Origin: Candidatus Saccharimonadales bacterium
Lineage (GTDB): Bacteria; Patescibacteriota; Saccharimonadia; Saccharimonadales; UBA4665
Direction of reading: 5' to 3'
DNA: 64,000 nt
Assembly (NCBI GenBank): GCA_036388415.1
Contig: DASVRW010000002.1
Coordinates: 186,001 to 250,000 of the forward strand
In this document: one piece after another, positions 1 to 64,000 of the stretch
Layout of the letters: every line of letters starts with the position of its first letter
Position numbering within the stretch: position 1 is the stretch's first letter
Notes under the pieces: generated by a model
Databases searched by the model: none
Seen by the model: the letters and a program-made list of their open reading frames with translations, nothing else
What the model was told of the DNA's origin: nothing
Made by a program: the position numbers and the translations under genes

Positions 1-24
1 CGGCAATAGTTATCTACTTCAAAA

Positions 25-423
25 TTAGTACTGCTCGACGTTGCAGCCAAGTTTAGCTAATGCTTGCCCTGACTCATAGTCGGCATATCTAACATCTAAT
101 CCCCATATACCATATGCTCCGATCTCGCGATAGGTGAAATTAAGCTTCGGCGCCTCATAGTTAACTAATTTTTCATTAGGATATACGGTTATAATGTCTT
201 GCCCGTCGAGTATCCTGGTAATGGTAGTGGCGCCATTATTAAGATCGTAAATGGTATTTTCCAAGCATGCACCACCATCGGTATACGTATCTTCGAATGC
301 ATCTTCAGGTATCTTAAATATGCTTCTGTTGGTAAATGTAACTACGCCAACGGTGCCAGCCGCAGCAAGCAAGCCGACTGATAATGTGCCTGCTGCAATT
401 TTATTCCTTAATTCAACGTTCAT
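25..423 (-). CDS. Small membrane-anchored hypothetical protein
   Basis: I do not recognise the family. From the ATG at 423 it is 132 residues: a short charged start, then one hydrophobic segment at about residues 9-31 rich in Ala, Gly, Leu and Val, then a soluble acidic domain with two cysteines (one near 50, one near the C-terminus). This suggests a signal anchor with an external domain. An in-frame start 30 nt upstream exists, but an AGGAG ribosome site 6 nt before 423 favours the shorter form. It is the most distal of the minus-strand accessory genes. Confidence 0.6.
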   Translation of the reverse strand: MNVELRNKIAAGTLSVGLLAAAGTVGVVTFTNRSIFKIPEDAFEDTYTDGGACLENTIYDLNNGATTITRILDGQDIITVYPNEKLVNYEAPKLNFTYREIGAYGIWGLDVRYADYESGQALAKLGCNVEQY

Positions 424-496
424 ATATTTACTCCTATACGAAACACAGTACATTCTTAATCAAACATATTAACAAATATTGTAATACATGCCAAAT

Positions 497-530
497 TGCG
501 CAATTCTCTGGCTCGGTGGAGTAGGATGAG
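497..530 (-). repeat. tRNA-3'-end-like tail repeat, copy 1
   Basis: The 20 bases at 497-516 are identical to 2637-2656. On the minus strand the element reads as a pyrimidine-rich stretch followed by GAGCCAGAGAATTGCGCA, so it carries GCCA in the position of a tRNA 3' terminus. It lies about 95 nt downstream of the nucleotidyltransferase stop and upstream of the next gene. Related copies are at 2617-2678, 3615-3667 and 20105-20159. Confidence 0.6.
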
Positions 531-624
531 TTGGAGTCGTTGTCGGATTGAACTACTGACTTTTGCTGACTTATCGCTAAACGCAGTTTGCTAAAAATTG
601 AATGTTATGACACCTTGCTCGGGC

Positions 625-1380
625 TTAGCTCATTGTTCCTGCTCGCATACCGCTCAGAAATTCATTCGCTTCATCCAATTCAGAGGACGTTCCGACATTG
701 AAGTACTGTATGTCTGGATTAAAGACCGCATGCATTTTCCTTAGCTCAACGAGCGGATTGATGACACTACTCCAGTCATTTCCATAACGCTCATCTAGAG
801 TATGGATCGCTGATTTCGGTACCATTAAAAATCCAATATTTATCATCCCTTCCACCTCTGGAGATTGTTTATATTTTTCGCCTTTGAGTGTCGTCGTGGT
901 TATTACATCTGCGCCATTTGTTTCAATAACCCTATGGCGAAATAAATTGCGGGCCCGAGTTGTAGCCATCGCACACTCATCGTTTTTGATTATGCTCAAA
1001 CCCTGATTTATAAAAGAGTCTACATCAAGACCAACACGAATCTCATCCGTATTACAAAGAATAAAATGCGATGATGTGAGGTAGGGTGAGGCGCTCATTA
1101 TTGCTGCTACAATGCCTGGCGCTTTCTGTTGCGAAATAACGATCTCCGTTGAAAATTTTTGCTGATGTATCCATTGCACCATTGTGTCTGCCTGGTGATC
1201 TACTGCAAAGATTAATTTATCAATAGCAGGTGCTGAATCCAGACTGTCGAGGGTATAACGGATCAGTTCTTTGTCCTGCACTTTATAGAGCGACTTTGGC
1301 AGCTTATCTTCAGTCACGTCCCTAAATCGAGTTCCTCGACCCCCACATAGCAGTACGACATTTATTTTCGTATTATTCAC
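625..1380 (-). CDS. Sugar-phosphate nucleotidyltransferase-like protein
   Basis: The protein (251 residues) opens with the nucleotidyltransferase signature LLCGGRGTRF at residues 10-19 followed by a lysine-containing PKSL motif near 28, as in enzymes that join an NTP to a sugar or polyol phosphate. A central metal-site-like region CNTDEIR near residue 110 replaces the usual (G)D-G-D form, so the substrate is uncertain. It starts with GTG and overlaps the preceding GAPDH-like gene by 4 nt (GTGA), so the two are translationally coupled. Length fits a single-domain NTP transferase. Activation of a small phosphorylated precursor for a surface polymer is possible but is inference. Confidence 0.7.
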   Translation of the reverse strand: MNNTKINVVLLCGGRGTRFRDVTEDKLPKSLYKVQDKELIRYTLDSLDSAPAIDKLIFAVDHQADTMVQWIHQQKFSTEIVISQQKAPGIVAAIMSASPYLTSSHFILCNTDEIRVGLDVDSFINQGLSIIKNDECAMATTRARNLFRHRVIETNGADVITTTTLKGEKYKQSPEVEGMINIGFLMVPKSAIHTLDERYGNDWSSVINPLVELRKMHAVFNPDIQYFNVGTSSELDEANEFLSGMRAGTMS

Positions 1381-2357
1381 TTTTCTGCCTTTGCAATATA
1401 ATTTGCAATATCAAAGAAGCGGTTAACGGAATTTTCATTGTCAAAATACCCGCCAATATAAATATTGTCTCCGACCACTTTAATATTTGGTTTTACCAGT
1501 ACAGCTGATTTCTTCGTAAATTTGTGCTCTTCGGGTCCATTGTCATATTCAGCCAATCCGTACAGGTCCATTAAATCGCCTGATGCAAGTGCATCCGATA
1601 AGCTATCAATGAACTCATTTTTCGATGTCTCTTTTGTTACCCGAAAGCGGTAGTCGATCATTGATACGCCAGTGTATGGAACCAACGTATAGATAACTGT
1701 AAAGTTATCTTCGTGAAGAAAGTCTAATAAATGTGGTGCGACTTGCTCAAGAGTGCATGCACGGCGTTCAAGCGTGTTGAATTTTCCGTTTTTGTGTAAT
1801 GGGATATTATGGATCACGCCGACATCCGAGTCGATTACGCCCCACCTGTCATGTACCCATTTAGCTAGCGGTATATAGGCATTAACCGTGCATGATCCAT
1901 ACGAAATTACTTTCCGTACATCTTGACTAAAGTTCTGATGATTATACCCGTACACTAATATCTGATCTGCCGTCCATGAAGTAGCCGAAATAACGACATA
2001 ACGTGTTTTGCTTATTAATACTTCGCTCCAATCGCTTTTTTCTGTGTGCTTCCCAGAGCACTCTAGAAGTAGGTCCACCTCCCCAACCCAAGAAACGCTT
2101 CCAAGTTGAACTGTGCTGTATGATATATTCTTGTGTGTATTTCCGATCTTTATAATTAATGCATTTTCTTTGAAGTCGATGCTATTTTTTAGTGTTAAAT
2201 AAGGATCATTTTTGATGATAGTCTTAATTTTTTCGATACTTAGGGCGTCGTCGTTGATGGCAACAATATCAAATTGCGCACCTTTATAGTTGTCTACCCA
2301 ATACTGCAATAGATGCATTCCAAATCGACCAAAACCATTTATAGCAACGCGTATCAT
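1377..2357 (-). CDS. Divergent glyceraldehyde-3-phosphate dehydrogenase-like oxidoreductase
   Basis: Of 326 residues, the N-terminus INGFGRFG (5-12) is the NAD-binding Rossmann signature of the GAPDH/erythrose-4-phosphate dehydrogenase family. The catalytic cysteine is in GSCTVN near residue 152 (normally SCTTN) and a matching histidine is in GVIHN near 180. The rest is strongly divergent from glycolytic GAPDH, and the gene sits in an accessory region coupled to a nucleotidyltransferase, so it is probably not the housekeeping enzyme. A role in oxidising an aldehyde phosphate later activated by the partner is inference. Its ATG overlaps the stop of a broken upstream reading frame (ATGA). Confidence 0.75.
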   Translation of the reverse strand: MIRVAINGFGRFGMHLLQYWVDNYKGAQFDIVAINDDALSIEKIKTIIKNDPYLTLKNSIDFKENALIIKIGNTHKNISYSTVQLGSVSWVGEVDLLLECSGKHTEKSDWSEVLISKTRYVVISATSWTADQILVYGYNHQNFSQDVRKVISYGSCTVNAYIPLAKWVHDRWGVIDSDVGVIHNIPLHKNGKFNTLERRACTLEQVAPHLLDFLHEDNFTVIYTLVPYTGVSMIDYRFRVTKETSKNEFIDSLSDALASGDLMDLYGLAEYDNGPEEHKFTKKSAVLVKPNIKVVGDNIYIGGYFDNENSVNRFFDIANYIAKAEK

Positions 2358-2578
2358 TTTCTCTCCAGATGTTTGCTAGTATCCTCCGAATCCAACTCGA
2401 CGTCAATAACCGCATAGCTGACTTCACTGCCGTCTGGCAAGCCGGCAAACATTTTGAAAAAACCACCAACGATGCCATACGTAGCGAGTGCCAGAAATGG
2501 CTCGATAAATGGGATAAGTAGAACGATCTGAGTATTGAAGCCCGCCGTTAAAAACTGTTCTAAAGCTTGTTGGAAAAT
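2354..2578 (-). pseudogene. 5'-truncated membrane protein fragment
   Basis: An open frame without any ATG, GTG or TTG at its 5' end runs into a TGA that overlaps the ATG of the GAPDH-like gene. It encodes a hydrophobic stretch (about FNTQIVLLIPFIEPFLALA, then a Gly-Phe rich turn) followed by an acidic tail ending ERK. The coding character plus ATGA coupling indicates that this was the first gene of the operon. Upstream the frame runs into a terminator and the tail repeat at 2597-2678, so the 5' part appears to have been replaced at a cassette boundary. Start with a rare ATT codon cannot be excluded. Confidence 0.5.
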
Positions 2579-2596
2579 GGCACAAATATAGAGGCA

Positions 2597-2625
2597 ATAA
2601 AAAAGAAGCCGTATAAATCGACTTC
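2597..2625 (-). terminator. Rho-independent terminator
   Basis: On the minus strand GAAGTCG and CGGCTTC form a 7-bp stem (one G-U pair) with a 7-nt loop, followed directly by a run of six T. It closes the transcript of the gene at 2832-3503 and sits just beyond tail repeat copy 2. Confidence 0.75.
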
Positions 2626-2678
2626 TGATTTAGTAATGCGCAATTCTCTGGCTCGGATGAGTGGGATAGGCTGGAACC
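2617..2678 (-). repeat. tRNA-3'-end-like tail repeat, copy 2
   Basis: On the minus strand it begins GGTTCCAGCC, like a tRNA T-arm, and continues to CCGAGCCAGAGAATTGCGCA and then TTACTAAATCAGAAG. It shares 20 identical bases with copy 1 and the downstream TTACYAAATCAGAAG with copy 3. It lies about 155 nt after the stop of the gene at 2832. Confidence 0.65.
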
Positions 2679-2831
2679 ATCTAAAATTACAAATAATGTC
2701 TATGAATGTTTTATCGTTATACTGTCGCGTGTTAAAATACAAGCCAAATCAAATTTATCAATGAGGTCAAAATCATATCAACAATCATAGAAAAGTTACA
2801 GTGTTTTGATAATTCAGTTTAATTGCTACTT

Positions 2832-3503
2832 TTACTTGGGCTCAGGCGGAAGTATGAGTAGGCTTGGGCTTGATTGGCCTTCAGGGTACCATGGTTCTGA
2901 AAATTCCGGGAGAGGTACGTAATCGTCACGTTCTCCATGTAATGTATGATCAATACCTGACAATGCATTACTGTCATACATCCTGTCACCTACTATCTCA
3001 ACATCATCGCGAATTACATATTTTGCGGTATACATTGATCCAGCGCCCCTATCTATTAATTCAAGCCCTGCAATATGTCCACCCTCTCCACCGTAACTAT
3101 CAAAAAGGATATGGCAATTTGCTTCTCCAGCATTTTTAATCAAATCACGGATTCGAAGTTGCTTTGCGGTTACGCTAGTATTAGACCAGTTCTGTAATTC
3201 ATCGCTGTAGTCGTAAGGAGCATCCGGACAATACAGCTGTGGACTAGCACCGTATGCATTGTAAATAGCTACAGGAGCGGTATCAGTGTCGGGCTGCGGG
3301 TCAACTTTGAAAAAATCCTTAAGCAAAGTTGAGATACAGTCATTAAACCCTAGGCCGCCATCCTCATGGCCTTCACGAAACATATCATAAAATCTTTGCG
3401 GTAATTCAGCGTTGCGCATAGCAGCATCAAGTGATAGAGGTAAACAATAGCCTGCTGGATCTCCAAGTCTTTGCAACTGATTTCGGGCTGACATAGACGA
3501 CAT
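2832..3503 (-). CDS. Hypothetical protein with possible Cys/His peptidase-like layout
   Basis: No family is recognised. The protein (223 residues) has a Cys in GYCLPLSLDAAMR near residue 19, a Gly-rich DSYGGEGGHIAGLELID segment near 145 with a histidine, and an acidic proline-rich C-terminus. The order Cys, then His followed by hydrophobics, is reminiscent of papain-like folds, but this is weak inference. The start at 3503 is chosen because a TTGACA/TAAATT promoter ends 7 nt upstream; the longer open frame would need a TTG start and would overlap the promoter. Confidence 0.5.
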   Translation of the reverse strand: MSSMSARNQLQRLGDPAGYCLPLSLDAAMRNAELPQRFYDMFREGHEDGGLGFNDCISTLLKDFFKVDPQPDTDTAPVAIYNAYGASPQLYCPDAPYDYSDELQNWSNTSVTAKQLRIRDLIKNAGEANCHILFDSYGGEGGHIAGLELIDRGAGSMYTAKYVIRDDVEIVGDRMYDSNALSGIDHTLHGERDDYVPLPEFSEPWYPEGQSSPSLLILPPEPK

Positions 3504-3510
3504 AACGTAT

Positions 3511-3539
3511 AATTTACTATAACAAAGACACAGTGTCAA
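3511..3539 (-). promoter_or_regulatory. Sigma-70-like promoter for the gene at 2832-3503
   Basis: On the minus strand TTGACA (3534-3539) is separated by 17 nt from TAAATT (3511-3516). Transcription would begin almost at the ATG at 3503, giving a leaderless mRNA. Confidence 0.6.
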
Positions 3540-3614
3540 ACTTATAACATGGAATATTACGAACAAAAATTCATATATAAAATGAATTACAAATCATATT
3601 CCGAAGCAATGCTG

Positions 3615-3667
3615 GCTTCTGATTTGGTAATGAATACTTCTCTGGCTCCCCATACAGGTCTTGAACC
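3615..3667 (-). repeat. tRNA-3'-end-like tail repeat, copy 3
   Basis: On the minus strand GGTTCAAGACCTGT leads into GGGGAGCCAGAGAAG and TTCATTACCAAATCAGAAGC. Roughly 20 of 28 positions match the 3' end of the tRNA-Asn at 20186, including GGTTC and GGAGCCAGA. It follows the caspase-like gene stop by about 140 nt. A small GAAGC/GCTTC hairpin follows. Confidence 0.6.
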
Positions 3668-3806
3668 TCAAACAGAGATAAATGGCACAAATGAGACAGT
3701 AAATGGCATAAAATGAGTGTCTCGAAAATATCATTAATAACTATAAGGAAACGCTAGTTTCTGGCAATGTCCTATTATTACTTTTTGAGTTGTTTGATTC
3801 TCTTAA

Positions 3807-4796
3807 TTAAATTAATCCACGATTCACAAGATTCCAGTAGTGTTGGCCAAGTACGGTAAGTTCGCAGGACTTACTTTCCATTGCTGCATTCCACATGTGT
3901 GGTGTTCCTACTGGACGGAGTAGATTAACTTTAATATATCTTTGCAAAATAGCAAATATAGCTGTATTAGTTGAATTTGGAACGGGTACATTAGCTTTTG
4001 CGTCATCTGAAGAACGTACCGGTTCAAACGTCGGATCAAGAGCAAATTCAAAATCAGCTGTTGGAAAATGTGTAGTTATCGCTTGCAAATCGGTTAATGC
4101 GATTGGAGGCTCTGCAGTACGCAGAGAAACAAAAGTCTTAACATTTGTTTTAAATACCGGGCGTTGAGCCCATGTACCTAATGATTGATCAACGTGTGCG
4201 TAAATGCTTCCCGGCGTTACATCGCCAAGAAGGTTTCCTGCAGCCCCATTTAGAGCATCGACAAACAAATTAGTAAAAACACCAGATCCTCCACCTGGAG
4301 TTTCCATGGCGTATTGGTCGGCTGTCGATGCTGACAAAATCGTAACACCATCTTTTATTTCAGCAAGACCAGTAACTAACGCATTGTTACCGGCAATGCC
4401 TCCATGGCAACTATCAAGTATAATTACCTTATTTCGCGCTGGAGATTGATTTGCTAGTGTCATTACTTCACTTAGTGCCAATCCATCATCACCGGATCGA
4501 TCGTCACTAGCACAAAGGTAGCCGCCTACATCTTCTATGTATCCATGACCGGCAAAATAAAATAAAGCAATTTCACTATCGTCTGCAAAAAGTTCTCGCA
4601 CCGCATCTTTAAGCTGCTCTCGGCTGATGGCGCTTCCGGCATCATTGCCGGTTAGGAGCTGAGGAGTAGCGAAGTTCAATGTCCCATCGGAGTGTCGTTC
4701 TAGTATGGCTTTTACGGCATGAGCATCGTTTACGCACCCACTCAGGTTACCTATTCTCTCATAAAAATCGATGCCTACAATTAAAGCCTTACGCAT
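3807..4796 (-). CDS. Caspase-like (C14) protease with C-terminal sensor-like domain
   Basis: Of 329 residues, the N-terminal 200 or so form a caspase/metacaspase domain: [10 protein letters not shown] at 3-12, catalytic histidine H84 in YFAGHGY and catalytic cysteine C130 in ILDSCHGG. The last ~110 residues are a separate domain with FALDPTFEP near 250 and a compact C-terminal block rich in Trp, Tyr and Leu. The ATG overlaps the stop of the TIR gene by one base (TAATG), so the two are made together. Known biology: in type IV Thoeris, a TIR enzyme makes a cyclic ADP-ribose-type signal that activates a caspase-like protease. The pair here has that composition; the C-terminal domain as ligand sensor is inference. 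Confidence 0.8.
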
Positions 4797-5173
4797 TATA
4801 GAGAATCAATGAAATTACTAATGTTTGCATCAGACCATGTATACGTGGTTACTCCGCTGATTGTTGTCCGATCTGCGCTGTATGCCCAGATTCCTCGCAC
4901 AGGCGTGCTCTCCTCTTTTGCACATTCGATTTCCCATTTTTGACCTTCGGATGTAAGAGAGTTTTTACTTACTAGGACAATAACACCGTCGGATCGACGG
5001 ATTCTCGTACGAACACGTTCCTTCCATTCTTTATCGTATGCTTGCTTTACGGACATATCGATAAATTCGAATGGTTGCCTGGGATGTAGCGATTGACCCT
5101 TTAAAAAGTCACGCTGATGCTCATCTTCAATTGCAAAAGCTACAAATATAATTTTCTTATCATTGTCAGACAT
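4796..5173 (-). CDS. TIR-like (ThsB-type) signalling protein
   Basis: A 125-residue single domain starts with [13 protein letters not shown] at 6-18, the beta-strand A and early loop of TIR-like (DUF1863/ThsB) proteins. A central [14 protein letters not shown] strand is at 62-75 and W80-E81-I82-E83 supplies the expected glutamate on the following helix. Stand-alone TIRs of this length are the infection-sensing NADase of Thoeris systems. It is first in a two-gene operon with the caspase-like effector, with a strong AAGGGGG ribosome site. Conservation of the Glu suggests an active enzyme. Residual doubt is between type IV Thoeris and a relative. Confidence 0.8.
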
Positions 5174-5280
5174 ATTACCCCCTTTTTTTCATAAGTCGGC
5201 GTTAGATACGCTGCTTGTTACTATTATACGCTGCAACTTGTCAACAGCCCAATGCACATGGTCAAATATTCTTATTTGAG

Positions 5281-5562
5281 CTATTGTACAGCTCGACGAA
5301 TTGCTTCGGTGAACGGCGTGTCTTGTTCTTGTACGTCCGGCTCCAGTTCATCGTATGGTTTGATTGATCGATGCTCAGGGTCATTAAAACTCATCCATGC
5401 GGCCCAGACGTTGTGAACGTCTTCGTTGGTAACTTGCGTATGCTTCGCAAGCGCCAAGACGGCGTACATAAGCATTAGCTCGTCAAGGTTTTCGGCTTCT
5501 GGTAAAACTTCGGCTGGGATTTGGCCATGAATTTCACCGGCTAGTTCTTTTATGTAGTTCAT
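5281..5562 (-). CDS. Small acidic conserved hypothetical protein
   Basis: The 93-residue helical acidic protein has no transmembrane segment. Recognisable patches are LMLMYAVLALAKHTQVT, EDVHNVWAAWM and a C-terminal PFTEAIRRAV. I recall small actinobacterial proteins with this layout (a DUF7701-like domain) but cannot confirm the family. A TACTAT -10 box lies 6 nt before the ATG, indicating a leaderless transcript. It lies between the TIR-caspase operon and the phage-like island, transcribed separately. Confidence 0.6.
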   Translation of the reverse strand: MNYIKELAGEIHGQIPAEVLPEAENLDELMLMYAVLALAKHTQVTNEDVHNVWAAWMSFNDPEHRSIKPYDELEPDVQEQDTPFTEAIRRAVQ

Positions 5563-5616
5563 GACTTAATAGTAGCACTTTAGCTTGGTATAATAATAAT
5601 TAAGATAGGGGTAAAC

Positions 5617-6357
5617 GTGAGCAACGGGAGAACAGTTTCAATCCAAGTTTCGACGGCGCAGCAATTCCATGTTGCTGCCGAAGCTCGCCGTGCTGCCCAA
5701 AAAACGATTGAAGCGTCTTTACCGGCTGAGAAGCTAGCCCTAATTGCTGAAGCCCAGCAACGCCAGGTGGCGGCAATAATGCCACGAATTAGTTCAATAA
5801 CTGTACCAATATTCAAAGAGTTCCGTCGAACAATGCTGTTTCACGGTGCGGCTTTTCGCTCGGTCTCAATGCCCTATACTCAGCTGAACCAGTCGATTAC
5901 GGCTTGGCAAAAAGTACTAAGCAGCTCGCTTATTACAGGCTTCCAACAATCAACATTTGGCTCGATACCGTTTGTTATCAACTTTGAAACGCCAGATATC
6001 CTTATGCCGCGCCAACTTGAACAAGCTGTTATTGCGGATGAGTCATTACAATTACCAGACAGTACAAATCTTACTGTTTCAATCGACCAATATGGCAACT
6101 TTGTTATTAATCAGCATACAATGTACCGTGCAAACGCAAATACTTCCGAACACGGCAAGCTACTGCACTTACTTGAGAGCCGTAAAGACGAGTTTATTAA
6201 AAATGACGAACTAAGAGCGCATTTTAAGGCTGGCAGCGTACGCGAAATTATGAAGAATCTTAAAAAGGATATGCGTGAATCAGGCTATCGGTTAGATTAT
6301 GACCGGCACCGTCGCCAAGGTTTGGTGTACCACGGCATTATTCACCGCCAACAGTAG
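5617..6357 (+). CDS. Hypothetical protein with C-terminal winged-helix-like domain
   Basis: This starts at GTG with an AGGGG ribosome site 5-9 nt upstream. Of 246 residues, the N-terminus is an Ala/Gln-rich helix, the middle is not recognised, and the last ~75 residues (HGKLLHLLESRKDEFIKNDE onward) look like a winged helix with a positively charged recognition helix and a final beta wing. A DNA-binding role is inference. It is the first plus-strand gene of the island and is closed by a terminator at 6384. Confidence 0.55.
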   Translation: MSNGRTVSIQVSTAQQFHVAAEARRAAQKTIEASLPAEKLALIAEAQQRQVAAIMPRISSITVPIFKEFRRTMLFHGAAFRSVSMPYTQLNQSITAWQKVLSSSLITGFQQSTFGSIPFVINFETPDILMPRQLEQAVIADESLQLPDSTNLTVSIDQYGNFVINQHTMYRANANTSEHGKLLHLLESRKDEFIKNDELRAHFKAGSVREIMKNLKKDMRESGYRLDYDRHRRQGLVYHGIIHRQQ

Positions 6358-6383
6358 TCTACCCTCATAATACCCCTATATTC

Positions 6384-6408
6384 CCCCGTTTCATAAGCGG
6401 GGTTTTTT
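6384..6408 (+). terminator. Rho-independent terminator
   Basis: CCCCG and CGGGG pair around a short A/T-rich loop (the stem can extend by TT/AG pairs) and are followed by six T. It separates the gene at 5617 from the methylase operon. Confidence 0.8.
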
Positions 6409-6440
6409 GTTATTCCTAAGACATAACGAAAGGAAAAGTT

Positions 6441-7709
6441 ATGTCGGAAACATTGGAAATCAAACAAGTCGGCGTGTCATTGTTAAATCCCGCACCGTAT
6501 AACCCAAGAAAATGGAGCGAACATTCGATCCGTCAATTGACTGAAAGCATTAAGCGCTTTGGAATGGTCGATCCGATTATCGCCAATAGCGCTACTATCC
6601 GCAAGAACATTGTTATTGGCGGCCACTTCAGACTCAAAGTTGCCAAAGACCTCGGCTATACCCTGGTACCGGTGGTTTATGTTGATATTCCGGATGAGAA
6701 TCGTGAAAAAGAATTGAACCTACGACTTAACCGTAATACCGGTGAGTTCGATCTTGAGCTTTTAAAGCAATTTGATGTCGACCTTTTGCTCGACGTTGGC
6801 TTTGATGATAGCGACCTCGGCGACATTTGGAATGATGCGTTGGAAACCGATGACGATAGCTTTAATCAGGAAAAAGCCGTCAAGCAAGCTGAAGGCACTG
6901 ATATCAAACTCGGTGACATGTTTCGACTTGGCAGCCACCGGCTAATATGCGGCGACTCGACTGATCCGACCGTTATTACTAAGCTAGTAAGCACTGATCG
7001 CCCCGCTATTTTTTATAGTGATCCGGTCTACAATATCAAACTTGATTATAGCAAAGGTATTAACACCGGCGGCAAATATGGTGGTTCAGCCAAAGACCAT
7101 AAATCAGATAATGAGTATAAACAATTTCTGCAGGCTGCGCTGACGGCCGCGATGCCAGTCTTGGCCGAAGACGTCCATGTATTTATGTACTGCGACCAGA
7201 ACTACATTGGCTTACTGCAATCACTTATGCAGGAAAATAATCTTAAGAACCGGCGCGTCTGCCTATGGATCAAGAACAGCTTCAACATGGTGCCAAAGGT
7301 AGCTTTTAATAAGGCCTACGAACCCTGCGTTTATGCGACTCGTGGTAATCCGTATCTATCGGATACCAGTAAAAACCTGACAGAGATTATTAATAAAGAC
7401 ATATCACCCGGTAACCGGACTATCGATGATATTACGGATCTATTTGACATCTGGCTGGCTAAACGTGAATCAGCACAGGAGTACCAGCACCCAACGCAGA
7501 AACCGGTAACCTTGCATGAAAAGCCGCTCAAACGCTGCACGAAAGTCGGCGATATGGTGCTTGATGTTTTTGGCGGCTCAGGTTCAACGTTGATTGCCTG
7601 CGAGCAAATGAAGCGTGTGGCCCTACTTAGTGAAATCGATCCGGTATTTTGCCAGGTCATCGTTGACCGTTGGCAAGCGCTAACTGGCAAAAAGGTAGTA
7701 CAGCTATGA
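6441..7709 (+). CDS. ParB-domain DNA methyltransferase, motif IV altered
   Basis: The protein (422 residues) joins two domains. Residues 8-135 are a ParB/Srx-like domain (NPAPYNPRKWS, then GGHFRLKVAKDLG), and residues 155-422 are an N6-adenine/N4-cytosine methylase of the beta order, with motif IV at 194-197 and motif I DVFGGSGST near 375-383. Motif IV reads DPVY instead of DPPY, which may weaken catalysis. This architecture is typical of phages and integrative elements. It overlaps the next methylase by 4 nt (ATGA), so all four genes to 10372 form one tightly coupled operon. Role: modification of element DNA. Confidence 0.85.
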   Translation: MSETLEIKQVGVSLLNPAPYNPRKWSEHSIRQLTESIKRFGMVDPIIANSATIRKNIVIGGHFRLKVAKDLGYTLVPVVYVDIPDENREKELNLRLNRNTGEFDLELLKQFDVDLLLDVGFDDSDLGDIWNDALETDDDSFNQEKAVKQAEGTDIKLGDMFRLGSHRLICGDSTDPTVITKLVSTDRPAIFYSDPVYNIKLDYSKGINTGGKYGGSAKDHKSDNEYKQFLQAALTAAMPVLAEDVHVFMYCDQNYIGLLQSLMQENNLKNRRVCLWIKNSFNMVPKVAFNKAYEPCVYATRGNPYLSDTSKNLTEIINKDISPGNRTIDDITDLFDIWLAKRESAQEYQHPTQKPVTLHEKPLKRCTKVGDMVLDVFGGSGSTLIACEQMKRVALLSEIDPVFCQVIVDRWQALTGKKVVQL

Positions 7710-8446
7710 AATCCGGTGACATATACCGGCTTGGCAGCCACCGCTTAGCCTATGGCAGTTCTAGTGACACGGACCTACTTGCCCGGCTTGTAAGCGCAGA
7801 TAAAGTAGCCATGGTCCTAACTGACCCGCCCTACGGCGTCTCATATGTTGAAAGCAAACGCGGTATTGCTAGTTTGGCGACCGATAAGGTTATCGCTAAT
7901 GACAATATCGGAGACGAAACGGAATACAAGGCGTTCAGCGTGGCATGGATCGAGGCGGTTAAGCCGCACCTGGCCCGCAAGAATAGTATCTATATCTTTA
8001 ATTCGGACAAAATGCTGGTGCCGACTGTTGAAGCTATGAAGTCTACCGGCTGTAAGTTTGCTCAACTTCTTATCTGGGCTAAAACTCATGCGGTGGTTGG
8101 CCGCTTGGATTACTTGCCTCAGCACGAGCTAATTCTGTATGGCTGGTATGGCACCCATACTTTTAAAAAGAGCAAAGATAAAAGTATTCTGGTCTATCCC
8201 CGGCCGAATCGGAGCAAACTGCATCCGACTATGAAGCCAGTCGGTTTATTACGGCGGCTTCTACTTAATAGCTCGAGCGTCCGAGATATTGTCTTTGACG
8301 GCTTTGCCGGGAGTGGCAGTACTCTATTAGCTTGTGAACAGACTAACCGCCAATGCTTGGCAGTCGAGCTTGACCCGGAGTACTGCCAAGTAATCATTGA
8401 CCGTTGGGAAAGACTGACTGGCCAAACAGCGGAGCTGCTAATATGA
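7706..8446 (+). CDS. DNA modification methylase (N4/N6 type)
   Basis: A longer frame exists, but the ATG at 7706 overlaps the previous stop (ATGA), giving 246 residues. It begins SGDIYRLGSHRLAYG, the same lead-in as the preceding enzyme's catalytic domain, has intact motif IV DPPYG at 40-44 and motif I FAGSGSTLLACEQ near 207-219, and ends with the common VIIDRWERLTG helix. It is a beta-class methylase without its own ParB domain. The similarity to its neighbour suggests duplication with division of labour, the intact copy probably supplying catalysis. Confidence 0.88.
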   Translation: MKSGDIYRLGSHRLAYGSSSDTDLLARLVSADKVAMVLTDPPYGVSYVESKRGIASLATDKVIANDNIGDETEYKAFSVAWIEAVKPHLARKNSIYIFNSDKMLVPTVEAMKSTGCKFAQLLIWAKTHAVVGRLDYLPQHELILYGWYGTHTFKKSKDKSILVYPRPNRSKLHPTMKPVGLLRRLLLNSSSVRDIVFDGFAGSGSTLLACEQTNRQCLAVELDPEYCQVIIDRWERLTGQTAELLI

Positions 8447-8856
8447 GCCGCAACCAGAAAGCCGATAAGAAGCAACTACTGTTACGCCTTGAAAAGACAC
8501 CGATTGTAGAGGTGGCCTGCCAACAGGCCAAAGTCCCCCGCAGTACCTATTACCGCTGGCGTAAGGCAGATAAAGCATTTGCCGAAGCCTGCGATGAGGC
8601 GCTTGAGGAAAGTATTGGCCGAATCAATGATCTAGCTGAATCGCAGCTCATCAGTGCGATTAAGGAGCAGAATATGGGGGCTATAACATTTTGGCTAAAA
8701 CACCACCACAAACGCTATACTACCCGCGTCGAGCTAACGGCCCGGACTGACCAGGATGAAGCCTTAACGCCAGAACAAGCGGCTACGGTTCGGGCTGCCC
8801 TGCAGCTGGCTGGACTTCTAAGTAATGAAGTAAGCCTGAAAGATATCAATGAATAA
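8443..8856 (+). CDS. Phage terminase small subunit-like protein
   Basis: From the ATG at 8443 (ATGA overlap with the methylase) it has 137 residues. Residues 18-40 form a helix-turn-helix with PRSTYYRWRKADKAF, the form found in phBC6A51-type terminase small subunits and insertion-element HTH proteins. A helical middle and an acidic C-terminus follow. Its position immediately before the large terminase, overlapping it by 8 nt, makes TerS the best call. It would recognise the packaging site and hand DNA to TerL. Confidence 0.78.
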   Translation: MSRNQKADKKQLLLRLEKTPIVEVACQQAKVPRSTYYRWRKADKAFAEACDEALEESIGRINDLAESQLISAIKEQNMGAITFWLKHHHKRYTTRVELTARTDQDEALTPEQAATVRAALQLAGLLSNEVSLKDINE

Positions 8857-10372
8857 TCAACTACCGGCTGAACTATGGCAACATATTCAGTCTGACCGTA
8901 AGGTGCGAATGAAGACCGCCGAGCAAAGCCATGAATGGTTTTTTAGCTTATATCTGGCGGACTATGTATCGTATCCGACTGCGCCGTTTCAACAGGAGAT
9001 ATTCAATTTAACAGAGCGCACGGACATCAACCATATAGTGATCGTTGCTTTTCGTGGCTCCGGTAAGTCGACAATGGTTACCTTGTCATATCCAATTTGG
9101 TCCATCCTTGGAGTGCAGCAAAAGAAGTTTGTATTAATACTAAGCCAAACTCAAAACCAAGCTCGTATGCACTTGGCGAATATTAAACGAGAGTTTGAAA
9201 ATAATGAGCTACTACGTGCGGATTTTGGCCCGCTTGAAGAAGAAAGCGATGAATGGGGATCATCTTCGCTTGTCTTAAGCCAATATGGCGCCCGTATTAG
9301 TGCCGCATCAACCGATCAGAGTATCCGCGGTATTCGGCATGGTAAACACCGCCCTGACCTTATTATATGCGATGACGTTGAAGATCTATTATCCGTGAAG
9401 ACTTATGAAAATCGTAATAAGAACCATAATTGGTTGACCGGTGAAGTCATACCTGCCGGAGACAACAATACTAAGCTTGTTATGGTCGGCAACCTATTAC
9501 ACGAAGATTCCCTCCTCATGCGCGTCAAAGCCCGGTTTGAAGCCGGTGACATGGATGGCGTCTTTAAAGCGTACCCGCTTGTCTCTGATGATGGTCAAGT
9601 GCTATGGACTGGTAAATATCCAGATATTGCCGCCGTCGAAGCCGCCCGACGAAAGCTTGGTAATGACCGCGCTTGGCTTCGTGAATATATGCTCAAGATA
9701 ATACCCGATGAGGATCAGATTATATTACCGCAATGGATTAAATACTATGATAATCTGCCGTCTAAGGATTTTAATACACTTCGTTACAAGGCGGTTGGCA
9801 TTGACCTGGCCATATCCCAGCGCACTACCGCCGACTGTACAGCCATGTTATCTGCTGAGATACATGGTCTCGGCGAAAATATGAAAGTGTATATTCTGCC
9901 GGATCCGGTCAACGCCCATATGTCCCATTTAAAAACGCTCGAAAAGGCTCACGAGCTAGTTGCTAAGCTTGGTACAAAAAGCAGCGTGAAGTTGTTTGTT
10001 GAGGAAGTTGGTTACCAGGGATCGGTTATTGAACAATTAACAAAAGAGAATTATAAGGCCGAAGGCGTAAAGGTACGCGGCCAAGACAAGCGAGCGCGAT
10101 TGTTATCGATCAGTCATCTGGTTGAAAGCGGCAAAGTTGTCTTCCCTCGATACGGTGGCCACCAACTTCTCCAGCAGCTATTAGGTTTTGGTAGCGAACG
10201 ATATGACGATTTGGCAGATGCATTCTCGATATTACTCGAGAAGGTATTGGAGCATGATCACAGGCCTTCAGGAGGAACAGTCACATGGGGCACGGGTTTT
10301 TGGGATAATTATTGGAAGCACCGAAATGCTTTTGAAAGTAGCCGCTGGGAGGGACGAAGACATGGCTGGTGA
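8849..10372 (+). CDS. Phage terminase large subunit
   Basis: This 507-residue protein carries both TerL activities. The ATPase has Walker A AFRGSGKST at 67-75 and Walker B LIICDDVED at 171-179. The RNase H-like nuclease has VGIDLAIS near 316-323 and the final acidic motif YDDLADAFS near 465-475. TerL cuts concatemeric DNA and drives it into a capsid. No portal, capsid, protease or tail gene follows; the operon ends here and a structured non-coding region begins. Length and motif spacing are normal, so the gene looks functional. Confidence 0.93.
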   Translation: MNNQLPAELWQHIQSDRKVRMKTAEQSHEWFFSLYLADYVSYPTAPFQQEIFNLTERTDINHIVIVAFRGSGKSTMVTLSYPIWSILGVQQKKFVLILSQTQNQARMHLANIKREFENNELLRADFGPLEEESDEWGSSSLVLSQYGARISAASTDQSIRGIRHGKHRPDLIICDDVEDLLSVKTYENRNKNHNWLTGEVIPAGDNNTKLVMVGNLLHEDSLLMRVKARFEAGDMDGVFKAYPLVSDDGQVLWTGKYPDIAAVEAARRKLGNDRAWLREYMLKIIPDEDQIILPQWIKYYDNLPSKDFNTLRYKAVGIDLAISQRTTADCTAMLSAEIHGLGENMKVYILPDPVNAHMSHLKTLEKAHELVAKLGTKSSVKLFVEEVGYQGSVIEQLTKENYKAEGVKVRGQDKRARLLSISHLVESGKVVFPRYGGHQLLQQLLGFGSERYDDLADAFSILLEKVLEHDHRPSGGTVTWGTGFWDNYWKHRNAFESSRWEGRRHGW

Positions 10373-10413
10373 TATGGATAGGCTTGACAGCGTATAGCAG
10401 GTATAATCAATAT

Positions 10414-10523
10414 TGTCTAGATCAGAGTAATTCAGTATTGCGCGAGCAGCCTCGCGTGGTGATGCCATAAAAATGGGCAGCCATGCGAAAAAGTAGGCAT
10501 CACTGCTTGCTCTGATCTAGACA
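10414..10523 (+). ncRNA. Structured non-coding element, three-way-junction-like
   Basis: Perfect 14-bp arms (10414-10427 and 10510-10523) enclose two further hairpins: CGCGAG/CTCGCG at 10441-10456, and GTGATGCC/GGCATCAC at 10459-10503 with an inner ATGG/CCAT. The whole could fold as a closed multi-branch RNA or extruded DNA. A TATAAT sits just upstream (10402-10407) with a TTGACA only 12 nt before it, so the promoter is uncertain. A segment inside (about 10468-10483) is also complementary over 16 positions to 10532-10547, giving an alternative fold. Function is unknown; strand is assumed from the flanking genes. Confidence 0.6.
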
Positions 10524-10557
10524 GTCTAGTGTGGCTGTCCATTTTTATATATCGGGC

Positions 10558-10592
10558 AGCCTCCAGCGCTCACAATAACTTAAACGGAGGCT
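10558..10592 (+). promoter_or_regulatory. Hairpin sequestering the ribosome site of the DUF4352 gene
   Basis: AGCCTCC (10558-10564) is perfectly complementary to GGAGGCT (10586-10592), which contains the Shine-Dalgarno sequence 8 nt before the ATG at 10599. When paired the start would be masked. Together with the switchable helix upstream this resembles a translational control leader. Confidence 0.6.
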
Positions 10593-10598
10593 AATCCC

Positions 10599-11174
10599 AT
10601 GGATAGCACAAAAAAGCGAAACTTTTTCGCACGACATAAAATATTAACCGGGTTCCTAGTTCTTGTCGGGCTAGGAGTGATTATTTCTGCGGCTGGTAGT
10701 GGCGGATCAAACACCCAAACGGCTTCGAATAGTGGATCAAGTAACGCAGCTCAAACAGACGACAAAGCAAAGGTAGCAAAACTAAATGAAACAGCCCGAG
10801 ACGGCAAATTTGAATTCACCGTTACCAGCATCGAATGCGGCAAAGCGTCAGTCGGTACCAATGAGTACTTAACGAAGCAGGCGCAAGGTCAATTCTGCCT
10901 GGCTAATGTTAGCGTCAAGAATGTCGGCACCGAAGCCCAAACGTTTGATAGCTCAAGTCAGTATCTTTATGATGCAGCCGGGTCCAAGTTTTCCGCCGAT
11001 GGCACTGCATCACTATATGCTAACCCTGAGGGCAGTACCTTCCTAAATCAGATCAATCCAGGTAATAGCGTTACAGGTGCAATTGCCTTCGACTTGCCAA
11101 AAGACAAAACGCCGGTCACGGCAGAGCTACACGACAGTGCCTTCTCGGGTGGTGTAAAAGTCAGCTTACAATAG
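10599..11174 (+). CDS. DUF4352 membrane-anchored surface protein
   Basis: The protein (191 residues) has a basic start, a transmembrane anchor at about 15-33 (LTGFLVLVGLGVIISAAG), a Gly/Ser/Asn/Thr/Gln linker to about 60, and an immunoglobulin-like DUF4352 domain with the typical FTVTSIECG, FCLANVSVKNVG and IAFDLPKD strands. Such proteins sit on the cell surface; binding partners are unknown. Within this island it may be a lysogeny or superinfection-type cargo gene, but that is inference. It has its own structured leader and terminator, so it is regulated apart from the terminase operon. Confidence 0.8.
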   Translation: MDSTKKRNFFARHKILTGFLVLVGLGVIISAAGSGGSNTQTASNSGSSNAAQTDDKAKVAKLNETARDGKFEFTVTSIECGKASVGTNEYLTKQAQGQFCLANVSVKNVGTEAQTFDSSSQYLYDAAGSKFSADGTASLYANPEGSTFLNQINPGNSVTGAIAFDLPKDKTPVTAELHDSAFSGGVKVSLQ

Positions 11175-11191
11175 AAGCACGAAAATCATAA

Positions 11192-11220
11192 AATAGTCGT
11201 CTTCATGGCGACTATTTTTA
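11192..11220 (+). terminator. Rho-independent terminator
   Basis: AATAGTCG and CGACTATT form an 8-bp stem with a 9-nt loop, and the stem runs into TTTTTA. It closes the DUF4352 gene. Confidence 0.8.
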
Positions 11221-11262
11221 TTATGCTGGACTTGTTGAAACACTTGCGGCATTACTTGTGTT

Positions 11263-12534
11263 ATGAACACAGAACCCGAACTTAAATACTGCTTGTATGC
11301 TCGCAAGTCCAGTGAATCAGATGAGCGCCAAGCTATGAGTATAGATTCTCAGTTAGCTGAAATGAGAGCCTTGGCTAGCAGTAGTGGACTCAATGTAGTA
11401 TGCGAATTGCAAGAAAGTTACTCGGCCAAAGAGTCGGGTAAGCGGCCAGTTTATAATCAATTGCTTAAAGGGTTACGGGGTGACGAGTATAATGCTGTGC
11501 TTACATGGGCACCCGATCGTCTATCTAGAAATGCCGGTGATCTCGGCTCTATAGTAGATCTAATGGACCAGGGTAAATTGTTGCATATTAAGACGTACTC
11601 ACAAACATTTACTAATAATCCAAATGAGAAGTTCTTGCTTATGATCCTTTGTTCGCAGGCAAAGCTTGAGAATGACAACAAAAGCATCAACGTCAAACGA
11701 GGTATTAAAACGAAGTGTGAAATGGGCTGGCGGCCAGGGGTCGCACCGCTCGGCTACATGAATCGGGCATTCGGTGGTATCAAGGACATCGTTCCTGACC
11801 CTGACCGAGCCGATATCATTACTGAAATGTTCCGTAAGGCTGGCCAGGAGGGCTGGAGCGGCCGGAAACTGAAAGACTGGCTTGACGGCCAGGACTTCCG
11901 CAACCGATCTGGCTTGCCGGTCATGTTGAGCCAGGTTCTTGCCATCCTCATTAACCCTTTCTATTATGGCGAATTCCAGTATCCAGAGTCGCCTGGCGGC
12001 AAATGGTTCAAGGGCGCGCATAAACCGCTTGTTTCTAAAGAATTGTTCGACCTCGTACAGCAAACGCGCGGTGTAAACAAAGGCGTGTGGGGATCGAAGC
12101 AGTTTGCTTTCCGCGGCTTAATATCATGTGGCCAATGTGGTGCAAGCTTTACGGCGCAGGAAAAGTTTAAAAAGCTGAAAAACGGAGACTATAACCGTCA
12201 CGTTTACTATAGTTGCACTCGACGCGTTGATCCTAACTGCAAGGAAAAATATATCAACGAAACAAACTTCTGCCTGATACTCCAAGACTTTATTGAGCAG
12301 AATTACAACGGAATACGTATCAGCAGTAAGTTAAGGGCTAAAGTCGAACGACACTACAGTGCTACCAAAAGTTTGTTTGCTCATTACAAACTTGAGCAGC
12401 CCCTCGACAAGCCGTTCATCGAATATTCGAGATATGTACTGGACTGTGGATCAGAAAGCGAAAAAACGGCTCTGGCAGCTGGAATTGAAACAAAACTTAA
12501 GCTCACTTTTGGAGCTCTCGCTTTTGTAAAGTAA
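11263..12534 (+). CDS. Large serine recombinase (integrase)
   Basis: The protein has 423 residues. The N-terminal resolvase domain starts CLYARKSSESDERQAMS with the catalytic serine at about 16-17, and the arginine motif DRLSRNAGD lies near 85-93. A recombinase domain follows (PGVAPLGYMN, then ILINPFYYGEF), then a zinc ribbon with CGQCGASF near 290 and YYSCTR...C near 317-325, and a helical end. These enzymes integrate and excise phages and mobile islands at short attP/attB sites. It sits at the right edge of the phage-like island, next to where an attachment site is expected; I could not identify att sites by eye. Confidence 0.92.
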   Translation: MNTEPELKYCLYARKSSESDERQAMSIDSQLAEMRALASSSGLNVVCELQESYSAKESGKRPVYNQLLKGLRGDEYNAVLTWAPDRLSRNAGDLGSIVDLMDQGKLLHIKTYSQTFTNNPNEKFLLMILCSQAKLENDNKSINVKRGIKTKCEMGWRPGVAPLGYMNRAFGGIKDIVPDPDRADIITEMFRKAGQEGWSGRKLKDWLDGQDFRNRSGLPVMLSQVLAILINPFYYGEFQYPESPGGKWFKGAHKPLVSKELFDLVQQTRGVNKGVWGSKQFAFRGLISCGQCGASFTAQEKFKKLKNGDYNRHVYYSCTRRVDPNCKEKYINETNFCLILQDFIEQNYNGIRISSKLRAKVERHYSATKSLFAHYKLEQPLDKPFIEYSRYVLDCGSESEKTALAAGIETKLKLTFGALAFVK

Positions 12535-12582
12535 GATTCAGCGATATACCAACGATAAATCCAAAATGAATTTTATTTCAAT

Positions 12583-12966
12583 TTACTTTTCAGGCTCACT
12601 TTTCATATTTTGAAATACTTTCCATCCTTCTTCCGTTCCATCTTCAATGTCCTCTTCGTGTCCAAAGTAGAGTGAAGACGCTTGAATAGTTTCTTTACCG
12701 TATTCTTCAAATTGTTCAGTTTTCCAATTAATAGGCGTTTCAGAATCGATAACTTCAAAAACTTCTGATGGCATCCACCAAGGCAATTCGCTGTCGTCAG
12801 TAACGATAAAGTAGAATTTACCCAAGTCATTGATACGAACACCATAACTTGTATACTCTTTATCAATCGTGATTTCAAGATTACCGTTTTGGTCCTGCGT
12901 AAATGCGAACTTTCTCAATTTAACACTTAGATCATTTATGTTATTTTTGATACACTTCAGTTTCAT
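12583..12966 (-). CDS. Candidate immunity protein for the RHS toxin
   Basis: The 127-residue acidic cytosolic protein has no known motif that I can name; WWMPSEVFEVID near 58-69 is distinctive. Its ATG overlaps the RHS stop codon by 4 nt (ATGA), the classic toxin-immunity order in polymorphic toxin loci, and its acidity fits the strongly basic toxin tip it would have to bind. Function is assigned from position only. Low similarity to neighbours is expected since toxin-immunity ends are exchanged between strains. Confidence 0.6.
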   Translation of the reverse strand: MKLKCIKNNINDLSVKLRKFAFTQDQNGNLEITIDKEYTSYGVRINDLGKFYFIVTDDSELPWWMPSEVFEVIDSETPINWKTEQFEEYGKETIQASSLYFGHEEDIEDGTEEGWKVFQNMKSEPEK

Positions 12967-15900
12967 CGATATCTCTTTATCTTCACCTGTTTTACAGCTT
13001 TCTTAGACGAGTTGTAGAAGTAATGTACTATAACTTTCTTACCCTTATTTGTCAAAGGAACATGCCTGTACTCCATTTTTCGCCACCCATCTTTGGCTGA
13101 GTATCTAGCATCTTTAATTTTTCCTTTCATTATCTCTATGCCTACTTTTGGATTTGCACGAACAGTCTGCATAGCTAGCTTTTCACTAAGATTTCTAGCC
13201 GCTACTGTAGCAGCTTTCTTGGCTACATGTTTTGCGGCGTACTGAACTGCTATTCTCCCCGCAAATATCGCTACTGGTATTAAGAAAGCTGCTTGTCCGT
13301 CTAGATCTTCTTTGTTGATTGGATCAGCTGGGTAAATGTATCGATTTTCTACCCCGCCCTCTATTGGATCGACCTGTAAAAAGCGACCAAGGCTTGCAAT
13401 ATAGATCCTGGCACCCATTTCCTGAGGCTTAAGAGTAAAGTCTTTTTCAGTTTGCTTTTGATGCTTACCGACCCAGCCATAGCTATTGCCAGCGGTAGTG
13501 TTGTCTGCAGCAGTCGAGGACAACAATTGACCGAATGGATCATATTGATATGATCCGGTACTTGTACCATTAGTATTTGTTGTTGCCATGACGTCACCAT
13601 GTATATTCGGTAGACTGTAGGTGTCTTTTTTAGCAGCATCGGTTTCAGTTGGTCGGATAGTAAGTAGAACGCCACCAGGAAGTGCCTGGTACTTCTCAAC
13701 GACCGTCCAGCTAGTATTACGGATGAAGTCAGCGGTATCGCCAGTTCCAGTGTAGCCAGAAAAGGTTTGTTTTTGATTTAATCCATAATTGTCTTGACTG
13801 CGGTATTTAATGCGGTTTTGCGCATCGCGACTGAAGAAGGCTTCGACGCCTCCATTATTCTCAATTATCGCGCTATTGCGATCGCTTGAATCGTAACGGA
13901 ATTCTGTTCTGGTCGTGCCACTGCCAAGGAAACGGGTATTGCCATGGGCGTCGTACTCGGCATTTGTTACAGTAGGATCTGTCGAACTCACAAGCTGATC
14001 GGCATTGTTGTAGCAGTAGTTAGTTGTAGTGGTCGTACCACCATTAGTACGGGTCGCGCTTGTTCGGTTAGCGTTTTTCCCGGCGTTTGCGTTGTCGCCA
14101 ACGGCGCAACCGGTAGCGGTACCAAAGCCATAAGTGAACTGCTGCCCTGCAACCGTTGCACTTACTAATCTACTGGCTTTGTCATAGCTATAGCTTTTCG
14201 CTTGGCCTAGCTCTGTCCCGGAGATTATCTGACCAGACTGCGAACGAGTTACCGAATCGCTGACTTGAGATGTGCTGTCGCCAAGAGTGTAAGTAACATT
14301 GTTACTACGTCCAAGTTGGTCGTAACCGATACTGACAGCGGATGATCCGGCAGTCGGATATGTTGCGCTGTTCAAGCGGCCAAAGGCGTCGTAGCCAGCA
14401 TAAGATAGTACTACTGAATCGAGTTTCTGCTCTGTCAAGCGATTAAAATTATTGTAAACGTATTCTTCAAGACCAACCGGGCTGGTTTTAGAGGTGAGTC
14501 GGCCAATTGCATCGTAAACATATTGTGTAGTATTTACGTACGAGTCTGAGTAGGTAACGGTTCGACCTAGCAAATCAAATGTCGTTTGTATAGTGCCCTC
14601 AGGATCACTCGTGTTTGTAATCAGTGGGTTTCCGCCTACTGCCCAGCTATTAGTAACTGTTCTGGCTGATGCACCATTGATGGCTGGTATCTGCACCTGT
14701 GTGACGCGGCCACGATCATCATAGGTTGTACATGTCCACGGGTCAGTGTTATAGCGGATAGCTACAACCCGACCTGCGTCATCGTAGACTGTTTCAGTAG
14801 TGCGAGCAGCTCCGGCTCCGGCAAGACCCGGCTCAGTCTTAAGCTTAAGCATGCCGCCTTGCTTAAATACTTCAGTAGCAGGTGTGCACGGGTTATCAGC
14901 TGTTTCAGTCGCACCAAAGTAGCCGTAACTTGTGTTGGTGCCGCCAGGCAGTGTCTTGCCAATCATGCGCATTAAGCTCCCAGTTGCGCCTTGTGCTTCG
15001 TAGCTAGAGGAGGTGTTATAGTTAAGCCCGCCCGGATCAACAATACTACTTTGAGCGAGGCCCAACTCTGGACTGGCGCCGTAATTGGTATTTGTCTGTG
15101 TGTCACCGACTTGAGTGCTAGAATCGAAATTCTTTTGAGAAGTTGTTAAGCCGTATCGGGGTGTCAGCAGTGATCCTAATGCAGCTGTTTCGGATCCTCC
15201 CGGCGAAGTTTTGTAAAGAATGAGTTGAGCATCGTTTTCGGTTGTATTCTTATTGTAATACTCAACTCGGATAGGGTGATAGCTGTTAGCAACGGTGTTA
15301 TTAATCGTAACGTTCATATTCATAGCGTGAGAGCGTTGGCCGCCGTCTTCCCAGTCATTGATGATAAGCTTGTCATCAACGTATAAACGGACACCGTCGT
15401 CGCTATGTACCCTGAACGTATGTACGCCTACTTCATTGAGCTTGACATCACCACTTAAGCGTACGCCCCAGCCAGTATTGCCGTTGCCAGTATCGACCGG
15501 TGTCGGTACGGTTGAACCCCACGTCCGGTTGATATCACCGTTCGAGCCGCCAATACCTGTCTGATGGTTCTTAGGTGCTCCGCTCAATGTTTTAGTGCTG
15601 GATTTGTAGTTATAGTATGTAGCAGCAAGACTATTAATGCCTTCATCATAGCCACTTTGATTACGCGGTACTTGTGATACATAAGCAGCTAATGGCTTTC
15701 TATCTGCTCCAAACCAAGCGGACGGTGCTGCGCCGTATCTATCAGTCAACCGATCAGCATAATCATAGATATGCATTGTTTTAAGACCGACTGGGTCGGT
15801 GGTAGACAGGATCATGTCTTTAACTGGATCCCACTCGGTCGTAGTCATCAAGTTTGCTAAATCAGTATCTTGCAAGGTCCTGAAGGTACTGTCGTATTCA

Positions 15901-18900
15901 ACCTTACGGTTAAAGCCGACTGGTTCCGTGGCACCATCAACTTTTACGAATGAGTATCCGGCACTTGCTACGCCACTCTGAGGATCAACGCTGTTGTATT
16001 GATAGGAATGAGCTTGCCTGGTAGCTCCCGGTGTTGCCTCAGGATATTTGACTTTTGTAGCCCGACCAATCAAATCGTAGCTTATGGTCGTATTAAGCAA
16101 ATCACTTTGAGTTCTTACTCCAGCAGATACTGCATCGTTTGCTAGTGCGGTTCGCATCTGCGTAAGTAGCCCAGTTCCAGCTGAATCATAGCCAAATGAT
16201 TGTATCTCATTGCCAGGCTCAACAATTCGTGCGAGTTGCGGCTTACCAGTAGGATCGTTCTGATAGACAAATTGAGTTACACGGTTATCGGAGGTCTTTA
16301 AGGCACATACCATATTTGTCGGTACGGCATCGAAACCTGATGGCACAGCTGGACAAGCCGATTCACCAGCGTAGATCAATTGTGCAAAACGCGAAGTGTC
16401 CACAGAATCGCTTAACTTCAATAGATGGGTGATGTTAGGGTTAGCAGATCCGGGGCTTGTACCGTAATCATAGTTTATGACGGCTGCTTTGCGGCTATCG
16501 ACTGGATTAGTGACCGAGCGAATAGTACCATCGGAGTTAAAGACGTAGGTTTTTCCATCCGAATCCTGCAAAGTTAAGCTGCCATCGGCGTTACGAGTCA
16601 ATATGCCTTCTTCATTTGGCGGAGCAACATAAGCATTGTTAACGTATTTGTATTCATGAGTTTCTCCAGTTGCGTCACGTAAGACTACGCTGCTGTTATT
16701 AATTGCAGCAAATTCGTAAGTTAAGTCACCATCTTCATCTGCACTTAGCTTCCAACCGTCCGGTAAGGCCGGTACTTCTTGTGTAAGCATTTCGGCTGGT
16801 ACCACCCGTTCAGCTCCCGATGAATCTATCATATGTAGCTCTGCGGTAGCACCACCGGCGTTTTCATAGTACTCGACAGTAATTGGATATGACTGACCGG
16901 CGTTTAATTGAACGGTGTTTGATTGTGTCGTAATGCCAGGGTTATCAGCCCAGTTATTGAGTATCGGCGTAGTCGAATTATTAAGGAATACCCGACTGCC
17001 GTCATCAGCTACTGTCTTAAATTTGTAGTTATCGGTGACTTGAGGAGTGATATAGCCGCTCCAGCGAACCATGAAGTCGTCTGAAGGCGCACCTGGAATT
17101 GGACTACCGCCTCCCCAGTGGAATGATACCTGACTGTCATTACGTGTTAAGAAAAGTCGGTCATTAGCATTTGCAGGAAAGCTTGGTGAGGGGCCATTAT
17201 TGTCGCTGTAGTAATACCGTCCTGTTAATCCGTACTTGTCACTCACCTGCTTTACGCCGGTTTGAAGCCAGTTACTTAGCACGACCCGTTCACCATTTGG
17301 ATTAGATTGTGCATTGGCAAACTGAGGACCCTTTACATACAATTTCATTCTTGCACCTTGCTCCCAGTCAAAGTACTCAATCTTTATAGGAATAATTTGT
17401 CCGGCAGTCAGCTGTACTGAATCTGTACCGAATCTCAATGTCGGTGAACTATAACCCCAGCTGTCCAGTTTCGCGGTCGTTTCATTATTCACAAATATAC
17501 GAACGCCATCATCAGCATCAGCACCAAACTTATATGTTCCATCTAGCGGAGCGACAAAGTAACCTTGCCAACGAGCTAAGAAATGATCATTGCTAATCGT
17601 GCCCGGTTGCGGCGATCCGCCCAACCAATCAGAGTCCACAGCACCGTCAACACGAGTTACGGCCGGTGCGGTGCTTGGGAAGCAGGCACAGTTGGCCGCA
17701 TCATTCCAATACTGGGCAGTCAGCCCATTACGTGAGCGTACTGGGGAATTGTATTCTAGTCCTAAGCCTAGTGAGCCCCCTAATGCACTAACAGAATGAG
17801 TGTTATTAGAAGTAGTTACATTGCCAGTTGCCAAATCAGTTGAAACCCCTTCAACAGTGTCGAAGGCTTGCGTAGCGTCTTTGCCATTGCGCATATCAAC
17901 CCTAAACGACCGCACTTCGCTGTCTTTCCAAGAACCTAGCCGACCAGTTGCAGGATTGCCAGCATCTACTTGATCCCACGTTTGCACTTTCCAGTAATAA
18001 GTTGTTCCGTCTTTCAATGCGTTATCCGGTACCGTCCACTGCGGTGAATCGAGCCAATCAGACGATACGACCATACCACTATTTCCATCATTGCCAGTCG
18101 TAACGCGGAAGCGATACTTAACCGCTTGTCCGTCAGGATCGGTCGCGTAGCCACTTGTTAGAAACGGTTGTACATTAACGACCGTTGCTTTATCTGCCGG
18201 AGCAGTTAAAGCACTAGCAGCTGGAAGATTGTCATAAGTAAAAGTGACACGGGTGTCTTCATAATCAAAAGTCTTAAATGTATAGTTATCACTTTCATCA
18301 CCATTAACCATCATCCAGAAGCCGAAATCGCCGCCTGCAATCGCTTTACGGTAGAGCTCAGTCACGTCCATGTCACCTTGGTAACCGATGTTAGCACTGG
18401 CCGTACCATAGCTTCCGTCAATACCATGGTAATTGAATGCACCTAAGTGGCGTGCGTAGAACATACGTCCGTCGTATGTACCTTTAGTAGATATGGAGGA
18501 ATCATTTGGCTCAACCATTTGAAGGTGCAGAGAGGCATTTAATAAGTACTTATTAGGATCTTGTAACTGATCAAAATTAGCGTGCGTAGCAAACCGCCAG
18601 ATATAGTACGGTCTGTTGTTACCAGCGCTGTTGCTGCAGCCCATACCTGGATTGCATACGTAGCCATCGTGGCGGTAGTTCACATAATTGAAGCCATTGT
18701 TTGATACAAAGCTTGGGTCGACAATTACCGGAAATGATTTCTTATCTAATTTTGAAAACCAATCTTTGTCTACATCGACGGTTATTTCATTGTTGCTAAT
18801 TGTCTGTTTAACATATGGTTCGGATCCGACAATACCCTGGTCGGCAAGGCCAACAGTAGGTGGTGCTATATTAAGGTCAGCCATTTCACCGTCCAATTTA

Positions 18901-19754
18901 TAATAGCCAGGTTGATCAGGATTTGGACTTAAGCTTGCGCCATCTAATTTAAATTTGAAGTTGGTTTGACTTTCCGGCTTACTAATAACGATGCTTTCTT
19001 TTAGCTCGGAGGCATTAACTTCATACTTTACGTCTACCCCAGGCCAAACATTCTTGTAAGTAACAATTTGGTCAGAGCCGCTGTCACTTACTTCAGGCTC
19101 GCTATCTTTGCCGCCTATTGGAGTTAACTTTGCAGTTTGATTGCCCTGCTTTACATTAACGCCCTCAGTTTCAGTTAATTTCTTAAAAGTTACCTGCCAC
19201 TTGTTGGCTTTTGTTTTCCACTCGTTCTTTGACTTGTCTTTTTCGAGAGTCATATCAATGTCTTGCCACTTGCCGTCTTTTTGATAACTTGTCGGTAAAA
19301 CACTTTGCTCGACGGTTTTGCTGCCATCTTTATTAAGGAAGGTCTTTTGAGTTGGACTGCGATCTTCGTCGAGTACTTTAACTTTTGTAAGATCCCGTGG
19401 TTTACCGTTTTGAAGTACCTTACGGGTCTCGCTCAACTCGTTCTTCATTTTATCGGGAAGTTTAGAGACTTTCTTAGCGTCGCCCAGATCGACCGGGACG
19501 GCACCTGAAGCGACATTGTTCAAGGCTTGAGGCGTTCGGGCTTGCTTCTGCTGATAATCATAAAGAAATGAACCTAACCCAACTGTAAGGCTTGAAAAAG
19601 TAAAAACGGTTGCAACTGTTACTGCGGAAAAGCGCATATTAAAGTCTTTGATTTTACGCTCATTAAGCTTGTATTTTTTGTGTAATAAAAAAAGCGCCGT
19701 CAATTTTAACGGCGCTTTTGCAATTGCTTTGAATTTTTGGCCAAAACCTCTCAT
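12963..19754 (-). CDS. Giant WapA/RHS-like surface polymorphic toxin with three PA14 domains
   Basis: This 2263-residue protein has a basic N-terminus and a membrane anchor or signal at about 42-65. A WapA-like region to about 520 includes a DNRLRE-type module. PA14 carbohydrate-binding domains lie at about 671-818, 838-988 and 1371-1525. RHS/YD repeats lie between and after them, and the core closes at about 2125-2150 with DPIEGG and IYPADPIN. The last ~110 residues are a basic, distinct tip (GWRKMEYRH, VIVHYFYN) that should be the toxin; its fold is not recognised, an RNase is plausible. Family knowledge: RHS shells encapsulate and deliver such tips by contact. The start could instead be the ATG at 19631, because a terminator-like hairpin lies within the first codons. 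Confidence 0.88.
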   Translation of the reverse strand: MRGFGQKFKAIAKAPLKLTALFLLHKKYKLNERKIKDFNMRFSAVTVATVFTFSSLTVGLGSFLYDYQQKQARTPQALNNVASGAVPVDLGDAKKVSKLPDKMKNELSETRKVLQNGKPRDLTKVKVLDEDRSPTQKTFLNKDGSKTVEQSVLPTSYQKDGKWQDIDMTLEKDKSKNEWKTKANKWQVTFKKLTETEGVNVKQGNQTAKLTPIGGKDSEPEVSDSGSDQIVTYKNVWPGVDVKYEVNASELKESIVISKPESQTNFKFKLDGASLSPNPDQPGYYKLDGEMADLNIAPPTVGLADQGIVGSEPYVKQTISNNEITVDVDKDWFSKLDKKSFPVIVDPSFVSNNGFNYVNYRHDGYVCNPGMGCSNSAGNNRPYYIWRFATHANFDQLQDPNKYLLNASLHLQMVEPNDSSISTKGTYDGRMFYARHLGAFNYHGIDGSYGTASANIGYQGDMDVTELYRKAIAGGDFGFWMMVNGDESDNYTFKTFDYEDTRVTFTYDNLPAASALTAPADKATVVNVQPFLTSGYATDPDGQAVKYRFRVTTGNDGNSGMVVSSDWLDSPQWTVPDNALKDGTTYYWKVQTWDQVDAGNPATGRLGSWKDSEVRSFRVDMRNGKDATQAFDTVEGVSTDLATGNVTTSNNTHSVSALGGSLGLGLEYNSPVRSRNGLTAQYWNDAANCACFPSTAPAVTRVDGAVDSDWLGGSPQPGTISNDHFLARWQGYFVAPLDGTYKFGADADDGVRIFVNNETTAKLDSWGYSSPTLRFGTDSVQLTAGQIIPIKIEYFDWEQGARMKLYVKGPQFANAQSNPNGERVVLSNWLQTGVKQVSDKYGLTGRYYYSDNNGPSPSFPANANDRLFLTRNDSQVSFHWGGGSPIPGAPSDDFMVRWSGYITPQVTDNYKFKTVADDGSRVFLNNSTTPILNNWADNPGITTQSNTVQLNAGQSYPITVEYYENAGGATAELHMIDSSGAERVVPAEMLTQEVPALPDGWKLSADEDGDLTYEFAAINNSSVVLRDATGETHEYKYVNNAYVAPPNEEGILTRNADGSLTLQDSDGKTYVFNSDGTIRSVTNPVDSRKAAVINYDYGTSPGSANPNITHLLKLSDSVDTSRFAQLIYAGESACPAVPSGFDAVPTNMVCALKTSDNRVTQFVYQNDPTGKPQLARIVEPGNEIQSFGYDSAGTGLLTQMRTALANDAVSAGVRTQSDLLNTTISYDLIGRATKVKYPEATPGATRQAHSYQYNSVDPQSGVASAGYSFVKVDGATEPVGFNRKVEYDSTFRTLQDTDLANLMTTTEWDPVKDMILSTTDPVGLKTMHIYDYADRLTDRYGAAPSAWFGADRKPLAAYVSQVPRNQSGYDEGINSLAATYYNYKSSTKTLSGAPKNHQTGIGGSNGDINRTWGSTVPTPVDTGNGNTGWGVRLSGDVKLNEVGVHTFRVHSDDGVRLYVDDKLIINDWEDGGQRSHAMNMNVTINNTVANSYHPIRVEYYNKNTTENDAQLILYKTSPGGSETAALGSLLTPRYGLTTSQKNFDSSTQVGDTQTNTNYGASPELGLAQSSIVDPGGLNYNTSSSYEAQGATGSLMRMIGKTLPGGTNTSYGYFGATETADNPCTPATEVFKQGGMLKLKTEPGLAGAGAARTTETVYDDAGRVVAIRYNTDPWTCTTYDDRGRVTQVQIPAINGASARTVTNSWAVGGNPLITNTSDPEGTIQTTFDLLGRTVTYSDSYVNTTQYVYDAIGRLTSKTSPVGLEEYVYNNFNRLTEQKLDSVVLSYAGYDAFGRLNSATYPTAGSSAVSIGYDQLGRSNNVTYTLGDSTSQVSDSVTRSQSGQIISGTELGQAKSYSYDKASRLVSATVAGQQFTYGFGTATGCAVGDNANAGKNANRTSATRTNGGTTTTTNYCYNNADQLVSSTDPTVTNAEYDAHGNTRFLGSGTTRTEFRYDSSDRNSAIIENNGGVEAFFSRDAQNRIKYRSQDNYGLNQKQTFSGYTGTGDTADFIRNTSWTVVEKYQALPGGVLLTIRPTETDAAKKDTYSLPNIHGDVMATTNTNGTSTGSYQYDPFGQLLSSTAADNTTAGNSYGWVGKHQKQTEKDFTLKPQEMGARIYIASLGRFLQVDPIEGGVENRYIYPADPINKEDLDGQAAFLIPVAIFAGRIAVQYAAKHVAKKAATVAARNLSEKLAMQTVRANPKVGIEIMKGKIKDARYSAKDGWRKMEYRHVPLTNKGKKVIVHYFYNSSKKAVKQVKIKRYR
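19685..19718 (-). terminator. Terminator-like hairpin inside the 5' end of the RHS frame
   Basis: On the minus strand AAAGCGCCGT and ACGGCGCTTT form a 10-bp stem with an 8-nt loop followed by seven T, a textbook intrinsic terminator. It lies about 12-23 codons after the first ATG of the RHS gene, so it either attenuates that gene or shows that translation begins downstream at 19631. Confidence 0.65.
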
Positions 19755-19797
19755 GACACACCCTACCGCATAAGTGTATTTATTGTTACTTACTCAA

Positions 19798-19827
19798 ATC
19801 ATACAGCAGCAGTAACAATATCGGCAA
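19798..19827 (-). promoter_or_regulatory. Promoter of the RHS gene
   Basis: On the minus strand TTGCCG (19822-19827) is separated by 18 nt from TATGAT (19798-19803), about 44 nt before the first ATG of the toxin gene. Confidence 0.5.
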
Positions 19828-20049
19828 TACTGCTAGTGCTTTTATATATTGTGTAATCTACATCTATATGAAAGAAGTAAAGTCATTTACTAATAGATGA
19901 TAATACTGTTAATAATTGTCGTAGGACCGATCGTTTGAACGATTAAACGTTACAAATTATCAAAGAACCGGTTATGGAACCTGGTCGGCTTTTTGGCCGC
20001 ATGCTTACCATAATGGCAATCGGTCGCGGTTAGAATTAAACTAAGGAGC

Positions 20050-20080
20050 AAAACGAAGAAAACCGCCCTTTCGGACGGTT
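20050..20080 (-). terminator. Rho-independent terminator after tRNA-Asn
   Basis: On the minus strand AACCGTCC GAAA GGGCGGTT forms an 8-bp stem with a GNRA tetraloop, followed by a T-rich stretch. It lies about 100 nt downstream of the tRNA-Asn 3' end, after tail repeat copy 4. Confidence 0.75.
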
Positions 20081-20104
20081 CCAGCATATATCTCAGTATT
20101 CTAC

Positions 20105-20159
20105 GTAATGAACAATTCTCTGGCTCCAAGAGGTCAAATGGAGAACAGGTCATAGAACC
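20105..20159 (-). repeat. tRNA-3'-end-like tail repeat, copy 4
   Basis: On the minus strand it reads from GGTTCTATGACC to TTGGAGCCAGAGAATTG and then TTCATTACG, the same GAGCCAGAGAA(T/G)T..(C/T)ATTAC core as copies 2 and 3. It lies 27 nt beyond the CCA end of the genuine tRNA-Asn gene, linking the repeat family in the 0-4 kb region to this tRNA locus. Confidence 0.6.
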
Positions 20160-20226
20160 TGGTCACTCCTTTTGACTGCTTGGTCTGGCTCCGGGGACTG
20201 GGCTCGAACCAGCGACCTAGTGGTTA

Positions 20227-20795
20227 CATATTATCCACTATTTTCATAGCGGCATGGACTATCTCATCATCCTTATTGCTAAGGATGCAGGGCGCTTATG
20301 AAGGATTATTGCTTAAGGTCTCACCTTCTAGTCTCTGAACCTTCCAAGCGTTGAATGTAATATTCAGTGCCTCTAGCTTGGCTTGGCTGCGGATCAGCAT
20401 ATCCCGTATAGGACGTAGCTTTCCCGACAATTCACCCTGTTTTCACTGCATGATTACTCATACAGGCTGCACTTCGACGATACCGGCATGCACTTCTCGG
20501 TGACAATTAGCGCAAATAAGGACGCATTTATCTGCTTCTTCGACAACTTTATTCCAGGCACGCGTTAATCCGCCTGATGACACACCGAATAATTTCTGAT
20601 TCGGATCAATATGATGAAGGTCAAGAGCATCGATACATTTATTGTAACCGCACAGCATACATTCCCCGCCTTTATACTCGACTAGCTTCTTGCGAACTGC
20701 CCTGCGGCGTTTCGTAACAGCTTTTTTGAGATATTCTGCGCGGTGAATGTATAATCGGCGTTCTGGCATACTTCTATAAGTATACCGTATTTCGT
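20227..20795 (-). ncRNA. Group I self-splicing intron in the tRNA-Asn anticodon loop
   Basis: This 569-nt intron has the classic core elements in order on the minus strand: P/Q (AATTGTCGGGAAAGC at 20418-20433), the GCAGCCAAG segment (20382-20390), R (GTTCAGAGACTAGA at 20327-20340) and S (GAGATAGTCC at 20256-20265). GACTA of R pairs with TAGTC of S as P7. The 5' exon ends in U and the intron ends in G, as required. A GCAGT at 20445-20449 can pair with the exon end GCUGU with a U-G wobble at the splice site, so the ORF would lie in the P1 loop. Core type resembles the tRNA introns of subgroup IC. Confidence 0.9.
20458..20769 (-). CDS. Intron-encoded HNH homing endonuclease
   Basis: The 103-residue protein lies entirely inside the intron, starting 26 nt after the 5' splice site. 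A basic N-terminus (KRRRAVRKKLVEYKG) precedes an HNH core: zinc cysteines C37 and C40 in CMLCGYNKC, the catalytic region LDLHHIDP at 49-56, and CVLICANCHREVHAG near 81-95 with two more cysteines. Such enzymes cut intronless alleles so that the intron is copied in. The small size fits a minimal HNH nuclease. Expression requires transcription through the tRNA gene, as no obvious separate promoter is seen. Confidence 0.88.
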   Translation of the reverse strand: MPERRLYIHRAEYLKKAVTKRRRAVRKKLVEYKGGECMLCGYNKCIDALDLHHIDPNQKLFGVSSGGLTRAWNKVVEEADKCVLICANCHREVHAGIVEVQPV

Positions 20796-20944
20796 ACAGC
20801 CACCCGCTCTACCACTGAGCTACCCCGGACTATGCCAGAGAATTATTCACTACTACACTGCGAATTGTTAATGAACCCTTATGACTAGGGTGATTATATC
20901 CGACCTCTCCCTATGGTGCAACTAATTGTAAGATGCCAAACGGC

Positions 20945-21412
20945 TTACGAGCGCCTTGCCTTGAGGGCTGCATTGATATTGCGGGTTTCATCGCGCTTTT
21001 TGAGGGCTTGGCGTTTGTCATATAGTTTTTTGCCGCGGCCTGTTGAAATGCGAAGTTTTATGAACCGGGTTTTGGTCAGCATTTCAAGCGGCACGATGGT
21101 CTGGCCTTGTTGTTTGGCCGCGATCAGCTGGTCGATTTCTTTGCGTTTGGCGAGCAGTTTGCGGGCCCGGGTTTGATCAGATTCGCTGATCGGAATACCG
21201 TTGCTCGGGCTGATCGTGGCATTGATGAGCAACAGCTCGTCGTCTTTGATGGTCACATAGGCGCCGCGAAGCTGGCCGTGGCCCATGCGCAGTGCTTTGG
21301 TCTCTGCTCCGCTGAGCTGTATGCCGACAAGCAAGCTGTCGCCAAGTTCGTAATCATGCCGTGCTCGCCTATTAGTAATCGCTGACGCGGTGTGTTGTTT
21401 TTTCTTAGCCAT
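20945..21412 (-). CDS. smpB: SsrA-binding protein SmpB
   Basis: The open frame is longer, but the ATG at 21412 gives the right 155-residue protein, starting KKKQHTASAITNRRARHDYEL. It contains the SmpB barrel signatures GIQLSGAETKALRMGHGQLRGAYV, LLINATISP and RKLLAKRKEI, and a basic Lys/Arg-rich C-terminal tail that enters the decoding centre. SmpB carries tmRNA to stalled ribosomes for trans-translation. A TTGTCA-18-TACAAT promoter ends 9 nt before the start, so the mRNA is nearly leaderless. The tmRNA gene itself was not seen in the window. Confidence 0.95.
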   Translation of the reverse strand: MAKKKQHTASAITNRRARHDYELGDSLLVGIQLSGAETKALRMGHGQLRGAYVTIKDDELLLINATISPSNGIPISESDQTRARKLLAKRKEIDQLIAAKQQGQTIVPLEMLTKTRFIKLRISTGRGKKLYDKRQALKKRDETRNINAALKARRS

Positions 21413-21421
21413 GATCACTCT

Positions 21422-21475
21422 ATTGTAGCGAACTATCCGTACTATTGACAAAAGTATTGACAAAAGTGATATAAT
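21422..21475. promoter_or_regulatory. Divergent promoter region with tandem 12-bp repeat
   Basis: Minus strand: TTGTCA and TACAAT (21422-21427) serve smpB. Plus strand: TTGACA (21445-21450) and TATAAT (21470-21475) serve the hydrolase at 21484. Two adjacent direct copies of ATTGACAAAAGT (21444-21467) overlap the plus -35 and could be an operator. Confidence 0.65.
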
Positions 21476-21483
21476 GTATTGAT

Positions 21484-22506
21484 ATGTCACGAATGAGACG
21501 CCTGCAGGAATACTATGCTTTTGACGCTGCAATCGTTGACGATGTTGACCAAGCAGCAGAGCTTCAGAACCGCCTGAATTTTGCCGAGCTAGCCGACAAA
21601 TATAACGTCGCAAACGGTTCGTCAGCCGTGCTACCTGATGGTGCTACGAAACCAATCGAAGTTATGACGCTGACACCCAAGCACGATTATGATGAGCACG
21701 CAGCTCGAGTCTACCACACGGCGTTTGGCTATCCCGTCAATAAAAATACTGCACTGCATGCTATGCGCATGTTTGAAGCCGACGACAGCGAGCAGCTGAT
21801 TGTGATAGGTAATCCAGCAATGGTCGGTATGAAAACTGGCAAATTATCTTTGCGCCAATCTCATGAGGTATATAAAAATGCGTCGTTGCGTCCAGCGGTC
21901 GATGCGCCGCTACGCTACTTAGAACAAGCAGGTATCACCCACACGAAGCATTTGGGGTATTCATACGGCGCAGACAAAGCTGCTACGACAATAGCTGAAA
22001 GCGGTACCTACAGCCAGGTAGCTAGCCGAGGCGTCCTTATAGAGCCGGTGTCGGTTGTCGAACGTAGCATGATCGAGCTTGTCAAAGCTTTTGGTGAAAG
22101 TGGTAAAGTCCAGCGGCAGTATATTGACCAGACAGAGAGCCGGCCGTACGACGAAATTTGGTCCGAAGATTCGATCGTCAAGGCTGCAGCGTGGGGTGCG
22201 GGCTTGGTTCGAATGAGTAATCTGGCTATTGCTAGTATCCTCGCATCTGACGGATTCAAGCAGCGGGCATCGGATGCGCTGCAAGCAAATGACGAAACAG
22301 ATCTCGTGATCGGTTGGGGCACGAGCAGCGAGCTATGTCCGGGCGATACATTACAGGCGGTGACAAACAGCCTGCGGGCGCAGCACGGTCTGACCAGAGT
22401 TGAGTCTATGCCGATTACAGGTATGCACCATGCCGGTGTCGATGATCTGGATTTACACGCTGCAGTTATGCTCCAGGGTATTCATTCGACCTCCCGACGG
22501 GAGTAA
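21484..22506 (+). CDS. Alpha/beta-hydrolase-like protein
   Basis: The protein has 340 residues. HLGYSYGADKA near 158-168 fits the nucleophile elbow G-x-S-x-G of alpha/beta hydrolases, preceded by a strand with LIVIGNPAMVG and followed near the end by GMHHAGVDD, which can supply the histidine. No signal peptide is seen. The substrate is unknown. The start follows a TATAAT box by 8 nt, so the transcript is leaderless. It diverges from smpB and has an acidic helical N-terminal extension of about 60 residues before the hydrolase fold. Confidence 0.65.
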   Translation: MSRMRRLQEYYAFDAAIVDDVDQAAELQNRLNFAELADKYNVANGSSAVLPDGATKPIEVMTLTPKHDYDEHAARVYHTAFGYPVNKNTALHAMRMFEADDSEQLIVIGNPAMVGMKTGKLSLRQSHEVYKNASLRPAVDAPLRYLEQAGITHTKHLGYSYGADKAATTIAESGTYSQVASRGVLIEPVSVVERSMIELVKAFGESGKVQRQYIDQTESRPYDEIWSEDSIVKAAAWGAGLVRMSNLAIASILASDGFKQRASDALQANDETDLVIGWGTSSELCPGDTLQAVTNSLRAQHGLTRVESMPITGMHHAGVDDLDLHAAVMLQGIHSTSRRE

Positions 22507-22576
22507 TTCATCTCATATACATACCGCTTATGATTATTGTGGTACACTTTTCGTAACGATATGTAATGAGAAGGCT

Positions 22577-24742
22577 ATGAACCCAACACAATCCCCCGAA
22601 CCTGCCGATGTACCAACCAATAAACCACAAGCTGGGAGTGCACCAGGCGACCAGATACCGGTACGCGTAAGCCAAAATAACGACGGTGTACGTATTTCCC
22701 CGCCGCCGGCGCCATCTGCAAATACGGATACCTCCACTTCAAATACTCAGCCGAATGGCACTATCCAGCCGTCAAGTGCTCAGCCAACTTTCGCATATGA
22801 TGCCGTGCGACCAGCCCAGCCGGCTGCAACTGACGCGCCAGCACCAGGGGTGTCAGTGTCTCAAGCGGCAGGAGCATCGGCACCAGTGCAATCCGGGCAG
22901 ACCTCTGAGCAGGACATGCAGACAACGCAATCAATGACGCAGGAGACCCAGCCAGCCGTTCAGCCCGATGCGGCTCCTGCGCCGCAGCAAATCATATCTC
23001 AGCAATGGGCTTCTGGTGCTTCCGGGTCCCTGCCAACAGAAACGTCGGCTACCGCTGCGCCGAGCCCGGCGTTTTACTCTGATGATCATCCGGTTGTCGG
23101 CGGCAAGCCAGCAGGCAGACGCAAATTTGTCATTTTCGGAGCAGCACTGGCACTTGTACTGGTGCTAGCTGGCGGTTATGTGTTTGGCATGTATCTGCCG
23201 AACAAGCCTGAAAATGTTTACCGCACCGGACTGAGCCGCACTGGCGTCGCCGTCGATAAGCTGATAGACGCTGGTACTGAGCAATCCAAAATCGCAGCTA
23301 TCAAGAGCTCGGATGTCAGCGGTACGATCCAGGTGACTGGTCCGGATGGCAAACAAACGGGCACATTCAGTACCAAATACGACGACAAACAATCTGATTC
23401 GGCGTTCAATTACCGTCCATCGGCTACAGCGAATAATTTTAACGTTCAGATCATGAGCGACCTGGCGGACGGCCAGACATATCCGAGCGTGTACTTCAAA
23501 TGGACGAATCTGTCGGTGCTCGGACTCGACCAGATGATACCTGAACTCGCGAAGTACGATGGTAAATGGATCGGCGCGACCAGCCAATATATCGAATCAA
23601 TGATACCCGCTGAATCGCAAGCAGCCGAGAAGGACAAGCAAGCGAAATTTACGGAAGCCGATGCAGCCCAGCTGGCCCGCACTGTGACGGACACGACCCG
23701 CGAGTATGTGCTGACTGGAGATAGTAATAAGGCTGTGCTTGTTCAAAAGTCGTTTAAGGGTACCGAGAAGCTTGACGGCGACGTAACGGCCAACAGGTAT
23801 GTCGTCGGCATCGATAAGCCGCACGCCAAAGATTATTGCGCTGCCCTGATCACACGGGTTATGGCAGCTGATGCCTACAAGCGGGTGCCCGGCGTATCGA
23901 CGGATGGTATTGCCAAAGACCGTGACGCTGCCATCAAAGACTGCAAGCAAAGTATCGATGATGACATCAAGGATTCTGACACCTTTGAAATGTGGATTGA
24001 TAAAAGCAGCAAGCTGATACACAAAATACGTTTTGCGGAAAAAGATGACGCAGGAACCTATGTCGAGCTCGGCCAGTCATACAAAAGCGGCGACCGAATT
24101 CCGCTCTTCGTCCGATTTTATAGCAAAGCAGACAAATACGATGCCAAACTGACACTCGATGTCGACACTAAACAAAGCGTTACAACCGGTTCATTTACAG
24201 GTACCTTTACGGACGGCGAAGACAAAGACTGGACGGTGAAAGCAAGCATGACGTTCAAGCCATACAGTGGTGACGTCAAGGTTACGCCGCCGAAAGACGC
24301 CGTACCGCTGCAGGACGTCTTGACGCTGCTTGGTCTCGACCCAGCCATGCTTAGTACTGGTAGCGCCGAGAGTGATGCAACGCTGTTTGAAAGTGGGTCT
24401 ACCCAGACTGAAGCTGAAGATACTGAGCGGCAGATTGATATATGGGCGTTGCAGGGCCAGCTCGAAGCCTACTATGCTACCAATGGCTGGTACCCGAGCC
24501 TAGCTCAAGTCAATGACGCCAGCTGGCGGGCTGCCAATATGAAAGGCTTGGACGCCGAAGCGCTCGTGGTTCCTGGCAGTATGCTGAAAACATTGGCTGC
24601 CAGCCCGAGTGTTACGCAGTACGGCTACCAGGCAGGTGGCTGCAGCGCCAACAAATGCCGGACATATTCTCTCGAAACTATTTTCAGTAATGGCGAGAAA
24701 TTCATTGAGACAAGTCTCAATGAGGACGTATCTGCAGCTTGA
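22577..24742 (+). CDS. Large membrane-anchored surface protein with pseudopilin-like C-terminus
   Basis: The ATG at 22577 has a GAGAAGG ribosome site and gives 721 residues. The first ~180 are low complexity (Pro, Gln, Thr, Ala, Ser), a cytosolic or wall-spanning region. A single transmembrane segment follows at about 183-207, then a long external region with repeated beta-rich lipocalin-like folds (TFSTKYDD, SVYFKWTNL, TFEMWIDKSSKLIHKI). The last ~110 residues contain DIWALQGQLEAYYATNGWYPSL, which resembles the C-terminal part of GspG/PilE pseudopilins, without their N-terminal helix. The ligand is unknown. It is a strong candidate for a cell-surface or host-contact protein. Confidence 0.6.
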   Translation: MNPTQSPEPADVPTNKPQAGSAPGDQIPVRVSQNNDGVRISPPPAPSANTDTSTSNTQPNGTIQPSSAQPTFAYDAVRPAQPAATDAPAPGVSVSQAAGASAPVQSGQTSEQDMQTTQSMTQETQPAVQPDAAPAPQQIISQQWASGASGSLPTETSATAAPSPAFYSDDHPVVGGKPAGRRKFVIFGAALALVLVLAGGYVFGMYLPNKPENVYRTGLSRTGVAVDKLIDAGTEQSKIAAIKSSDVSGTIQVTGPDGKQTGTFSTKYDDKQSDSAFNYRPSATANNFNVQIMSDLADGQTYPSVYFKWTNLSVLGLDQMIPELAKYDGKWIGATSQYIESMIPAESQAAEKDKQAKFTEADAAQLARTVTDTTREYVLTGDSNKAVLVQKSFKGTEKLDGDVTANRYVVGIDKPHAKDYCAALITRVMAADAYKRVPGVSTDGIAKDRDAAIKDCKQSIDDDIKDSDTFEMWIDKSSKLIHKIRFAEKDDAGTYVELGQSYKSGDRIPLFVRFYSKADKYDAKLTLDVDTKQSVTTGSFTGTFTDGEDKDWTVKASMTFKPYSGDVKVTPPKDAVPLQDVLTLLGLDPAMLSTGSAESDATLFESGSTQTEAEDTERQIDIWALQGQLEAYYATNGWYPSLAQVNDASWRAANMKGLDAEALVVPGSMLKTLAASPSVTQYGYQAGGCSANKCRTYSLETIFSNGEKFIETSLNEDVSAA

Positions 24743-24775
24743 GATAGTACCGATACTCTAGTATTGCTGCACCTG

Positions 24776-24905
24776 AATCTAAAAACCTCCACCCTCTCGT
24801 GGCAACCTGCGGGGCAGACCTTAGAATTATTTTATCCCTAAAGATAAAAATGGTAAAAATGGGGCGGGGGCAGACAGGTTGACGAGGCTCATAGGGAGGT
24901 TTTGA
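24776..24905 (-). repeat. Structured dispersed repeat, copy A
   Basis: Read on the minus strand it has nested stems AAAACCTC/GAGGTTTT (outer), AACCTG/CAGGTT (middle) and TTTTATC-TTTAGG-GATAAAA (inner). It fills almost the whole gap between two convergent genes. The same ~125-nt unit occurs at 44587-44708 and 46500-46620 in opposite orientation. Possible roles are a bidirectional terminator, a small RNA or a miniature mobile element. Confidence 0.75.
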
Positions 24906-24915
24906 AAATAGGTTG

Positions 24916-25995
24916 CTACTTGTCCTGACTAGTTTCGAAGGTATCTTTGGCGACATTCCACAGGCTCGGATCCTGCAGTTTGATAAGACGGTAATACCAG
25001 TACTCGCTGCCCCAGAGATACATTTCGCGCATACCGGTTGCCCGGCCGTATTCGACCCGGTCTTTGAAACGCTGGGCGTCGAATGATTTGTTTTGCTCAT
25101 CCAGAGACGTCTCCTGAATACTCTGGCCGCGCGGCGTCCAGGTCTCGGCTTGCAGCTCATGGATCATCATGTTCCGGCCGGTTGCCAGTCGTTGCCAGCC
25201 AGCAACAAAGCCGTAGTACCATCCGGGGTATGGGTATTCCATGTAGCGTCCGATCGGCGGGCTCCATACGCGCTTGTAGATAGAGATGCCGTGTTCGTCG
25301 GGTGTGGGCGCACCGACTGGCCAGCCAATAGCGTTATTGCTGCGGGCGACGATAGCCTTGTGTGTCGGATCGAGACGTTTGACAAGATTATATTCAGAGA
25401 CCAGGCGATCGCGGTTGAAATTAGTGCAGATACCAAAGCCTTTCAGGAAAAATTCGTTTTCTACCTGATAGCTGTCCAGGGCCGGTGAAGTTTTGTATCG
25501 GTTTACAACTTGCGCCATAAAGGCTTCTAGCTGGGGTTGCCAGACGCTTTCCGGCTTGTTTCGGGCCCAATCCGGCATGTGGCACTCCGGCCAGCGCGGT
25601 TGGCGCAGGCCGAGGCTCAGCGTTACTTTGGCACCGGCCTGTTCAGCTTTGGCAAATTGCCAATCCAGCAGGCTGAAGTCGTATCTGCCCTGCTCCGGTT
25701 CCAGCTGATTCCAATAACTGACCAGCCGGAAATGCCGAACGCCGAGATCATTGATCAAGGCGTCCATAGTTTGCTTCGGATCGAGTCCAAGGCTCTCGGC
25801 ATAAGCTGGGATGAATGAAGTGCCGACTACCAGCGGTTTTGATGCCTGGCTGGCTATGTACCAGCGGGCGATGCCGTACATGCCGCCGATCAGCAGCAAG
25901 AATGCGACGCAGCTAGAAGCAATTACTTTATGACGAAAGCTCGCCCGCTGGTAGCGCGCTATAGCAGAACCGAGTGATCGAATCCAGCTTATCAT
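24916..25995 (-). CDS. Membrane-anchored glycoside hydrolase (TIM-barrel, GH-A like)
   Basis: The 359-residue protein has an N-terminal anchor at about 24-46 followed by an external TIM barrel. DLGVRHFRLVSYWNQLEPEQG near 85-105 is the usual clan GH-A entry, YQVENEFF near 180 supplies the acid/base glutamate, and MIHELQAETW near 285 supplies the nucleophile glutamate. The family (cellulase/beta-galactosidase-like) is clear but the substrate is not. Surface display fits an organism that trims glycans of neighbouring cells or of its own envelope. The following glycosyltransferase is divergently placed. Confidence 0.75.
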   Translation of the reverse strand: MISWIRSLGSAIARYQRASFRHKVIASSCVAFLLLIGGMYGIARWYIASQASKPLVVGTSFIPAYAESLGLDPKQTMDALINDLGVRHFRLVSYWNQLEPEQGRYDFSLLDWQFAKAEQAGAKVTLSLGLRQPRWPECHMPDWARNKPESVWQPQLEAFMAQVVNRYKTSPALDSYQVENEFFLKGFGICTNFNRDRLVSEYNLVKRLDPTHKAIVARSNNAIGWPVGAPTPDEHGISIYKRVWSPPIGRYMEYPYPGWYYGFVAGWQRLATGRNMMIHELQAETWTPRGQSIQETSLDEQNKSFDAQRFKDRVEYGRATGMREMYLWGSEYWYYRLIKLQDPSLWNVAKDTFETSQDK

Positions 25996-26054
25996 CAGGT
26001 TGTCCTTGTATACTTAGAGTTGTCAAATAGCGAAATGGTATGATGATATAGGTT

Positions 26055-26918
26055 ATGCATATGGTAAACAAAAATCTTCGTGTTAGTATCGTAATTCCAG
26101 TATATAACGAAGCGGCCCACTTGCCTGCCTGTCTCGATGCTATTGCTCGCCAATCCGTCCAGCCCTACGAAGTTATTGTCGTCGATAATAATTCATGCGA
26201 CGATACGGCAGCGATAGCCTGTCTGTATCCGTTTGTACGATTACTGACCGAAAAACGCCAAGGTGTGGTCTATGCACGGGACCGTGGCTTTGATGCAGTT
26301 CGCGGAGACATCATCGGCCGGATCGATGCCGACACAATTATTGCCGACGATTGGGTGGCGGTGCTACGGCAAATATTCGCGGACGGTACAACCGATGCCG
26401 TCACCGGGAGCGCTCATTATTACGATATGGCCCTGTCGTCAATTGTTGATCAAACGGATATGGCCATCAGACGCTACTACCGGCGCTGCCTCGGAAAAGC
26501 CGTTGTACTACAAGGCGCCAATATGGCGCTACGCCGCTCGACATGGCGCCACATCCGAAAAGATGTCTGCCGAACGGCGGGCGTGCATGAAGATTTTGAT
26601 ATATCGATTCACGCGTCACAATCAGGCTACCGTGTCACATTCGACGAAACGCTCGTGGCCTCACTGTCATTTCGGAGTGTCGAGGCCGCCCCGGCCGACT
26701 ATCTCGAATATAACCTCATTAGTCCACGGACATATCGTGCACACGGCCTAAAGCGGCATGTATACATGTACCCGATAGTCGCTCTCGCGGTTGTGGGATA
26801 TCTGCCTATTAGATTGCTCCGAAGAGGCTATGACGCACACACTGAACGATTCTCTCTGGTACGGATGCTGTCAGTTCCGGCGCAAGCCCGTGTGAACCCA
26901 GGAACTTTTGTCGATTAA
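26055..26918 (+). CDS. Family 2 glycosyltransferase
   Basis: Of 287 residues, the N-terminus RVSIVIPVYNEAAHLPACL and IVVDNNSCDD form the GT-A nucleotide-sugar site, the metal-binding DxD is RIDADT near 92-97, and HEDFDISI near 180 holds the catalytic-base region. A hydrophobic segment near 235-255 suggests membrane association. It likely transfers a sugar to a lipid or cell-wall polymer; donor and acceptor are unknown. The start could also be the second ATG at 26061. It ends one base before the convergent nuclease gene stop, so the two share no spacer. Confidence 0.85.
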   Translation: MHMVNKNLRVSIVIPVYNEAAHLPACLDAIARQSVQPYEVIVVDNNSCDDTAAIACLYPFVRLLTEKRQGVVYARDRGFDAVRGDIIGRIDADTIIADDWVAVLRQIFADGTTDAVTGSAHYYDMALSSIVDQTDMAIRRYYRRCLGKAVVLQGANMALRRSTWRHIRKDVCRTAGVHEDFDISIHASQSGYRVTFDETLVASLSFRSVEAAPADYLEYNLISPRTYRAHGLKRHVYMYPIVALAVVGYLPIRLLRRGYDAHTERFSLVRMLSVPAQARVNPGTFVD

Positions 26919-27527
26919 TCACTGATCGTTAGATGTATAACCGCCGCCGTTGGTAGGCTTGGGCGTGCAGTTACCCCATAGTCCTTTGGCTGCAGTCTTG
27001 GCTTGCTGCTGCGCGGTATCGAATTCGGTAGATTTGGTAAACGGAAAGTACGGGTAATAAAAGCCGTAACCTTCTTGAATCAATTTGAGATTTAGCAGCG
27101 TACCATCGGGGAGGTATACATACCGTAGCAGCCGGTTGTAGCGGTCGCGGTTGTTGCTGAGGCTGTCAGCGGCCAGCCGTACTTTTGAGCCAGCAGCAGT
27201 CAGGGTATTTTTGGTAAATGCTGACGCAGCAGGTCCGTAGCATTGGACTTTTTTGCGCGGGTCGTGCGTTTCCGGCGTGTCGACGCCGATGAAGCGGATG
27301 GTTTCGCTGGTCCCGAGCATGTCAATCGTGATGGTGTCGCCGTCTGAATATCGGGTGATCCGGTACATACCCGGCTGATTGGCTTCGATGGTCTTTTTGG
27401 CGGACTCAGCTGTCTGAGCCGTCTCGGATGCTGCCGAAGCGAACCAGCCCTGACTCTGGCCGTACCAGACAAACAGCGACATGACGGCGATCAATAGTGT
27501 CGTACTCGTGGATCGTCGCCGGCTCAT
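26919..27527 (-). CDS. Secreted thermonuclease (SNase family)
   Basis: The 202-residue protein has a signal or anchor at about 8-24 and a linker, then the staphylococcal nuclease fold: DGDTITIDM near 62-70, RFIGVDTPET near 77-86 with the catalytic arginine and aspartate, a cysteine pair, and RDRYNRLLRYVYL near 126-138 with the second arginine. The enzyme degrades DNA and RNA outside the cell. In a nucleotide auxotroph this would supply nucleotides; that is inference. Its ATG overlaps the upstream kinase stop by 4 nt (ATGA). Confidence 0.9.
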   Translation of the reverse strand: MSRRRSTSTTLLIAVMSLFVWYGQSQGWFASAASETAQTAESAKKTIEANQPGMYRITRYSDGDTITIDMLGTSETIRFIGVDTPETHDPRKKVQCYGPAASAFTKNTLTAAGSKVRLAADSLSNNRDRYNRLLRYVYLPDGTLLNLKLIQEGYGFYYPYFPFTKSTEFDTAQQQAKTAAKGLWGNCTPKPTNGGGYTSNDQ

Positions 27528-28093
27528 CGATGCTGTACCGGTTTGGTTATTTCATTCACTTTCGGCGATTTTTGTTTGGTTAATTGTAGTGCTTGTGCGA
27601 CGTAGACGGGCGTTATTTTGGTTCCGTCGAGCACTATCGGGTTTTCGTCTTTGGCGGGCGGTTCCAGATGGCTGGTAATGCGTTCAAAGTCTTTTGCTGT
27701 CATTGTGTCTTCGTAGCTATTCGATGCCGCATGCTCATGCGACAGGGCACGCTTGCGGGCGGTAGATTTGTTCAGTTTGATCCAGACTAGTTTGGTTTCG
27801 GCGTTGTATTTTGCGGCAATTGTACGGAGCATGTCGCGGTCTTTGCGAAAGTTGAAATTTGTATCAAATATGACGCTTTGACCGTCCGCCAGTAACAGTT
27901 CAGTCGATTTGTTGAGATGGTCGTAGAGTTTGCGGCTTTCCACGGCGCTGTGTGTCGGTTCGCCGAACATGGCACGGCGTTCGTAATCGGCCCAGATATG
28001 CACCGCGCCAGTCAGGTCATGGATAATGGTTGACGTGGTCGTTTTGCCAGACCCCGGAAATCCTACCAGTAGAAATAATGTCGCCCTCTTCAC
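27524..28093 (-). CDS. P-loop kinase / AAA_33-type ATPase
   Basis: From a GTG at 28093 the protein has 189 residues, starting KRATLFLLVGFPGSGKTTTS, with Walker A near 11-18. SVIFDTNFNFRKDRDMLR near 74-91 and WIKLNKSTARKRALSHE near 104-120 are typical of the polynucleotide-kinase/zeta-toxin-like AAA_33 group that phosphorylates small molecules or nucleic acid ends. The longer frame overlaps the upstream gene and lacks support, while TACAAT lies 7 nt before the GTG. It is coupled to the secreted nuclease downstream, so a role in handling nucleotides is possible. Confidence 0.75.
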   Translation of the reverse strand: MKRATLFLLVGFPGSGKTTTSTIIHDLTGAVHIWADYERRAMFGEPTHSAVESRKLYDHLNKSTELLLADGQSVIFDTNFNFRKDRDMLRTIAAKYNAETKLVWIKLNKSTARKRALSHEHAASNSYEDTMTAKDFERITSHLEPPAKDENPIVLDGTKITPVYVAQALQLTKQKSPKVNEITKPVQHR

Positions 28094-28151
28094 CCGCTCT
28101 ATTGTACGGGCCGGATCTGCGGTAGTCCAGACGATCCGGCGTAATAAAGCC

Positions 28152-28568
28152 CTATTCCGGCACTCTGAGAGCGTCATGGACCTGTTGCAGGAAGTTGCCG
28201 TCGATAGGGATAGCTTGATCAGAGCGATTGCCGAACTCCCACACGTGCTTTCCGGGTAGATCGGTAGCCAGTCCTCGCCAGCCGGTGAGACTGACCTGCA
28301 CGAACCGTCCATCCGCAGGATGTTCCAATTCGTACGGTATACCGCCGGCGATTCTTAGTTTCTTCCCAATTGATGCATAGCTTGTCGAAAGTGCTATATG
28401 CTTTGACTCCTGTAACGTTCTTATACCGAATGGTTCGGAGCTTCCGAAAGATGGGCTCGGAAACCTCATAAGCTGGTGCTCAAATTCGGCGGTCTGCAGC
28501 ATAAATGCAACGACTTTACGAACTCTGTCTGGTTCACGAATATAACGGATTAAGTTTGGATTGAACAT
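28152..28568 (-). CDS. Hypothetical protein
   Basis: No family is recognised. The 138 residues are soluble with no signal sequence; the C-terminal half has a beta-rich patch (VQVSLTGWRGLATDLPGKHV). A TATAAT box lies 6 nt before the ATG, which supports the start and a leaderless transcript. The gene has the same orientation as the kinase and nuclease but its own promoter. Confidence 0.55.
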   Translation of the reverse strand: MFNPNLIRYIREPDRVRKVVAFMLQTAEFEHQLMRFPSPSFGSSEPFGIRTLQESKHIALSTSYASIGKKLRIAGGIPYELEHPADGRFVQVSLTGWRGLATDLPGKHVWEFGNRSDQAIPIDGNFLQQVHDALRVPE

Positions 28569-28640
28569 AGGACAATTATACGGACAAGTCAGACAAAAAA
28601 GATGTTAGGTTTATCACGTTTCGCCTTCGGCGCGTGGCTG

Positions 28641-29210
28641 TCAAAAGTCGATGCCCTTGTTCGCTAGGAATTTATCGTCAAAATGGTGCTTCAGTTTGGT
28701 CATATCGGTTGCGATGTCGACCTTGTCGAGTAAGTCCTTTGGGAAATCACGACCCGTCAAACACAGGCTGGTGGTTGGCGCTTTTGTCATCATCAGCGTC
28801 ATAAGCTGCTCCCGGCTGATCAGTCCCTCATGGACGGCGTTATTGATCTCGTCGCAGATAACCAGGTCATATTCACCGCTTATGGCCGCAGATAATGCTT
28901 CGTCGTAGGTCAGCTGGGCGGCTTGCTTGTGCTGTTCCTCGCTGACATGCTGTGCACTCATATCCCCGGCTTTGTAGAAACCTTTGCCGCCTTTATAAAA
29001 GTACAATTTATCTTTGTAGATTGGCATGATGTCGCGAATGAAGACATGTTCGCCGACGCCCCAGTATTTGATGAACTGGATGACGGCGACTTTCCAGCGG
29101 TTGCCGAGAGCGCGCGTCATCAGCCCCATGGCGGCGCTGGTTTTGCCCTTGCTCTCACCGGTATAGACGATAATAACTGATTCTTTGGTTTGAAAATCTT
29201 CGAAAGCCAC
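28641..29210 (-). CDS. Corrinoid adenosyltransferase (BtuR/CobO family)
   Basis: The 189-residue protein has the P-loop YTGESKGKTSAAMGL near 15-30, VAVIQFIKYW near 41-50 and VICDEINNAVHEGLI near 118-132, all signatures of ATP:cob(I)alamin adenosyltransferase of the CobA/CobO type. It would convert cob(I)alamin to adenosylcobalamin. No other cobalamin gene is in the window, so scavenged corrinoid or a different substrate is possible. It starts with GTG directly after the stop of the upstream gene (TAAGTG), forming a two-gene operon. Confidence 0.85.
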   Translation of the reverse strand: MAFEDFQTKESVIIVYTGESKGKTSAAMGLMTRALGNRWKVAVIQFIKYWGVGEHVFIRDIMPIYKDKLYFYKGGKGFYKAGDMSAQHVSEEQHKQAAQLTYDEALSAAISGEYDLVICDEINNAVHEGLISREQLMTLMMTKAPTTSLCLTGRDFPKDLLDKVDIATDMTKLKHHFDDKFLANKGIDF

Positions 29211-29909
29211 TTATAATCCTCGTTTCTCTAGATAATATTTGCTTCTGCTATGTACCGTGCCGGCAGACAGTATCTGGAGATGGGTAGCTTTTGCTTTTTG
29301 AATACTGTCAATACGTGCGCCGTATACTGCCAGCAGCGCCCGAACAATATCAGCGGCAGATGCCGCCTGCCGCAGGCGAAGCCGATGCTCCAGTGCCGCC
29401 GCTAATTCGATTTCGGGAAATATATGAGCGTTACGCATCGCTCTCTTAACAAACTCTTCCTGATATGCGAGTGCTTTGCCGTGTCGTACCCTGTCCGCTG
29501 AATCAATGCCAGGTGCCTTATCCCGGTAAAATGTACGCAGACCTGTTTCGATTGAGCCTGGCATTTTAAAAGGTATAGCTAGCTCTTTGCTGTCGTCAGC
29601 TTTGATTCCCGCCTGCTCAGCCGCAACCTTGTTAGCCGCAGCCTTCTCGACTGACGCTTGTTTAACTTCTGCTATGGTGTCATCCGCGTGCTGACTGACT
29701 GTTGCTCCGACCATTTGGCCAAATGTCTGTCTCTGTTCGGGCTCAATGGCAAATATGTCGATATGTAAGGGTTCGCATGCTTCAGCTATGGTTGATTCAA
29801 TGCTTACGAGCCGCCGAAAGACGTCGAGCTGATAGTCGTTCAGTATATCGTCTGCACCGATCGGATGCTCAAATGTCGTATTTCCATTACCAGGAGCTGT
29901 TTCGCTCAT
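29211..29909 (-). CDS. Hypothetical helical protein
   Basis: The family is not recognised. The protein has 232 residues, soluble and mostly helical, with an Ala/Lys/Glu-rich coiled-coil-like middle (about 70-105) and a second helical block with LEHRLRLRQAASAADIVRALL. It starts at an ATG preceded by AGGGGAGA. It is the first gene of an operon with the corrinoid adenosyltransferase, which starts immediately after its stop, but no functional link is evident. Confidence 0.6.
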   Translation of the reverse strand: MSETAPGNGNTTFEHPIGADDILNDYQLDVFRRLVSIESTIAEACEPLHIDIFAIEPEQRQTFGQMVGATVSQHADDTIAEVKQASVEKAAANKVAAEQAGIKADDSKELAIPFKMPGSIETGLRTFYRDKAPGIDSADRVRHGKALAYQEEFVKRAMRNAHIFPEIELAAALEHRLRLRQAASAADIVRALLAVYGARIDSIQKAKATHLQILSAGTVHSRSKYYLEKRGL

Positions 29910-29996
29910 AGTGTGTCTCCCCTTATGGTGAGCTCAGTGTAGTACGTCGGATGTCAGTTTGTAAACTGATAGCTGTAGACCACACCATTGAAACTA

Positions 29997-30245
29997 CTAC
30001 AGAAGCTTTGCGGCTTTGAGACTGGCATCGATCTTTGGACGATCAAATCCAACGATAATCGTGCCGTCAATGTCGATGACGGGTATTCCCATCTGACCGG
30101 ACTTTTCGACTGATTCGGTGGCGTAGGCATGATCTGCTTCAATGTCGCGGACTTCGTATTTGACGCCGAGCTTATCAAAGTATTGCTTAGCTGCGTGACA
30201 AAAGGCGCACCAGTTGGCGCTATAGATGATAGGTGTTGTACTCAT
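29997..30245 (-). CDS. Glutaredoxin/NrdH-like redoxin
   Basis: From the ATG at 30245 it has 82 residues. IIYSANWCAFCHAAKQYFD carries a CxxC active site (C13, C16), followed by the cis-proline segment GIPVIDIDG and a C-terminal glutathione- or partner-binding region IVGFDRPKI. It belongs to the thioredoxin-fold small redoxins (YruB/NrdH type) that reduce disulfides, for example in ribonucleotide reductase. A TATACT box precedes the start by 7 nt. The longer open frame upstream is not needed. Confidence 0.85.
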   Translation of the reverse strand: MSTTPIIYSANWCAFCHAAKQYFDKLGVKYEVRDIEADHAYATESVEKSGQMGIPVIDIDGTIIVGFDRPKIDASLKAAKLL

Positions 30246-30314
30246 GTACTCCAGTATATCACTATACAATGTAAAGTAAATAGCTATATGCGTATTGATT
30301 CACACTTGGCAGCC

Positions 30315-30344
30315 TTGCCCGCCAAGTGCCAGGAATGGTATACT
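30315..30344 (+). promoter_or_regulatory. Promoter of the ATP synthase operon
   Basis: TTGCCC (30315-30320) and TATACT (30339-30344) are 18 nt apart. Transcription would begin about two bases before the ATG at 30353, so the first gene is read from a leaderless end. Confidence 0.65.
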
Positions 30345-30352
30345 AGGTGTAA

Positions 30353-30694
30353 ATGGTAAAAACATATCCAACCAGTAAAATTGGACTGGCTAGCACTGCT
30401 AGGACCGATGAGGGCCAGCATATTCAGGGGGCTGATCCTGCGCTGCGTTCGCAGTTTTCCAGTGCGGCGCTCGGCATGGGCTGGCAATTGGCTGTCGTCG
30501 TTCTTGTCCCGATTGTCGGTGGCTACGAGCTGGACAGCCGGTTTGACAGTTTGCCGGTTTTGACCCTTGTCGGTTTTGTCATTTCGATTGCCGGTTCGAT
30601 ACTGGTTATCAAGCGGGCGCTGGCTGCGTTTAACAACTTTATGCCCTCCACTCCAAATGCTCATGAAGTCTCTGACAAGGAGAAGCAATCATGA
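30353..30694 (+). CDS. atpI: ATP synthase assembly protein I (AtpI/AtpQ-like)
   Basis: Of 113 residues, a polar N-terminus of about 40 precedes two transmembrane segments (about 43-60 and 68-90), matching the small AtpI/AtpQ proteins found first in many ATP synthase operons. AtpI helps assemble the c-ring and may carry magnesium. Sequence identity is always low in this family, so position is part of the evidence. It overlaps atpB by 4 nt (ATGA) and is the first gene after the promoter. Confidence 0.8.
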   Translation: MVKTYPTSKIGLASTARTDEGQHIQGADPALRSQFSSAALGMGWQLAVVVLVPIVGGYELDSRFDSLPVLTLVGFVISIAGSILVIKRALAAFNNFMPSTPNAHEVSDKEKQS

Positions 30695-31557
30695 TATCGA
30701 CGCTACTCAGTCGTTTTGCCGCCGAAGACGGACCGGCTATTCATATTGCGCCGGGCGGCGTGTTTGAGGTTGGCGGTCTGACGATCACCAATTCAATTCT
30801 GTACGGATGGATATGTGCCCTCGCTATTATCGCGCTGATGGTATGGGTAGCCCGCCGGGTTACTATCAAGCCGCAGGGGGGCGTCGTGCAGTTTATCGAA
30901 GCCGGCGTTGAGTTTATTAGCAATATGGTCACCAACACCTTTGACGACAAAGCCAAAGGCCGGAAGTATGTTCCGTTCTTCGTCACGCTGTTCTTTTTCT
31001 TGCTGCTCAACAACTGGCTTGGTTTGCTGCCAGGTGTCGGAGAAGCTTTCAAATCCGGCGATGAGCCGCTGTTCCGCGCATTTACCGCTGATCTCAACGG
31101 TACGCTGGCAGCTGGTATTGTGACCATGCTGTTTGTCTACGGCGCTTCAATCCGTGAATCGGGCGGACCGCTCAAATATTTGCGCCATTTCTTTATCGGC
31201 AGCCCGTGGAACCCGCTGTACTTTATCATCGGTATTTTGGAAATGTTTACCGATTTAACCCGTGTATTCAGTCTGTCGCTTCGATTGTTCCTGAATGTCG
31301 CGATCGGTGAGATCGTTATCGCTGTATTCTCGTATCTGGGCAGCGGCGCGGCGCCACTTACCGCGTTGCCGTTTACGATGGTTGAAATGTTCGTCGGCGC
31401 CTTGCAGGCCTACATCTTTACTCTGCTGAGTTTGATGTATCTGTCAATCGCTGTTAATCATTCGCATGACTCGGCTGAAGATCACGCTGCACATGACGAT
31501 GGCTTGACCAGTGACCGCGAAACTGGAACAATGAAGTTAAGACCGGGAGAAGCCTAG
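30691..31557 (+). CDS. atpB: F-type ATP synthase subunit a
   Basis: The 288-residue integral membrane protein shows the FFFLLLNNWLGLLPG segment, the essential arginine in LSLRLFLNVAIGE near 190, and YIFTLLSLMYLSIAVNHSHD at the last helix. Subunit a forms the two half-channels through which ions reach the c-ring. The acidic, His-rich C-terminal tail (about 30 residues) is cytoplasmic. RBS AAGGAG precedes it within atpI. Length is typical. Confidence 0.96.
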   Translation: MISTLLSRFAAEDGPAIHIAPGGVFEVGGLTITNSILYGWICALAIIALMVWVARRVTIKPQGGVVQFIEAGVEFISNMVTNTFDDKAKGRKYVPFFVTLFFFLLLNNWLGLLPGVGEAFKSGDEPLFRAFTADLNGTLAAGIVTMLFVYGASIRESGGPLKYLRHFFIGSPWNPLYFIIGILEMFTDLTRVFSLSLRLFLNVAIGEIVIAVFSYLGSGAAPLTALPFTMVEMFVGALQAYIFTLLSLMYLSIAVNHSHDSAEDHAAHDDGLTSDRETGTMKLRPGEA

Positions 31558-31571
31558 CGTGATACTAAGGT

Positions 31572-31577
31572 TATAAT
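31572..31577 (+). promoter_or_regulatory. Possible internal -10 box before atpE
   Basis: TATAAT lies in the 73-nt gap between atpB and atpE; no good -35 is visible. An extra start here would raise synthesis of subunit c, which is needed in about tenfold excess. Speculative. Confidence 0.35.
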
Positions 31578-31630
31578 ACTCCCCGTGTACCCGTCGTTCG
31601 TAAAACAATAATCAATCAAGGAGAAATGAA

Positions 31631-31867
31631 ATGTTGACATTATTCGCTGCAGAAGCCATAAGTTTAGATGTAATTGGTAAGGGCCTTATGATTGGTCTTG
31701 GCTTTATCGGGCCAGCTATCGGTGTCGGTATTATTGGCGCTAACTACCTACAGGCCGTCGGCCGCAATCCGGAAGCTTCAAAGTTCTTCGGACAGGCCTT
31801 AGTATTTGTGGCTATTGTCGAGCTGTTCGGACTGCTCGCCTTTGCTGCCACCTTCATCGTTAAATAA
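31631..31867 (+). CDS. atpE: F-type ATP synthase subunit c
   Basis: The 78-residue hairpin has two transmembrane helices joined by the polar loop AVGRNPEA. Helix 1 has the glycine repeat GPAIGVGIIGAN; helix 2 carries the ion-binding glutamate in IVELFGLLAF near 62. I see no clear Na+-type ligand set (no Gln in the usual helix-1 position), so proton coupling is more likely. RBS AAGGAG is strong. Confidence 0.96.
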   Translation: MLTLFAAEAISLDVIGKGLMIGLGFIGPAIGVGIIGANYLQAVGRNPEASKFFGQALVFVAIVELFGLLAFAATFIVK

Positions 31868-31880
31868 TATTTAGGATCAT

Positions 31881-32438
31881 ATGCAGTTATCTTTGACACA
31901 ACATATAGGACAGTTTGGTGCAGAAAGCTCATCTGGTATCGGAGCTCTGGGTATCAACCCGCAGGCTCTTGTAATTCAGTTGATCACGTTCGTGCTGGCC
32001 TACCTGGTGCTGCGCAAATATGCCTTCAAGCCTATTCTGAAGGTTCTCGGGGAACGGCGCGAGCTGATTGAAAACGGCGTCAAACTGGGTGAAGAAATGC
32101 AAAAAGAGCGTACCGAGCTGGACCGCAAAGTCAGCGCCACTCTGCAGGACGCCCGCCGGCAGGCTGATACTGTTGTCGCTGAAGCGCATGATGCTAGCCG
32201 TGACCTGCAGCGCGAAGCCGAAGAAAAAGCTCGTTTGAAGGCTGAAAATATAGTTACCGAAGCCCATGCGCGCGCCGAGCAGGATAAGCAACAAATGCGC
32301 AAGCAATTGGAGCAAGAAGTTGTCGGACTTATATCGGATGCCACTGAGGTGATAATTGACGAAAAAGTCGATGCCCGCAAGGATGCAGCTCTCATTGATC
32401 GTGCTCTGAAGAGGCGTAGTCAGGGACGGCGCGCCTGA
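31881..32438 (+). CDS. atpF: F-type ATP synthase subunit b
   Basis: Of 185 residues, one transmembrane helix lies at about 29-45 (ALVIQLITFVLAYLVLRKYAF) and is followed by a long charged helix with heptad character (KERTELDRKVSATLQDARRQ), the peripheral stalk. A single b gene is present, so a homodimer is expected. It starts 13 nt after atpE and its stop overlaps the ATG of atpH by one base (TGATG). Confidence 0.95.
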   Translation: MQLSLTQHIGQFGAESSSGIGALGINPQALVIQLITFVLAYLVLRKYAFKPILKVLGERRELIENGVKLGEEMQKERTELDRKVSATLQDARRQADTVVAEAHDASRDLQREAEEKARLKAENIVTEAHARAEQDKQQMRKQLEQEVVGLISDATEVIIDEKVDARKDAALIDRALKRRSQGRRA

Positions 32439-32836
32439 TGAAAACACCTCGCCACACCATTGCTCGGGCCTTGGCTAAGCAATCACTGACAGTCAGTGAT
32501 TTTGATAGCTTTAGCTCAGAAATTGCAGCCTATCTGCTGTCAGAGCGACGTGTCGGCGAGCTGGATTCGATTATGCGGGATATTATGCAGTATCGTGCCG
32601 ATCATGGCATTGTTGAGGTTTCTACGATCGGCGCATATGAGCTCGACGATGCGGTGCGAGCTGACATAACTAATGAAGTGCAGGCACTCTACCCTGATGC
32701 CGAGCAAGTTATTATTAGCCATCGGATTGACACGTCAGTTGTCGGCGGCGTACGACTAGAATTTGCAAATCAGCAGCTTGACCTTAGCGTCCGGAATAAA
32801 CTGAATCGATTGAAACAATTAACTGCACATCCCTAA
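32438..32836 (+). CDS. atpH: F-type ATP synthase subunit delta
   Basis: The 132-residue subunit is shorter than the ~175 residues common in other bacteria. The N-terminal helical part is reduced, while the C-terminal domain is recognisable: VIISHRIDTSVVGGVRLEFANQ resembles the ISxxDxSLIGGxxIxxGxx motif of the family. Delta links the peripheral stalk to the alpha3beta3 head. Assignment rests on this motif and operon position. Confidence 0.88.
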   Translation: MKTPRHTIARALAKQSLTVSDFDSFSSEIAAYLLSERRVGELDSIMRDIMQYRADHGIVEVSTIGAYELDDAVRADITNEVQALYPDAEQVIISHRIDTSVVGGVRLEFANQQLDLSVRNKLNRLKQLTAHP

Positions 32837-32881
32837 CCCACTTAACTTATTGGGACAACCCCTAAGAGACGAAAGGAACAT

Positions 32882-34438
32882 ATGGCCGAATTATCCATAA
32901 AAGAATTATCAGATGACATACGTGCATCAATTGCCGCTCTCAAAACGCGCCCTGAGATTGAAAATGTCGGCGTAGTGACCCGTGTCGGCGACGGCATCGC
33001 CTGGATCTATGGACTGAGCGAATCGGGCTTCAATGAGATGCTGGAAATCGATGGAACAGATGGCCAAAAAATTACCGCCTTTGCGTTTAACCTTGGTGAG
33101 GACGAGATTGGTGCGGTTATCCTCGGCAACGATGCCGAAATCAAGGCTGGAGCAACTGTCCGGCTGACTGGCAAAGTCCTGGAAGTTCCTGTCGGCCCTG
33201 AACTGGTTGGCCGGGTCGTTGACCCGCTGGGCAATCCGCTCGATGACGGCGAACCGATCAAAACCGCCCAGCGCAGCCGTGTCGAACGCCCTGCTCCTGG
33301 TGTACTCGCCCGTAAATCAGTCCACGAACCACTTATGACAGGTTTGATGGCTATTGATGCCATCGTGCCTATCGGACGCGGCCAGCGTGAGCTTATTATT
33401 GGTGATCGTCAAACCGGTAAAACTGCCATCGCGATCGACACTATGGTAAACCAAGCTCGCCAAAAGACCGGCGTTATCAATGTCTATGTCGCCATTGGTC
33501 AAAAGTCGTCCAAAATTGCCGCACTGCAGGAGCGCTTGAAGCGTGAAGGCGTTATGGATCAGACAATCATTGTTGCCACCAGTCCTGCCGACCCGGCAGC
33601 TATGCTCTACCTAGCGCCATACACCGGCGCAGCCATCGGTGAATATTTCCGTGACAATGGCCAGCACGCGCTGATCATTTATGATGATTTAACTAAGCAC
33701 GCCCAGGCTTATCGCCAAATGTCGTTGTTACTCCGTCGTCCACCGGGCCGTGAGGCGTATCCGGGTGATGTCTTCTACCTGCACTCGCGCCTACTGGAGC
33801 GTGCAGCCAAATTGTCCGACGAACTTGGCGCTGGCTCCCTGACGGCACTGCCAATCATCGAAACCCAGGCTGGTGATATCTCGGCCTACATCCCAACCAA
33901 CGTCATCTCAATTACCGATGGTCAGATTTTCCTGGAAACCAACTTGTTCTACCAAGGTGTCCGCCCGGCTATCTCAGTCGGACTGTCAGTTTCGCGTGTC
34001 GGTGGCGCAGCACAGACGAAAGCCATCAAGGCTGTCGGCGGTGGCCTCAAGCTGAGTTTGGCACAGTTCCGAGAACTAGCCGCTTTCAGTCAGTTCTCGA
34101 CTGACCTCGATCCCGAAACGCGCCAGACTATCGAGCGCGGCCAACGCCTGACTGAGCTCCTCAAGCAGCCACAGTTCAGCCCATATTCTATCTGGGAAAT
34201 GTACAGTTCACTGCTGGCTGCAACTGAAGGCTGCTTCGATAAAGTCCCACTCGAAAAGCTCAAAACTGCTGAAGAATCATTGCACCGCGAACTAAAGAGC
34301 AAGCATGCCAAAGTCATTGATGTAGTAAACAGCGGCGACAAAGTGTCAGACGAGAATCAAGCTATCATCGTCAAGGTCGCAAAGTCGGTCGCTGATGCTT
34401 ACAGCGAAAAGCCAGCCTCTAATACCGGTAAGGCATAG
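32882..34438 (+). CDS. atpA: F-type ATP synthase subunit alpha
   Basis: This 518-residue protein has the P-loop [14 protein letters not shown] near 174-187, the [12 protein letters not shown] Walker B region and the alpha signature [14 protein letters not shown] near 363. The N-terminal beta-barrel and C-terminal helical domain are of usual length. Alpha subunits bind nucleotide without hydrolysing it and alternate with beta. RBS AAGGAA precedes the start. Confidence 0.98.
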
Positions 34439-34447
34439 GTGTAGCTC

Positions 34448-35320
34448 GTGGCAAGTATTATTGCACTCAAGCGGCGGATTACGTCTATCAAGAACACGCG
34501 GCAGATCACCAAGGCGATGCAGCTCGTCTCAGCCAGCAAGATGCGTCGTGCGCAGGATTATGCTTTCAAGTCACGCGCTTACCGCGATCTAGCGTACAGC
34601 TTGTTGCAGCGGCTCAATGCGACCCGTGAAGTCGAATCACAGCCGCTTTTCAAGGTGCGACCGGTTACATCACGTTTATATGTCGTCATTACGAGCAATA
34701 GCGGTCTGGCTGGAGCCTACAATGCGAATGTGCTCAAAATGCTGACCAAGGGTCTGCAGTCTGATCGGGCATCAGATATTAACAGCAAAGTCATCGTTAT
34801 CGGTAATAAAGGCGCGCAGTTTGTCCGTCGCATTCAAGACGTCGAGCTGCAAGCGGTCTATTCGTCATTTGGCGATCATCCATCGGCCAATGATGTCCGT
34901 CCGATTTTAAATTCCATCATGAAGCAATATGCCGACGAATCAGTCGACGAAGTCCGCTTGATGTACACGTTGTTCAAGTCAAATATTCTGCAGGAAGCAC
35001 AATCAGTGCAATTGCTGCCAGCCCGTCTGGATGACGCTGATCCAACCGACGATGTAAAGCTGCTCAGTAATTTTGAACCAGATTTGGAAACGGTTATAGA
35101 ACAGGTTGCGACCCGCCTGGTAGAAGCGCAAATCTGGCAAGCGCTGTTGGAAAGTCTCGCCAGCGAGCACTCGATGCGTATGATCAGCATGAAGAATGCT
35201 ACTGACAATGCCAACGATCTGATCGGTGATTATACGCTTGAATATAACACTGCTCGTCAGGCCGGCATTACTCAGGAGTTAGCTGAGATTACCGGTGGTG
35301 CGGAGGCTATGAATGGCTAA
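34448..35320 (+). CDS. atpG: F-type ATP synthase subunit gamma
   Basis: The 290-residue subunit starts at GTG. The N-terminal coiled-coil helix has RRITSIKNTRQITKAMQLVSASKMRRAQ and the C-terminal helix has MISMKNATDNANDLI followed by NTARQAGITQELAEI, both hallmark regions of the rotating shaft. The middle Rossmann-like domain includes YVVITSNSGLAGAYN. Ends about 80 nt before atpD. Confidence 0.97.
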   Translation: MASIIALKRRITSIKNTRQITKAMQLVSASKMRRAQDYAFKSRAYRDLAYSLLQRLNATREVESQPLFKVRPVTSRLYVVITSNSGLAGAYNANVLKMLTKGLQSDRASDINSKVIVIGNKGAQFVRRIQDVELQAVYSSFGDHPSANDVRPILNSIMKQYADESVDEVRLMYTLFKSNILQEAQSVQLLPARLDDADPTDDVKLLSNFEPDLETVIEQVATRLVEAQIWQALLESLASEHSMRMISMKNATDNANDLIGDYTLEYNTARQAGITQELAEITGGAEAMNG

Positions 35321-35380
35321 AATAATACATCCATGCTTGAAGCATAATGATAGGCATATGAAGAAACGATTGATGATTAA

Positions 35381-36813
<1,433 letters not shown>

Positions 36814-36814
<1 letters not shown>

Positions 36815-37071
36815 TGCCATACTTACCCAGACCTGAATTGCCGTCTGAAACTCCTGTTATGCATAGTGACGATGTAAAAATTCAAATGTTGCATATGCTT
36901 GGTCTTGGCAACGAGGATTCGTATCCTATGCCTTCTGGCGAACTGCAAACCGATGACGAAATGCAGGTGCCAGCAAACGTTCAGACGTATTTTGATGCAA
37001 ATGGCAGATTGGTCGGGCCTAAAAATGACGACGAATATATAATACGAGGAGCAGATAATGTTCCGTTTTAA
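36814..37071 (+). CDS. Small unknown protein between atpD and atpC
   Basis: This 85-residue acidic, proline-rich soluble protein has no recognised domain; features are PYLPRPELPSETPV at the start and VQTYFDANGRLVGPKNDDEY in the middle. It overlaps atpD by one base and atpC by 14 nt, so it is translationally coupled on both sides and should be made with the ATP synthase. Most F-type operons have nothing here. An accessory or regulatory subunit is conceivable; nothing in the sequence proves it. Confidence 0.75.
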
Positions 37072-37489
37072 ACTTGTATCACTCAGCGGTATTCAATTTG
37101 ACGATGATGTCTATGAAGTGCTTTTGCCGACTATGGAGGGCGAAATCGGCGTTCTAGCCAAACACATGCCGCTCGTTAGCGTCGCCAAAACCGGCGTGAT
37201 TGCTGTTCGCCGCGAAGCCAGAGATCCTGATGATGCCCGCGAATACTTTGCAACCAACGGTGGTGTCATTGAAGTTGAAGGTGGCGAACTGCGCGTCCTG
37301 GTCGATGAGGCCGACCATGCCGCAGACATCAACGAGGCTGAAGCCCAGGCTGCATATGACCGGGCGCAAAAAATGAAATCGGAAGCGACTGATGAAGTTA
37401 GTCTAGAGCGGGCTCAACAACTCGTCGACCGCCATGCAGTCCGCCTGCAGGTTACGTCGCTCAAGCGGCGCCATCAGAATCGCAGCTAG
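37058..37489 (+). CDS. atpC: F-type ATP synthase subunit epsilon
   Basis: The 143-residue protein has an N-terminal beta-sandwich with FKLVSLSGIQFDDDVYEVLLPTMEGEIGVLAKHMP, the family signature, and FATNGGVIEVEGGELRVLVD. A C-terminal two-helix region (about 95-143) could act as the inhibitory arm. RBS GGAGCAG lies inside the upstream small ORF. It ends overlapping the convergent hypothetical gene by 4 nt. Confidence 0.93.
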   Translation: MFRFKLVSLSGIQFDDDVYEVLLPTMEGEIGVLAKHMPLVSVAKTGVIAVRREARDPDDAREYFATNGGVIEVEGGELRVLVDEADHAADINEAEAQAAYDRAQKMKSEATDEVSLERAQQLVDRHAVRLQVTSLKRRHQNRS

Positions 37490-37824
37490 GTCTGCGGTAC
37501 CGCAGCGGGTTCAGTACCGTCAGATACGTTCCATATTTGCTCAGTCATGCCGTGCATAGATGCGTTTTCTATAAGTAAAGAAAACCCGACCAAAGCTTGT
37601 GCAATTGTTTGACGCTGCTCGGCGTTAGCACCGGACATTAATGCCGTATTACCTATGAATCGTGCGATCTGCGGCTGACAAAGTAGCAACTCACGCCAGT
37701 GCTGCGTAATAGCAAGCGAATGCTCGTTATCGCTGTTTTGTTTTTCCAACAGCTGTGTCACAATATGTTCCGGTATGTCAGGCGTTAGAGGCAGATTGAT
37801 TTGATTGGGTACCGAGTCTGTCAT
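37486..37824 (-). CDS. Hypothetical protein
   Basis: The family is not recognised. It is a soluble, largely helical 112-residue protein with a Gln/Leu-rich middle (QLLEKQNSDNEHSLAI, RELLLCQPQIARFI). A TAAACT box lies 9 nt before the ATG, favouring this start. It converges on the ATP synthase operon and overlaps atpC's stop. Confidence 0.55.
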   Translation of the reverse strand: MTDSVPNQINLPLTPDIPEHIVTQLLEKQNSDNEHSLAITQHWRELLLCQPQIARFIGNTALMSGANAEQRQTIAQALVGFSLLIENASMHGMTEQIWNVSDGTEPAAVPQT

Positions 37825-37931
37825 TGTAGTCCTAGTTTAAGCCGCTACTGGTAGTGTACGAACATTGTAACCTACGCTAGTTGTAGTGTGATGTGATATT
37901 TATCTCAAGTTTTAACAAAGAAAGGGATAGG

Positions 37932-38786
37932 ATGGGAGAATTTATGAAAGAAACAGTTGTACATGTAGATGTTATACCAATTCCAGTCAAAGGACGTGAA
38001 CGGGATGAGATGCCTTTTGCGCAGATCGAGGCACAAGCTGAGATTAATCGGAGTAATCTTGTCGAAGTCGACTATCATAGCGTCCCTAGTACATGCTCGG
38101 ATGAACGGCCACATGAAAACGAGGCTCGTCCGTCAGTGTTCGGCGGGTCGGACGTCTATGCTTTAGCAATCGGCGAACTAACCGGTCAGTTTGCTGGCAG
38201 CAAATTGGCGGCAAAGGAACGTTTGATTGTATCGAAGCAGACTATCAACGATGCGAAGCTTTTGAGTGGCGGGCACGTCAACTGCGCCGCTGCCACTTCC
38301 TTCGAAGTGTGGATGACATCCATCCACGAGCAACCAGAAAATATCATACCGTATGTCCGGCAAGAAATTGGTGATGACTATGATGACGATATGATGCAGG
38401 AAGTCATAGCTAATGCTGCCCGTGCGACAGATAACGGTACCTATGCCGACTTTTCTGAAGAAACTTTGCGCGATGTACTCGGTGATGAGGCAGAGCTTGC
38501 CATCGAACGGGTAGGAAATGTTCCGCATGAGGGTGTGACGCTAGCCAAAAACAAAGTCAATGGTAAGACAATCGATCAAACTGCCGTCTACGAACAGAGT
38601 GTTGCCGGTCGTGGGACATTCGACTTTGACGAGGCATATGCTCAGAAAATCGAAGATGCTGTTACTTCAGGTCCCGAAGCGGTTCGTCTGCAGAAGCTCG
38701 CGCATCACGCCCGTGAAGCAGTCATTGCGGCTATAAGTGGCGCAGTACCAAACGACCTTATTTACCAAATCACTATCAGCGAATAG
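37932..38786 (+). CDS. Hypothetical soluble protein
   Basis: No family is recognised. The ATG at 37932 follows GAAAGGGA at good spacing (284 residues); an ATG 12 nt later also has a GGGAG site. The protein is acidic, with LTGQFAGSKLAAKERLIVSKQ, a Cys in GGHVNCAAATSFEVWM and a helical C-terminus. No membrane segment is present. The transcript ends at the hairpin at 38806. Confidence 0.6.
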   Translation: MGEFMKETVVHVDVIPIPVKGRERDEMPFAQIEAQAEINRSNLVEVDYHSVPSTCSDERPHENEARPSVFGGSDVYALAIGELTGQFAGSKLAAKERLIVSKQTINDAKLLSGGHVNCAAATSFEVWMTSIHEQPENIIPYVRQEIGDDYDDDMMQEVIANAARATDNGTYADFSEETLRDVLGDEAELAIERVGNVPHEGVTLAKNKVNGKTIDQTAVYEQSVAGRGTFDFDEAYAQKIEDAVTSGPEAVRLQKLAHHAREAVIAAISGAVPNDLIYQITISE

Positions 38787-38805
38787 CGCGAGTACGCGTC
38801 GCCCC

Positions 38806-38829
38806 AGAAGCTTAAGGGGTTTAACTTCT
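38806..38829 (+). terminator. Hairpin, probable terminator
   Basis: AGAAG-C-TTAA and TTAA-CTTCT pair over 9 bp with a single bulged C around a GGGGT loop. Only a weak pyrimidine tail follows, so termination is probable rather than certain. Confidence 0.45.
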
Positions 38830-38887
38830 CTTGCATTTCTATTGTTAACCCGATATCCTGAAACTATCAACTAAGGAGGAATCCCAA

Positions 38888-39766
38888 ATGTTCAAGAGAA
38901 ATAAACTTGCCATGTTAGTGGCTGAGTTTCTCGGTACCGGCATATTGACGCTGGTTGTGTTAAGCGTACAACGCTCACAGCTGGGTCTGGCCTATTTTGT
39001 AGCAATCGCAGCTGGTCTTGCAGTCGTCGCGCTCACATACACGTTCAGTAACGTGTCTGGCGCTCACTTTAACCCTGCGCTAACATTCGCTCTTTGGACG
39101 GCACGACGTGTCCGCACGCCAGCTGCAGCAATGTACATCGTCGCACAGCTGCTCGGTGCGTGGGCTGCTTACGGATTGTACCGTTACTTTGTTAACACGG
39201 ACGTTCAGCAAGTCACACAGGCATTCAGCGGCCGTATCATGGTTGCAGAGGCAATTGGTACAATGATCTTTGCAATGGCGTGGGCTGCTGCCGCCTACAA
39301 CCGCTACGATACATCCAAATTTGCAGCTGTAGCTGGTCTTGGGTTTATTCTGGCTATCATTGTTGCGTCTGCTGCATCTGTTGGACTTGCAAACCCAGCT
39401 CTCGCAGTTGGTGCACGTGCTTGGGAAGTCTTCGGCAACAACGGCTGGGGTAATTACTTCCTTGGACCAATTCTTGGTGCTGTCATCGGCGTAAATCTCT
39501 ACGGTTTACTATTCGCTGACGGTGTATCACCACTCGCTGCACTTCGCCGCCGATCATCGGCTGCAAAAGTTAGCAGTGTTTCATCTGTCGACAAAGACGA
39601 AGATCTGAGTGATGACGATGAAGATGATGCTGCTGAAGAAATTGACGTTGATAAAGCGATCAATAAGAATGCAAAAACCGGAACTGTCGCACCGCGTAGT
39701 GAAATCAAAGTGACTAAGTCAAAGAAATCGACAGTTAAGAAAATAGCTGCAAAAAAGAAGCGCTAA
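38888..39766 (+). CDS. Aquaporin (MIP family) with long charged tail
   Basis: Of 292 residues, six transmembrane segments fit residues 7-220. The two pore loops carry NPA boxes, SGAHFNPALTF near 58-68 and ANPALAVGARAW near 168-180, the second shortly before the conserved arginine. The channel conducts water or small neutral solutes. After the last helix a ~75-residue tail is first very acidic (DKDEDLSDDDEDD) and then Lys-rich (KSKKSTVKKIAAKKKR); such tails are not usual in this family. RBS AAGGAGGA is strong. Confidence 0.9.
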   Translation: MFKRNKLAMLVAEFLGTGILTLVVLSVQRSQLGLAYFVAIAAGLAVVALTYTFSNVSGAHFNPALTFALWTARRVRTPAAAMYIVAQLLGAWAAYGLYRYFVNTDVQQVTQAFSGRIMVAEAIGTMIFAMAWAAAAYNRYDTSKFAAVAGLGFILAIIVASAASVGLANPALAVGARAWEVFGNNGWGNYFLGPILGAVIGVNLYGLLFADGVSPLAALRRRSSAAKVSSVSSVDKDEDLSDDDEDDAAEEIDVDKAINKNAKTGTVAPRSEIKVTKSKKSTVKKIAAKKKR

Positions 39767-39782
39767 ATATATTACTGTTCGT

Positions 39783-39817
39783 AAAAGCTGGCCAGGACAC
39801 GTCCTCGGCCAGCTTTT
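39783..39817. terminator. Bidirectional terminator between aquaporin and helicase genes
   Basis: AAAAGCTGGCC and GGCCAGCTTTT form an 11-bp stem with flanking A and T runs, so it can end transcripts from both sides. The helicase stop codon lies at its right edge. Confidence 0.8.
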
Positions 39818-42800
39818 TATTTTACGCCGTCAATCAGATCCTGCTCGAATTGCAACACGCCTGCCAGTGTTGGCGGGTAGGCGTCTGTAGCAGGAAAATC
39901 TAGTCTTTGGACATGCGCCCATATGCTGTTCATGAGCTGCTTAATCCGCTGAGCTTCGTCGTCTTTAAAATGTAATTCCAAATTATTGACGGTACCGTCT
40001 GCGTCGCTCTCGATAAACTCCAACCGGCCTTTGGTGACCGTATAGCCGGCATACGTCCGCGATCCTTCGATTAGTAATTTGTAAGCATACAGCTGCAGGT
40101 GATATCGATGCATACGTAGATCGGTTTTCCAACCCTTGTAAGATTTGCCTGTTTTGTAATCCACGACAGTAATTGTTTTGCTCACCGTATCTATTTCAAG
40201 CCTGTCGACGCGGCCAGCCATATGCACATCGCCGTAGAATACATTCTCATTGCGAAAGTTCTTTTCAGCAATGTCCTCGGGCATATAGATATGGCCGCGT
40301 TGCTGGGTATATTCCGTCAAGGCAAGGCGGCCTCGCTCCTGTTCTAGCGCAATACGTTGCTCAGTTAGTTTTTTTGCCTTGATGCGTATATCGAACTGTT
40401 GCAGAACGTCCGTTAGCTCTGGCCGATAGCCATGTTCGCTCACCTGATGCTGGTACCATTCGAGTGTTTCATGTATCGCAGTACCAAACTGGCCGTCAGG
40501 ACTCGGTACGCGGGGGAATTTCAAAATTTCATCGAGGAAAAATTGTTGCGGGCCGGCGTATTCGATATCTACAAAACTGACAAGGTGCGTCGGACTGAAT
40601 TGGTAATTATCAGTCCGGGCGCTGAGCAAGCTCGATAAACTGACATTCTGCAGACTACCCAGGTGTGTTGTTCGCCAGTCAAGCTCCAGTAAGCTTATCG
40701 GTGGGACTTCAATATCGTCCGATATGACACGCTGGACTGCCGCTGGCAAAACCATTGCTTCGACGTGGCCGTCTGTCTGTTCCTGCTCATCAAAATACTT
40801 CAGCCGTGTCGAAGTTTTGCCGCTGAAACTCCGCGTCGGACTTGTCAGGTACAGTCCGGAGCGAGCCCGTGTCAGTGCTACAAACAGAATACGCAGTCGT
40901 TCATCGTCAGTTGCTCCGGCATGCCGGATGGGTTGTAAGTTGGCCGGCAGTGTCAGCTTATTACTGTTACCGCGGGCGCCAGCGCCCCAGACATCGTCCA
41001 GACAGCCCGGCAGGAAGACGTGAGCATACTCCAGGCCTTTGGCTTTGAAAACCGTCAGTAGCTGCACGGCATCAGCCTGCTGACTATACGGGCTGGTATC
41101 GATCATCGGCTGTTCGGCTGCCTCAAACATTGCAATAAAACTCAGAAAGTCTGCCAGCAGGAGTGCGCTGTCGGCACGATCTTGAAAGTCGCTGAGCCGG
41201 GCACGCAGCACTGTCAAATGCGATAGCGTCATATAGAATAACTCTGGCTGCAAGCGCTGAACTTCGGCTGACGTGTAATATTCGCGCAGCGGCGACATGA
41301 CTGACCCCGTCTCGGCGTCTGAACAGTGTACCGGCAGCTCAGTCGAACCAATCAGGTAATCCAGTATTGTCTCGCAGCTTTCAGTCCCGACGCGCGCGCC
41401 AGCAGCCAGTAGTACCAGACCGGCCCGTCGCACGCTTGGATCGGTAGAGTCGAGCACTGCTTGGCTCCACGTCAGCTTGGTTTGGCCAATATCCGGATTG
41501 TTACGGCTATCGCTCACTTGCCACGATAATCGCCATATAACATCAACAGGGATTTGCCAGAATTCATAACTCAGGACTTGCGGCCATAGAGCGTTCGCGG
41601 CGCCCTGATCATTGCCAGTCATTGCAAGCAGCAGCCGGCTCATCGTAACCAGCTGTCGAACCACGGCGGCATCCAGTATATTTTCGCGCTTTTCATAGCG
41701 AACTGGAATATCGAGCGCATTCAAATAGGGTACCAGTGGCTCAAGTTGTTTATGTTTTGGAGCTAGAATCGCGATTTCACTCGGTGCAACGCCTTCATCA
41801 ATAAGTTGTTTGATACGGCCCGCGGTCCAACCACGTTCAGCAATAGCGCTCTGGAATTCGCGCCGTTCAATTGTCGAAGAGGCAATGCTGTTATTTGCGG
41901 CTAAGAGCTGCTTGCTCATGCCGTCAAAATCTGTTTGGAGCCGGGCATCTATCTGACTGGCAACTGCACTGGCCACTGACAGAATATCACTATGCGAGCG
42001 ATAATTTTCTGTTAGGTTGATGACTGTCGTGTTCCGGTACATTTTGTAATAATCGCGCATATTGGAATACTGTGCGCCCTGAAAAGCGTAGATCGCCTGA
42101 TCGTCGTCGCCCACGGCTAGAATGTTTGGTCGACCCTCGTTAACCGGGTTTTCCGTCAGTAGCTGCACCAGTCGCAGCTGCGCAGCATTAGTGTCCTGAA
42201 ACTCGTCGAGTAGTACGTACAAGTAGCGTTCTTGCAGGGTATAGCGCAGGTCAAGATTGGTTTCAAGCGCATTGATGCTGCGCAGTATCATGTCGTCAAA
42301 ATCGTATAATCCTTCGGCGGCCAGTGCCGTCTGATAGCTGTCCAGCACGTCGGCTAGTGCTGTTATGCGCCGGTTTTGCAGCTCGCCGTCGATAATGAAA
42401 TGATTGTTGCTGTCTTTGGCCAGCCATTTGTTTTTCCATTTTGTGAGCGGTGTTGATTTGCCGGCTGCCTCAGCGTCTTCAAGTGCTGTTTGCAGCTCGC
42501 TGACGCAGAGACGGCTGAGCGGTTCATACCGCTGGAGCGCCGGTGTCTGCGGTACGGCCGCTGCCAGCGCAACCAGTGTTTCTTCGAAGAGCGGCCGGGC
42601 TTTTGCGAGTGTACCGGGCATCTTGGCTACCTGCTGGTAAATTGGCTGTAACCGCTTGCCTGCCTCAGTAATAAAGCGCAGGTTTTCGATTGCCAGCGCC
42701 CGCAAATCGTCACTCGTCAGCAATGCCCGCTTGACTTCACTGATGGTGCTCATCAAATCGCCGGGATGGTGGCGCGTTTGCTTGAGCGGATTCTTGTAGC

Positions 42801-43194
42801 TCATAGCTTCGACGATGCTCAGTATAATCTGCCGCTTCGCCAGGTCATCAATAGCATTCTGCAAGCGTGTTTCGCTAAAGTATTCCGGATATCGGCTGAT
42901 AATGTCACTACCAAATGAGTGATAAGTGCCGATGTTGACGTCGTAGGCTGATTTGCCAATAAACCGCGTCAGCCGTTGCCGCATGTTGGCCGCTCCACTT
43001 TCGGTAAAGGTCAAGCACAGGATATTTTGGGCGGGTGTGTCAGTCGTGCGCAGAATATTTGCTACTCGTGCACTGAGTAGCTGCGTTTTACCCGTGCCCG
43101 GCCCGGCGATAACCAGCAGCGGTCCTTCGATTGTGTCGACGGCTTGCTTCTGCTTGGCGTTGAGTGCCCGGTAGGCTTCTTCAAATGCATTCAT
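39817..43194 (-). CDS. UvrD/PcrA-type helicase fused to a RecB-like nuclease
   Basis: The protein has 1125 residues. The N-terminal superfamily 1 helicase shows the Q motif LNAKQKQAV, Walker A AGPGTGKTQ near 31-39, LLDEFQDTNAAQLR (motif II) and AVGDDDQAIYAFQGA (motif III), and the C-terminal helicase motif TVFKAKGLEYAHVF. The last ~220 residues are a PD-(D/E)XK nuclease with FGTAIHETLEWY, VDRLEIDTVSKTITVVDYKTGKSY and a final YAYKLL helix. This is the AddAB/RecB-like style used in double-strand break resection; no AddB partner is adjacent. A TATACT box lies 8 nt before the ATG. Confidence 0.92.
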   Translation of the reverse strand: MNAFEEAYRALNAKQKQAVDTIEGPLLVIAGPGTGKTQLLSARVANILRTTDTPAQNILCLTFTESGAANMRQRLTRFIGKSAYDVNIGTYHSFGSDIISRYPEYFSETRLQNAIDDLAKRQIILSIVEAMSYKNPLKQTRHHPGDLMSTISEVKRALLTSDDLRALAIENLRFITEAGKRLQPIYQQVAKMPGTLAKARPLFEETLVALAAAVPQTPALQRYEPLSRLCVSELQTALEDAEAAGKSTPLTKWKNKWLAKDSNNHFIIDGELQNRRITALADVLDSYQTALAAEGLYDFDDMILRSINALETNLDLRYTLQERYLYVLLDEFQDTNAAQLRLVQLLTENPVNEGRPNILAVGDDDQAIYAFQGAQYSNMRDYYKMYRNTTVINLTENYRSHSDILSVASAVASQIDARLQTDFDGMSKQLLAANNSIASSTIERREFQSAIAERGWTAGRIKQLIDEGVAPSEIAILAPKHKQLEPLVPYLNALDIPVRYEKRENILDAAVVRQLVTMSRLLLAMTGNDQGAANALWPQVLSYEFWQIPVDVIWRLSWQVSDSRNNPDIGQTKLTWSQAVLDSTDPSVRRAGLVLLAAGARVGTESCETILDYLIGSTELPVHCSDAETGSVMSPLREYYTSAEVQRLQPELFYMTLSHLTVLRARLSDFQDRADSALLLADFLSFIAMFEAAEQPMIDTSPYSQQADAVQLLTVFKAKGLEYAHVFLPGCLDDVWGAGARGNSNKLTLPANLQPIRHAGATDDERLRILFVALTRARSGLYLTSPTRSFSGKTSTRLKYFDEQEQTDGHVEAMVLPAAVQRVISDDIEVPPISLLELDWRTTHLGSLQNVSLSSLLSARTDNYQFSPTHLVSFVDIEYAGPQQFFLDEILKFPRVPSPDGQFGTAIHETLEWYQHQVSEHGYRPELTDVLQQFDIRIKAKKLTEQRIALEQERGRLALTEYTQQRGHIYMPEDIAEKNFRNENVFYGDVHMAGRVDRLEIDTVSKTITVVDYKTGKSYKGWKTDLRMHRYHLQLYAYKLLIEGSRTYAGYTVTKGRLEFIESDADGTVNNLELHFKDDEAQRIKQLMNSIWAHVQRLDFPATDAYPPTLAGVLQFEQDLIDGVK

Positions 43195-43272
43195 CTGTCA
43201 TTAGTATAGCCGTATTGGGCTCTGACGGCGACTAACGATGCTTTATTTGTTGACACTGGCGACGTATGAAAT

Positions 43273-44502
43273 TTATTTATCGGTCATAGCTTGGCGCTGC
43301 GCATGACGGCACACCGTGCAGGCTTCTTCAGCTTCAAAGCTGGTGAGCCATTGCCGTCCGGCTTTCCACCATGGCAAATAATCAGCGAAAGCTATGAGAT
43401 CGGCAAACTCGCGTAGCACCCAGCCAAGCCGGCCGTACAAACGGATCTTTCCCCATACGACAGCTGCCCACTGCTCGCCGACAGGAATAACGGTAATCGG
43501 CTTTTTGATCTTGTAACTTTTCGGGTCTTTACCGTCAGCTTTTCGTTTCAAATTACCAGCAACGTAAATACCGTCGTGCAGGGCCGTCTGCGCCATGCCG
43601 CTATATGGTGTGTTGGCGTTGTCTCCAACGACGTATATATTGTCTTCGGCTTGGAGATACATATCGGTGCTAACTTTGCCTCTTGGGGTCATCGCAAAGC
43701 CATTGTTTTTGAAAAACGGATGATTTGATACGCCGGCCGTCCAAATGACAGTATGACTTCGGATCGGTTTGCCGCTGACGGACAGCTGATCGGCGGCTAG
43801 CGCTTCGACAACTTTGCCGGTATACAGTTTGACGCCGATTTTGCGTAGGCGCTTCGCTACCATTAGTGAAGTGTCCTTCGGCATGCGTGGAAGCAAACGC
43901 GGCGCGGCCTCAATCAGGTCGATGTGTGCGGCCTTATGCTTGATGCCATGATTAGCCATAATCTGTTTTAGGTACTCTGGTAATGCTCCCGAGAGTTCGA
44001 TGCCGGTTGGGCCCGCGCCGACGATGACATAATTTAGATCCGGAGCTCTGTCGTCTTCGATCTGCTTGTGCAAATGCTCTTTGAAACGCTTGATTTCAGT
44101 TGGCGATTTAATGCTATACGATAGCTCCTGCATGCCAGGAATGCCAAAGTAATTGGTTACGACGCCGAGTCCTATGACCAAGGCATCGTATTGGACAGTT
44201 TGACCGTCCTGCAAGCCTATCGTCCTAGTTTTACGGTCGAGTGTCGTGGCTTCGCCGTGCAGCAAAGTGATTTTCGAGTCATCAAATAAACTTTTGAGCG
44301 GAATGATTGAACCTGCAACATTACCGCCGGTTGCCGTACGGTACAGTGATGGATAATACCGGAAATCGGTTTGATCTGACAGCACAGTTATATCGAAACG
44401 GCCAGCGTCTTCGGCTAGTTCAAGTGCGGTTTTGATGCCAGCAAAGCCAGCGCCAATAATCAGAACTTTTTGCTTCTTCAGTTTTGTGGTTTGGGCAGTC
44501 AT
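43273..44502 (-). CDS. ndh: Type II NADH dehydrogenase (NDH-2)
   Basis: From the ATG at 44502 the protein has 409 residues. KVLIIGAGFAGIKTALEL near 11-28 is the FAD-binding Rossmann motif, YVIVGAGPTGIELSGAL near 155-171 the NADH-binding one, and VYVVGDNANTPYSGMAQTA near 290 closes the FAD site. C-terminal amphipathic region with LYGRLGWVLREFADL probably attaches to the membrane. It passes electrons from NADH to a quinone without pumping. The tail has a CTVC pair. It diverges from the lactate dehydrogenase-like gene across repeat copy B. Confidence 0.9.
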   Translation of the reverse strand: MTAQTTKLKKQKVLIIGAGFAGIKTALELAEDAGRFDITVLSDQTDFRYYPSLYRTATGGNVAGSIIPLKSLFDDSKITLLHGEATTLDRKTRTIGLQDGQTVQYDALVIGLGVVTNYFGIPGMQELSYSIKSPTEIKRFKEHLHKQIEDDRAPDLNYVIVGAGPTGIELSGALPEYLKQIMANHGIKHKAAHIDLIEAAPRLLPRMPKDTSLMVAKRLRKIGVKLYTGKVVEALAADQLSVSGKPIRSHTVIWTAGVSNHPFFKNNGFAMTPRGKVSTDMYLQAEDNIYVVGDNANTPYSGMAQTALHDGIYVAGNLKRKADGKDPKSYKIKKPITVIPVGEQWAAVVWGKIRLYGRLGWVLREFADLIAFADYLPWWKAGRQWLTSFEAEEACTVCRHAQRQAMTDK

Positions 44503-44586
44503 TACTACGCAAGTATATAAAACTATAAGCAATATGGCTATGCTGAAATATGCTTATGCATATAGACTTATTAAAATCCTGACTCT

Positions 44587-44708
44587 CAAAACCTCTCCAT
44601 GGGCCTCGTCAACCTGTCCGCCTCCACCCATTTTTATCTTCAGGGATAAAATATTTCTAAGAACCGCCCCGCAGGTCGCCAGAGTAAGGTAAAGGTTTTG
44701 AGATTCCA
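44587..44708 (+). repeat. Structured dispersed repeat, copy B
   Basis: Same unit as 24776-24905 (reverse) and 46500-46620: CAAAACCTC...GCCTCGTCAACCTGTC at the left, CCGCAGGTCGCC...AAAGGTTTTGAGATTC at the right, and an inner TTTTATC-TTCAGG-GATAAAA hairpin. It lies in the gap between divergent genes, about 50 nt before the start at 44758. Confidence 0.75.
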
Positions 44709-44757
44709 GTTCAGAAAGATTGCATATATGGGCTGAAACGGTTAAGCTTAATGCTAT

Positions 44758-46458
44758 ATGACCCCAGAAAATAATCCAGAAAATACAGAAAATCTTGCAA
44801 GTGTAAAACAAAAACTTGTGGAGCTCGGCTTCAAAGGCGATCTTGACGATAGCACTGAGACAAAGGACTTTTACAGTCATGATGCATCAATGTTTGAACT
44901 GATTCCAAAGCTGGTGGTATTTCCCAAGGACACCCAGGATGTCTCGACACTGATTGGCGTAGTTAATGCCAACAAAGCAACAATGCCGGAATTGTCGCTG
45001 ACAGCCCGCAGTGCTGGCACCGATATGTCAGGCGGCGCGATCAATGATTCTATCATTGTTGATTTCAAAAAGTATTTCACGACAATCAGCGAAGTCACAC
45101 CGACAACCGCCCATGCGCAGCCCGGCGTTTTTTACCGCGATTTTGAAGTTGAAACACTCAAGCACGGCGCGCTGATGCCAACCTACCCTGCTTCACGTGA
45201 TTTATGCACGATTGGCGGCATGGTCAGTAATAATTCCGGCGGCGAGAAATCATTGGAATACGGCAAGATACATCGCTTCATTCCGTCACTGAACGTTATG
45301 TTCGCGGACGGCATCGAGCGCGTTGTCAAGCCACTGCAACGTCCGGAGCTTGACGCTAAGATGAAGCAGAATGATTTTGAAGGATTTGTATACCGAGAAC
45401 TTTACCGCCTGATCGAAGATCATTACGACCAAATAAAGTCGGCCCGGCCTAAGGTTAGCAAGAACTCAACCGGCTATTCGCTGTGGGATGTCTGGGACCG
45501 CAGTACGGGTATATTTGATCTGACGCAGCTGATATGTGGGGCGCAGGGTACGCTTGGATTTGTGACGGATATACACTTCAAGCTCGTGCCGCACCGCCAA
45601 CATTCCGGCCTGCTGGTATTATTTATGAAGGATATCAATAAACTTGGTGAAGTCATCAATGTCGTACTTAAGCACAAGCCGGCGACATTTGAATCATTTG
45701 ACGACGCCACGCTGCTGTTATCGATCAAGTTTATGCCGTATTTCCTGAAGATGCTCGGCGTCAAAGCGTTTTTGAAGCTGATTATCGGATTAATACCGGA
45801 TGGCCTGCAGCTGCTGCATGGCATACCGAAGCTGGTTCTCATGGTAGAATTCGACGGCGATTCCGCCGATGAAGTCCGCCAAAAAATCCGCGCTCTTCAT
45901 AAAGAACTTGGCGCTAAGCGCACCTACTATGAAATCAACGGCTTCGAAGAAGATGATACTGAACTAAAGAGTGAAAAGTTTTGGATCATGCGCCGCCAGA
46001 GTTTTCAACTGCTTCGCAAAAAGGTCAAGGACAAGCACACGGCGCCGTTTATTGACGATTTGGTTGTTAACCCGCCGTATCTGGTGGAATTCTTGCCGCA
46101 GCTGCGGGCTATCATCAAAAAGTACAAATTGTTCGCAACCATCGCCGGCCACATGGGCGACGGCAACTTCCACATTATTCCACTGATGAAGCTGGAAGAC
46201 CCTGAGGAACGCGCTAAACTTCTGCCGGCGATGAAAGAAGTCGACGAATTGGTGCTTAAATACCACGGCTCATTATCCGGTGAACACAATGACGGCCTGG
46301 TCCGCGGCCCGTGGCTGACACAGATGTACGGCCCGGAAATGGTTGACGTATTCAAGGCGGCCAAAAAGATCATGGATCCTCAAAACATCTTCAATCCGCA
46401 TAAAAAATCTGACGCTGATTGGGATTACAGCTTCAGTCACATTCGCGACCATTTCTAA
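44758..46458 (+). CDS. FAD-linked D-lactate dehydrogenase-like oxidase (GlcD/Dld type)
   Basis: The protein has 566 residues. The FAD_binding_4 domain includes VVFPKDTQDVSTLIG, LTARSAGTDMSGGAI and the flavin loop CTIGGMVSNNSGGEKSLEYG. The C-terminal FAD-oxidase domain has HMGDGNFHIIP and GEHNDGLVRGPWL, typical of membrane-associated D-lactate dehydrogenase/glycolate oxidase subunits. It oxidises a 2-hydroxy acid and reduces a quinone or cytochrome. A hydrophobic patch near 340-360 (LGVKAFLKLIIGLI) may dock on the membrane. Next to NDH-2 it suggests a short electron-transfer chain. Confidence 0.88.
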   Translation: MTPENNPENTENLASVKQKLVELGFKGDLDDSTETKDFYSHDASMFELIPKLVVFPKDTQDVSTLIGVVNANKATMPELSLTARSAGTDMSGGAINDSIIVDFKKYFTTISEVTPTTAHAQPGVFYRDFEVETLKHGALMPTYPASRDLCTIGGMVSNNSGGEKSLEYGKIHRFIPSLNVMFADGIERVVKPLQRPELDAKMKQNDFEGFVYRELYRLIEDHYDQIKSARPKVSKNSTGYSLWDVWDRSTGIFDLTQLICGAQGTLGFVTDIHFKLVPHRQHSGLLVLFMKDINKLGEVINVVLKHKPATFESFDDATLLLSIKFMPYFLKMLGVKAFLKLIIGLIPDGLQLLHGIPKLVLMVEFDGDSADEVRQKIRALHKELGAKRTYYEINGFEEDDTELKSEKFWIMRRQSFQLLRKKVKDKHTAPFIDDLVVNPPYLVEFLPQLRAIIKKYKLFATIAGHMGDGNFHIIPLMKLEDPEERAKLLPAMKEVDELVLKYHGSLSGEHNDGLVRGPWLTQMYGPEMVDVFKAAKKIMDPQNIFNPHKKSDADWDYSFSHIRDHF

Positions 46459-46499
46459 TCACTATATCCGTCGTCTTTACTGCGTTCGGACCTGGATCA

Positions 46500-46620
46500 C
46501 AAAACCTCCCCATGAGCCTCGTCAACCTGTCCGCCCCTAAAATTTTTCATCTTTAAGGATGAAACAATTTTGGGTCTGCCCCGCAGGTTGCCGCTCAAGG
46601 TAGAGGTTTTTAGATTCAAG
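46500..46620 (+). repeat. Structured dispersed repeat, copy C
   Basis: Same unit as copies A and B. The inner hairpin reads TTTCATC-TTTAAG-GATGAAA, where a T-A pair of copies A and B is replaced by C-G on both sides, a compensatory change. It occupies most of the gap between convergent genes. Confidence 0.75.
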
Positions 46621-46647
46621 TGTTCTACCTGACGCATGCTTGCCTGT

Positions 46648-47667
46648 TTATGATTTCAAGGTAGTCGGCAATATAACGCTGACGCTGGTTCCGCTTCCTT
46701 CGGTACTACTAATAACGATCTCTCCGTCATGGAGGTCGGCGATAAGCTTGGCAAGCGACAGTCCGAGTCCGAAGCCACGGGGTGACGGAGTTGATTCGTT
46801 GCTCGTACGCGCAGTGTCGGCGCGGTAAAACCTGTCGAACACATGCGGCAGCGCGCTGGCGGGAATACCGGCACCGCTATCCTGAATGTCGACAATTACC
46901 CTGCCGCGGCCGCGGAGCATAGTTAGTTTCACATTGGAGCCAGCCGGACTGTATTTGACAGCGTTTTCAAGCAGAATTATAAATAGCTGTGTCAGACTGC
47001 CACGATTTCCCTTCAGCTGTTTTTGCTCCAATTTAGCATCAATTTTTATATTTTTAGTCGCTGCCAGCGGCCGGACAGTTTCTGTAGCGTTGTTGATGAC
47101 TTCCTGTATATCAAGCGTTGTGAACTCGTTGCGCAGCTTGCCAGCTTCCATGCTGCTGAGGAGCAACAGGTTATTTATGAGCGCTTCCATGCGCTCGACT
47201 TCCTCCATGTTGCTGCGCAGCGTACTACGTAGCTCTTTGCCGGATGATTTCGAATCGAGCAGGGCGACTTCTGTTTCCATCTTGAGCGCGGTCAGCGGGG
47301 TGCGCAGTTCGTGACTGACATCGGCAGTAAAGCGTTTTTGCTGCTCGTGGGCCGCCTCGATTGGCCGTAGAGTGCGCCGGGCTAGCAGATAGCTGGCAGC
47401 GGAGGTCAGGATGAGTACTAAAATGTTGAAGTAGACTATTTCCAGGAATATACGATGAGATCTCAGGGCAAGCTCGGCATTGGGCGTACCAGGTGTGCGC
47501 AGACCAAAAGGTTCGTAGGCGGTCGTCCAGCGGGTGTATTGATTATAGATGCCAGTATGCAACTCATGCACGGCGACGCGGTATAGTACGACGCTGAATA
47601 CGATGCAAATTGACATAACGAGCGCCACATAGACGGCCGTCAGTTTGAATAGCGCCGAGCGAAACAT
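46648..47667 (-). CDS. Sensor histidine kinase
   Basis: The 339-residue protein has two transmembrane segments (about 9-29 and 74-95) around a short ~45-residue external sensor loop. HisKA follows with the phosphorylated histidine in DVSHELRTPLTALK near 115-128, then an ATPase domain with LLENAVKYSP (N box), DSGAGIP (G1), FDRFYRAD and GFGLGLSLAKLI (G2). No separate HAMP domain is obvious. It overlaps the response regulator stop by one base. The short loop suggests sensing at or within the membrane; the signal is unknown. Confidence 0.93.
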   Translation of the reverse strand: MFRSALFKLTAVYVALVMSICIVFSVVLYRVAVHELHTGIYNQYTRWTTAYEPFGLRTPGTPNAELALRSHRIFLEIVYFNILVLILTSAASYLLARRTLRPIEAAHEQQKRFTADVSHELRTPLTALKMETEVALLDSKSSGKELRSTLRSNMEEVERMEALINNLLLLSSMEAGKLRNEFTTLDIQEVINNATETVRPLAATKNIKIDAKLEQKQLKGNRGSLTQLFIILLENAVKYSPAGSNVKLTMLRGRGRVIVDIQDSGAGIPASALPHVFDRFYRADTARTSNESTPSPRGFGLGLSLAKLIADLHDGEIVISSTEGSGTSVSVILPTTLKS

Positions 47668-48347
47668 CAGGCACTTTCACCGAGTATGTAGCCGAAACCG
47701 CGCCGGGTATGCAGCAGCGGCTTCTCGTCCGGGAAGGCACGGTCGATCTTGGTACGTAGATAGCCAATATAGACTTCGACGGTATTAGGCAGTATATCGG
47801 CCTCTTCGTTCCAAATGTGAGCAATCAGTGAATCTTTGGTGATGATCTGCCCAGCGTGATGCATAAAATATTCAAGCAGTAAAAACTCTTTGTGCGAGAG
47901 TTTGATCGGCTGTCCGGCACGATGTGCAGTATAGGCGACTGGATCAAACTCCAGGGTGTCAACTTTAAGGATTGTGCCGGTACTGGTAGCCGGCCGCCGA
48001 AGGAGTGCTCGCACGCGGGCGGTTAGTTCATCGAATGAGAACGGCTTGACGAGATAGTCGTCAGCCCCGCTGTTGAGGCCTTCAACTTTATCACCGATGG
48101 TTCCCCGGGCCGTCAGCATCAAAACCGGCGTGTGAACGCCATCGGCACGGAGTTTTTGGCACAGCGCAGTGCCGTCCATGCCGGGCAGCATACGGTCCAG
48201 TACAATCAAATCATAATCATCGCTCGAAGCGTAGGCGTAGCCGGCGTCACCGTCATGCACCATGTCGACAGCGTAGCCCTGCAACTCCAAACCGCGTTTG
48301 ACGGCACTGGCTATCTTAACTTCATCTTCAACGACTAATATACGCAT
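47667..48347 (-). CDS. OmpR/PhoB-family response regulator
   Basis: The protein has 226 residues. Receiver domain: acidic pocket near EDE at 7-9, phosphoacceptor in DLIVLDRMLPGMDG near D51, conserved Lys in DYLVKPFSFDEL near 102. C-terminal winged helix has KEFLLLEYFMHHAGQIIT and TVEVYIGYLRTKID. It is the first gene of the two-component operon. TATAGT lies 9 nt before the ATG, so the message is leaderless. Targets are unknown. Confidence 0.95.
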   Translation of the reverse strand: MRILVVEDEVKIASAVKRGLELQGYAVDMVHDGDAGYAYASSDDYDLIVLDRMLPGMDGTALCQKLRADGVHTPVLMLTARGTIGDKVEGLNSGADDYLVKPFSFDELTARVRALLRRPATSTGTILKVDTLEFDPVAYTAHRAGQPIKLSHKEFLLLEYFMHHAGQIITKDSLIAHIWNEEADILPNTVEVYIGYLRTKIDRAFPDEKPLLHTRRGFGYILGESA

Positions 48348-48409
48348 TACAGCTTACTATACGATATTCTATTGAATTTTTGCTGTAATTTGCTGCACAT
48401 ACACACGAC

Positions 48410-49300
48410 TTATTCCTCATCACTCTTCGTTATGTGTTTTGGGCCGTTTGATAGATATTTCTTGGCTTGCATGCTGGTTGCAATAACAATCAGTATAAGC
48501 AAGTATAGGACGTAGACGCCGCGGTCGATCAGGCTGGCGGTGACCACCTGGCTGCTTGGCAGATGGTGCAGGCTCTGCGAAAAGACGACAAATGATTCGC
48601 GGAATCCAATCGCTCCCGGTGTAACGGACACAAATAGTGCGAAATTTGCTGCACCGGTGTAGATCAGTGCTGGTACGGCGCTGATCTGTTGCCCGAAGCT
48701 GCCGAGTTCAACATAGAAAATAATGGCGAACATAGTAACCTGCGCCAGCGTTGCGACTGCCAAACTGCCGACATGCTGCAGTTTGAGGCGTTGGAAGCGC
48801 ACCGGCAGCCAGTGCGCCCGGCGAACTATCAGCGGTGCCAGGACGACGATCAGGCAGATGCCGGCCAGTACCCACAGACCGACAAAGTAAGCGAGTATGA
48901 ACAACCCGCTAAAAGCAGCATAAAAAGCGTAATACAGCAGTGTGGCGATCGTATAATTTTTGAGCTTAATGTTATGGCGCCGCTTGAGGTATGCGGCCCG
49001 GAAGGCTGGACCGCTCTGCAGCGGGCCAAAAAAATTGATGATCGAGGAGTACATGATGAGCAGCATGCTTTCTTTGCGGCCGAGTTTGATCTCGCACAGT
49101 TCCAGCGTTTCGCGCTGAATCCAGACAAGCGTACCCAGAAATACACCATACAACGCCAGTAATAATCCCAGGTCAGCCAGCGACAGTTTAGTGATCTGCC
49201 GTATGATTTCTGGATTCTGCCGGACGTAGTAAGTAAATGCTATGCAGGTGGCGAGGAGGACAATGACTGCAACAGCAGACCGAAGATGCTTGCGGACCAT
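48410..49300 (-). CDS. Lysylphosphatidylglycerol synthase TM-region-like protein
   Basis: A long open frame extends upstream, but TACAAT at 49307-49312 supports the ATG at 49300 (296 residues). It is a polytopic membrane protein, about seven or eight helices, with family landmarks LLALYGVFLGTLVWIQ, NFFGPLQSGPAFRAAYL near 95 and FVSVTPGAIGFRESF near 235. This UPF0104/MprF-TM family includes flippases of modified phospholipids and glycolipids. A related gene lies at 52031, both flanking envelope glycosyltransferases. Confidence 0.8.
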   Translation of the reverse strand: MVRKHLRSAVAVIVLLATCIAFTYYVRQNPEIIRQITKLSLADLGLLLALYGVFLGTLVWIQRETLELCEIKLGRKESMLLIMYSSIINFFGPLQSGPAFRAAYLKRRHNIKLKNYTIATLLYYAFYAAFSGLFILAYFVGLWVLAGICLIVVLAPLIVRRAHWLPVRFQRLKLQHVGSLAVATLAQVTMFAIIFYVELGSFGQQISAVPALIYTGAANFALFVSVTPGAIGFRESFVVFSQSLHHLPSSQVVTASLIDRGVYVLYLLILIVIATSMQAKKYLSNGPKHITKSDEE

Positions 49301-49420
49301 GAGCATATTGTAGCGCAAAATCAGACCTTTAAGGCAATTGTCAGCAAAACCCAGTATAATGAGCTGTAATGGTATGTATTGTTCGTCGCGTTCAGGCATG
49401 GAAAGACGCCAGCATCTCGT

Positions 49421-50947
49421 ATGTTTGATGCTGTCTCTCAGCTGGTGCTGCGCTGTTTGCGCTCCCGCAAGTTTTTTTACGGCATAGTCGGCTTGCTGGT
49501 TATCCAGGCGGCCTGGATTGCCCTGACTGCCCGCTATCCTCAGGCGTTTGACGAGAATTATCATCTCGGCCTCATCGAGCTGCATACGCGGCAGATACTG
49601 CCATTTTTTACCGAACAGCCTGCCGGTCCGGCTATCTATGGAGCGCTGGAACGTGATCCATCGTACCTGTATCACTACATCATGAGCTTTCCCTACCGGC
49701 TGCTGACGGATATCACATCAAGTGCGACTGCTCAAATTATTGTGCTGCGGTTTATCAACATCGGTATTTTTGTAGCCGCGCTGTACGTCTACCGCAAGCT
49801 GTTTCAGGAGCTTGGCATTGGCCGTGCATTAACAAATACGGTGCTGCTGTTTTTTGTTTTGCTGCCCGTCGTACCGCTGCTGGCAGCACAGATTAATTAT
49901 GATAATTTTATGGTGTACCTGACTGGCCTGCTCTTTTTGTATATTGTTCGACTCTATCACCAGGTATACGGCGCTGGCCAGCCGAACCGAGCTATGCCAG
50001 TCGTCGTTGTCTTGCAGATACTTTTGGTGGGGGCTATTGGTAGTATCGTCAAATTCCCGTTTGCGCCGTTATTTTTTGCCGCCGCCGTCATCGCCGGTTT
50101 TATTATTTTTCGTCGCTGGCGAACGCTGCGAACGGCAGATGATGCGCGCGCGTCAGTATTTGCAGTACCGCCCCGGTCAGACCGCCTCAAATTGGTACTG
50201 CTCGCCGCCGTGACAGTAATTATGCTTGGCCTCTGTGTCGAGCGCTATGGTGTCAATCTGGTCCAATATCAGGCACCAGTGCCGAAGTGTGACAAAGTAC
50301 TAAGCATTGATGCTTGCCAAGCCTACTCACCATGGGCACGGGATCACCTGTTTGCGGCGACCTATCCAAAGCCGACATTGCAGGGTATCGCGGTCTATCC
50401 AGCCGTGTGGGTACACCGAACTGTCTACGAAACGATGTTCTCGATCACCAGTTATTTTGAACCATCGGGCAAGGTGACCTACGCGCCAGTTCCGCCGCTG
50501 ACAATTGCTAATTACACTGCCTGGACTATTGTCTGCCTAGGTGCGCTCTGTGCGGCGCGTTTCTGGCGCCAGATCTGGAACAATGCCGGGCTTCGCCTGA
50601 CGCTACTGATCTCGGTATTTTATTTGGCGGTATTATTTATCCAAAATTTCGCGATGTATCTGCATACCGGCGAGGCAGTGGCGATACATGGCCGTTATCT
50701 CGTGCCAATGTATCCGGTACTGCTGCTGGCGCTCGCAATCGGAATTTCTGCTGCGTTCAATCACTACAAAGTAGCGAAATTTAAGTCAGCGCTTGTGATC
50801 GTGACCCTACTGCTATTCTTGCAGGGCGGTGGTATAACTGGCTGGATCGTCCGCAGCAACCCCTCATGGTACTGGCAGCAGAGTTCAGTGGCGGCACGAG
50901 CCAACTGGCTGGCTCAGGGCACACTAAAGCGGATAGTGCATCATTAA
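49421..50947 (+). CDS. Polytopic membrane glycosyltransferase-like protein (GT39/DUF2142 type)
   Basis: Hydrophobic protein of about 508 residues with some ten transmembrane helices. The first extracytoplasmic loop has the acidic motif FDENYHLGLIELH near 40, the layout of lipid-linked-sugar GT-C enzymes; two cysteines lie in a large later loop (PKCDKVLSIDACQAY). It should glycosylate proteins or polymers at the outer face of the membrane using polyprenyl sugar. The start is uncertain: an in-frame TTG lies at 49379, and a small 19-codon ORF (49369-49428) just after a TATAAT box overlaps the start and may couple translation. Confidence 0.7.
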   Translation: MFDAVSQLVLRCLRSRKFFYGIVGLLVIQAAWIALTARYPQAFDENYHLGLIELHTRQILPFFTEQPAGPAIYGALERDPSYLYHYIMSFPYRLLTDITSSATAQIIVLRFINIGIFVAALYVYRKLFQELGIGRALTNTVLLFFVLLPVVPLLAAQINYDNFMVYLTGLLFLYIVRLYHQVYGAGQPNRAMPVVVVLQILLVGAIGSIVKFPFAPLFFAAAVIAGFIIFRRWRTLRTADDARASVFAVPPRSDRLKLVLLAAVTVIMLGLCVERYGVNLVQYQAPVPKCDKVLSIDACQAYSPWARDHLFAATYPKPTLQGIAVYPAVWVHRTVYETMFSITSYFEPSGKVTYAPVPPLTIANYTAWTIVCLGALCAARFWRQIWNNAGLRLTLLISVFYLAVLFIQNFAMYLHTGEAVAIHGRYLVPMYPVLLLALAIGISAAFNHYKVAKFKSALVIVTLLLFLQGGGITGWIVRSNPSWYWQQSSVAARANWLAQGTLKRIVHH

Positions 50948-50988
50948 CGAGTTTATGTTATAATACATATAGTTAAACACAACTGCAT

Positions 50989-51936
50989 ATGAAATTAGTC
51001 ATTCAAATCCCCTGCTATAACGAAGAAGCGACATTGCCGATCGTCCTCAAAAGCATACCCAAAAAAATCAAAGGTATTGATAGTATTACGGTTCTTGTCA
51101 TGGACGATGGGTCGACCGACCGGACTGTCGAAGTTGCCCGCAAACACGGGGTCAAAGAGTTTGTGCTGCACCGGCGTAATGTCGGCCTCGGCCGGCAGTT
51201 CCACGACGGCGTCAACCGTGCCTTGGAGCTCGGTGCCGATATCGTCGTCAATACCGATGCCGACAATCAGTATCCGCAAGACCGCATCGAGGATCTGGTA
51301 CAGCCGATACTGCGCGGCGAAGCCGACATTGTCATTGCTGACCGACAAACGCATACAATCGAACATTTCTCGGCTTTTAAGAAATTTTTGCAAAAAGTTG
51401 GCAGTCAGGTCGTCAATAAAGCCGCCGGCACTGATCTGCCGGATGCTGCCAGTGGCTTCAGGGCTTACTCGCGTGAGTCGCTGATGCAGCTCAATACGAT
51501 TACACGGTTCAGTTACTGCATGGAAACAATCATCCAGGCCGGTACCAAGCGGCTGGCTATAACTAGCATTGCGGTAACGACCAATCCAAAGCTGCGCGAA
51601 TCCCGTCTATTCCGGTCCACGCCTGAGCACGTGCTTAAGTCGGCGATGGCCATTATCCGGGCCTACATTATGTATCGGCCGTACATGGTGTTCGGAACCC
51701 TCGGCCTAAGCTTATTGTTGCTTGGACTCGTGCCGTTTGCCCGCTACGTGTACTTAACGTTAATTAATGATACGGGTCGCGGCCATCTTCAGTCATTGAT
51801 AGTCGGCTCTATCTTCCTGACCGGCGCGTTTCTCTGCCTCGTGTTGAATATCATCGCCGACTTGATCCGCATTAACCGAATTCTCATTGAAGACAATCTC
51901 GAACACACCAAGCGGATGCGGTTTCCAAAAAAATAA
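50989..51936 (+). CDS. Polyprenyl-phosphate glycosyltransferase (GT2, DPMS-like)
   Basis: The 315-residue protein has a GT-A domain with VIQIPCYNEEATLPIVL, VLVMDDGSTDRT and the metal site VVNTDADNQYPQ near 82-93, plus SGFRAYSRE in the acceptor part. Two C-terminal transmembrane helices lie at about 235-258 and 270-292. This is the dolichol-phosphate-mannose-synthase-like group that loads a sugar on a polyprenyl phosphate, the donor used by GT-C enzymes like the preceding gene. The gap to that gene is 41 nt. Confidence 0.9.
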   Translation: MKLVIQIPCYNEEATLPIVLKSIPKKIKGIDSITVLVMDDGSTDRTVEVARKHGVKEFVLHRRNVGLGRQFHDGVNRALELGADIVVNTDADNQYPQDRIEDLVQPILRGEADIVIADRQTHTIEHFSAFKKFLQKVGSQVVNKAAGTDLPDAASGFRAYSRESLMQLNTITRFSYCMETIIQAGTKRLAITSIAVTTNPKLRESRLFRSTPEHVLKSAMAIIRAYIMYRPYMVFGTLGLSLLLLGLVPFARYVYLTLINDTGRGHLQSLIVGSIFLTGAFLCLVLNIIADLIRINRILIEDNLEHTKRMRFPKK

Positions 51937-52030
51937 GGCCGTCATCGGCAGTTTTCAGAATTCAGGTGTATCCGTAGTTAAAAACTGATAGCTGCACAAT
52001 AAAGCATAAGCACGTATACTGTAGTCAATC

Positions 52031-52993
52031 ATGGCTACACGCACTCCGCCTGCTAAGCATCGTCCCTATCACCTGGCAATGCAGCGTAATCTACTCATTA
52101 ATATAGTCATCTTTGGGGGTGTATTGTATCTATTTGGGTGGCAGCTGCGCGGTGTATCCGAAAGCCTGACGGCGCTGCGGCAAGCTGATGTCGTGCAAAC
52201 ACTTTGTGCCTTGGCGGCAATTATTGTCAGCTACGTCGCTGCTGCGCTCAGCTACCAAGCTCTAGCGATCCGGCGTCTGCAGTTCCGGGCGACACTGGCC
52301 GTCCAGGTTGCATCGGGCTTTACCAACAGGTTGCTACCGGCTGGCCTGGGCGGGCTGGGACTATTCGCAGCCTACTATAAAAAGCAGGGTCACACGCTGC
52401 CGGTTTCGTCTGCGCTTGTCGCGACTAATAACCTCGTCGGGTTTATCGGTAATAGTATTTTACTGATAGCTGTCGTACTGCTACATCCATCGTACATCAG
52501 GCAGTTTAACGGTCTTAATGCTTCAGGTGCAGTCCTGATTATAGCTGCGGGCATTGTGGCTGGCCTGTGTCTGTTTTTGTTCATTCGGCAGGATCTGCTG
52601 CGGCGCCTGATGGCATTTGTTCGGGCGACCTGGCATGCACTCCGCGTCTATCTTCGTCCCAATAGCCGTACAGTCAAAGCACTGCTATGTAATATGATAG
52701 CCACGAGCTGTAATGTCTTGGCTTTGAGCCTGGCCGTATCAGCTGCTCACGGTTCGCTCGATTGGCCAGCGGCGCTGCTCGTCTTGTCGCTCGGTACGGC
52801 TATCGGCGCTGCGGTGCCGACTCCGGGAGGTATAGGCGGCGTCGAAGCTGGCTTGCTGGCAGGCATGGTGGCGTTCAACGTTTCTCCGGCCAGTGGACTG
52901 GCTGCTGTATTTTTGTACCGTGGCCTGTCCTATTGGCTGCCAATCATTCCCGGCATCGTAGCTTTCCGGCTGATTGAAAAACGCTTGCTGTAG
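52031..52993 (+). CDS. Lysylphosphatidylglycerol synthase TM-region-like protein (flippase family)
   Basis: The 320-residue protein has about eight transmembrane helices. Family landmarks are GFTNRLLPAGLGGLGLFAAYYKKQ near 97-120 and AVPTPGGIGGVEAGLLAGM near 258. It is a second member of the UPF0104 family represented at 48410, more typical in its motifs. It likely moves or helps move a lipid-linked molecule across the membrane, fitting the neighbouring glycosyltransferases. TATACT lies 10 nt before the ATG. Confidence 0.85.
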   Translation: MATRTPPAKHRPYHLAMQRNLLINIVIFGGVLYLFGWQLRGVSESLTALRQADVVQTLCALAAIIVSYVAAALSYQALAIRRLQFRATLAVQVASGFTNRLLPAGLGGLGLFAAYYKKQGHTLPVSSALVATNNLVGFIGNSILLIAVVLLHPSYIRQFNGLNASGAVLIIAAGIVAGLCLFLFIRQDLLRRLMAFVRATWHALRVYLRPNSRTVKALLCNMIATSCNVLALSLAVSAAHGSLDWPAALLVLSLGTAIGAAVPTPGGIGGVEAGLLAGMVAFNVSPASGLAAVFLYRGLSYWLPIIPGIVAFRLIEKRLL

Positions 52994-53042
52994 ATTTTCT
53001 GGTCCTGCGCTTGCTACAATATAGTTTAAACGAGGAGTGTAT

Positions 53043-53468
53043 ATGTTTCAGGAATTTAAAAAATTTGTGCTGCGTGGCAATGTCGTCGATCTCGCGGTAG
53101 CGGTCGTCATCGGAGCTGCCTTTACATCGGTGGTTACTGCCTTTGTAACGGACTTTCTGACGCCGCTGATTGCATCTGTTCAGGGTTCACACGACTTCGC
53201 AAAATACGCATTTCAGCTAAACGGCACTAGTTTTCCATACGGGCATTTCCTCAATGCCTTCATTAGCTTTCTACTAACGGCTGCTGTCGTCTTTTTCTTC
53301 GTGGTACAGCCGCTTAATCATTTGACGGAAATCAGCAAACGAGCCAAGAAAACTGCCGACCCAACTACTCGCAGCTGCCCAGCCTGCTACGGAGAAATAC
53401 CCGTCAAAGCGTCGCGCTGTATGCACTGCACGACGCGGTTCGCGCCGAATGATCCTTCGACGAAGTAA
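53043..53468 (+). CDS. mscL: Large-conductance mechanosensitive channel with zinc-ribbon tail
   Basis: From the ATG at 53043 (RBS GAGGAG) it has 141 residues. FQEFKKFVLRGNVVDLAVAVVIGAAFTSVV is the hallmark N-terminal helix and TM1; TM2 is FLNAFISFLLTAAVVFFFVV, followed by QPLNHL. After the usual helix a CPAC...CMHC zinc ribbon (about 108-128) replaces the ordinary C-terminal bundle end. The channel opens under membrane tension to release solutes. The ribbon may bind zinc or a partner; similar ribbons occur in some bacterial MscL proteins. Confidence 0.95.
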   Translation: MFQEFKKFVLRGNVVDLAVAVVIGAAFTSVVTAFVTDFLTPLIASVQGSHDFAKYAFQLNGTSFPYGHFLNAFISFLLTAAVVFFFVVQPLNHLTEISKRAKKTADPTTRSCPACYGEIPVKASRCMHCTTRFAPNDPSTK

Positions 53469-53485
53469 CAGGCGTTAACTAGCTC

Positions 53486-54361
53486 TTATGTGTCTGATGT
53501 ATCATCAAACATCGGTTTCGGCCAATCCTTCTGGGCTCGTACTGCCGTGATAACCAGCGCATAAATAATAATCTGCGATTGTATGTATATCCAAAACATT
53601 ATGCCAAGTGTCAGGGCAAATGAGCCGTAGCTATCATTCAGTTTCGGCAGCTGTTGCGACATAATGCGGGTACCAAAATGCTGTACGAGCAATAGTCCGC
53701 TGGCAGCTATCAAGGCTCCGGGCACCAGCCAGTGAAGCCTAATGCGGTTTGATGTACCCAGCCGAAATACAACGAGAAACAAGCCGAATACAATCGCCAA
53801 GTTGACGATTGTTATGAGTATAGCGCCAATAATGCCAATATCGAGGATGCTGCTAAGCCCATAGCTGACAACCGTACCGATGATAATGCCAATACCGACA
53901 GAAAACATCATGGCAAAGCTGCGTAAGTTGTCACCGACAAAATTCGGCCGGTGCTGTTTGTCGACATGCCAAACGTTGTTGAAGGCTTCCTGCAGCATCG
54001 CCGCCAGACCACGGGCACCGTACAGTAGTGCAAGGATTTCTAGGGCTAGTACGACGCCGCTGCCCTTAAGGGTGTGCACGCTGTTTTGTATGCTTGAGCT
54101 CATCGCCGGAAAATATTGAAATACTTCACCACTAATGCGTTTTTGGAGTTCGGGATCACCGCTGGCGACTATGCTGAGAACGGTAATAAATACTAGCAGC
54201 AACGGGAATAAAGCCAAGAAAGCATAGTAGGTTATGAGTGCAGCTTGCCGTCCTGCCTTGTCATCACCGTAACGCTTGATGACAGCGACTGAAAAGGCTA
54301 AAACGGCATGTTTTTGCTGATATGTATCGACGGCACTCTTCGCCGAGTCTAAGAATTTCAT
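53486..54361 (-). CDS. YihY/virulence factor BrkB-family membrane protein
   Basis: The 291-residue protein has six predicted transmembrane segments. Landmarks are the amphipathic start KRYGDDKAGRQAALITYYAFLALFPLLL near 29-57 and LLYGARGLAAMLQEAFNNVWHV near 112-133, both typical of the family. Function is not established; the old annotation as RNase BN is not supported by this fold. TATCAT lies 8 nt before the ATG, consistent with leaderless transcription. Converges with mscL. Confidence 0.88.
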   Translation of the reverse strand: MKFLDSAKSAVDTYQQKHAVLAFSVAVIKRYGDDKAGRQAALITYYAFLALFPLLLVFITVLSIVASGDPELQKRISGEVFQYFPAMSSSIQNSVHTLKGSGVVLALEILALLYGARGLAAMLQEAFNNVWHVDKQHRPNFVGDNLRSFAMMFSVGIGIIIGTVVSYGLSSILDIGIIGAILITIVNLAIVFGLFLVVFRLGTSNRIRLHWLVPGALIAASGLLLVQHFGTRIMSQQLPKLNDSYGSFALTLGIMFWIYIQSQIIIYALVITAVRAQKDWPKPMFDDTSDT

Positions 54362-54772
54362 ATATCACTATGATACGGTGCCAAGCCAAGCATGCAAAAC
54401 CCAATTTGGAGCTGTATTCGTATTATTGTAAGAATTCTCATAGCTTACGGTTATTGCATGCACGACAATGTGGTGTAGATTGTGAGGAACTACTACTATG
54501 GAAGCAAAAATTTCAGCGCTTGTGACAGAATACGAATCGCAGCAAAGACTAAAACTTGCTCGGTTTTATACCAGGCACAATTAAGCGGCGATAGGTTCTT
54601 AATTGCCTGCATAAGTTATACTCCATGAATGTTTTTGTTAGCACCGGATTTATTGTATGCAGCTGGCTATAGATGCATACCTCGACATGATTAGGCAATT
54701 TGGCAAAACGAGCGTATACTAGAGACATAAGAAACCATACGATCCTCGTATACACTTTCGGAAAGCTTTTCT
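54362..54772 (+). other. Gap of about 410 nt with inverted repeats and a 28-codon ORF
   Basis: No ordinary gene is seen. GCATGCAA (54389-54396) and TTGCATGC (54455-54462) are inverted repeats enclosing a GTAAG/CTTAC hairpin. A small ORF at 54499-54585 begins ATGGAAGCAAAA after a GAGGA site and would encode 28 residues of mixed charge; it may be real or chance. A promoter-like TATACT at 54715-54720 precedes the gene at 54773. Confidence 0.35.
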
Positions 54773-55267
54773 ATGAAACACGTCATCGGCAAAACCAATA
54801 ATGGCGTCACGGTATATGTTGATCTCATAAGTTCCCAGGCAGCTAATCAAATCTCACGCCAACCCTATTTGCTGAATTTATTAAAGGAGCTGGTCGAACG
54901 CACGGTTATTACCGGAAACGAGCTGCAGTTTGACCAGGATATGGGCCGGCCGGTTGGTCACGAGTCTATTGTCGAAACTTCCGATACGGATACCGTTATA
55001 TATGCCCAGAAGCTCAAAGACGATGTCTACACCCGGTTCGTCAAAAACGCCAAGCCAAAGCCGACACAGCACGTCACATTGATACTTCAAAAAAATACTG
55101 ATGATGAGTACGAACTGATCGATACGTGGATCGGCCGGCTCAGCCCACCCCGCCCCGGCAGCAAATACGAAAATGCCGAGAGCATACCGTACTGGGCCAC
55201 GCACGCCTACGTGCTCGACGGCGAACCAGTCCAGTCGAAGAGCATCACTAAAGATTGCCCGTACTAG
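54773..55267 (+). CDS. Conserved-looking hypothetical protein
   Basis: The 164-residue soluble protein has alternating strand and helix. Features are KHVIGKTNNGVTVYVDL at the start, a middle region VKPTQ-like VTLILQKN and the C-terminal ELIDTWIGRLSPPRPGS-...-YWATHAYVLDG, which resembles small nucleic-acid-modifying or BRCA-like tails of mobile elements, though I cannot name a family. The codon usage and domain-like end look genuine. Its promoter lies in the gap upstream. Confidence 0.6.
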   Translation: MKHVIGKTNNGVTVYVDLISSQAANQISRQPYLLNLLKELVERTVITGNELQFDQDMGRPVGHESIVETSDTDTVIYAQKLKDDVYTRFVKNAKPKPTQHVTLILQKNTDDEYELIDTWIGRLSPPRPGSKYENAESIPYWATHAYVLDGEPVQSKSITKDCPY

Positions 55268-55329
55268 CATAATTTGAGTAGAGCTGCCAAAAGCGCTCGC
55301 AGCGTACACCCACCGCGTAGATCACTTGT

Positions 55330-55803
55330 TTACTGAACGTTGTTCGGATTAAACTGGTTGATACTTTGTATAAACGGGTCTTGATCGGGGCTGGTCAATG
55401 GGCTGTAGGTCACGTGCAGTAATCTACTATCAAGCCCTTCGTCGGTCGCGGCAATCGAAACTATATTGCCTACTTGAGGATTTAGAACGCTATCCCTTAC
55501 TTGCCTCATCGCATTAGCGACCGCTTGCGCACGCAGGGCATATCGTAAGTCTAAGTCTATGATTTGAGATATCTCAGCAACGTTTATGGCGGTCCTTTTG
55601 GGAAGTTCTGAATCCTTGTCGATGACAAGGTTGATATCAGTTTTAGGCGCGCCCAGTAAACCCTTTTTTTCAACTACTATTCCATGAAACCAGAATACTT
55701 TGGGTCGACCGCGGTCTAATTGTGGCATTGCCCATTGATCGGGGTTATCATTTCGGCCGTCGTTGTTTGGGGAAACGGTAGACGATTCTGGTGTTTGTGA
55801 CAT
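55330..55803 (-). CDS. Hypothetical protein
   Basis: The family is not recognised. Of 157 residues, a disordered polar N-terminus of about 35 (Pro/Asn/Asp-rich) precedes a beta-rich domain with RPKVFWFHGIVVEKKGLLG, INLVIDKDSELPKRT and RYALRAQAVANAMRQ, and an Asn-rich end. TATTAT lies 6 nt before the ATG, supporting the start. It converges with the gene at 54773. Confidence 0.6.
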   Translation of the reverse strand: MSQTPESSTVSPNNDGRNDNPDQWAMPQLDRGRPKVFWFHGIVVEKKGLLGAPKTDINLVIDKDSELPKRTAINVAEISQIIDLDLRYALRAQAVANAMRQVRDSVLNPQVGNIVSIAATDEGLDSRLLHVTYSPLTSPDQDPFIQSINQFNPNNVQ

Positions 55804-55927
55804 AAGCCTATAATACTACGTAAATAATTTATGTCAAATTATCTATTTGAATGATTGAGCGTGCGTGTCGTTCACGACTACTGACGAGTTGCTGGGCACG
55901 CGCACCTACTTATATACCGGGCCCAAT

Positions 55928-57136
55928 TTATTTCTTCGCAAAATACTTCAGTGCAACAATGCCGAGCCCACCGCTGATAGCTGAGGCTATAAAGATGCTG
56001 ATTTTGGCTGCTTGTATGAGTTGCTCTTCTTCGAAGGCAAGTTCTGTTACGAATATCGACACCGTAAATCCAATTCCGGCCAGCAGCCCGACACCAATGA
56101 CATGATTCCAGCTCGACCCGCTCGGCAGCTCGGATATTTTCAAGCGTATCATGAGCCATGAAGCGCCGACGATGCCGAGAACTTTACCGACTACGAGACC
56201 AAGTATAATCCCTCCGGCAATCGGGGCAGTTCTGCTGTCGCTAAATATATCGAGCGAAAATGCTATCCCAGTACTAGCAAACGCAAAGAGCGGAACAACG
56301 ATCAGTGTAGATAGCGGTATGGTGCGTTTTTCAAGCCGTTCAGCAATAGATTCGTGCTCATCTTTGCGAGTGGCTAGTGGTGCCAGCAGCCCGATGACCG
56401 CCCCGGCAATACTGGCGTGTATGCCTGATTGTTCCACTGCCAGCCAAAGCAGTATGCTACCACCTACAAACAGCGGCATCGACAGCAATCTGTACGTATG
56501 CAGAGCCGCAAAAAGTAGAGCGATTGTAGCAGCAATGCCGAGCATATATAGGTTAATGCCAGAGCTGTAGAAGAGAGCAATGATGACAACCGCGCCGATG
56601 TCGTCTACGATTGCCAGTGTTAATAAAAACAGACGTATCGAAGCCGGTATGCCCTTACCGACAAAAGCTAATATGGCGACCGCAAACGCAATATCTGTAG
56701 CCATTGGTATAGCCCAGCCGTTACTTGCCCCAGTCCCGCGGGTAATTATTAAATATAGTACTGCTGGCACAACCATACCACCGAGCGCTGCTGCAAACGG
56801 CAATGATGCTGTCTTTAGTCTGCGCAGTTCACCTTTGACAAGTTCCCGCTTTAGTTCCAGCCCGACGACCAGAAAGAAAATTGCCATCAGCCCCTCGTCT
56901 ATCCAGTGGCGTAGGTCTTTTGATAGAACCCAGTCGCCCACTCCTATGCTGAGCTGCATATTCCATAAGCCGTCATAGGCTGTCCGTAGCGCAGTGTTGG
57001 CAGCAATCAATGCCAGAATGGTGGCTCCGAGTATTAACTTCCCGCTTATTGCTTCGTCCTTCAGTAAATACGTCGCGAGAGCCGATAGCTGCGCAGGATG
57101 GAATGCTTGAGCTATATTTTTGATTTTACTGTGCAA
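55928..57136 (-). CDS. nhaA: Na+/H+ antiporter NhaA
   Basis: The 402-residue protein (TTG start) has about twelve transmembrane helices. DEGLMAIFFLVVGLELKRELVKGELR near 74-99, GGMVVPAVLYLI, MATDIAFAVAILAFVGKGIP near 145 and LLTLAIVDDIGAVVIIALFYS near 170 are the NhaA signatures, with the ion-binding aspartates in ATDIAFA and VDDIGA. It exports sodium in exchange for protons, controlling pH and salt. The TTG is the only start that keeps the N-terminal helix; no strong ribosome site is seen. Confidence 0.93.
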   Translation of the reverse strand: MHSKIKNIAQAFHPAQLSALATYLLKDEAISGKLILGATILALIAANTALRTAYDGLWNMQLSIGVGDWVLSKDLRHWIDEGLMAIFFLVVGLELKRELVKGELRRLKTASLPFAAALGGMVVPAVLYLIITRGTGASNGWAIPMATDIAFAVAILAFVGKGIPASIRLFLLTLAIVDDIGAVVIIALFYSSGINLYMLGIAATIALLFAALHTYRLLSMPLFVGGSILLWLAVEQSGIHASIAGAVIGLLAPLATRKDEHESIAERLEKRTIPLSTLIVVPLFAFASTGIAFSLDIFSDSRTAPIAGGIILGLVVGKVLGIVGASWLMIRLKISELPSGSSWNHVIGVGLLAGIGFTVSIFVTELAFEEEQLIQAAKISIFIASAISGGLGIVALKYFAKK

Positions 57137-57323
57137 GATGTTGTCCAGTCGAACTTAATTGATCGCTGACCAGACTTCCCAGCACGCCTTATAAACATAG
57201 TAGCTGAATTGCTCCGTATGTACCAGGCGAAGTTCAGAATTGCCACCGTTCTGTAGACTGCGATTGCGTGTATGCAGTATAGGCGTATCGCATTTTTACC
57301 GTATTATTAAAACAAAACGTATA

Positions 57324-57352
57324 TTTACAAAAAATAGATTGTATAGTATAAT
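57324..57352 (+). promoter_or_regulatory. Consensus-like promoter for the gene at 57383
   Basis: TTTACA (57324-57329), 17-nt spacer, TATAAT (57347-57352). Unlike most genes here it leaves a ~24-nt leader with a weak AAGGA ribosome site. Confidence 0.7.
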
Positions 57353-57382
57353 ACCGTTTACTTTATTCAAGGATTATTATAT

Positions 57383-58246
57383 ATGAGTCATGAAATTCCA
57401 GTGTTTGATCCCAAAGTCGAAATGAAAACACTATACAGCGATGGCGTATCAAGCCTACGTGGTGCGTTCGACAGGCAGTCCGGTCCTCGCCTGCTTGAGG
57501 AATATGGTGCGGAATTGCAGCAAGCCAAAGATGCCAAAATCACCAAAGGGCGCGGTCCAAATCGTATATGGTTTCCAGCTCGTCCAGAAAAAATTTCAAT
57601 GTTTACTGAGTTGATAACGCACCCTTACATAACGGAAGTCAGCGAGGCGGTGCTTGGTCATGATTATCAAATAGTCGAGCTTGGATTTGACGAGCCGTCG
57701 CAGGGTGCCAAAAATCAACCATGGCATCGTGATTTTCCAATTCCTAATGTTACAAAGGACGGAGGCAGATTAGACGCCTTAGCCTTTAACGTTACATTAA
57801 AGGACGTCAAGCCAGACATGGGACCATTCGAGATTGCTCCCGGCACGCAGTTTATGGAAGAGCCGGAATTTATGCTTGCGAGAGGCATGTTTGTCTACAA
57901 GCGGTATTATGATTATTTTACTGATGATACAACACAAAAGCGTATGGGAAAGCTGGGTGATATTCAGGTACGTACACCGCTGACCCTGCACCGGGGAACT
58001 ACGCACGCCTCAGAGGAGACTCGACCAGTCATGATACTAGGCGTCTGTGCCCGTGAAGTGCAGACTGAAGGCGTGCATAGTTTGCCGGTTAGTGCCGAGT
58101 GGTTTGACGGGTTATCGCCGCGGATACAGGATACAATGCAGCAACACGTTCGATATACGCTCGTTGACACACTTAGAGCTATCAAAACACCAGGTACAGA
58201 TGTCGAAGAGTTGATGATGGGTAACGAATCGCTCATCCCAAACTAA
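57383..58246 (+). CDS. Phytanoyl-CoA dioxygenase-like 2-oxoglutarate/Fe(II) oxygenase
   Basis: The 287-residue protein shows the iron ligands of this fold: HxD in PWHRDFPIPN near 114-116, and the distal His in LHRGTTHASEETRP near 208-214 with the arginine that binds 2-oxoglutarate. DMGPFEIAPGTQF near 150 is the usual PhyH loop. Hydroxylation of a small molecule using oxygen is implied; the substrate is unknown. No neighbours hint at a pathway. Oxygen dependence would fit an oxic habitat together with NDH-2. Confidence 0.8.
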   Translation: MSHEIPVFDPKVEMKTLYSDGVSSLRGAFDRQSGPRLLEEYGAELQQAKDAKITKGRGPNRIWFPARPEKISMFTELITHPYITEVSEAVLGHDYQIVELGFDEPSQGAKNQPWHRDFPIPNVTKDGGRLDALAFNVTLKDVKPDMGPFEIAPGTQFMEEPEFMLARGMFVYKRYYDYFTDDTTQKRMGKLGDIQVRTPLTLHRGTTHASEETRPVMILGVCAREVQTEGVHSLPVSAEWFDGLSPRIQDTMQQHVRYTLVDTLRAIKTPGTDVEELMMGNESLIPN

Positions 58247-58334
58247 AGACTCAATAGAGTCGTAACGCATAATGGGCGCCAGTGCTACGAGAGCTAATAA
58301 TTTAAGCCCACCGCACTTACATAATCTGAGCTAC

Positions 58335-58652
58335 CTAATACTTTATATCTAAATCGCCTAAATCTCTTTTGATGGCTTCGGCTCGATCAACGAGTTCCGA
58401 TAAGTTAGCTGTGTTATGCGTAGCCCATTTACCCGCGACTATTACAAGACCTAAGTCCGGGCGATGCTCTAATCCAATTTCGTGTTCCGGGGACTGAGCA
58501 ACTCTGACGGTATATTGCTCTATGCCGTGTAATGCATTTAATTCTTCAGCGGCAAACTGTAAGTATGCTATGTTTCTTTTTTCTACGACTTCACCATTGA
58601 CGGCTATAAGAGGCTGTCCAGAGAATAATCGAAGAGGTTCTCTGTCCATCAT
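58335..58652 (-). CDS. Hypothetical protein
   Basis: No family is recognised. A soluble 105-residue protein with a beta hairpin start (LIAVNGEVVEKRNIAYLQF), a central DLGLVIVAGKWA strand and a final acidic helix. TACAGT lies 6 nt before the first ATG; a second ATG follows directly. Confidence 0.55.
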   Translation of the reverse strand: MMDREPLRLFSGQPLIAVNGEVVEKRNIAYLQFAAEELNALHGIEQYTVRVAQSPEHEIGLEHRPDLGLVIVAGKWATHNTANLSELVDRAEAIKRDLGDLDIKY

Positions 58653-58696
58653 AACGTTACTGTACTATGTAATGATGTGACTGTCAAAAAATTACT

Positions 58697-58999
58697 TTAT
58701 GTATTTTGTGCAGACTGCTTCTTATTTTTGCCGTCTAAACGCAGCGTATCTGTTTCATCGCAGTGTTTGCCCTGACTGCCCACGTGTTTGTCACTTATCT
58801 TAGGACCATGTTTTATGACATGGACTAAGGCCATGGCATGTCCATGCCCGAGTCCAAAATCTTGTTTGAGCCAGCTCACGATTTCGGCTGGTTTGACTGA
58901 GGGGTCATCAAAGCCCTTACTCTGAGCGAGCTTTATAAAATCATCCGGCGTTTTCCCGGTTTTTGCTTCGATATTATCTAAGTATGCTTGAAACGACAT
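58697..58999 (-). CDS. DUF4287-domain protein
   Basis: The 100-residue protein starts SFQAYLDNIEAKTGKTPDDF and continues EIVSWLKQDFGLGHGHAMALVHVI, the DUF4287 helical domain. A Lys/Asp/Gln-rich tail of about 30 residues follows. Function is unknown; the domain often occurs alone or fused to other small domains. TATACT lies 7-8 nt before the ATG (leaderless). Confidence 0.85.
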   Translation of the reverse strand: MSFQAYLDNIEAKTGKTPDDFIKLAQSKGFDDPSVKPAEIVSWLKQDFGLGHGHAMALVHVIKHGPKISDKHVGSQGKHCDETDTLRLDGKNKKQSAQNT

Positions 59000-59221
59000 A
59001 GGTATAGTATAGCAAGCTGCAGCCTATGTTGCTGTGCTGCCGTTGGTACTACCATCGAAGCATCGACGAGATTGTTAATTCAACTCCTCCAGGTCTGAGG
59101 GCTGACCCTGCGGCACCAACCGATGTTGTGCGTCGGCACTATGCCGGTAGCTTTGCTTATAATGCGTACAGCGATTGAAAATAATGAGCTGCTGCTCTTA
59201 ATCAATATATTTCAAACTCTT

Positions 59222-59638
59222 CTAGCCGATAGGGCCTATGGGCTCTCCTGTCTTACCGCTAAAAACAATCGTAGCGTTCTCATTGAATTTGTTGTATGTC
59301 GACGCGGATACTTCCGTGCGTTTCACAAAGCAACCAGGATCGGAAGTATGAGTATCTAGATTGAAAGAGGGGCGATTAACCGTCAATCCATTTTTGACGC
59401 TCTCAATATCTGAGATGCATTGCTTCAAACCAAAATAGTAGACAGTGGGCCATAGAGACGGATTGCTCGCGTCATATTCCGACTGGGCCCGCTTATAATC
59501 GATTTGAGCCGGGACACCGGATACGATTTGCTGCTCACCTGATTGGCCGCAATTGGCGACAAGCATCAAAATCGCGCCAGTACCTAGCGCCTGAGCGGTT
59601 TTTTTATCAAATATTTTATGGTTACCTTTCTCAGACAT
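59222..59638 (-). CDS. Hypothetical exported protein
   Basis: Of 138 residues, a basic start precedes a hydrophobic stretch at about 16-30 (ALGTGAILMLVANCG) and a soluble remainder with two cysteines. The cysteine after the hydrophobic stretch resembles a lipobox, but Asn at -1 is atypical, so a plain anchor is as likely. No domain is recognised. The 220 nt between it and the DUF4287 gene hold only a doubtful 50-codon ORF on the plus strand. Confidence 0.55.
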   Translation of the reverse strand: MSEKGNHKIFDKKTAQALGTGAILMLVANCGQSGEQQIVSGVPAQIDYKRAQSEYDASNPSLWPTVYYFGLKQCISDIESVKNGLTVNRPSFNLDTHTSDPGCFVKRTEVSASTYNKFNENATIVFSGKTGEPIGPIG

Positions 59639-59764
59639 GCCGATACATTACCATATTTATGTGCGCGAGGAAACGCATCAATTTGGCGAGGACTAAGCGT
59701 CTGAGATTGTAGCTATCAATCTTGTAGCTTTTAGAAACTGTTTCGGTGATCGGTTTTCGCGAAC

Positions 59765-60127
59765 CTAGCTATATTTAAATGTAAATGCCACAACACCGTA
59801 TTCAGCTTCATCTTCAGGTGTATAAAATGTATGATACGTAGCTATTGCTTCATCAAGGGATTTTACTGTAGGTAATATAGACTCGATATCTAATGATTCC
59901 AGCATCTCGCGAAATGAGACGAAGTACAGTATTTGCGTGATCCTTATTATCCCCTGATTAGGGATGGATTTGATAATTGAGCCATTTTCCCATACGTCCT
60001 CGCGTAGCTGCAAGCTATCACCGACTTTAAGCTTTAAGAATTTTGCTTTCCCCAGTCTGCCTTCAACTGTCTTGTTTCCTTCAAAAATTTGCTTTAATAC
60101 TGTAGATTCTATTCCAATTTCTTCCAT
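59765..60127 (-). CDS. ASCH-domain protein
   Basis: A 120-residue single domain with the ASCH core: KQIFEGNKTVEGRLGKAKFLKLKVGDSLQL near 12-41 (Glu-Gly-Arg turn and the GD strand), then ITQILYFVSFREML and YGVVAFTFKYS at the end. ASCH domains bind RNA or modify nucleosides. TATAGT lies 6 nt before the ATG. It belongs to the accessory run leading to the tRNA-Gln. Confidence 0.8.
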   Translation of the reverse strand: MEEIGIESTVLKQIFEGNKTVEGRLGKAKFLKLKVGDSLQLREDVWENGSIIKSIPNQGIIRITQILYFVSFREMLESLDIESILPTVKSLDEAIATYHTFYTPEDEAEYGVVAFTFKYS

Positions 60128-60217
60128 TAGATAACTATAACAAACTAAGACCAGTTAAGTATTTTTCTGTAGATTCGCTGTAAGTTCGTAGAGTTAGCTC
60201 CCGCCAGTACATTTCCT

Positions 60218-60679
60218 TTATCGGTTTCGATAATGCGATACGACATCACCTGGCGGCAATACAGTGAATGTCTCGCCCAATACCCTCCGCATGGTTAGGT
60301 CGTATATATTCATGCTTTCAAAATTAAATGGTTCCCGAGCATAGAACGCAACCGCCTTTGGTAAAGCATATCCTATTTCCAATGCAGTCGATGCGCCAAT
60401 GTAGCCTTCATTATTCATGACATACATAAAATCGGAGTTATCAATCGCTCGTAGGAACCTATCTTCAATTTGTTTCGCTGTTAGGTTCTCTTCGGTCGGT
60501 AATGGCCGTAATCGGCCTTGTGCAGAATAATGCTTCAATTCATGCGGAGGTATAATTAGCCACCCTTTTGTAGACTCCAATACCCAAACGCCTTGTTGAC
60601 TAAATTCGTCTATAGCTTCATCTATTTCAGGCTTATATTTAAAACTTCCAGATATTACTGCTTTTATTCTCTCGCTCAT
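60218..60679 (-). CDS. Nucleoside 2-deoxyribosyltransferase-like protein
   Basis: The 153-residue protein has a Rossmann-like start AVISGSFKYKPEIDEAIDEF, then FMYVMNNEGYIGASTALEIGYAL near 83-105, where the glutamate of ASTALEIGYA corresponds to the nucleophile region of nucleoside deoxyribosyltransferases and related N-glycosidases. It could act in nucleotide salvage or cleave a modified nucleotide. No substrate can be inferred. No upstream -10 close to the ATG is seen. Confidence 0.75.
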   Translation of the reverse strand: MSERIKAVISGSFKYKPEIDEAIDEFSQQGVWVLESTKGWLIIPPHELKHYSAQGRLRPLPTEENLTAKQIEDRFLRAIDNSDFMYVMNNEGYIGASTALEIGYALPKAVAFYAREPFNFESMNIYDLTMRRVLGETFTVLPPGDVVSHYRNR

Positions 60680-60710
60680 TGAGTACTCATTTTTGCATTA
60701 ATTACGAGTT

Positions 60711-60765
60711 ATGCAAGCGTAAGCAATATTGCAACTCCTATCTGACGTACTTCGCAACTTGTAAG
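60711..60765 (-). repeat. Cassette-end hairpin repeat, copy 1
   Basis: It contains CTGACGTACTTCGCAACTT (plus strand view), matching the other copies; the left arm is diverged (ATCTG instead of AGTTG). It lies 70 nt after the stop of the gene at 60835. Confidence 0.6.
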
Positions 60766-60834
60766 TATTTTTAATATTTCCGGTAACGTCATCCATAGCC
60801 CTCACGTACCAAATACCAACATCGGCAAATCTAC

Positions 60835-61134
60835 TCAGCCGGCGAAAGCTTTTGTGATTCTACCGTCGTCAATTTCAAAGTTCATGCGATCGGCCGAATA
60901 ATCCATGGTAGAGGTAAAACTCTCGCTATCTCTACGCACGATTCTGTATGTGACATTGTCTTTCTCGGCTCGGGCAACCGCTTCTTTCTCCGTAAGTCCT
61001 ACGTATGCATCTGCAGTTGTCGTGCCAGACGTGTCGCGCGAAGTACCAGCCTGTTGATTATGTGCGGCGAATCCTAAGCCGATAATGACAATGGAGAAGG
61101 CAGCAACGATGAGTAATAACTTTTTCTTATTCAT
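60835..61134 (-). CDS. Exported I78-like protease inhibitor
   Basis: Of 99 residues, a signal or anchor lies at about 4-23 (KLLLIVAAFSIVIIGLGFAA), then a Ser/Thr linker, then VGLTEKEAVARAEKDNVTYRIVRRD and a C-terminal DYSADRMNFEIDDGRI. The order (GLxExEA, RVVRRD, DYxxDRxNxExDxGxI) is that of the I78/potato-inhibitor-I-like family, here without cysteines. It would block extracellular serine proteases, for instance those of a neighbour. Exact target is unknown. Confidence 0.7.
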   Translation of the reverse strand: MNKKKLLLIVAAFSIVIIGLGFAAHNQQAGTSRDTSGTTTADAYVGLTEKEAVARAEKDNVTYRIVRRDSESFTSTMDYSADRMNFEIDDGRITKAFAG

Positions 61135-61173
61135 GAATGAATGATATCAAAAAAGACGCTTCAATAAGAATCA

Positions 61174-61226
61174 TTCAAGCATAAGCAACTTGGCTATCCT
61201 TAGTTGATGTGCTTCAAACTTTTATA
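61174..61226 (-). repeat. Cassette-end hairpin repeat, copy 2
   Basis: AAGCATAAGCAACTTGGCTA followed by AGTTGATGTGCTTCAAACT. The hairpin arms AGTT/AACT are kept, and the inner CG/CG pairs of other copies are TG/CA here, a compensatory change. It lies about 20 nt after the stop of the gene at 61244. Confidence 0.7.
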
Positions 61227-61243
61227 TCCTCACAGCTAACGAA

Positions 61244-61984
61244 TTAGCCATGAGGATTCCGTGATAACACATCGTCATTACCCTCGTCTAGAAGCGTAAC
61301 AAAACTTTTTGAACCCTTTGAAAGCTCTTTTTCTGCACCATGCCGACTCCCCCATTCGCTGTATACATTTGCGTATAATACCGAGATCTTCGGAATTTTA
61401 GTCCTACTTTCCCCATCATCGTACCGACCGCGTCCAATTGTTTTGAGTCCACTCGTAGCTATTGCCGCATGTATCCCGGTACTGGAATGAGCTGGCTCTA
61501 CTGTCCATGCCTTCGGAGTAAATTCACTCTGCCGGCCGCCCGTTGACTGGAGTAAAAGTTCTTTATAAGCTGACGCCAGCAATTCCTCTTCGTCCACACT
61601 CGTCCATGCATGTATATTCGGATTTGCATTGCCGAACGTTTTTGAAAGCGGGCTAATAGCAATTCGAGGAGGTAGCGGGATCCGCTGTCTTTTAAGTGGA
61701 AGCCCTGGATATATAGAGGCAGAGCCTTTTACGTCGCCATCAGCATTTACGACTGCGAAATGTCCTAGATCACGATGTTCAGCTTGACCCTTGCGTATTT
61801 TATTTTCGGCCTCGTCCAATCTACTGTATCTGGCGATTACGCCTTCTAAATTTCTTTGTAATAATAAGTCCGTACTTTGTGCAACTACAGAATGTAATTG
61901 ATATGCCAATTCGAATGAGTCGAATTCGGTATACGGTATTAAAATTCGAGATATATCGCCCTGTTCATTTGATATAGTATTCAT
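61244..61984 (-). CDS. Hypothetical protein
   Basis: No family is recognised with confidence. Of 246 residues, an N-terminal helical part precedes LGHFAVVNADGDVKGSASIYPGLPLKRQ, a strand-turn-strand that resembles the core of GNAT acetyltransferases, and PNIHAWTSVDEEELLASAYKELL, a helix typical of their acceptor side. An acetyltransferase-like fold is possible but unproven. TATAAT lies 8 nt before the ATG. Confidence 0.6.
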   Translation of the reverse strand: MNTISNEQGDISRILIPYTEFDSFELAYQLHSVVAQSTDLLLQRNLEGVIARYSRLDEAENKIRKGQAEHRDLGHFAVVNADGDVKGSASIYPGLPLKRQRIPLPPRIAISPLSKTFGNANPNIHAWTSVDEEELLASAYKELLLQSTGGRQSEFTPKAWTVEPAHSSTGIHAAIATSGLKTIGRGRYDDGESRTKIPKISVLYANVYSEWGSRHGAEKELSKGSKSFVTLLDEGNDDVLSRNPHG

Positions 61985-62017
61985 TAAACTATTATAACAT
62001 GAAACATCAGTATATAA

Positions 62018-62064
62018 ACATAAGAAGCTTGGCTACCCCTAGTTGATGTACTTCGTAACTTTTA
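62018..62064 (-). repeat. Cassette-end hairpin repeat, copy 3
   Basis: GCTTGGCTACCCCT then AGTTGATGTACTTCGTAACT with AGTT..ATG/CGT..AACT pairing. The stop codon of the NUDIX gene (TAA) lies inside its last bases. Confidence 0.7.
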
Positions 62065-62451
62065 AAGTAGACATTTCGCAGCAACTTTAAATTTGTCTGG
62101 TAAATCTAAGTTATAAAAATCATCGAAATTGATCCATTCGAAAGAACTGTGCTCATGGCTAATTGCTGTCGCATCGCCGTAATATTTTGTTGAGTAGAAC
62201 AAAGTTAATATATATGCAGGACTTACTTCAGTTGATGCGTGTATTATGGTAGCCGTATTGATGTCAATCGACGTCTCTTCTTTGATTTCACGCAGTACTG
62301 CTGTATTAGGATCTTCCTTGTGTTCAACTATCCCTCCAGGTAAATCCCACTTCCCTGGCCTGATTCGCGCAGTGTCGGATCTTTTGAGTATGAGAACTCT
62401 CCCAGCATCATCTGTGATAAAACATTTTGTTACTAGGTTTATATTATTCAT
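62062..62451 (-). CDS. NUDIX hydrolase
   Basis: This 129-residue single-domain protein has the Nudix box GGIVEHKEDPNTAVLREIKE near 39-58 continuing EETSI, with all catalytic glutamates; the usual Gly near the end is Ser. KWDLPGG before it and SFEWINFDDF after it complete the fold. It hydrolyses a nucleoside diphosphate linked to another group, such as oxidised dNTPs or dinucleotides. TATAGT lies 6 nt before the ATG. Confidence 0.93.
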   Translation of the reverse strand: MNNINLVTKCFITDDAGRVLILKRSDTARIRPGKWDLPGGIVEHKEDPNTAVLREIKEETSIDINTATIIHASTEVSPAYILTLFYSTKYYGDATAISHEHSSFEWINFDDFYNLDLPDKFKVAAKCLL

Positions 62452-62465
62452 TCAGTAACTATAGC

Positions 62466-62545
62466 AAAAAGACTGCTTACTGCTTAATAAGAAGTCTTTA
62501 AGCATAATCAATATGGCTACTCCTAATCGACGTACTTCGCAACTA
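62466..62545 (-). repeat. Cassette-end hairpin repeat, copy 4 (extended)
   Basis: The core 62500-62545 reads AAGCATAATCAATATGGCTA and TCGACGTACTTCGCAACTA. Upstream, AAAGACT/AGTCTTT arms (about 62468-62501) form a second hairpin partly shared with copy 2. The end of the kinase gene at 62523 is encoded by the repeat itself (last residues VAKYVD). Confidence 0.65.
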
Positions 62546-63005
62546 TTTCCAAGATCCTATCGACAGTTTCGTTGATTGAGAGATCTGAATTATCAATAAC
62601 ATATCCGAAGCTTGGAGATGCAATACCCGTATCGTAATGGTATTTAACCCTAGATACTTCCCACTCCGAAAGTTTACGGTTTCCTCTAATGCCCTGTGCT
62701 ATTTCTAGCCGGGGAGCAAGAGTAATGACAATTTGTGGCTTTGTGTGTATCTCATTCTTAAAACGAATAAAATCCTCAGGCCTTATAACATAATTCGCTA
62801 CTACGTCTTTACCTTCATTTGAGTATTCGTTGATTGTAGCAATGGCGAGATCCATTGACTTGTCTAAATCAGTAGCAAGATTGAAATTTGGAATAGTATC
62901 GTTCAGATCATCTACATTTATTAAAGCTGCATTGATGCGATCGGCGAGTGCATTTGATGTAGATGTCTTACCGGAATTGATGCTACCTGATATAAAAATT
63001 AGCAT
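62523..63005 (-). CDS. Small P-loop kinase-like protein
   Basis: The 160-residue protein has Walker A FISGSINSGKTSTSNAL near 4-20, ALINVDDLND near 27-36 as the acceptor-binding acidic site, and a lid region RLEIAQGIRGNRKLSEWEVSR with arginines near 103-123. It resembles chloramphenicol-phosphotransferase or shikimate-kinase-like small kinases; the substrate is unknown. TATAGT lies 4 nt before the ATG, so leader is essentially absent. Confidence 0.7.
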   Translation of the reverse strand: MLIFISGSINSGKTSTSNALADRINAALINVDDLNDTIPNFNLATDLDKSMDLAIATINEYSNEGKDVVANYVIRPEDFIRFKNEIHTKPQIVITLAPRLEIAQGIRGNRKLSEWEVSRVKYHYDTGIASPSFGYVIDNSDLSINETVDRILEIVAKYVD

Positions 63006-63045
63006 AAACTATATAATATCATCAATAAACTAATATGTATACTGC

Positions 63046-63072
63046 TTATGCTCGACTAGGACGGAGGGATAG
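63046..63072 (-). pseudogene. tRNA-Gln 3'-end relic
   Basis: TGCTTATGCT..GACTAGG.CGGAGGGAT matches the 3' half and flank of the genuine tRNA-Gln (63891-63918) with only a few changes, then diverges. It is a partial duplicate of the tRNA end, not a functional tRNA. Confidence 0.6.
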
Positions 63073-63161
63073 TGCACGTCAATCTATGCGCCGTGCTGCG
63101 CTCGGGCATGAGACTGACGACCGAACCTCGTTCATTGAATCCCGGCACTCGAACCAGGATA

Positions 63162-63196
63162 TGAAAAAGCTCCAAGCGTTGCCTGGAGCTTTTTCA
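63162..63196. terminator. Strong bidirectional terminator
   Basis: TGAAAAAGCTCCA and TGGAGCTTTTTCA form a perfect 13-bp stem with a 9-nt loop and A/T runs at both sides. Confidence 0.8.
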
Positions 63197-63232
63197 TACG
63201 GCTACCCCTAGTTGACGCACTTCGAACTTTTA
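63194..63232 (-). repeat. Cassette-end hairpin repeat, copy 5
   Basis: GGCTACCCCTAGTTGACG then CACTTCGAACTTTTA. The TAA stop of the gene at 63230 is formed by its last bases. It abuts the terminator at 63162. Confidence 0.7.
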
Positions 63233-63418
63233 TATCTGAGAACAGTCAGCCTCAGATACATTATCAATGAAATATTGTAGAGCTGGGCTAGTGATTAGAG
63301 CTTTCTGTATTTCTTCGTCTGTTGGTCGTTCAGAAGTTTTTGAAACTAGAGCAAACACATGATCGTGATCAATACTTTCCCCTAATGGGTTGTTCGTCAG
63401 TGCTTCATAAAATGTCAT
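63230..63418 (-). CDS. Small hypothetical protein
   Basis: The 62-residue acidic protein has two helical parts: FYEALTNNPLGESIDHDHVFALV, and PTDEEIQKALITSPALQYFIDNV. No domain is recognised. A TATTAT overlaps the start region. It sits between repeat copies 5 and 6 as a single-gene cassette. Confidence 0.5.
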   Translation of the reverse strand: MTFYEALTNNPLGESIDHDHVFALVSKTSERPTDEEIQKALITSPALQYFIDNVSEADCSQI

Positions 63419-63440
63419 AATAATACAATAACATTAATAA

Positions 63441-63480
63441 TGATATTTGGCTACCCCTAGTTGACGTACTTCGCAACTCT
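63441..63480 (-). repeat. Cassette-end hairpin repeat, copy 6
   Basis: TTTGGCTACCCCTAGTTGACG followed by TACTTCGCAACTCT, the most regular copy: AGTTG-a-CG pairs with CG-CAACT around TACTT, leaving one bulged A. It lies about 55 nt after the stop of the gene at 63535. Confidence 0.7.
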
Positions 63481-63534
63481 CAGTGACTGTATCAATCTAA
63501 GGAAAAATTAATTCCTATTAGAATCTATCTGATT

Positions 63535-63795
63535 CTAGAGTAGTCCACGAGCCTGTTTGTTCCTGAAGTATTCATCGTCGATGATGTCTATCGAACCTAT
63601 TACTGATAATTGAGGGGCAGATGTATAACCGGTGAAGATAGGCGGCGCCTTCGGCTGAGGCGGGTAAAAGCCTTCATATTGGCGGTCTTTTGGAGATAAA
63701 TCCTCAGCTTCGTCGTCCATGCCCCATGCAGCACTGCATTCTATCTCGCCAAAATCTGGTAAACTGCTGTTTAATTGTCGTTCATACTTAGGCAT
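63535..63795 (-). CDS. Small hypothetical protein
   Basis: The ATG at 63795 has an AGAGGAAG ribosome site and gives 86 residues. The protein is acidic and proline-rich (SPKDRQYEGFYPPQPKAPPIF), probably little structured, with a C-terminal SVIGSIDIIDDEYFRNK. An upstream in-frame GTG/ATG extension is possible but not needed. It is the cassette nearest the tRNA-Gln. Confidence 0.5.
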   Translation of the reverse strand: MPKYERQLNSSLPDFGEIECSAAWGMDDEAEDLSPKDRQYEGFYPPQPKAPPIFTGYTSAPQLSVIGSIDIIDDEYFRNKQARGLL

Positions 63796-63900
63796 GTTGT
63801 GTGCTTCCTCTGCTAACAAATGGTAATTATACCTTATAATTACCATAATAGCAATAGCAGTCTAATCGATCCGAATGAACCAACAAATTATGCTTATGCT

Positions 63901-63975
63901 TGGCTAGGGCGGAGGGATTCGAACCCCCGAATGCCAGTACCAAAAACTGGTGCCTTACCACTTGGCGACGCCCTA
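63901..63975 (-). tRNA. tRNA-Gln (TTG)
   Basis: TAGGGCG and CGCCCTA close the acceptor stem; the D arm is GCCAAGTGGTAAGGC, the anticodon arm CCAGT-TTTTGGT-ACTGG with anticodon TTG, and the T arm GGGGG-TTCGAAT-CCCTC. Discriminator G73 and an encoded CCA follow. All pairs are intact, so it should be functional. It marks the right end of the cassette-like array. Confidence 0.95.
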
Positions 63976-64000
63976 CTATAGCAGTGCGTGTAGAATTATA

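Follow-up and report, generated by a model that had tools for sequence, protein, structure and literature searches.

A family of structured RNA leaders with competing helices around a transcription terminator precedes mobile-element cargo genes in the Patescibacteria

The region preceding a DUF4352 gene in Candidatus Saccharimonadales contig DASVRW010000002.1 belongs to an RNA family of the Patescibacteria, a group of ultra-small bacteria, that appears not to have been described before. The stretch analysed (64,000 nt, contig positions 186,001 to 250,000) is referred to here as the window, and coordinates are window positions on the forward strand unless marked (-). The leader is approximately 130 bases long and has competing folds around a transcription stop signal, and 84 members were collected from Saccharibacteria and other Patescibacteria classes. 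It probably acts in cis from its own promoter, with conditional termination controlling transcription of the cargo gene, and read-through would be regulated by alternative helices in a riboswitch-like manner.

Architecture of the leader

The element proper spans approximately 10402-10548, and a Shine-Dalgarno hairpin follows 3' of it. The predicted folding energy of 10380-10640 was -94.1 kcal/mol, versus -65.8 ± 4.6 kcal/mol in 200 dinucleotide shuffles (z = -6.1; none of the 200 as low), and all of the helices named in a preliminary description of a switchable, multi-branched leader are present in the sequence. The opposite strand also folds strongly (z = -4.7), as inverted repeats fold on both strands, and strand and function were therefore judged from relatives.

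A predicted -10 box (TATAAT, 10402-10407) would place the transcription start at approximately 10414-10415, so the RNA is expected to begin at the outer helix, P1. This helix, first noted as a 14-bp pairing, was found as an inverted repeat and borne out by the swap test and pair counts described below; it joins the extreme 5' end of the predicted RNA (10414-10430) to 10507-10523 over 17 nt, with one mismatch and 14 perfect pairs. Between its strands lie a small hairpin visible in the sequence, H (GCGAG-CAGC-CTCGC, 10441-10456), and three strands that share partners: X (CGCGTGGTGATGCC, 10453-10466), which can pair with Y as a hairpin or, via 10459-10466, with Z; Y (ATAAAAATGGGCAGCCATGC, 10467-10486), which can pair with X or C'; and Z (GGCATCAC, 10496-10503), whose partner is X. 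In other members hairpin H differs in sequence yet is self-complementary, and its average stability is low (mean MFE z = -1.1).

The terminal GAC of the P1 3' strand doubles as the start of strand D (GACAGTC, 10520-10526), the 5' arm of a local intrinsic terminator that is likewise supported by the swap test and pair counts. The 3' arm, C' (GTGTGGCTGTCC), occupies 10529-10548 together with the U-tract and is contested by D and Y; the window's terminator hairpin reads GACAGTC-TAGTGT-GGCTGTC (10520-10539) and is followed by ATTTTTAT. A long alternative helix, originally noted as a 16-position pairing with 10532-10547, was found as 17 nt between 10467-10483 and 10532-10548 with one G.U pair, and it crosses other helices, indicating a pseudoknot or an exchange of partners. 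This crossing, the TATAAT box and the local terminator hairpin add to the features of the preliminary description. Just past the U-tract is a copy of Y, C2 (GGGCAGCC, 10554-10561, within a segment extending to 10564), which offers C' a second partner and overlaps the anti-Shine-Dalgarno sequence AGCCTCC (10558-10564). As first described, the latter pairs with the Shine-Dalgarno GGAGGCT (10586-10592) of the cargo gene (10599-11174), which encodes a DUF4352 protein with an N-terminal membrane segment (Pfam PF11611, E = 1e-32; phrog_806, of unknown function). The large serine recombinase (integrase) of the element follows at 11263-12534 (PF00239, PF07508; phrog_95, integrase).

Identification and distribution of the RNA family

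Members were gathered by homology in searches that took in Patescibacteria genomes and viral contigs. When 93 genomes from the same taxonomic family were searched with a blastn-type method, one homologue was returned, from another genus (E = 1.9e-9); it is a solitary copy before a GIY-YIG-like gene and carries compensatory changes. Viral contigs scanned with a sequence pattern yielded three matches representing two distinct sequences, in which the element lies in the order terS, terL, element, DUF4352, with a serine recombinase following where the contig extends far enough; two of four further pattern scans of viral contigs gave no match. With a covariance model built from four sequences (R1) and a cut-off of E ≤ 0.05, copies were identified in 72 of the 392 class genomes, representing 46 of 152 genera (best E = 1e-25). 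These figures probably understate prevalence, since no more than eight candidates were scored in each genome and filters were stricter. A second model built from 72 members (R2) identified copies in other Patescibacteria classes with E-values down to 1.8e-17, the E-values of both models being rough owing to short calibration. The layout was unchanged in distant members, and one member (L058) was without C'. The element was absent from the regions downstream of three related terL loci (L003-L005); an occurrence of TATAATCAATATTG in L005 was rejected as coincidental, falling within a gene-rich stretch of the reverse strand.

At gathering score, Rfam 15 contained no family matching the RNA at the window or at eight other members' loci, known aptamer classes included, and at E-values up to 10 it returned only chance matches for 10200-10800. 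No similar DNA was found in phage and plasmid collections. The RNA was also not found described in open-access full-text papers, preprints and supplementary tables (for example, the 2021 list of Fremin and Bhatt, PMC8040213) being outside the scope of that search. The family is therefore apparently new relative to Rfam 15 and the open-access full-text literature.

Covariation of the competing helices

The helices shared by the family are the outer P1, X:Z, a long Y:C' helix that crosses both, and the terminator D:C' with its U-tract. Several of the pairings are mutually exclusive, as X:Y excludes X:Z and Y:C', while Y:C' excludes D:C'. Across the 33 pairs of P1, X:Z and Y:C', 94% of alignment cells were paired and 24 pairs changed on both sides, giving 339 double-change cells versus 86 ± 8 in shuffles (0 of 500 as high) and only 24-43 when partners were slid by 1-3 columns. 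Changes on both sides were found in all eight X:Z pairs (98% of cells paired) and in 12 of 18 Y:C' pairs, the alignment having been fitted to P1 and X:Z and not to Y:C'. The arms are thus retained in homologues with abundant compensatory changes, the point on which the leader first proposed would have stood or fallen.

The same helices were recovered independently of the alignment by a swap test, in which the pairing energy of each sequence's own strands was compared with that of strands swapped between 46 clusters (70% identity; 2000 permutations). Own strands paired better for P1 (z = -25; 46/46 clusters), X:Z (z = -22.5; 46/46), Y:C' (z = -15.3; 45/46), X:Y (z = -11.3; 40/46) and D:C' (z = -7.5), and in a subset of members for C':C2 (z = -4.4; 31/46), versus z-scores of -2.6 to +3.4 for eight unrelated control strand pairs. 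A further hairpin around Z, W, was weakly supported (z = -4.1) and was excluded from the model. Because several strands share a partner, the test was repeated on parts that belong to a single helix, yielding z = -10.2 for the 5' extension of X with the 3' half of Y, -12.5 for the 3' half of Y with the portion of C' in the D:C' loop, and -5.9 for the D linker with C' (control, -2.8). As parts belonging to one helix also covary, the sequence comparisons indicate that selection acts on each of X:Y, X:Z, Y:C' and D:C' despite their mutual exclusion. The conserved, mutually exclusive pairing thus involves the terminator strand itself, with separate covariation for Y:C' and D:C'. In some members inspection revealed a self-hairpin of Y instead of X:Y. 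One Y:C' pair is nearly invariant as G.U (65 of 69 sequences), which fits the sharing of strands, since the G of Y faces C in X and U in C' while the corresponding position of D is A. This use of G.U pairs favours RNA rather than DNA as the working form.

Promoter, terminator and translation start

The order of parts in members is TATAAT, 6-7 nt, the GUC that opens P1, an optional hairpin, X, Y, Z, the other P1 strand ending in GAC, D, C', the U-tract, 10-50 nt, a Shine-Dalgarno sequence and a start codon. Although the -10 box was not included in the covariance models, TATAAT was matched at five or six of its six positions in 76 of 84 members versus 5% of random positions, lay 6 or 7 nt upstream of the P1 GUC in 81 of the 83 members that match at least four positions, and was preceded two positions upstream by G in 75%, an extended -10 feature. 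At the other end, a local hairpin and U-tract were present at C' in 80 of 84 members, and terminator stems of at least six pairs occurred in 90% versus 31% of shuffles. The element lies in cis, immediately upstream of a start codon. Within the next 60 nt, 54 of 84 members have an in-frame start with a Shine-Dalgarno match of at least five, and 68 of 84 have one with a match of at least four, versus 2.4% and 7.8% of random positions, respectively. The median gap to the start is 36 nt and the minimum 10 nt, and where it is no more than 10-20 nt another promoter would hardly fit. A promoter, a leader, and a G+C-rich hairpin with a U-tract before a gene together form the arrangement of a cis-acting attenuator based on an intrinsic terminator.

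In the window, control may extend to translation, with masking of the Shine-Dalgarno as a second layer. Taken over all members, anti-Shine-Dalgarno pairing was higher than in any of 100 shuffle sets, and it exceeded the 95th percentile individually in 14 of 39 members. The switchable leader of the preliminary description is well supported by covariation and cis position, whereas the masked start applies to the window and a subset of relatives and is an optional layer across the family.

Cargo genes and mobile elements

Genes behind the leader are diverse and include those for DUF4352, GIY-YIG, NucS-like, exo/endonuclease-phosphatase, DUF805, DUF4190-like and bPH_2 proteins, as well as unnamed short proteins. 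The products are mostly membrane-anchored, with a hydrophobic membrane-like stretch in 46 of 54 proteins of at least 100 aa versus 27.5% of 436 other nearby genes. Recurrent behind the leader are also membrane proteins of 51-57 aa ending in PYY(T/S)(I/L)S(P/K)NHYWH(T/A) (L027, L033, L043 and L044).

A serine recombinase gene lay within 6 kb of at least 41 of 71 copies (3% expected), and the distance and orientation of recombinase and terL relative to the element vary. Many copies have no adjacent terL, and many are in elements without phage genes nearby. In L106, from a genome of another Patescibacteria class (G640), the RNA-cargo cassette (5413-7767) lies between terL and the recombinase on the strand opposite terL; here the cassette flips as a unit, and it is therefore autonomous and not part of a terminase operon. 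The family also precedes unrelated cargo, which leaves the lysis-lysogeny control once suggested without support, while the copies lacking terL and the inverted cassette of L106 contradict a packaging or replication site tied to terL. A phi29-type packaging RNA was similarly rejected, as the window terL is a phrog_38 terminase accompanied by a small subunit, many members have no adjoining terL and no Rfam match was found.

In the window, the island at 5617-12534 (+) comprises methyltransferases, terS, terL, the DUF4352 gene and the serine integrase and has the appearance of a phage satellite; neither capsid nor portal genes were seen near it in the first 30 kb of the window, and no simple direct-repeat attachment sites of at least 11 nt were found between 4701-6500 and 12301-13100. 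The gene order is repeated in viral contigs L009 and L010, and L106 likewise has a ParB-methyltransferase, terS, terL and a recombinase. Adjoining the integrase end of the island is a gene for a 2263-aa RHS/PA14-like cell-wall protein (12583-19754 (-)), which, with the small ORF after it, is reminiscent of a polymorphic toxin and, possibly, its immunity gene. Elsewhere in the window, a caspase-like gene (PADLOC caspase, E = 1e-18) overlaps a TIR-like ThsB gene (E = 4e-6) at 3807-5173 (-), a possible defence pair of the Thoeris type in which a caspase would be the effector. A group I intron (20235-20489 (-); Rfam RF00028, 81.9 bits) lies next to an HNH-type ORF (20458-20769), with an SmpB-like ORF (20945-21613) close by, and it may interrupt a tRNA or tmRNA, as ARAGORN detected neither around it.

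Proposed mechanism and alternative explanations

RNA synthesis would begin at P1, and as the strands emerge X would first pair with Y in a local hairpin (in some members Y would fold on itself), after which Z could displace Y from X. With Y occupied, C' would emerge free and pair with D, forming an ordinary terminator that stops the polymerase at the U-tract. Were X instead held by Z with P1 closed, Y would be free to take the first bases of C', using as a toehold the C' bases in the loop of the D:C' hairpin, so that D:C' is blocked and the polymerase enters the cargo gene. In the window, C2 could engage either C' or the Shine-Dalgarno, possibly adding translational control. A small molecule, an element-encoded protein, a polymerase factor or the speed of transcription could throw the switch. 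Predicted folds of growing window transcripts passed from X:Y to X:Z and then to P1 with X:Y, D:C' being partly formed. We infer the direction of the switch, that is, which state reads on: we think that Y would be the antiterminator strand, because it can nucleate on the earlier-emerging C' bases in the D:C' loop. The opposite sign is possible, as a long Y:C' duplex beside the U-tract could itself promote termination, and folding energies do not single out a winning state, nested folding being unable to score the crossing helix.

Like riboswitches and transcription attenuators, the RNA is a 5' leader with a long-range outer helix, alternative pairings, and a terminator and U-tract just before the start codon, and pseudoknots are common in riboswitches. 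Here, however, the contested strand is C', the terminator 3' arm, and not the 5' arm alone. The downstream genes are functionally unrelated, which is unusual for a metabolite riboswitch, an Rfam match is absent and no ligand is known. Phage morons are similar in being autonomous cargo genes beside an integrase, often encoding surface proteins, with an orientation that can flip, but to our knowledge they share no conserved RNA switch. The put antiterminator RNA of phage HK022 also lies near a transcript start and chooses between termination and read-through; it is a two-stem RNA that modifies the polymerase in cis for distant terminators and contains none itself, whereas in the present family the terminator lies within the element.

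A conditional cis-acting leader remains our preferred explanation, and three others were weighed against it. It seems unlikely that the product is a stable small RNA with a trans activity directed at the host, at a superinfecting element or at a partner protein, a leaky terminator letting a little cargo mRNA pass. Such an RNA would account for the presence of its own promoter and terminator, and its 3' U-tract could pair with the A-rich start of Y and so protect the 3' end. Its size and layout resemble those of a C. difficile phage RNA, in which a promoter, a 132-nt RNA and a terminator precede an abiF gene (PMC12373285). ToxIN-type (type III) toxin-antitoxin systems and AbiF-RCd22 share this order of promoter, structured RNA with terminator and then ORF, also in phages, but in the family described here the ORF varies freely, RNA repeats are absent and the helices compete with the terminator. 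Moreover, a Pfam scan found no ToxN- or Abi_2-type protein among ten downstream proteins, whose families differ between members; as these proteins are mutually unrelated, they could not all form cognate pairs with the RNA, and a plain small RNA needs no exclusive helices around its terminator.

The retention by selection of several mutually exclusive helices, unique parts included, is also hard to square with a constitutive structured leader that sets a fixed level of partial termination, protects the mRNA 5' end or insulates against read-through, its alternative pairings being mere folding intermediates. Such a leader would fit with P1 opening at the first base predicted for the RNA, a trait of 5' stabilisers, with the varied cargo and with the lack of a known trigger; we nevertheless give it a rather small chance. 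A DNA-level site in the form of inverted repeats or a cruciform, serving serine integrase recombination, packaging or replication, would account for the frequent nearby recombinase and the adjoining terL of the window, but is highly improbable and was rejected: G.U pairs occur throughout and would be senseless in DNA, the promoter sits at a fixed distance, a Shine-Dalgarno and start codon follow downstream, the spacing and orientation relative to recombinase and terL vary, and terL is missing beside many copies and inverted relative to the cassette in L106.

Beyond conditional termination in cis, the family may, as a tentative proposal that we hold at somewhat less than even odds, constitute a new class of RNA switch on mobile elements across the Patescibacteria. 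Promoter, switch and cargo would then form an exchangeable cassette that places unrelated, mostly surface-exposed cargo under a common signal, a shared ligand or an element-encoded factor being sensed through sequential strand exchange (X:Y, X:Z, Y:C' and D:C').

Implications for Patescibacteria biology

Very little is known of RNA regulation in the Patescibacteria, and the single review found to connect them with riboswitches names the latter only as a possible engineering tool. A widespread family that is linked to mobile elements and has unusually readable competing helices provides a direct experimental handle on the control of surface proteins in these episymbionts and on their mobile elements, and the leader might be put to use for expression in organisms for which few genetic parts exist. 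That unrelated cargo stands behind a common switch also raises the question of which signal is shared by all these elements.

What the first reader, a model, noticed from the sequence alone, without database searches (positions are those of the whole stretch)
12583..19754. 2263-residue WapA/RHS toxin with three PA14 modules and adjacent immunity gene
The protein devotes more than a tenth of a percent-scale reduced genome's coding to one surface toxin. PA14 carbohydrate-binding modules inside an RHS shell suggest binding to a host or rival surface before delivery. The basic ~110-residue tip has no recognised toxin fold, and the ATGA-coupled acidic gene is its likely antidote. It may act in the epibiont-host contact.
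Basis: partly seen in the sequence, partly recalled or inferred. Interest (0 to 1): 0.7.

Follow-up and report, generated by a model that had tools for sequence, protein, structure and literature searches.

The report
Saccharibacterial RHS/WapA-type toxin with immunity gene
An ultra-small epibiotic bacterium carries a very large secreted "polymorphic" toxin whose warhead is swapped between relatives and is paired with a matching antidote gene; the system is of a known kind, but the warhead–antidote family is unnamed and a terminator-like hairpin hidden in the toxin's signal-peptide codons is unexpected.

Summary
Window 12963-19754(-) encodes 2263 aa with three PA14 domains, YD/RHS repeats and an Rhs-associated core. 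A basic 109-residue tip follows, overlapping by ATGA an acidic 127-aa gene. In the order, 20 of 392 genomes match the C-terminal core. Core identity to relatives in the family is 43-68% up to DPINKEDLDG (residue 2153); every relative then has an unrelated tip (27 others examined), including an orphan core-plus-tip fragment 637 kb away in the same genome. Among patescibacterial genomes searched, the full tip occurs only here. It has relatives at the C-termini of CdiA-like and RHS toxins of Proteobacteria and Leptospira; in Leptospira and Providencia the same immunity family follows it. In another family of the class, a 52-53% identical immunity gene survives behind a truncated tip remnant. A 2018 paper already reported a 2487-aa RHS/PA14 toxin with immunity gene in a saccharibacterium that appears to be one relative here, so this is a new member of a known kind. 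Likely action: secretion, contact, release of a nuclease-type tip against other bacteria; catalysis untested, fold search inconclusive. Unexpected: an intrinsic-terminator-like hairpin in the signal-peptide codons, shared by four orthologues and absent from 117 other genes sampled.

The parts
12963..19754 (-). RHS/WapA-type polymorphic toxin, 2263 aa
19690..19719 (-). intrinsic-terminator-like hairpin (13 pairs, then T-run) inside codons 12-22, the signal-peptide region; shared with nearest orthologues
19575..19631 (-). hydrophobic segment, residues 42-60: signal peptide or anchor
   Evidence: hydropathy
17322..17735 (-). PA14 module 1, residues 674-811
   Evidence: E 2.6e-20
16800..17237 (-). 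PA14 module 2, residues 840-985
   Evidence: E 4.2e-26
15186..15539 (-). PA14 module 3, residues 1406-1523
   Evidence: E 5.9e-19
14430..14576 (-). YD/RHS repeats (best-scoring stretches), residues 1727-1775
13293..13544 (-). RHS-associated core, residues 2071-2154; conserved up to DPINKEDLDG
12966..13292 (-). variable toxin tip, residues 2155-2263: hydrophobic lead-in, then a domain from about residue 2188 with conserved G, D, GW.KME, HY..N and K
12583..12966 (-). immunity gene, 127 aa, acidic, ATGA overlap with the toxin

Best explanation
A polymorphic RHS (WapA-like) antibacterial toxin of a saccharibacterium. The N-terminal signal region takes the protein across the membrane (inferred). 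PA14 modules on and in the YD/RHS region give surface attachment (inferred). The RHS core houses the C-terminal tip (inferred from solved RHS proteins). On contact the roughly 80-residue basic domain is released into a neighbouring bacterium and kills or arrests it, most likely as a nuclease (probably RNase); the nearly invariant His and Lys of the HY..N...D.K motif are candidate active-site residues (inferred). The ATGA-coupled acidic protein neutralises the tip in the producer and its kin (inferred from synteny in three phyla). The tip-immunity cassette was exchanged horizontally at the conserved DPxNxxDLxG border (shown by comparison).
For: Three PA14, RHS repeats and core. Core conserved at 43-68% but tips unrelated in relatives, including an orphan Tox-REase-9 fragment in the same genome; relatives' tips include GIY-YIG and Tox-REase-7. 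Full tip found in 1 of 392 order genomes; 20 of 392 carry a match to the core. GC falls from 0.46 (shell) to 0.40 (tip) and 0.35 (immunity). Tip homologues sit at the extreme C-terminus of CdiA/DUF637 and RHS toxins, nearly always with an overlapping or adjacent small gene. A P0002-type protein follows the tip also in Leptospira noguchii and Providencia rettgeri. In G415 an immunity homologue (52-53% identity; codon position 3 differs 62% against 33 and 30%) follows a truncated tip remnant, E 5e-7.
Against: No direct evidence of toxicity or catalysis. Tip model confidence is low (mean pLDDT 56) and structural matches are weak; RelE and HigB at Z about 2 tie with cystatin and other unrelated folds. 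The second Pro of the DPxG...DPxG autoprotease motif is absent (DLxG in most of this lineage), so release by self-cleavage is uncertain. PA14 binding is inferred from domain identity only.
Confidence: 0.85

Rival explanations
1. The protein is mainly an adhesin or host-attachment protein; the tip is a vestigial or structural end and the small gene is unrelated.
For: Three PA14/GLEYA modules fit an adhesin, and the shell recurs in several saccharibacterial genera.
Against: Tips are swapped at a fixed border and carry named nuclease domains in relatives; the same tip-immunity pair recurs in other phyla.
Confidence: 0.06
2. The toxin is aimed chiefly at the actinobacterial host of the epibiont (predation or nutrient extraction, as reported for WapA of Bacillus subtilis against B. 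megaterium, PMC5566331) rather than at rival bacteria.
For: Epibiotic lifestyle of Saccharibacteria (PMC10633639 abstract); WapA delivers a tRNase into prey (PMC5566331 abstract).
Against: A cognate immunity gene and a remnant of the cognate cassette in another saccharibacterial family fit competition among epibionts; the shell is patchy, 20 of 392 genomes, which does not fit an essential host-interaction factor.
Confidence: 0.2
3. The tip acts other than as a nuclease (for example on translation factors or NAD).
For: No fold assigned; fold search inconclusive; no Pfam, NCBIfam or PDB sequence match.
Against: Small, very basic, predicted helix-helix then three strands, invariant His and Lys: layout compatible with BECR-type RNase toxins, though not proven.
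Confidence: 0.4

Closest known systems
Candidatus Teamsevenus rhizospherense 2487-aa RHS/YD/PA14 toxin with immunity gene (PMC6031116)
   Same: Same architecture and, by all signs, the orthologous shell: G080 is a single 1,450,269-base contig with a 2486-aa protein 45% identical to the window's, carrying three PA14 stretches.
   Different: Different tip and immunity gene (Imm8-like, just below cut-off); the passages read do not describe tip swapping or cassettes.
WapA of Bacillus subtilis and other Gram-positive bacteria
   Same: Large secreted RHS protein with variable toxin tip and downstream immunity gene (general knowledge); WapA delivers a tRNase (PMC5566331 abstract).
   Different: PA14 modules present here (WapA cell-wall-binding repeats from memory, not tested); tip family different; organism an epibiont.
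CdiA-CT/CdiI contact-dependent inhibition toxins (DUF637 type)
   Same: Tip homologous to the C-termini of CdiA-type toxins of Photorhabdus, Pantoea, Proteus, Providencia and others.
   Different: Shell and secretion route differ; most gammaproteobacterial copies use another immunity family (A5); its relation to P0002 was inconclusive.
RHS toxin on a Leptospira noguchii plasmid, annotated polymorphic toxin type 10
   Same: Ends in the same tip family and is followed by a P0002-type gene.
   Different: Unrelated organism; about 21% identity in the tip alignment; the Ntox10 match covers only a region before the tip.

Membership tests
RHS/WapA polymorphic toxin | YD/RHS repeats and Rhs-associated core | tested here: met
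   PF05593 5.8e-17, TIGR03696 5.2e-11, both over cut-off
RHS/WapA polymorphic toxin | Conserved shell with variable C-terminal tip at a fixed border | tested here: met
RHS/WapA polymorphic toxin | Immunity gene directly downstream, co-inherited with the tip | tested here: met
   ATGA overlap; same pair in Leptospira and Providencia
RHS/WapA polymorphic toxin | DPxG...DPxG autoprotease motif | tested here: inconclusive
   First motif present as DPIEGG; second is DLDG here and mostly DLxG in the lineage, Asp kept but Pro lost; consequence for cleavage unknown
RHS/WapA polymorphic toxin | Secretion signal at the N-terminus | tested here: inconclusive
   Hydrophobic segment 42-60; relatives have signal-peptide-like N-termini; no signal predictor available
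RHS/WapA polymorphic toxin | Tip toxic, neutralised by cognate immunity protein | not testable with these tools
   needs expression
[quoted passage not shown]
   Low-confidence model with two helices and three strands; RelE/HigB Z about 2 among unrelated rows
PA14 domain | Profile match over curated cut-off | tested here: met
   three modules
WapA proper | WapA-type cell-wall-binding repeats | not tested
   No specific profile run; only Pfam and NCBIfam hits as listed

The most novel reading that the evidence does not exclude
Saccharibacteria wage toxin-immunity warfare with one another through RHS shells whose cassettes recombine at a lineage-specific DPxxGG...DLxG border, and expression of the 7-kb toxin gene is gated by an intrinsic terminator embedded in its signal-peptide codons (translation- or factor-coupled attenuation), a control not described for polymorphic toxins as far as I know.
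Probability: 0.3. Interest if true: 0.65.

Novelty: new member of a known kind. Interest (0 to 1): 0.42.

Why it matters
Saccharibacteria have tiny genomes and live on other bacteria, so a 7-kb weapon with exchangeable warheads in a patchy subset of genomes says that interference competition matters to them. The tip–immunity pair spans several phyla, has no family name, and is small enough to test directly. The orphan immunity gene with a toxin remnant in another family makes competition between epibionts testable. The conserved hairpin in the signal-peptide codons suggests an unexamined control of toxin expression.

Tried and rejected
Pfam, NCBIfam and PADLOC for tip and immunity: no family; the NF038340 (SAR2788) match was sub-threshold and covers only the hydrophobic lead-in. 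PDB sequence searches with the tip, a tip homologue, the immunity protein, and profiles of both families: nothing meaningful. Tip structure model with 14 sequences: mean pLDDT 56; Foldseek nothing below E 3.3; VIA rows at Z 3.4 and under, with monellin, cystatin, RelE and HigB mixed. Immunity model from a single sequence: pLDDT 40, not used. Homology of the two immunity families: hhalign probability 10%, E 0.003, inconclusive. Phage records: no tip or immunity match. Weak tip hits in G644 and G561 judged chance: no tip-like frame in the DNA read. The hairpin motif as a general feature of secreted genes: only one exact-pattern match in the own genome, and absent from the other 117 genes sampled. 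An internal promoter-like site for the immunity gene (13055-13027, 11 of 12) was found, but such sites are no more frequent than in shuffles (15 against 13.1).

Full report
Observation. The ORF, the three PA14 modules, the RHS repeats and core, the basic tip and the ATGA-coupled acidic gene are all present as described. The window is G000:C2:186001-250000 of a 1.142-Mb genome. Its family includes G080, a single contig of 1,450,269 bases with a 2486-aa toxin. These values match the complete 1.45-Mb genome and 2487-aa RHS/PA14 toxin reported for the saccharibacterium T. rhizospherense (PMC6031116). I therefore infer, without a name being given, that the window comes from a saccharibacterium.

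Architecture. A hydrophobic segment lies at residues 42-60. PA14 modules lie at 674-811, 840-985 and 1406-1523. The best-scoring YD repeats lie at 1727-1775 and the Rhs-associated core at 2071-2154. The G080 and G071 orthologues also carry three PA14 stretches each, so the PA14 modules belong to the shell, not to the cassette.

Tip swapping. In the last 140 residues before the border, relatives are 43-68% identical to the window; beyond DPINKEDLDG the tips do not align. A search of 392 genomes of the order found the core in 20, from 17 genera. I extracted 27 other tips; the best blastp match to the window tip had E 0.37 and lay in the hydrophobic lead-in. Relatives' tips include a GIY-YIG domain (just below Pfam's cut-off) and Tox-REase-7. 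In the same genome a 573-aa core fragment carries a Tox-REase-9 tip and a putative immunity gene, and a second RHS locus carries a row of truncated core-plus-tip cassettes. G022 carries several cassettes in tandem. Full-length tip: 1 of 392 order genomes. GC declines from shell to tip to immunity gene, consistent with recent acquisition.

Relatives of the tip and immunity protein. Plasmid and genome searches found the tip at the extreme C-terminus of CdiA/DUF637-type and other toxins of Gammaproteobacteria and Alphaproteobacteria, nearly always with a small gene overlapping (-3) or just downstream. P0002 has relatives in Leptospira, Providencia and Deinococcus plasmids. In Leptospira noguchii and Providencia rettgeri it follows a toxin ending in the same tip family. 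Invariant positions across 13 tips include G, D, G (of GW), K, H and Y (of HY) and a C-terminal K. Most gammaproteobacterial copies use another immunity family; whether the two are distantly related is inconclusive.

A decayed cassette. G415, in another family of the class, has a P0002 homologue (52-53% identity) preceded by a frame matching residues 71-108 of the tip (51%, E 5e-7) with no toxin in front. Substitutions concentrate at third codon positions (62% against 33 and 30%), consistent with selection on the immunity protein. The next gene is related to a gene downstream of the G071 toxin. One case is suggestive, not proof, of acquired interbacterial defence.

Mechanism. Shown: modular architecture, swapping border, conserved tip–immunity pairing, presence of the pair in distant phyla (horizontal spread). 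Inferred: secretion, PA14-mediated attachment, delivery, nuclease action, neutralisation. The nuclease assignment rests on size, charge, predicted helix-helix-strands layout and invariant His and Lys; the model is of low confidence and the fold search is inconclusive. The second DPxG of the canonical autoprotease is DLDG here and mostly DLxG in this lineage, so self-cleavage may differ.

A hairpin in the signal-peptide codons. A 13-pair hairpin followed by a T-run lies at 19719-19690, within translated codons 12-22. G071, G080 and G022 have hairpins in the corresponding codons. Synonymous codon shuffles reach the observed score in 0, 0, 1.9 and 0.7% for window, G071, G080 and G022, and no other 180-nt segment of the genes scanned has one. 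Among 120 genes in the loci read, only the three full-length RHS genes of this family have such a hairpin in the first 180 bases. More distant shells have it in a minority. It looks like an early intragenic terminator; its function is untested.

Comparison and verdict. The kind of system is known (WapA, CdiA, RHS toxins), and a member in Saccharibacteria was noted in 2018 (PMC6031116). New here, as far as the papers searched show, are the swapping border and cassettes in this lineage, the unnamed multi-phylum tip–immunity pair, the decayed cassette in another family, and the signal-peptide hairpin. Filed as a new member of a known kind.

Noticed in passing
window 20186-20824 (-): A tRNA gene, by its exons probably tRNA-Asn(GTT), interrupted by a group I intron (RF00028, 81.9 bits) that carries an HNH-type ORF (20458-20769); ARAGORN does not report the tRNA.
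   Followed up: partly
window 3807-5173 (-): Caspase-domain protein (PF00656) overlapping a ThsB-like TIR protein (PF08937): looks like a Thoeris defence system with a caspase-like effector.
   Followed up: no
window 8404-12534 (+): Terminase small and large subunits and a large serine integrase (phrog_95), with a ParB/DNA methyltransferase fusion just before (6441-7709): prophage or phage-like remnant beside the toxin locus.
   Followed up: partly
window 19690-19719 (-): Terminator-like hairpin inside the signal-peptide codons of the toxin gene, shared by the nearest orthologues and rare elsewhere.
   Followed up: partly
L009 12833-19428 (G000:C2:840832-847427): Second RHS gene (1045 aa) in the same genome, followed by two or more truncated cores with different tips and small putative membrane immunity proteins: a cassette array.
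   Followed up: partly
L031 4125-5222: Truncated tip remnant, intact P0002 homologue and a second putative immunity gene in G415, another family of the class.
   Followed up: yes

Follow-up and report, generated by a model that had tools for sequence, protein, structure and literature searches.

The tRNA-Asn(GUU) gene at 20186-20829 on the minus strand of the window, the 64,000-nt stretch of DNA that was analyzed, is cut between nucleotides 35 and 36 by a 569-nt group I intron, and this intron carries an ORF for an HNH endonuclease. By the features that define the class at the level of sequence, the element is a group I intron and is predicted to be self-splicing. It is very probably a mobile intron with a homing endonuclease directed at tRNA-Asn genes, which would have been captured from a free-standing source by collaborative homing. 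The feature had been described in an earlier note on this DNA, and all of the parts named there were confirmed in their places on the minus strand (Table 1).

Table 1. Features of the split tRNA-Asn locus, with their positions in the window.
Feature	Position	Strand	Basis
tRNA-Asn(GUU) 5′ exon (nt 1-35, ends ...GGCTGT)	20796..20829	-	ARAGORN with introns
Group I intron, 569 nt, after anticodon position 35, intron-final G	20227..20795	-	ARAGORN, Rfam, empty sites in congeners
tRNA-Asn 3′ exon (nt 36 to CCA)	20186..20226	-	ARAGORN with introns
Rfam Intron_gpI (RF00028) match region	20235..20489	-	81.9 bits
Candidate -10 box TATACT	20779..20784	-	Motif match
103-aa HNH endonuclease ORF, stop TGA in P2	20458..20769	-	PF01844, invariant positions, AlphaFold model
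Internal guide sequence (IGS) GCAGCC	20465..20470 (intron nt 326-331)	-	Pairs with exon GGCUGU
P2 hairpin CUGUAUGA-GUAA-UCAUGCAG	20446..20465 (intron nt 331-350)	-	Covarying helix, 20-sequence alignment
R element GUUCAGAGACUA (P7 5′ strand)	20329..20340	-	Rfam alignment; nearly all columns invariant in 20 sequences
S element GAUGAGAUAGUCC (P7 3′ strand)	20256..20268	-	Rfam alignment; 20-sequence alignment
ORF holding presumed smpB, start probably MAKKKQ... about 21409; upstream neighbor of tRNA-Asn	20945..21613	-	ORF list

The split tRNA-Asn gene and its empty sites

With introns allowed, ARAGORN joined the two exons into a tRNA-Asn(gtt) that has an encoded CCA and a 569-nt intron after nucleotide 35; run without the intron option, it missed the split gene. 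The acceptor stem (7/7), the anticodon stem (5/5) and the T-stem (5/5) of the joined tRNA are fully paired, in agreement with the claim of the earlier note that the two halves form tRNA-Asn when joined at 35/36. A search of the whole genome, which is 99% complete, for a second tRNA-Asn returned 40 other intact tRNA genes and none for Asn. The assembly is without 16S rRNA (RF00177 search), tRNA-Ile(GAT) and tRNA-Ala(TGC), which presumably belong to one unassembled rRNA operon, and because this region is absent from the assembly some room is left for a second copy of tRNA-Asn.

Related genomes were also searched for intronless tRNA-Asn, a check that the earlier note had suggested, and an empty site was found at the orthologous smpB-linked locus in two congeners (G081 and G082). 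The neighbor at the empty site in both is the same ORF, which we take to hold smpB from sequence similarity. The 3′ exon of the window is identical to the intronless allele of G081 in 43/43 nt, and the presence or absence of the intron differs within one genus. Also beside the tRNA locus, at 12963-19754, is the gene for a 2263-aa repeat protein that resembles RHS/YD-repeat proteins; G081 and G082 have other ORFs at the corresponding place in the 1.5 kb that were looked at.

Intron core and secondary structure

A covariance-model search, likewise proposed in the earlier note, matched RF00028 on the minus strand over the full length of the model with 81.9 bits and an E value of 2.8e-19. This match bears out the P/Q, R and S core with P7 that had been read from the letters, and the exon-final U and intron-final G that had been claimed are both present in the sequence. 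The RF00028 search found no other group I intron in this genome.

The exon sequence GGCUGU pairs with the IGS to form P1, with a U.G pair at the 5′ splice site. The IGS was placed in the homologues by an HMM with GCAG as the seed, and GCAGC stands at the IGS place in 119/119 homologues, having been chosen as the GCAG nearest to the expected place. Just four pairs of P1 (CUGU/GCAG) hold throughout, a constancy that is partly by construction because the choice of the IGS was seeded. Covariation between exon and IGS that would support a 6-bp P1 was tested and was not found, and the fifth pair is A-C in 21 introns. In its covariation, position 31 goes with position 39 of the anticodon stem (98 times G-C, 21 times A-U) rather than with the IGS. 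The anticodon stem, we infer, remains paired during the first splicing step. A canonical P10 with the 3′ exon was not evident by inspection, and the anticodon stem may take its place.

The 20-sequence alignment of the core contains 52 consensus pairs, with double-sided changes in 30/52. P2, P3, P5, P6 and P9 vary and covary, while P7 is invariant in the 20 sequences and thus uninformative on covariation. As for peripheral structure that may point to subgroup IC3, inspection of the same alignment by eye shows P2 and P9 capped by GNRA loops and a P5 that resembles a receptor (CCUAAG...UAUGG).

The HNH ORF inside the intron

The earlier note had also claimed that the intron carries an HNH gene, and the ORF matches PF01844 with an E value of 1.1e-4 and 22.7 bits, above the Pfam cut-off of 21.4; at E 0.01, Pfam matches 10/14 members of this HNH family. 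NCBIfam returned no match to the HNH. The AlphaFold model is a confident one (pLDDT 89.6) and its best Foldseek matches are mostly HNH nucleases, none with an E value below 0.001; by sequence, a group II intron maturase provides the nearest solved structure, in its C-terminal part. Across 14 proteins there are 27 invariant columns, and the metal/catalytic and zinc-ligand positions are invariant. Purifying selection on the HNH is strong, as judged from its relatives, where dN/dS is about 0.02-0.12 at saturated dS.

The ORF extends from intron nucleotide 27 (start) to 338 (stop) and occupies the stretch that separates the 5′ splice site from the IGS, with its C-terminal codons doubling as the IGS (part of Val-Gln-Pro) and as the 5′ strand of P2. 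Among the homologous introns that bear an HNH, the ORF starts upstream of the IGS in 34/34 and overlaps it in 32/34, and the ORFs of the other two look truncated. In the ORF-less introns at 35/36 the median distance between splice site and IGS is 8 nt, which makes the HNH an insertion into the loop of P1. The location in the P1 loop that the earlier note had proposed therefore stands as a position but not as a confinement, because the ORF runs through the IGS into P2.

Expression of the HNH gene

A single RNA would not be able both to form P1 and P2 and to be translated to the end of the HNH ORF, and for this reason the message for the HNH is probably a separate short transcript that starts inside the intron. 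The location of the IGS within the endonuclease ORF would pit splicing against translation in an essential tRNA. In the window, CGGTATACT is located 9 nt upstream of the HNH ATG, and TGGTATA is found before the HNH start in 10/29 introns compared to 0.35 in shuffled sequences. A consensus scan did not score the TATACT box as a full -35/-10 promoter. TATACT may be an intron-internal promoter that yields a leaderless HNH message without the 5′ exon and freed from splicing. The intron endonucleases of phage T4 also have promoters of their own (PMC2988022). A possible translation switch, a hairpin at the start codon (GGTATAC...GTATGCC) that is present in the three HNH introns of Saccharibacteria, was rejected: in other lineages the TATACT half persists while the hairpin is mostly absent, which makes a promoter the preferred reading of the motif.

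Distribution of introns at tRNA-Asn 35/36

At least 120 tRNA-Asn introns at 35/36 were collected, at least 113 of them distinct; a pattern scan with one genome per species gave at least 113 loci. Exon-final U and intron-final G are present in 120/120, the G being required by the search pattern for most. The same HNH family is located in P1 in at least 34 of the collected introns, and 60 introns at the site are under 300 nt and have no ORF. Among 93 genomes of the same family, RF00028 matches were found in 25, and 13 have a tRNA-Asn intron at 35/36, three with an HNH; two of these same-family introns are identical in sequence to introns in other records, one of them Candidatus Saccharibacteria. 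The phylum sample had a matching intron in 32/380 genomes (about 8%). At many loci ARAGORN calls of tRNA-Thr(tgt) were set aside, since a two-base shift of the junction gives the same tRNA-Asn.

Going by record titles, the hosts include many Patescibacteria lineages, Omnitrophota, Nitrospirota, cyanobacteria (including the strains Microcoleus FACHB-61 and Tychonema LEGE 06208), Elusimicrobia, Chloroflexi, Planctomycetes, Bipolaricaulota, Proteobacteria and Pacearchaeota, in records that are mostly MAGs and in which single contigs may be misbinned. The earlier note had called the intron unusual. This can be said of the searchable open-access literature but not of nature, given the frequencies in the family and the phylum and the presence in other phyla and in archaea. 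In one cyanobacterial MAG (L169), an 898-nt tRNA-Asn intron contains an ORF (intron nt 211-859) that is LAGLIDADG-like in appearance and lies outside P1.

Three Pacearchaeota contigs (L067, L069 and L153) have a group I intron in tRNA-Asn. The tRNA-Asn of L067 and L069 starts with G, where the bacterial ones start with U, and the neighbors of the Pacearchaeota introns are archaeal IF-2 beta (L067, L153) and archaeal KH proteins. The L067 intron scores 83.1 bits, an HNH is found in L153 and a truncated HNH in L069. A 2018 survey of archaea recorded 39 group I introns, all in rRNA (PMC6125680), and group I introns in archaeal tRNA genes would extend the known range.

Three contigs classed as viral (L244, 2490-2758; L305, 869-1149; and L240) have group I or group I-like introns in tRNA-Asn; those of L244 and L305 do not reach the Rfam threshold, and L240 could be a bacterial contig that was wrongly classed. 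According to a 2014 review, every phage intron observed up to then lies in a protein gene. Multiple group I introns on a single contig were seen in L043 and L046, where the host is 23S rRNA, and in clusters in G027, G046, G051, G057 and G059 (same-family Saccharibacteria). A 2024 survey found the rRNA of Saccharibacteria to be nearly free of group I introns.

HNH relatives beside tRNA-Asn

HNH relatives are present in 44/380 genomes of the phylum sample, and among the best 30 HNH loci, 27 are in tRNA-Asn introns and 3 are directly upstream of tRNA-Asn. The free-standing genes come from three Patescibacteria families (L223, L229 and L234) and end about 15-50 nt upstream of tRNA-Asn. In L223 the tRNA-Asn is intact (1821-1895), and in L229 (1815-2096) and L234 (1128-1447, minus strand) it contains ORF-less introns of 210 and 245 nt, respectively.

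The viral set consisted of 67 non-redundant HNH relatives in IMG/VR contigs, and the counts that follow are raw ones that take no account of kinship. A tRNA is located within 100 nt of 55/67, and 46/67 have tRNA-Asn there (33 downstream, 16 upstream). At 25 viral loci (including L246, L253, L259, L268 and L269) the stop codon of the HNH lies 9-10 nt inside the tRNA gene, and in the examples that were read it is a UAG supplied by U8-A9-G10 of the tRNA. In two isolate phages tRNA-Asn also precedes the HNH gene, by 17 nt in Cronobacter CR3 and by 64 nt in Klebsiella Muenster. Asn makes up 61/403 (15%) of the tRNAs in the viral HNH loci.

The location of phage HNH genes by tRNA-Asn might be a by-product of phage tRNA arrays in general, and the intron would simply have acquired one of the HNH genes common among phages. 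Phages do commonly carry the wider HNH family, and more distant relatives in Felix-O1-like phages and in Erwinia phage Kaldavass lie beside other tRNA isotypes. However, Asn is found on at least one side of 46/55 tRNA-neighbored viral relatives compared to about 28% expected if the isotypes were random, a figure that is inflated by the kinship of the phages counted, and the association recurs outside of phages in the three Patescibacteria families. We consider such a by-product improbable, though it keeps more weight than the other alternatives.

Proposed mechanism

In the reading that we prefer, that of a mobile intron with a tRNA-Asn-directed homing endonuclease, the pre-tRNA would fold so that exon nucleotides 32-35 (CUGU) pair with the IGS (GCAG). 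A guanosine would attack after U35, and U35 would then attack after the intron-final G to produce mature tRNA-Asn(GUU). The HNH is predicted to recognize intronless tRNA-Asn genes as a homing endonuclease, with the repair of the break copying the intron in. It belongs to a family that is also free-standing beside tRNA-Asn genes in phages and in some Patescibacteria, and it would most likely have been recruited from such a source, perhaps a phage, into an ORF-less intron because both elements already targeted tRNA-Asn.

Alternatively, the intron could splice while the HNH has a role other than homing, such as that of a splicing helper or in phage exclusion, and the element would then be immobile and inherited vertically. 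The many ORF-less introns at the site would be in line with this, as would a tree in which the Saccharibacteria HNH proteins largely group together (poorly resolved, with 6/26 branches well supported). Such a role is unlikely in view of the invariant catalytic and zinc-ligand positions and of the variation in intron presence within the genus, and the HNH beside an intact intronless tRNA-Asn (L223) would not be explained by a maturase role. It is most doubtful that the locus is a split pseudogene that is not spliced and is served by another tRNA-Asn from the missing rRNA region or from a host cell, as the incomplete gene set might allow, because both exons are intact, the 3′ exon is identical to that of the congener, the intron core is intact, and the same intron-bearing configuration is found in 12 other genomes of the same family.

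For the mobile intron that we favor, we lean slightly toward a wider interpretation as well, in which the HNH and the intron together would form a mobile element that occupies tRNA-Asn(GUU) in DPANN archaea as well as across bacterial phyla, the archaeal and viral tRNA introns included, and in which the series of arrangements would be a record of group I introns becoming mobile. HNH genes next to tRNA-Asn, some with an intron there and some with none, provide a natural series on the long-standing question of how ribozyme introns acquire endonucleases. In practical terms, a tRNA finder that makes no provision for introns overlooks these genes, and many genomes will consequently seem to lack tRNA-Asn.

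Comparison with known systems

The known group I introns in the anticodon loop of bacterial tRNAs (cyanobacterial tRNA-Leu(UAA), Azoarcus tRNA-Ile(CAU) and tRNA-Arg(CCU), subgroup IC3) are similar to the present intron in their small core, insertion in the anticodon loop, exon-final U, intron-final G, and GNRA loops on P2 and P9. The present intron differs in its host, tRNA-Asn(GUU), in the 35/36 cut, in its putative homing endonuclease gene, and in a distribution that is wide beyond cyanobacteria and proteobacteria. A 2014 review placed tRNA group I introns in cyanobacteria and alpha/beta-proteobacteria only, with none in archaea (PMC4033280). The known tRNA hosts are Leu, fMet, Ile and Arg, with Gly and Lys in one study (PMC5733544), and the accessible part of Lui et al. 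mentions group I introns in some CPR tRNAs and gives no isotypes there (PMC8172020). In the open-access literature, which was the scope of the search, tRNA-Asn was nowhere found reported as the host of a group I intron, whether in bacteria, archaea or phages; the 35/36 site is widely reused and yet unreported in that literature. CPR rRNA group I introns with LAGLIDADG endonucleases come from the same radiation and intron class, but there the hosts are rRNA genes and the enzymes are LAGLIDADG, and tRNA introns are not treated (PMC11270868).

In terms of the endonuclease, the Synechocystis tRNA-fMet intron with I-Ssp6803I is also a group I intron in the anticodon region of a tRNA with its own homing endonuclease, but I-Ssp6803I belongs to the PD-(D/E)XK family (PMC1995217), whereas the enzyme in the window is an HNH. 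The accessible part of the same 2007 compilation lists eleven HNH enzymes of phage introns and none for a bacterial tRNA gene (PMC1995217). Phage T4 has a free-standing homing endonuclease, SegB, among its clustered tRNA genes (PMC2988022); it differs in being of the GIY-YIG family, in its tRNA-Arg/tRNA-Ile region, and in having no intron.

The new points are the host gene with its insertion site, the presence of this HNH family in an intron of a tRNA gene, the breadth of hosts including archaea, and the three-state association with tRNA-Asn. This last pattern is similar to the layout of collaborative homing in phages, with an HNH gene by an ORF-less intron (L229, L234), by an intact target (L223), or internal to the intron (the window), the targets being predicted. 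Collaborative homing has been described in phages, for example at psbA (PMC3984707), whereas here the gene concerned is a cellular tRNA gene and all three states are found in one phylum.

Follow-up and report, generated by a model that had tools for sequence, protein, structure and literature searches.

Type IV pilins and the pseudopilins of type II secretion systems (PulG/GspG, PilE) share with the protein described here a head fold in which the helix alpha1C is followed by a beta sheet, and a pair of cysteines is common to the pilins of Saccharibacteria and to this head. Joining of a pilin part to another domain is known from modular pilins, namely S. sanguinis PilB (PMC8179133) and TM7x PilX1/PilX2 (PMC12206443); according to the accessible portions of these two reports, the extra domain lies C-terminal to the pilin part. 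The accessible portion of the latter also describes two pili in TM7x, with minor pilins bearing extra C-terminal domains, and presents the recognition and holding of hosts by episymbionts as largely unknown, pili being involved (PMC12206443). In the window, by which we mean the whole stretch of 64,000 nucleotides analysed here, the layout of the modular pilins is reversed: the pilin head is the passenger, placed last in a large anchored protein that, unlike type IV pilins and pseudopilins, has neither a prepilin site nor the helix alpha1N. Since grafts of this kind are found on several different membrane proteins from relatives as well, the head of the pilus subunit seems to have gained a second use as a surface module that stands alone. 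Grafted heads of this kind receive no mention in the accessible portion of the TM7x pilus study (PMC12206443), and among the open papers searched, no title or opening of an abstract describes pilin heads placed C-terminally on unrelated anchored proteins.

The gene is a continuous ORF in a genome of 1.14 Mb, probably saccharibacterial, assembled in two contigs (Table 1). The preliminary description, made from the sequence alone, was correct in its coordinates, its low-complexity N-terminus and its single membrane helix, as judged by reading of the ORF and by a hydropathy script. Its general picture of an anchored protein of about 720 residues with a distinct domain at the C-terminal end also stands, the protein being 721 residues long and the head occupying the last ~110. 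The membrane helix corresponds to residues 243-270 in stop-to-stop frame numbering, that is, 182-209 from the ATG; the adjacent RRK and the positive-inside rule suggest an N-in orientation. When the entire 721-aa protein was compared with Pfam and NCBIfam, no family was found at E<=1. Elsewhere in the window, positions 12963-19754 of the minus strand encode, as judged by eye, an Rhs-repeat-like protein of 2263 aa that has a membrane helix near its N-terminus and a distinct C-terminal tip.

Table 1. Features of the gene for the anchored protein with a pilin-type head (positions in the window; residues counted from the ATG).
Feature	Position	Strand	Basis and remarks
Whole gene, 721-aa membrane-anchored protein	22577..24742	+	ATG 22577, stop 24740-24742; ORF intact
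Possible ribosome-binding sequence GAGAAGG	22568..22574	+	Read by eye; 2 bases 5' of the ATG
Low-complexity P/Q/S/T/A-rich N-terminus, disordered, probably cytosolic	22577..23104	+	Sequence; similar N-terminus in homologues by eye
Single predicted membrane helix, residues ~182-209	23120..23203	+	Hydropathy script; RRK on the N-side
LolA/LprG-like beta domain, residues ~236-579	23282..24313	+	AF2 model and Foldseek/VIA; weak assignment
Linker, residues ~580-612	24314..24412	+	Model residues 420-441 (595-616 of the protein) have pLDDT <50
Pilin/pseudopilin head: alpha1C and beta sheet, Cys 689 and 694	24413..24739	+	Profiles, AF2 model, structure comparison

Several lines of comparison indicate that the C-terminal domain is almost certainly a pilin-type head. 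A profile built from 20 pilins, with fused heads excluded, matches it at E 3.5e-25, and it scores 120-123 bits with profiles A1 and A3, which contain the window head itself among their members. A search with the tail of the protein found the pilin L002 of the same genome at 2.9e-14. This 164-aa protein, which starts with GFTIVELLIVIV, is the sole other head match in the genome and is flanked by genes resembling by eye PilC and PilM; the window head is 45% identical to it over 85 residues and 41% identical across the whole head alignment. The AF2 model of the head, computed with 43 sequences, has a mean pLDDT of 91.4 and places alpha1C at residues ~609-636. The VIA structure comparison lists 23 entries, 22 of them pilins or pseudopilins and one a pantothenate synthetase; PulG (1t92) ranks first (Z 8.4, rmsd 3.9, 94 aligned residues) and is the sole chain with Z >=8, a Z below 8 being common according to the tool's own caution. 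The list also includes a pilin from Shewanella (Z 7.7, rmsd 1.9, 72 aligned) and EpsG (3fu1; Z 7.5, rmsd 2.2, 82 aligned). PulG is likewise the best Foldseek match, at just E 0.09. The Pfam family T2SSG (PF08334) gives 16.3-16.8 bits on the tail alone, under its gathering cut-off of 21, and the head profile finds TcpA (0.048), geopilin (0.051) and EpsG (0.87) among PDB sequences. Viral glycoprotein entries returned by the PDB sequence search with the tail, at E 0.43 and worse, were taken as chance matches. The likeness of the final ~110 residues to GspG/PilE, proposed beforehand from the sequence, is thus borne out both by the pilin-only profile and by the predicted fold, which is that of PulG and EpsG and not an unrelated one.

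The features by which pilins enter a filament are another matter. The N_methyl profile (PF07963) at E 0.01 finds seven places in the genome and none in the window gene; five of the seven are above the cut-off, and none lies within or adjoining this gene, which is located at C2:208-211 kb, the N_methyl genes being found at 302, 768, 780 and 1055-1057 kb. A motif scan of the protein for the simple prepilin motif was also negative. The preliminary description had held that the pilin helix is missing, which is half right: the hydrophobic half, alpha1N, is absent before the head, where a linker precedes alpha1C and some 400 residues separate the head from the membrane helix on its N-terminal side; alpha1C itself is present. 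The VIA alignments to 16 of the 22 pilin entries begin at chain residue 21-29, many of these entries being truncated constructs. Because of these truncations and because the head model starts at residue 605, the absence of alpha1N is a reading of the sequence, not of the fold.

Between the membrane helix and the head lies a folded beta domain of ~340 residues, which the preliminary description left unmentioned. The AF2 model of the ectodomain construct is of fair quality (mean pLDDT 80), and Foldseek returns four rows at E <=0.001, consisting of three RseB chains (4.4e-4) and LprG (6.6e-4), all with high rmsd. VIA aligns the ectodomain with LolA (4mxt; Z 8.6, rmsd 6.3) and LprG (Z 8.0, rmsd 6.4), many porins ranking above them; the porins at the top of this list, with rmsd of 8-10, were taken as generic. 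Pfam yielded no credible family for the middle domain of 24 members, and the ectodomain profile matched nothing among PDB sequences. These models weakly suggest a LolA/LprG-like domain. LolA, LprG and RseB would offer a possible fold for this region, from which the window protein differs by its membrane helix, its long inserts, the lack of a Pfam family and the lack of any visible lipobox.

The same fusion occurs in relatives, where the preliminary description had proposed to look for it. In a set of 60 genomes (own included), 52 match the window protein somewhere, mostly in short pilin-sized frames. In the class, at least 353 of 392 genomes (own included) match the head at 1e-4, and 116 match the carrier at 1e-6. 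Two types of head were distinguished, corresponding to two pilin types of the window's genome, type A resembling L002 and type B resembling L074. When both head profiles were applied to the 40 strong carrier homologues (E <=1e-30), 9 were found to end in a type A head and 30 to have no head at 1e-3 (the C-terminus of one of these, L063 in G352, is cut by a contig end); the remaining one (L144 in G311) has a probable type B head, at E 8.5e-4 with the type B profile made here. The head is therefore accessory to the carrier, since 30 of the 40 lack it. The architecture of the window protein is seen in eight other strong homologues from eight genomes, one of them (L049) missing its N-terminal part. 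More broadly, type A heads at the C-terminus of proteins without the simple prepilin motif were found at no fewer than 23 loci, in at least 22 of the 392 genomes and at least seven family codes; L049, one of these loci, is cut before the anchor by a contig end. Two further fused loci (L016 and L060) come from the set of 60 relatives, and type B grafts are present also in L043, on the second of its proteins (1.7e-7), and in L175 (2.5e-19). At L052, L053, L055 and L057 the head follows a prepilin motif, and these resemble the known kind of modular pilin.

Several kinds of protein act as carriers: members of the LolA-like family; a TM2 type (L043, L044, L046; Pfam TM2 at 4.3e-17 for L043, the sole one run against Pfam); short anchors with two head matches (L034 and L037, and by eye L035); and an anchor followed by a linker (L016, L059, L060, L061). 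The carriers of L041, L047, L048 and L051 are LolA-like by eye and were counted as fusions, outside the 40 strong homologues. In the same genus, L043 encodes neighbouring TM2-type proteins (5001-5837 and 8105-8995, both on the minus strand), one with a type A and the other with a type B head. A survey of the phylum found a head match at 1e-4 in at least 178 of 379 genomes (own and class members included). Of the 18 long-frame places examined, 12 lie outside the class, and at 6 of the 12 (L111-L115, L119) the head match belongs to a protein that lacks the simple prepilin motif. L114 is almost a duplicate of L115; L118, being partly masked, was left out of the count. For instance, the protein at L113:2258-3787 (minus strand), from another class of Patescibacteria, has a pilin head inserted within a LolA-like domain, and it still matches the carrier profile, at E 1.4e-9, when the head is removed. 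Two more proteins from outside the class, L112 and L119, were considered as further combinations of a LolA-like domain and a head and were set aside, being such by eye only, with a headless match that is weak (L112, E 1.4e-3, prob 17) or nil (L119). By eye, the proteins at L175:943-1902 (plus strand), L056:4959-5756 (minus strand) and L113:2258-3787 have a similar short N-terminal module before the membrane helix and differing heads.

Some residues have been kept and others lost in the fused heads. Five residues of the core (Tyr27, Pro28, Pro54, Tyr72 and Cys82, in head numbering) are invariant in both pilins and fused heads. The Arg in column 2 is present in 43/43 pilins vs 2/22 fused heads (one with a gap), and the Glu in column 92 in 42/43 pilins vs 1/22 fused heads; L061 retains both and L039 retains the Arg. 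Conversely, the Asp in column 3 is found in 22/22 fused heads vs 16/43 pilins, and it may cap the helix that now begins there. That Arg and Glu are mostly lost fits a head that does not polymerize, although the difference is not significant once relatedness is counted: for each residue, two of the three independent pairs that lie on supported branches show the expected change, and with so few pairs, and counts taken over related sequences, significance cannot be reached.

Having a predicted membrane helix, a folded middle domain and a C-terminal pilin head, lacking a prepilin site and alpha1N, and recurring in relatives, the window protein could presumably not be built into a pilus in the ordinary way and would not polymerize. 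Its head would remain on the outer side, anchored to the membrane, as a binding module that stands alone, with the middle domain serving as a stalk that keeps it close to the membrane. It could then be a short-range counterpart of the pilus surface, making the same contacts as a pilin head, for which the host surface, DNA or a neighbouring filament are candidates. We prefer this tethered binding module to pilus docking and to generic re-use of the domain, while rating it somewhat below an even prospect. Membrane proteins with a pilus-subunit head but no pilus offer a defined set of candidates, open to expression, that may mediate contact at close range or control the pilus.

A fusion used for docking or sensing had been suggested at the outset; the fusion is real and recurs in relatives, whereas the role is a hypothesis. 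On this account, which we consider unlikely, the tethered head would take the place of a pilin in binding to the shaft of the pilus, to the pilins pooled in the membrane or to the assembly platform, and would anchor the pilus base, cap the pilus or limit its length. The grafting of heads like those of two pilin types speaks for it. So does the head tree in part (65 heads, 43 from pilins and 22 fused; unrooted, based on few columns, with bootstrap not settled, and with L051, L056 and L059 excluded as long branches), in which the fused head of L041 clusters with L099, the pilin of its own genome (support 100/88). A rank test on 20 of the 25 fused loci (L016, L044, L059, L060 and L061 being unpaired) points the same way, the own pilin having a mean rank of 7.8 of 20 (expected 10.5; p 0.02 vs uniform) and rank 1 in 5 of 20 genomes, a closeness that shared ancestry alone could explain. 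However, the window head ranks its own pilin 13th of 20 and clusters with the fused heads of L039, L045 and L049, all on carriers of the same family (97/91), L002 itself clustering with L102, the pilin of a different genome from the genus to which L002 belongs (100/91). The loss of the near-invariant pilin Arg and Glu from most fused heads and the distance of the window gene from the N_methyl genes of the genome also argue against docking. Since on the tree the window head sits with fused heads from other genomes, borne by homologous carriers, and not with its own pilin, the window graft is old and inherited; and since that of L041 groups with its own genome's pilin, there were several captures.

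The head might instead have spread by domain shuffling simply as a stable extracellular terminal domain, without a role connected to pili, a possibility that we also rate as rather improbable. The many headless carrier homologues and the several kinds of carrier are in keeping with such re-use, as is the distribution of the fused/pilin label on the tree, which needs five changes vs 18.5 for shuffled labels, so that much of the label is inherited. Nevertheless, supported branches force at least three changes, whose direction we infer to be from pilin to fused, and heads of two pilin types have been used, which is more than one chance shuffle. A chance fusion or an assembly artefact can be regarded as refuted, its probability being negligible: many genomes of relatives are fragmented, with contig ends truncating L049 and L063, but the window ORF is continuous in a two-contig genome, the eight homologues of the same architecture come from as many genomes, and the core of the fold is conserved. 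It is conceivable, though on balance doubtful, that Patescibacteria repeatedly turn their own pilin heads, of two types, into non-polymerizing modules tethered to the membrane through surface proteins with no other relationship to one another; these would make up a filament-free second layer of pilin-type contacts (with the host, DNA or the pilus) that would serve life on other cells.

Finally, the gene neighbourhoods were compared in 40 carrier loci. Genes of the Mur-ligase type were seen in 18, alpha/beta hydrolase in 13, Ddl in 11 and DNA ligase in 11, these family names resting on one or two examples each; the window locus has none of these four types of neighbour, and gene neighbourhood was accordingly given no weight in the interpretation. 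At L033, L036, L038, L040 and L042, and in unfused relatives, the carriers often lie beside genes for DNA ligase, Mur ligase, alpha/beta hydrolase and D-Ala-D-Ala ligase.
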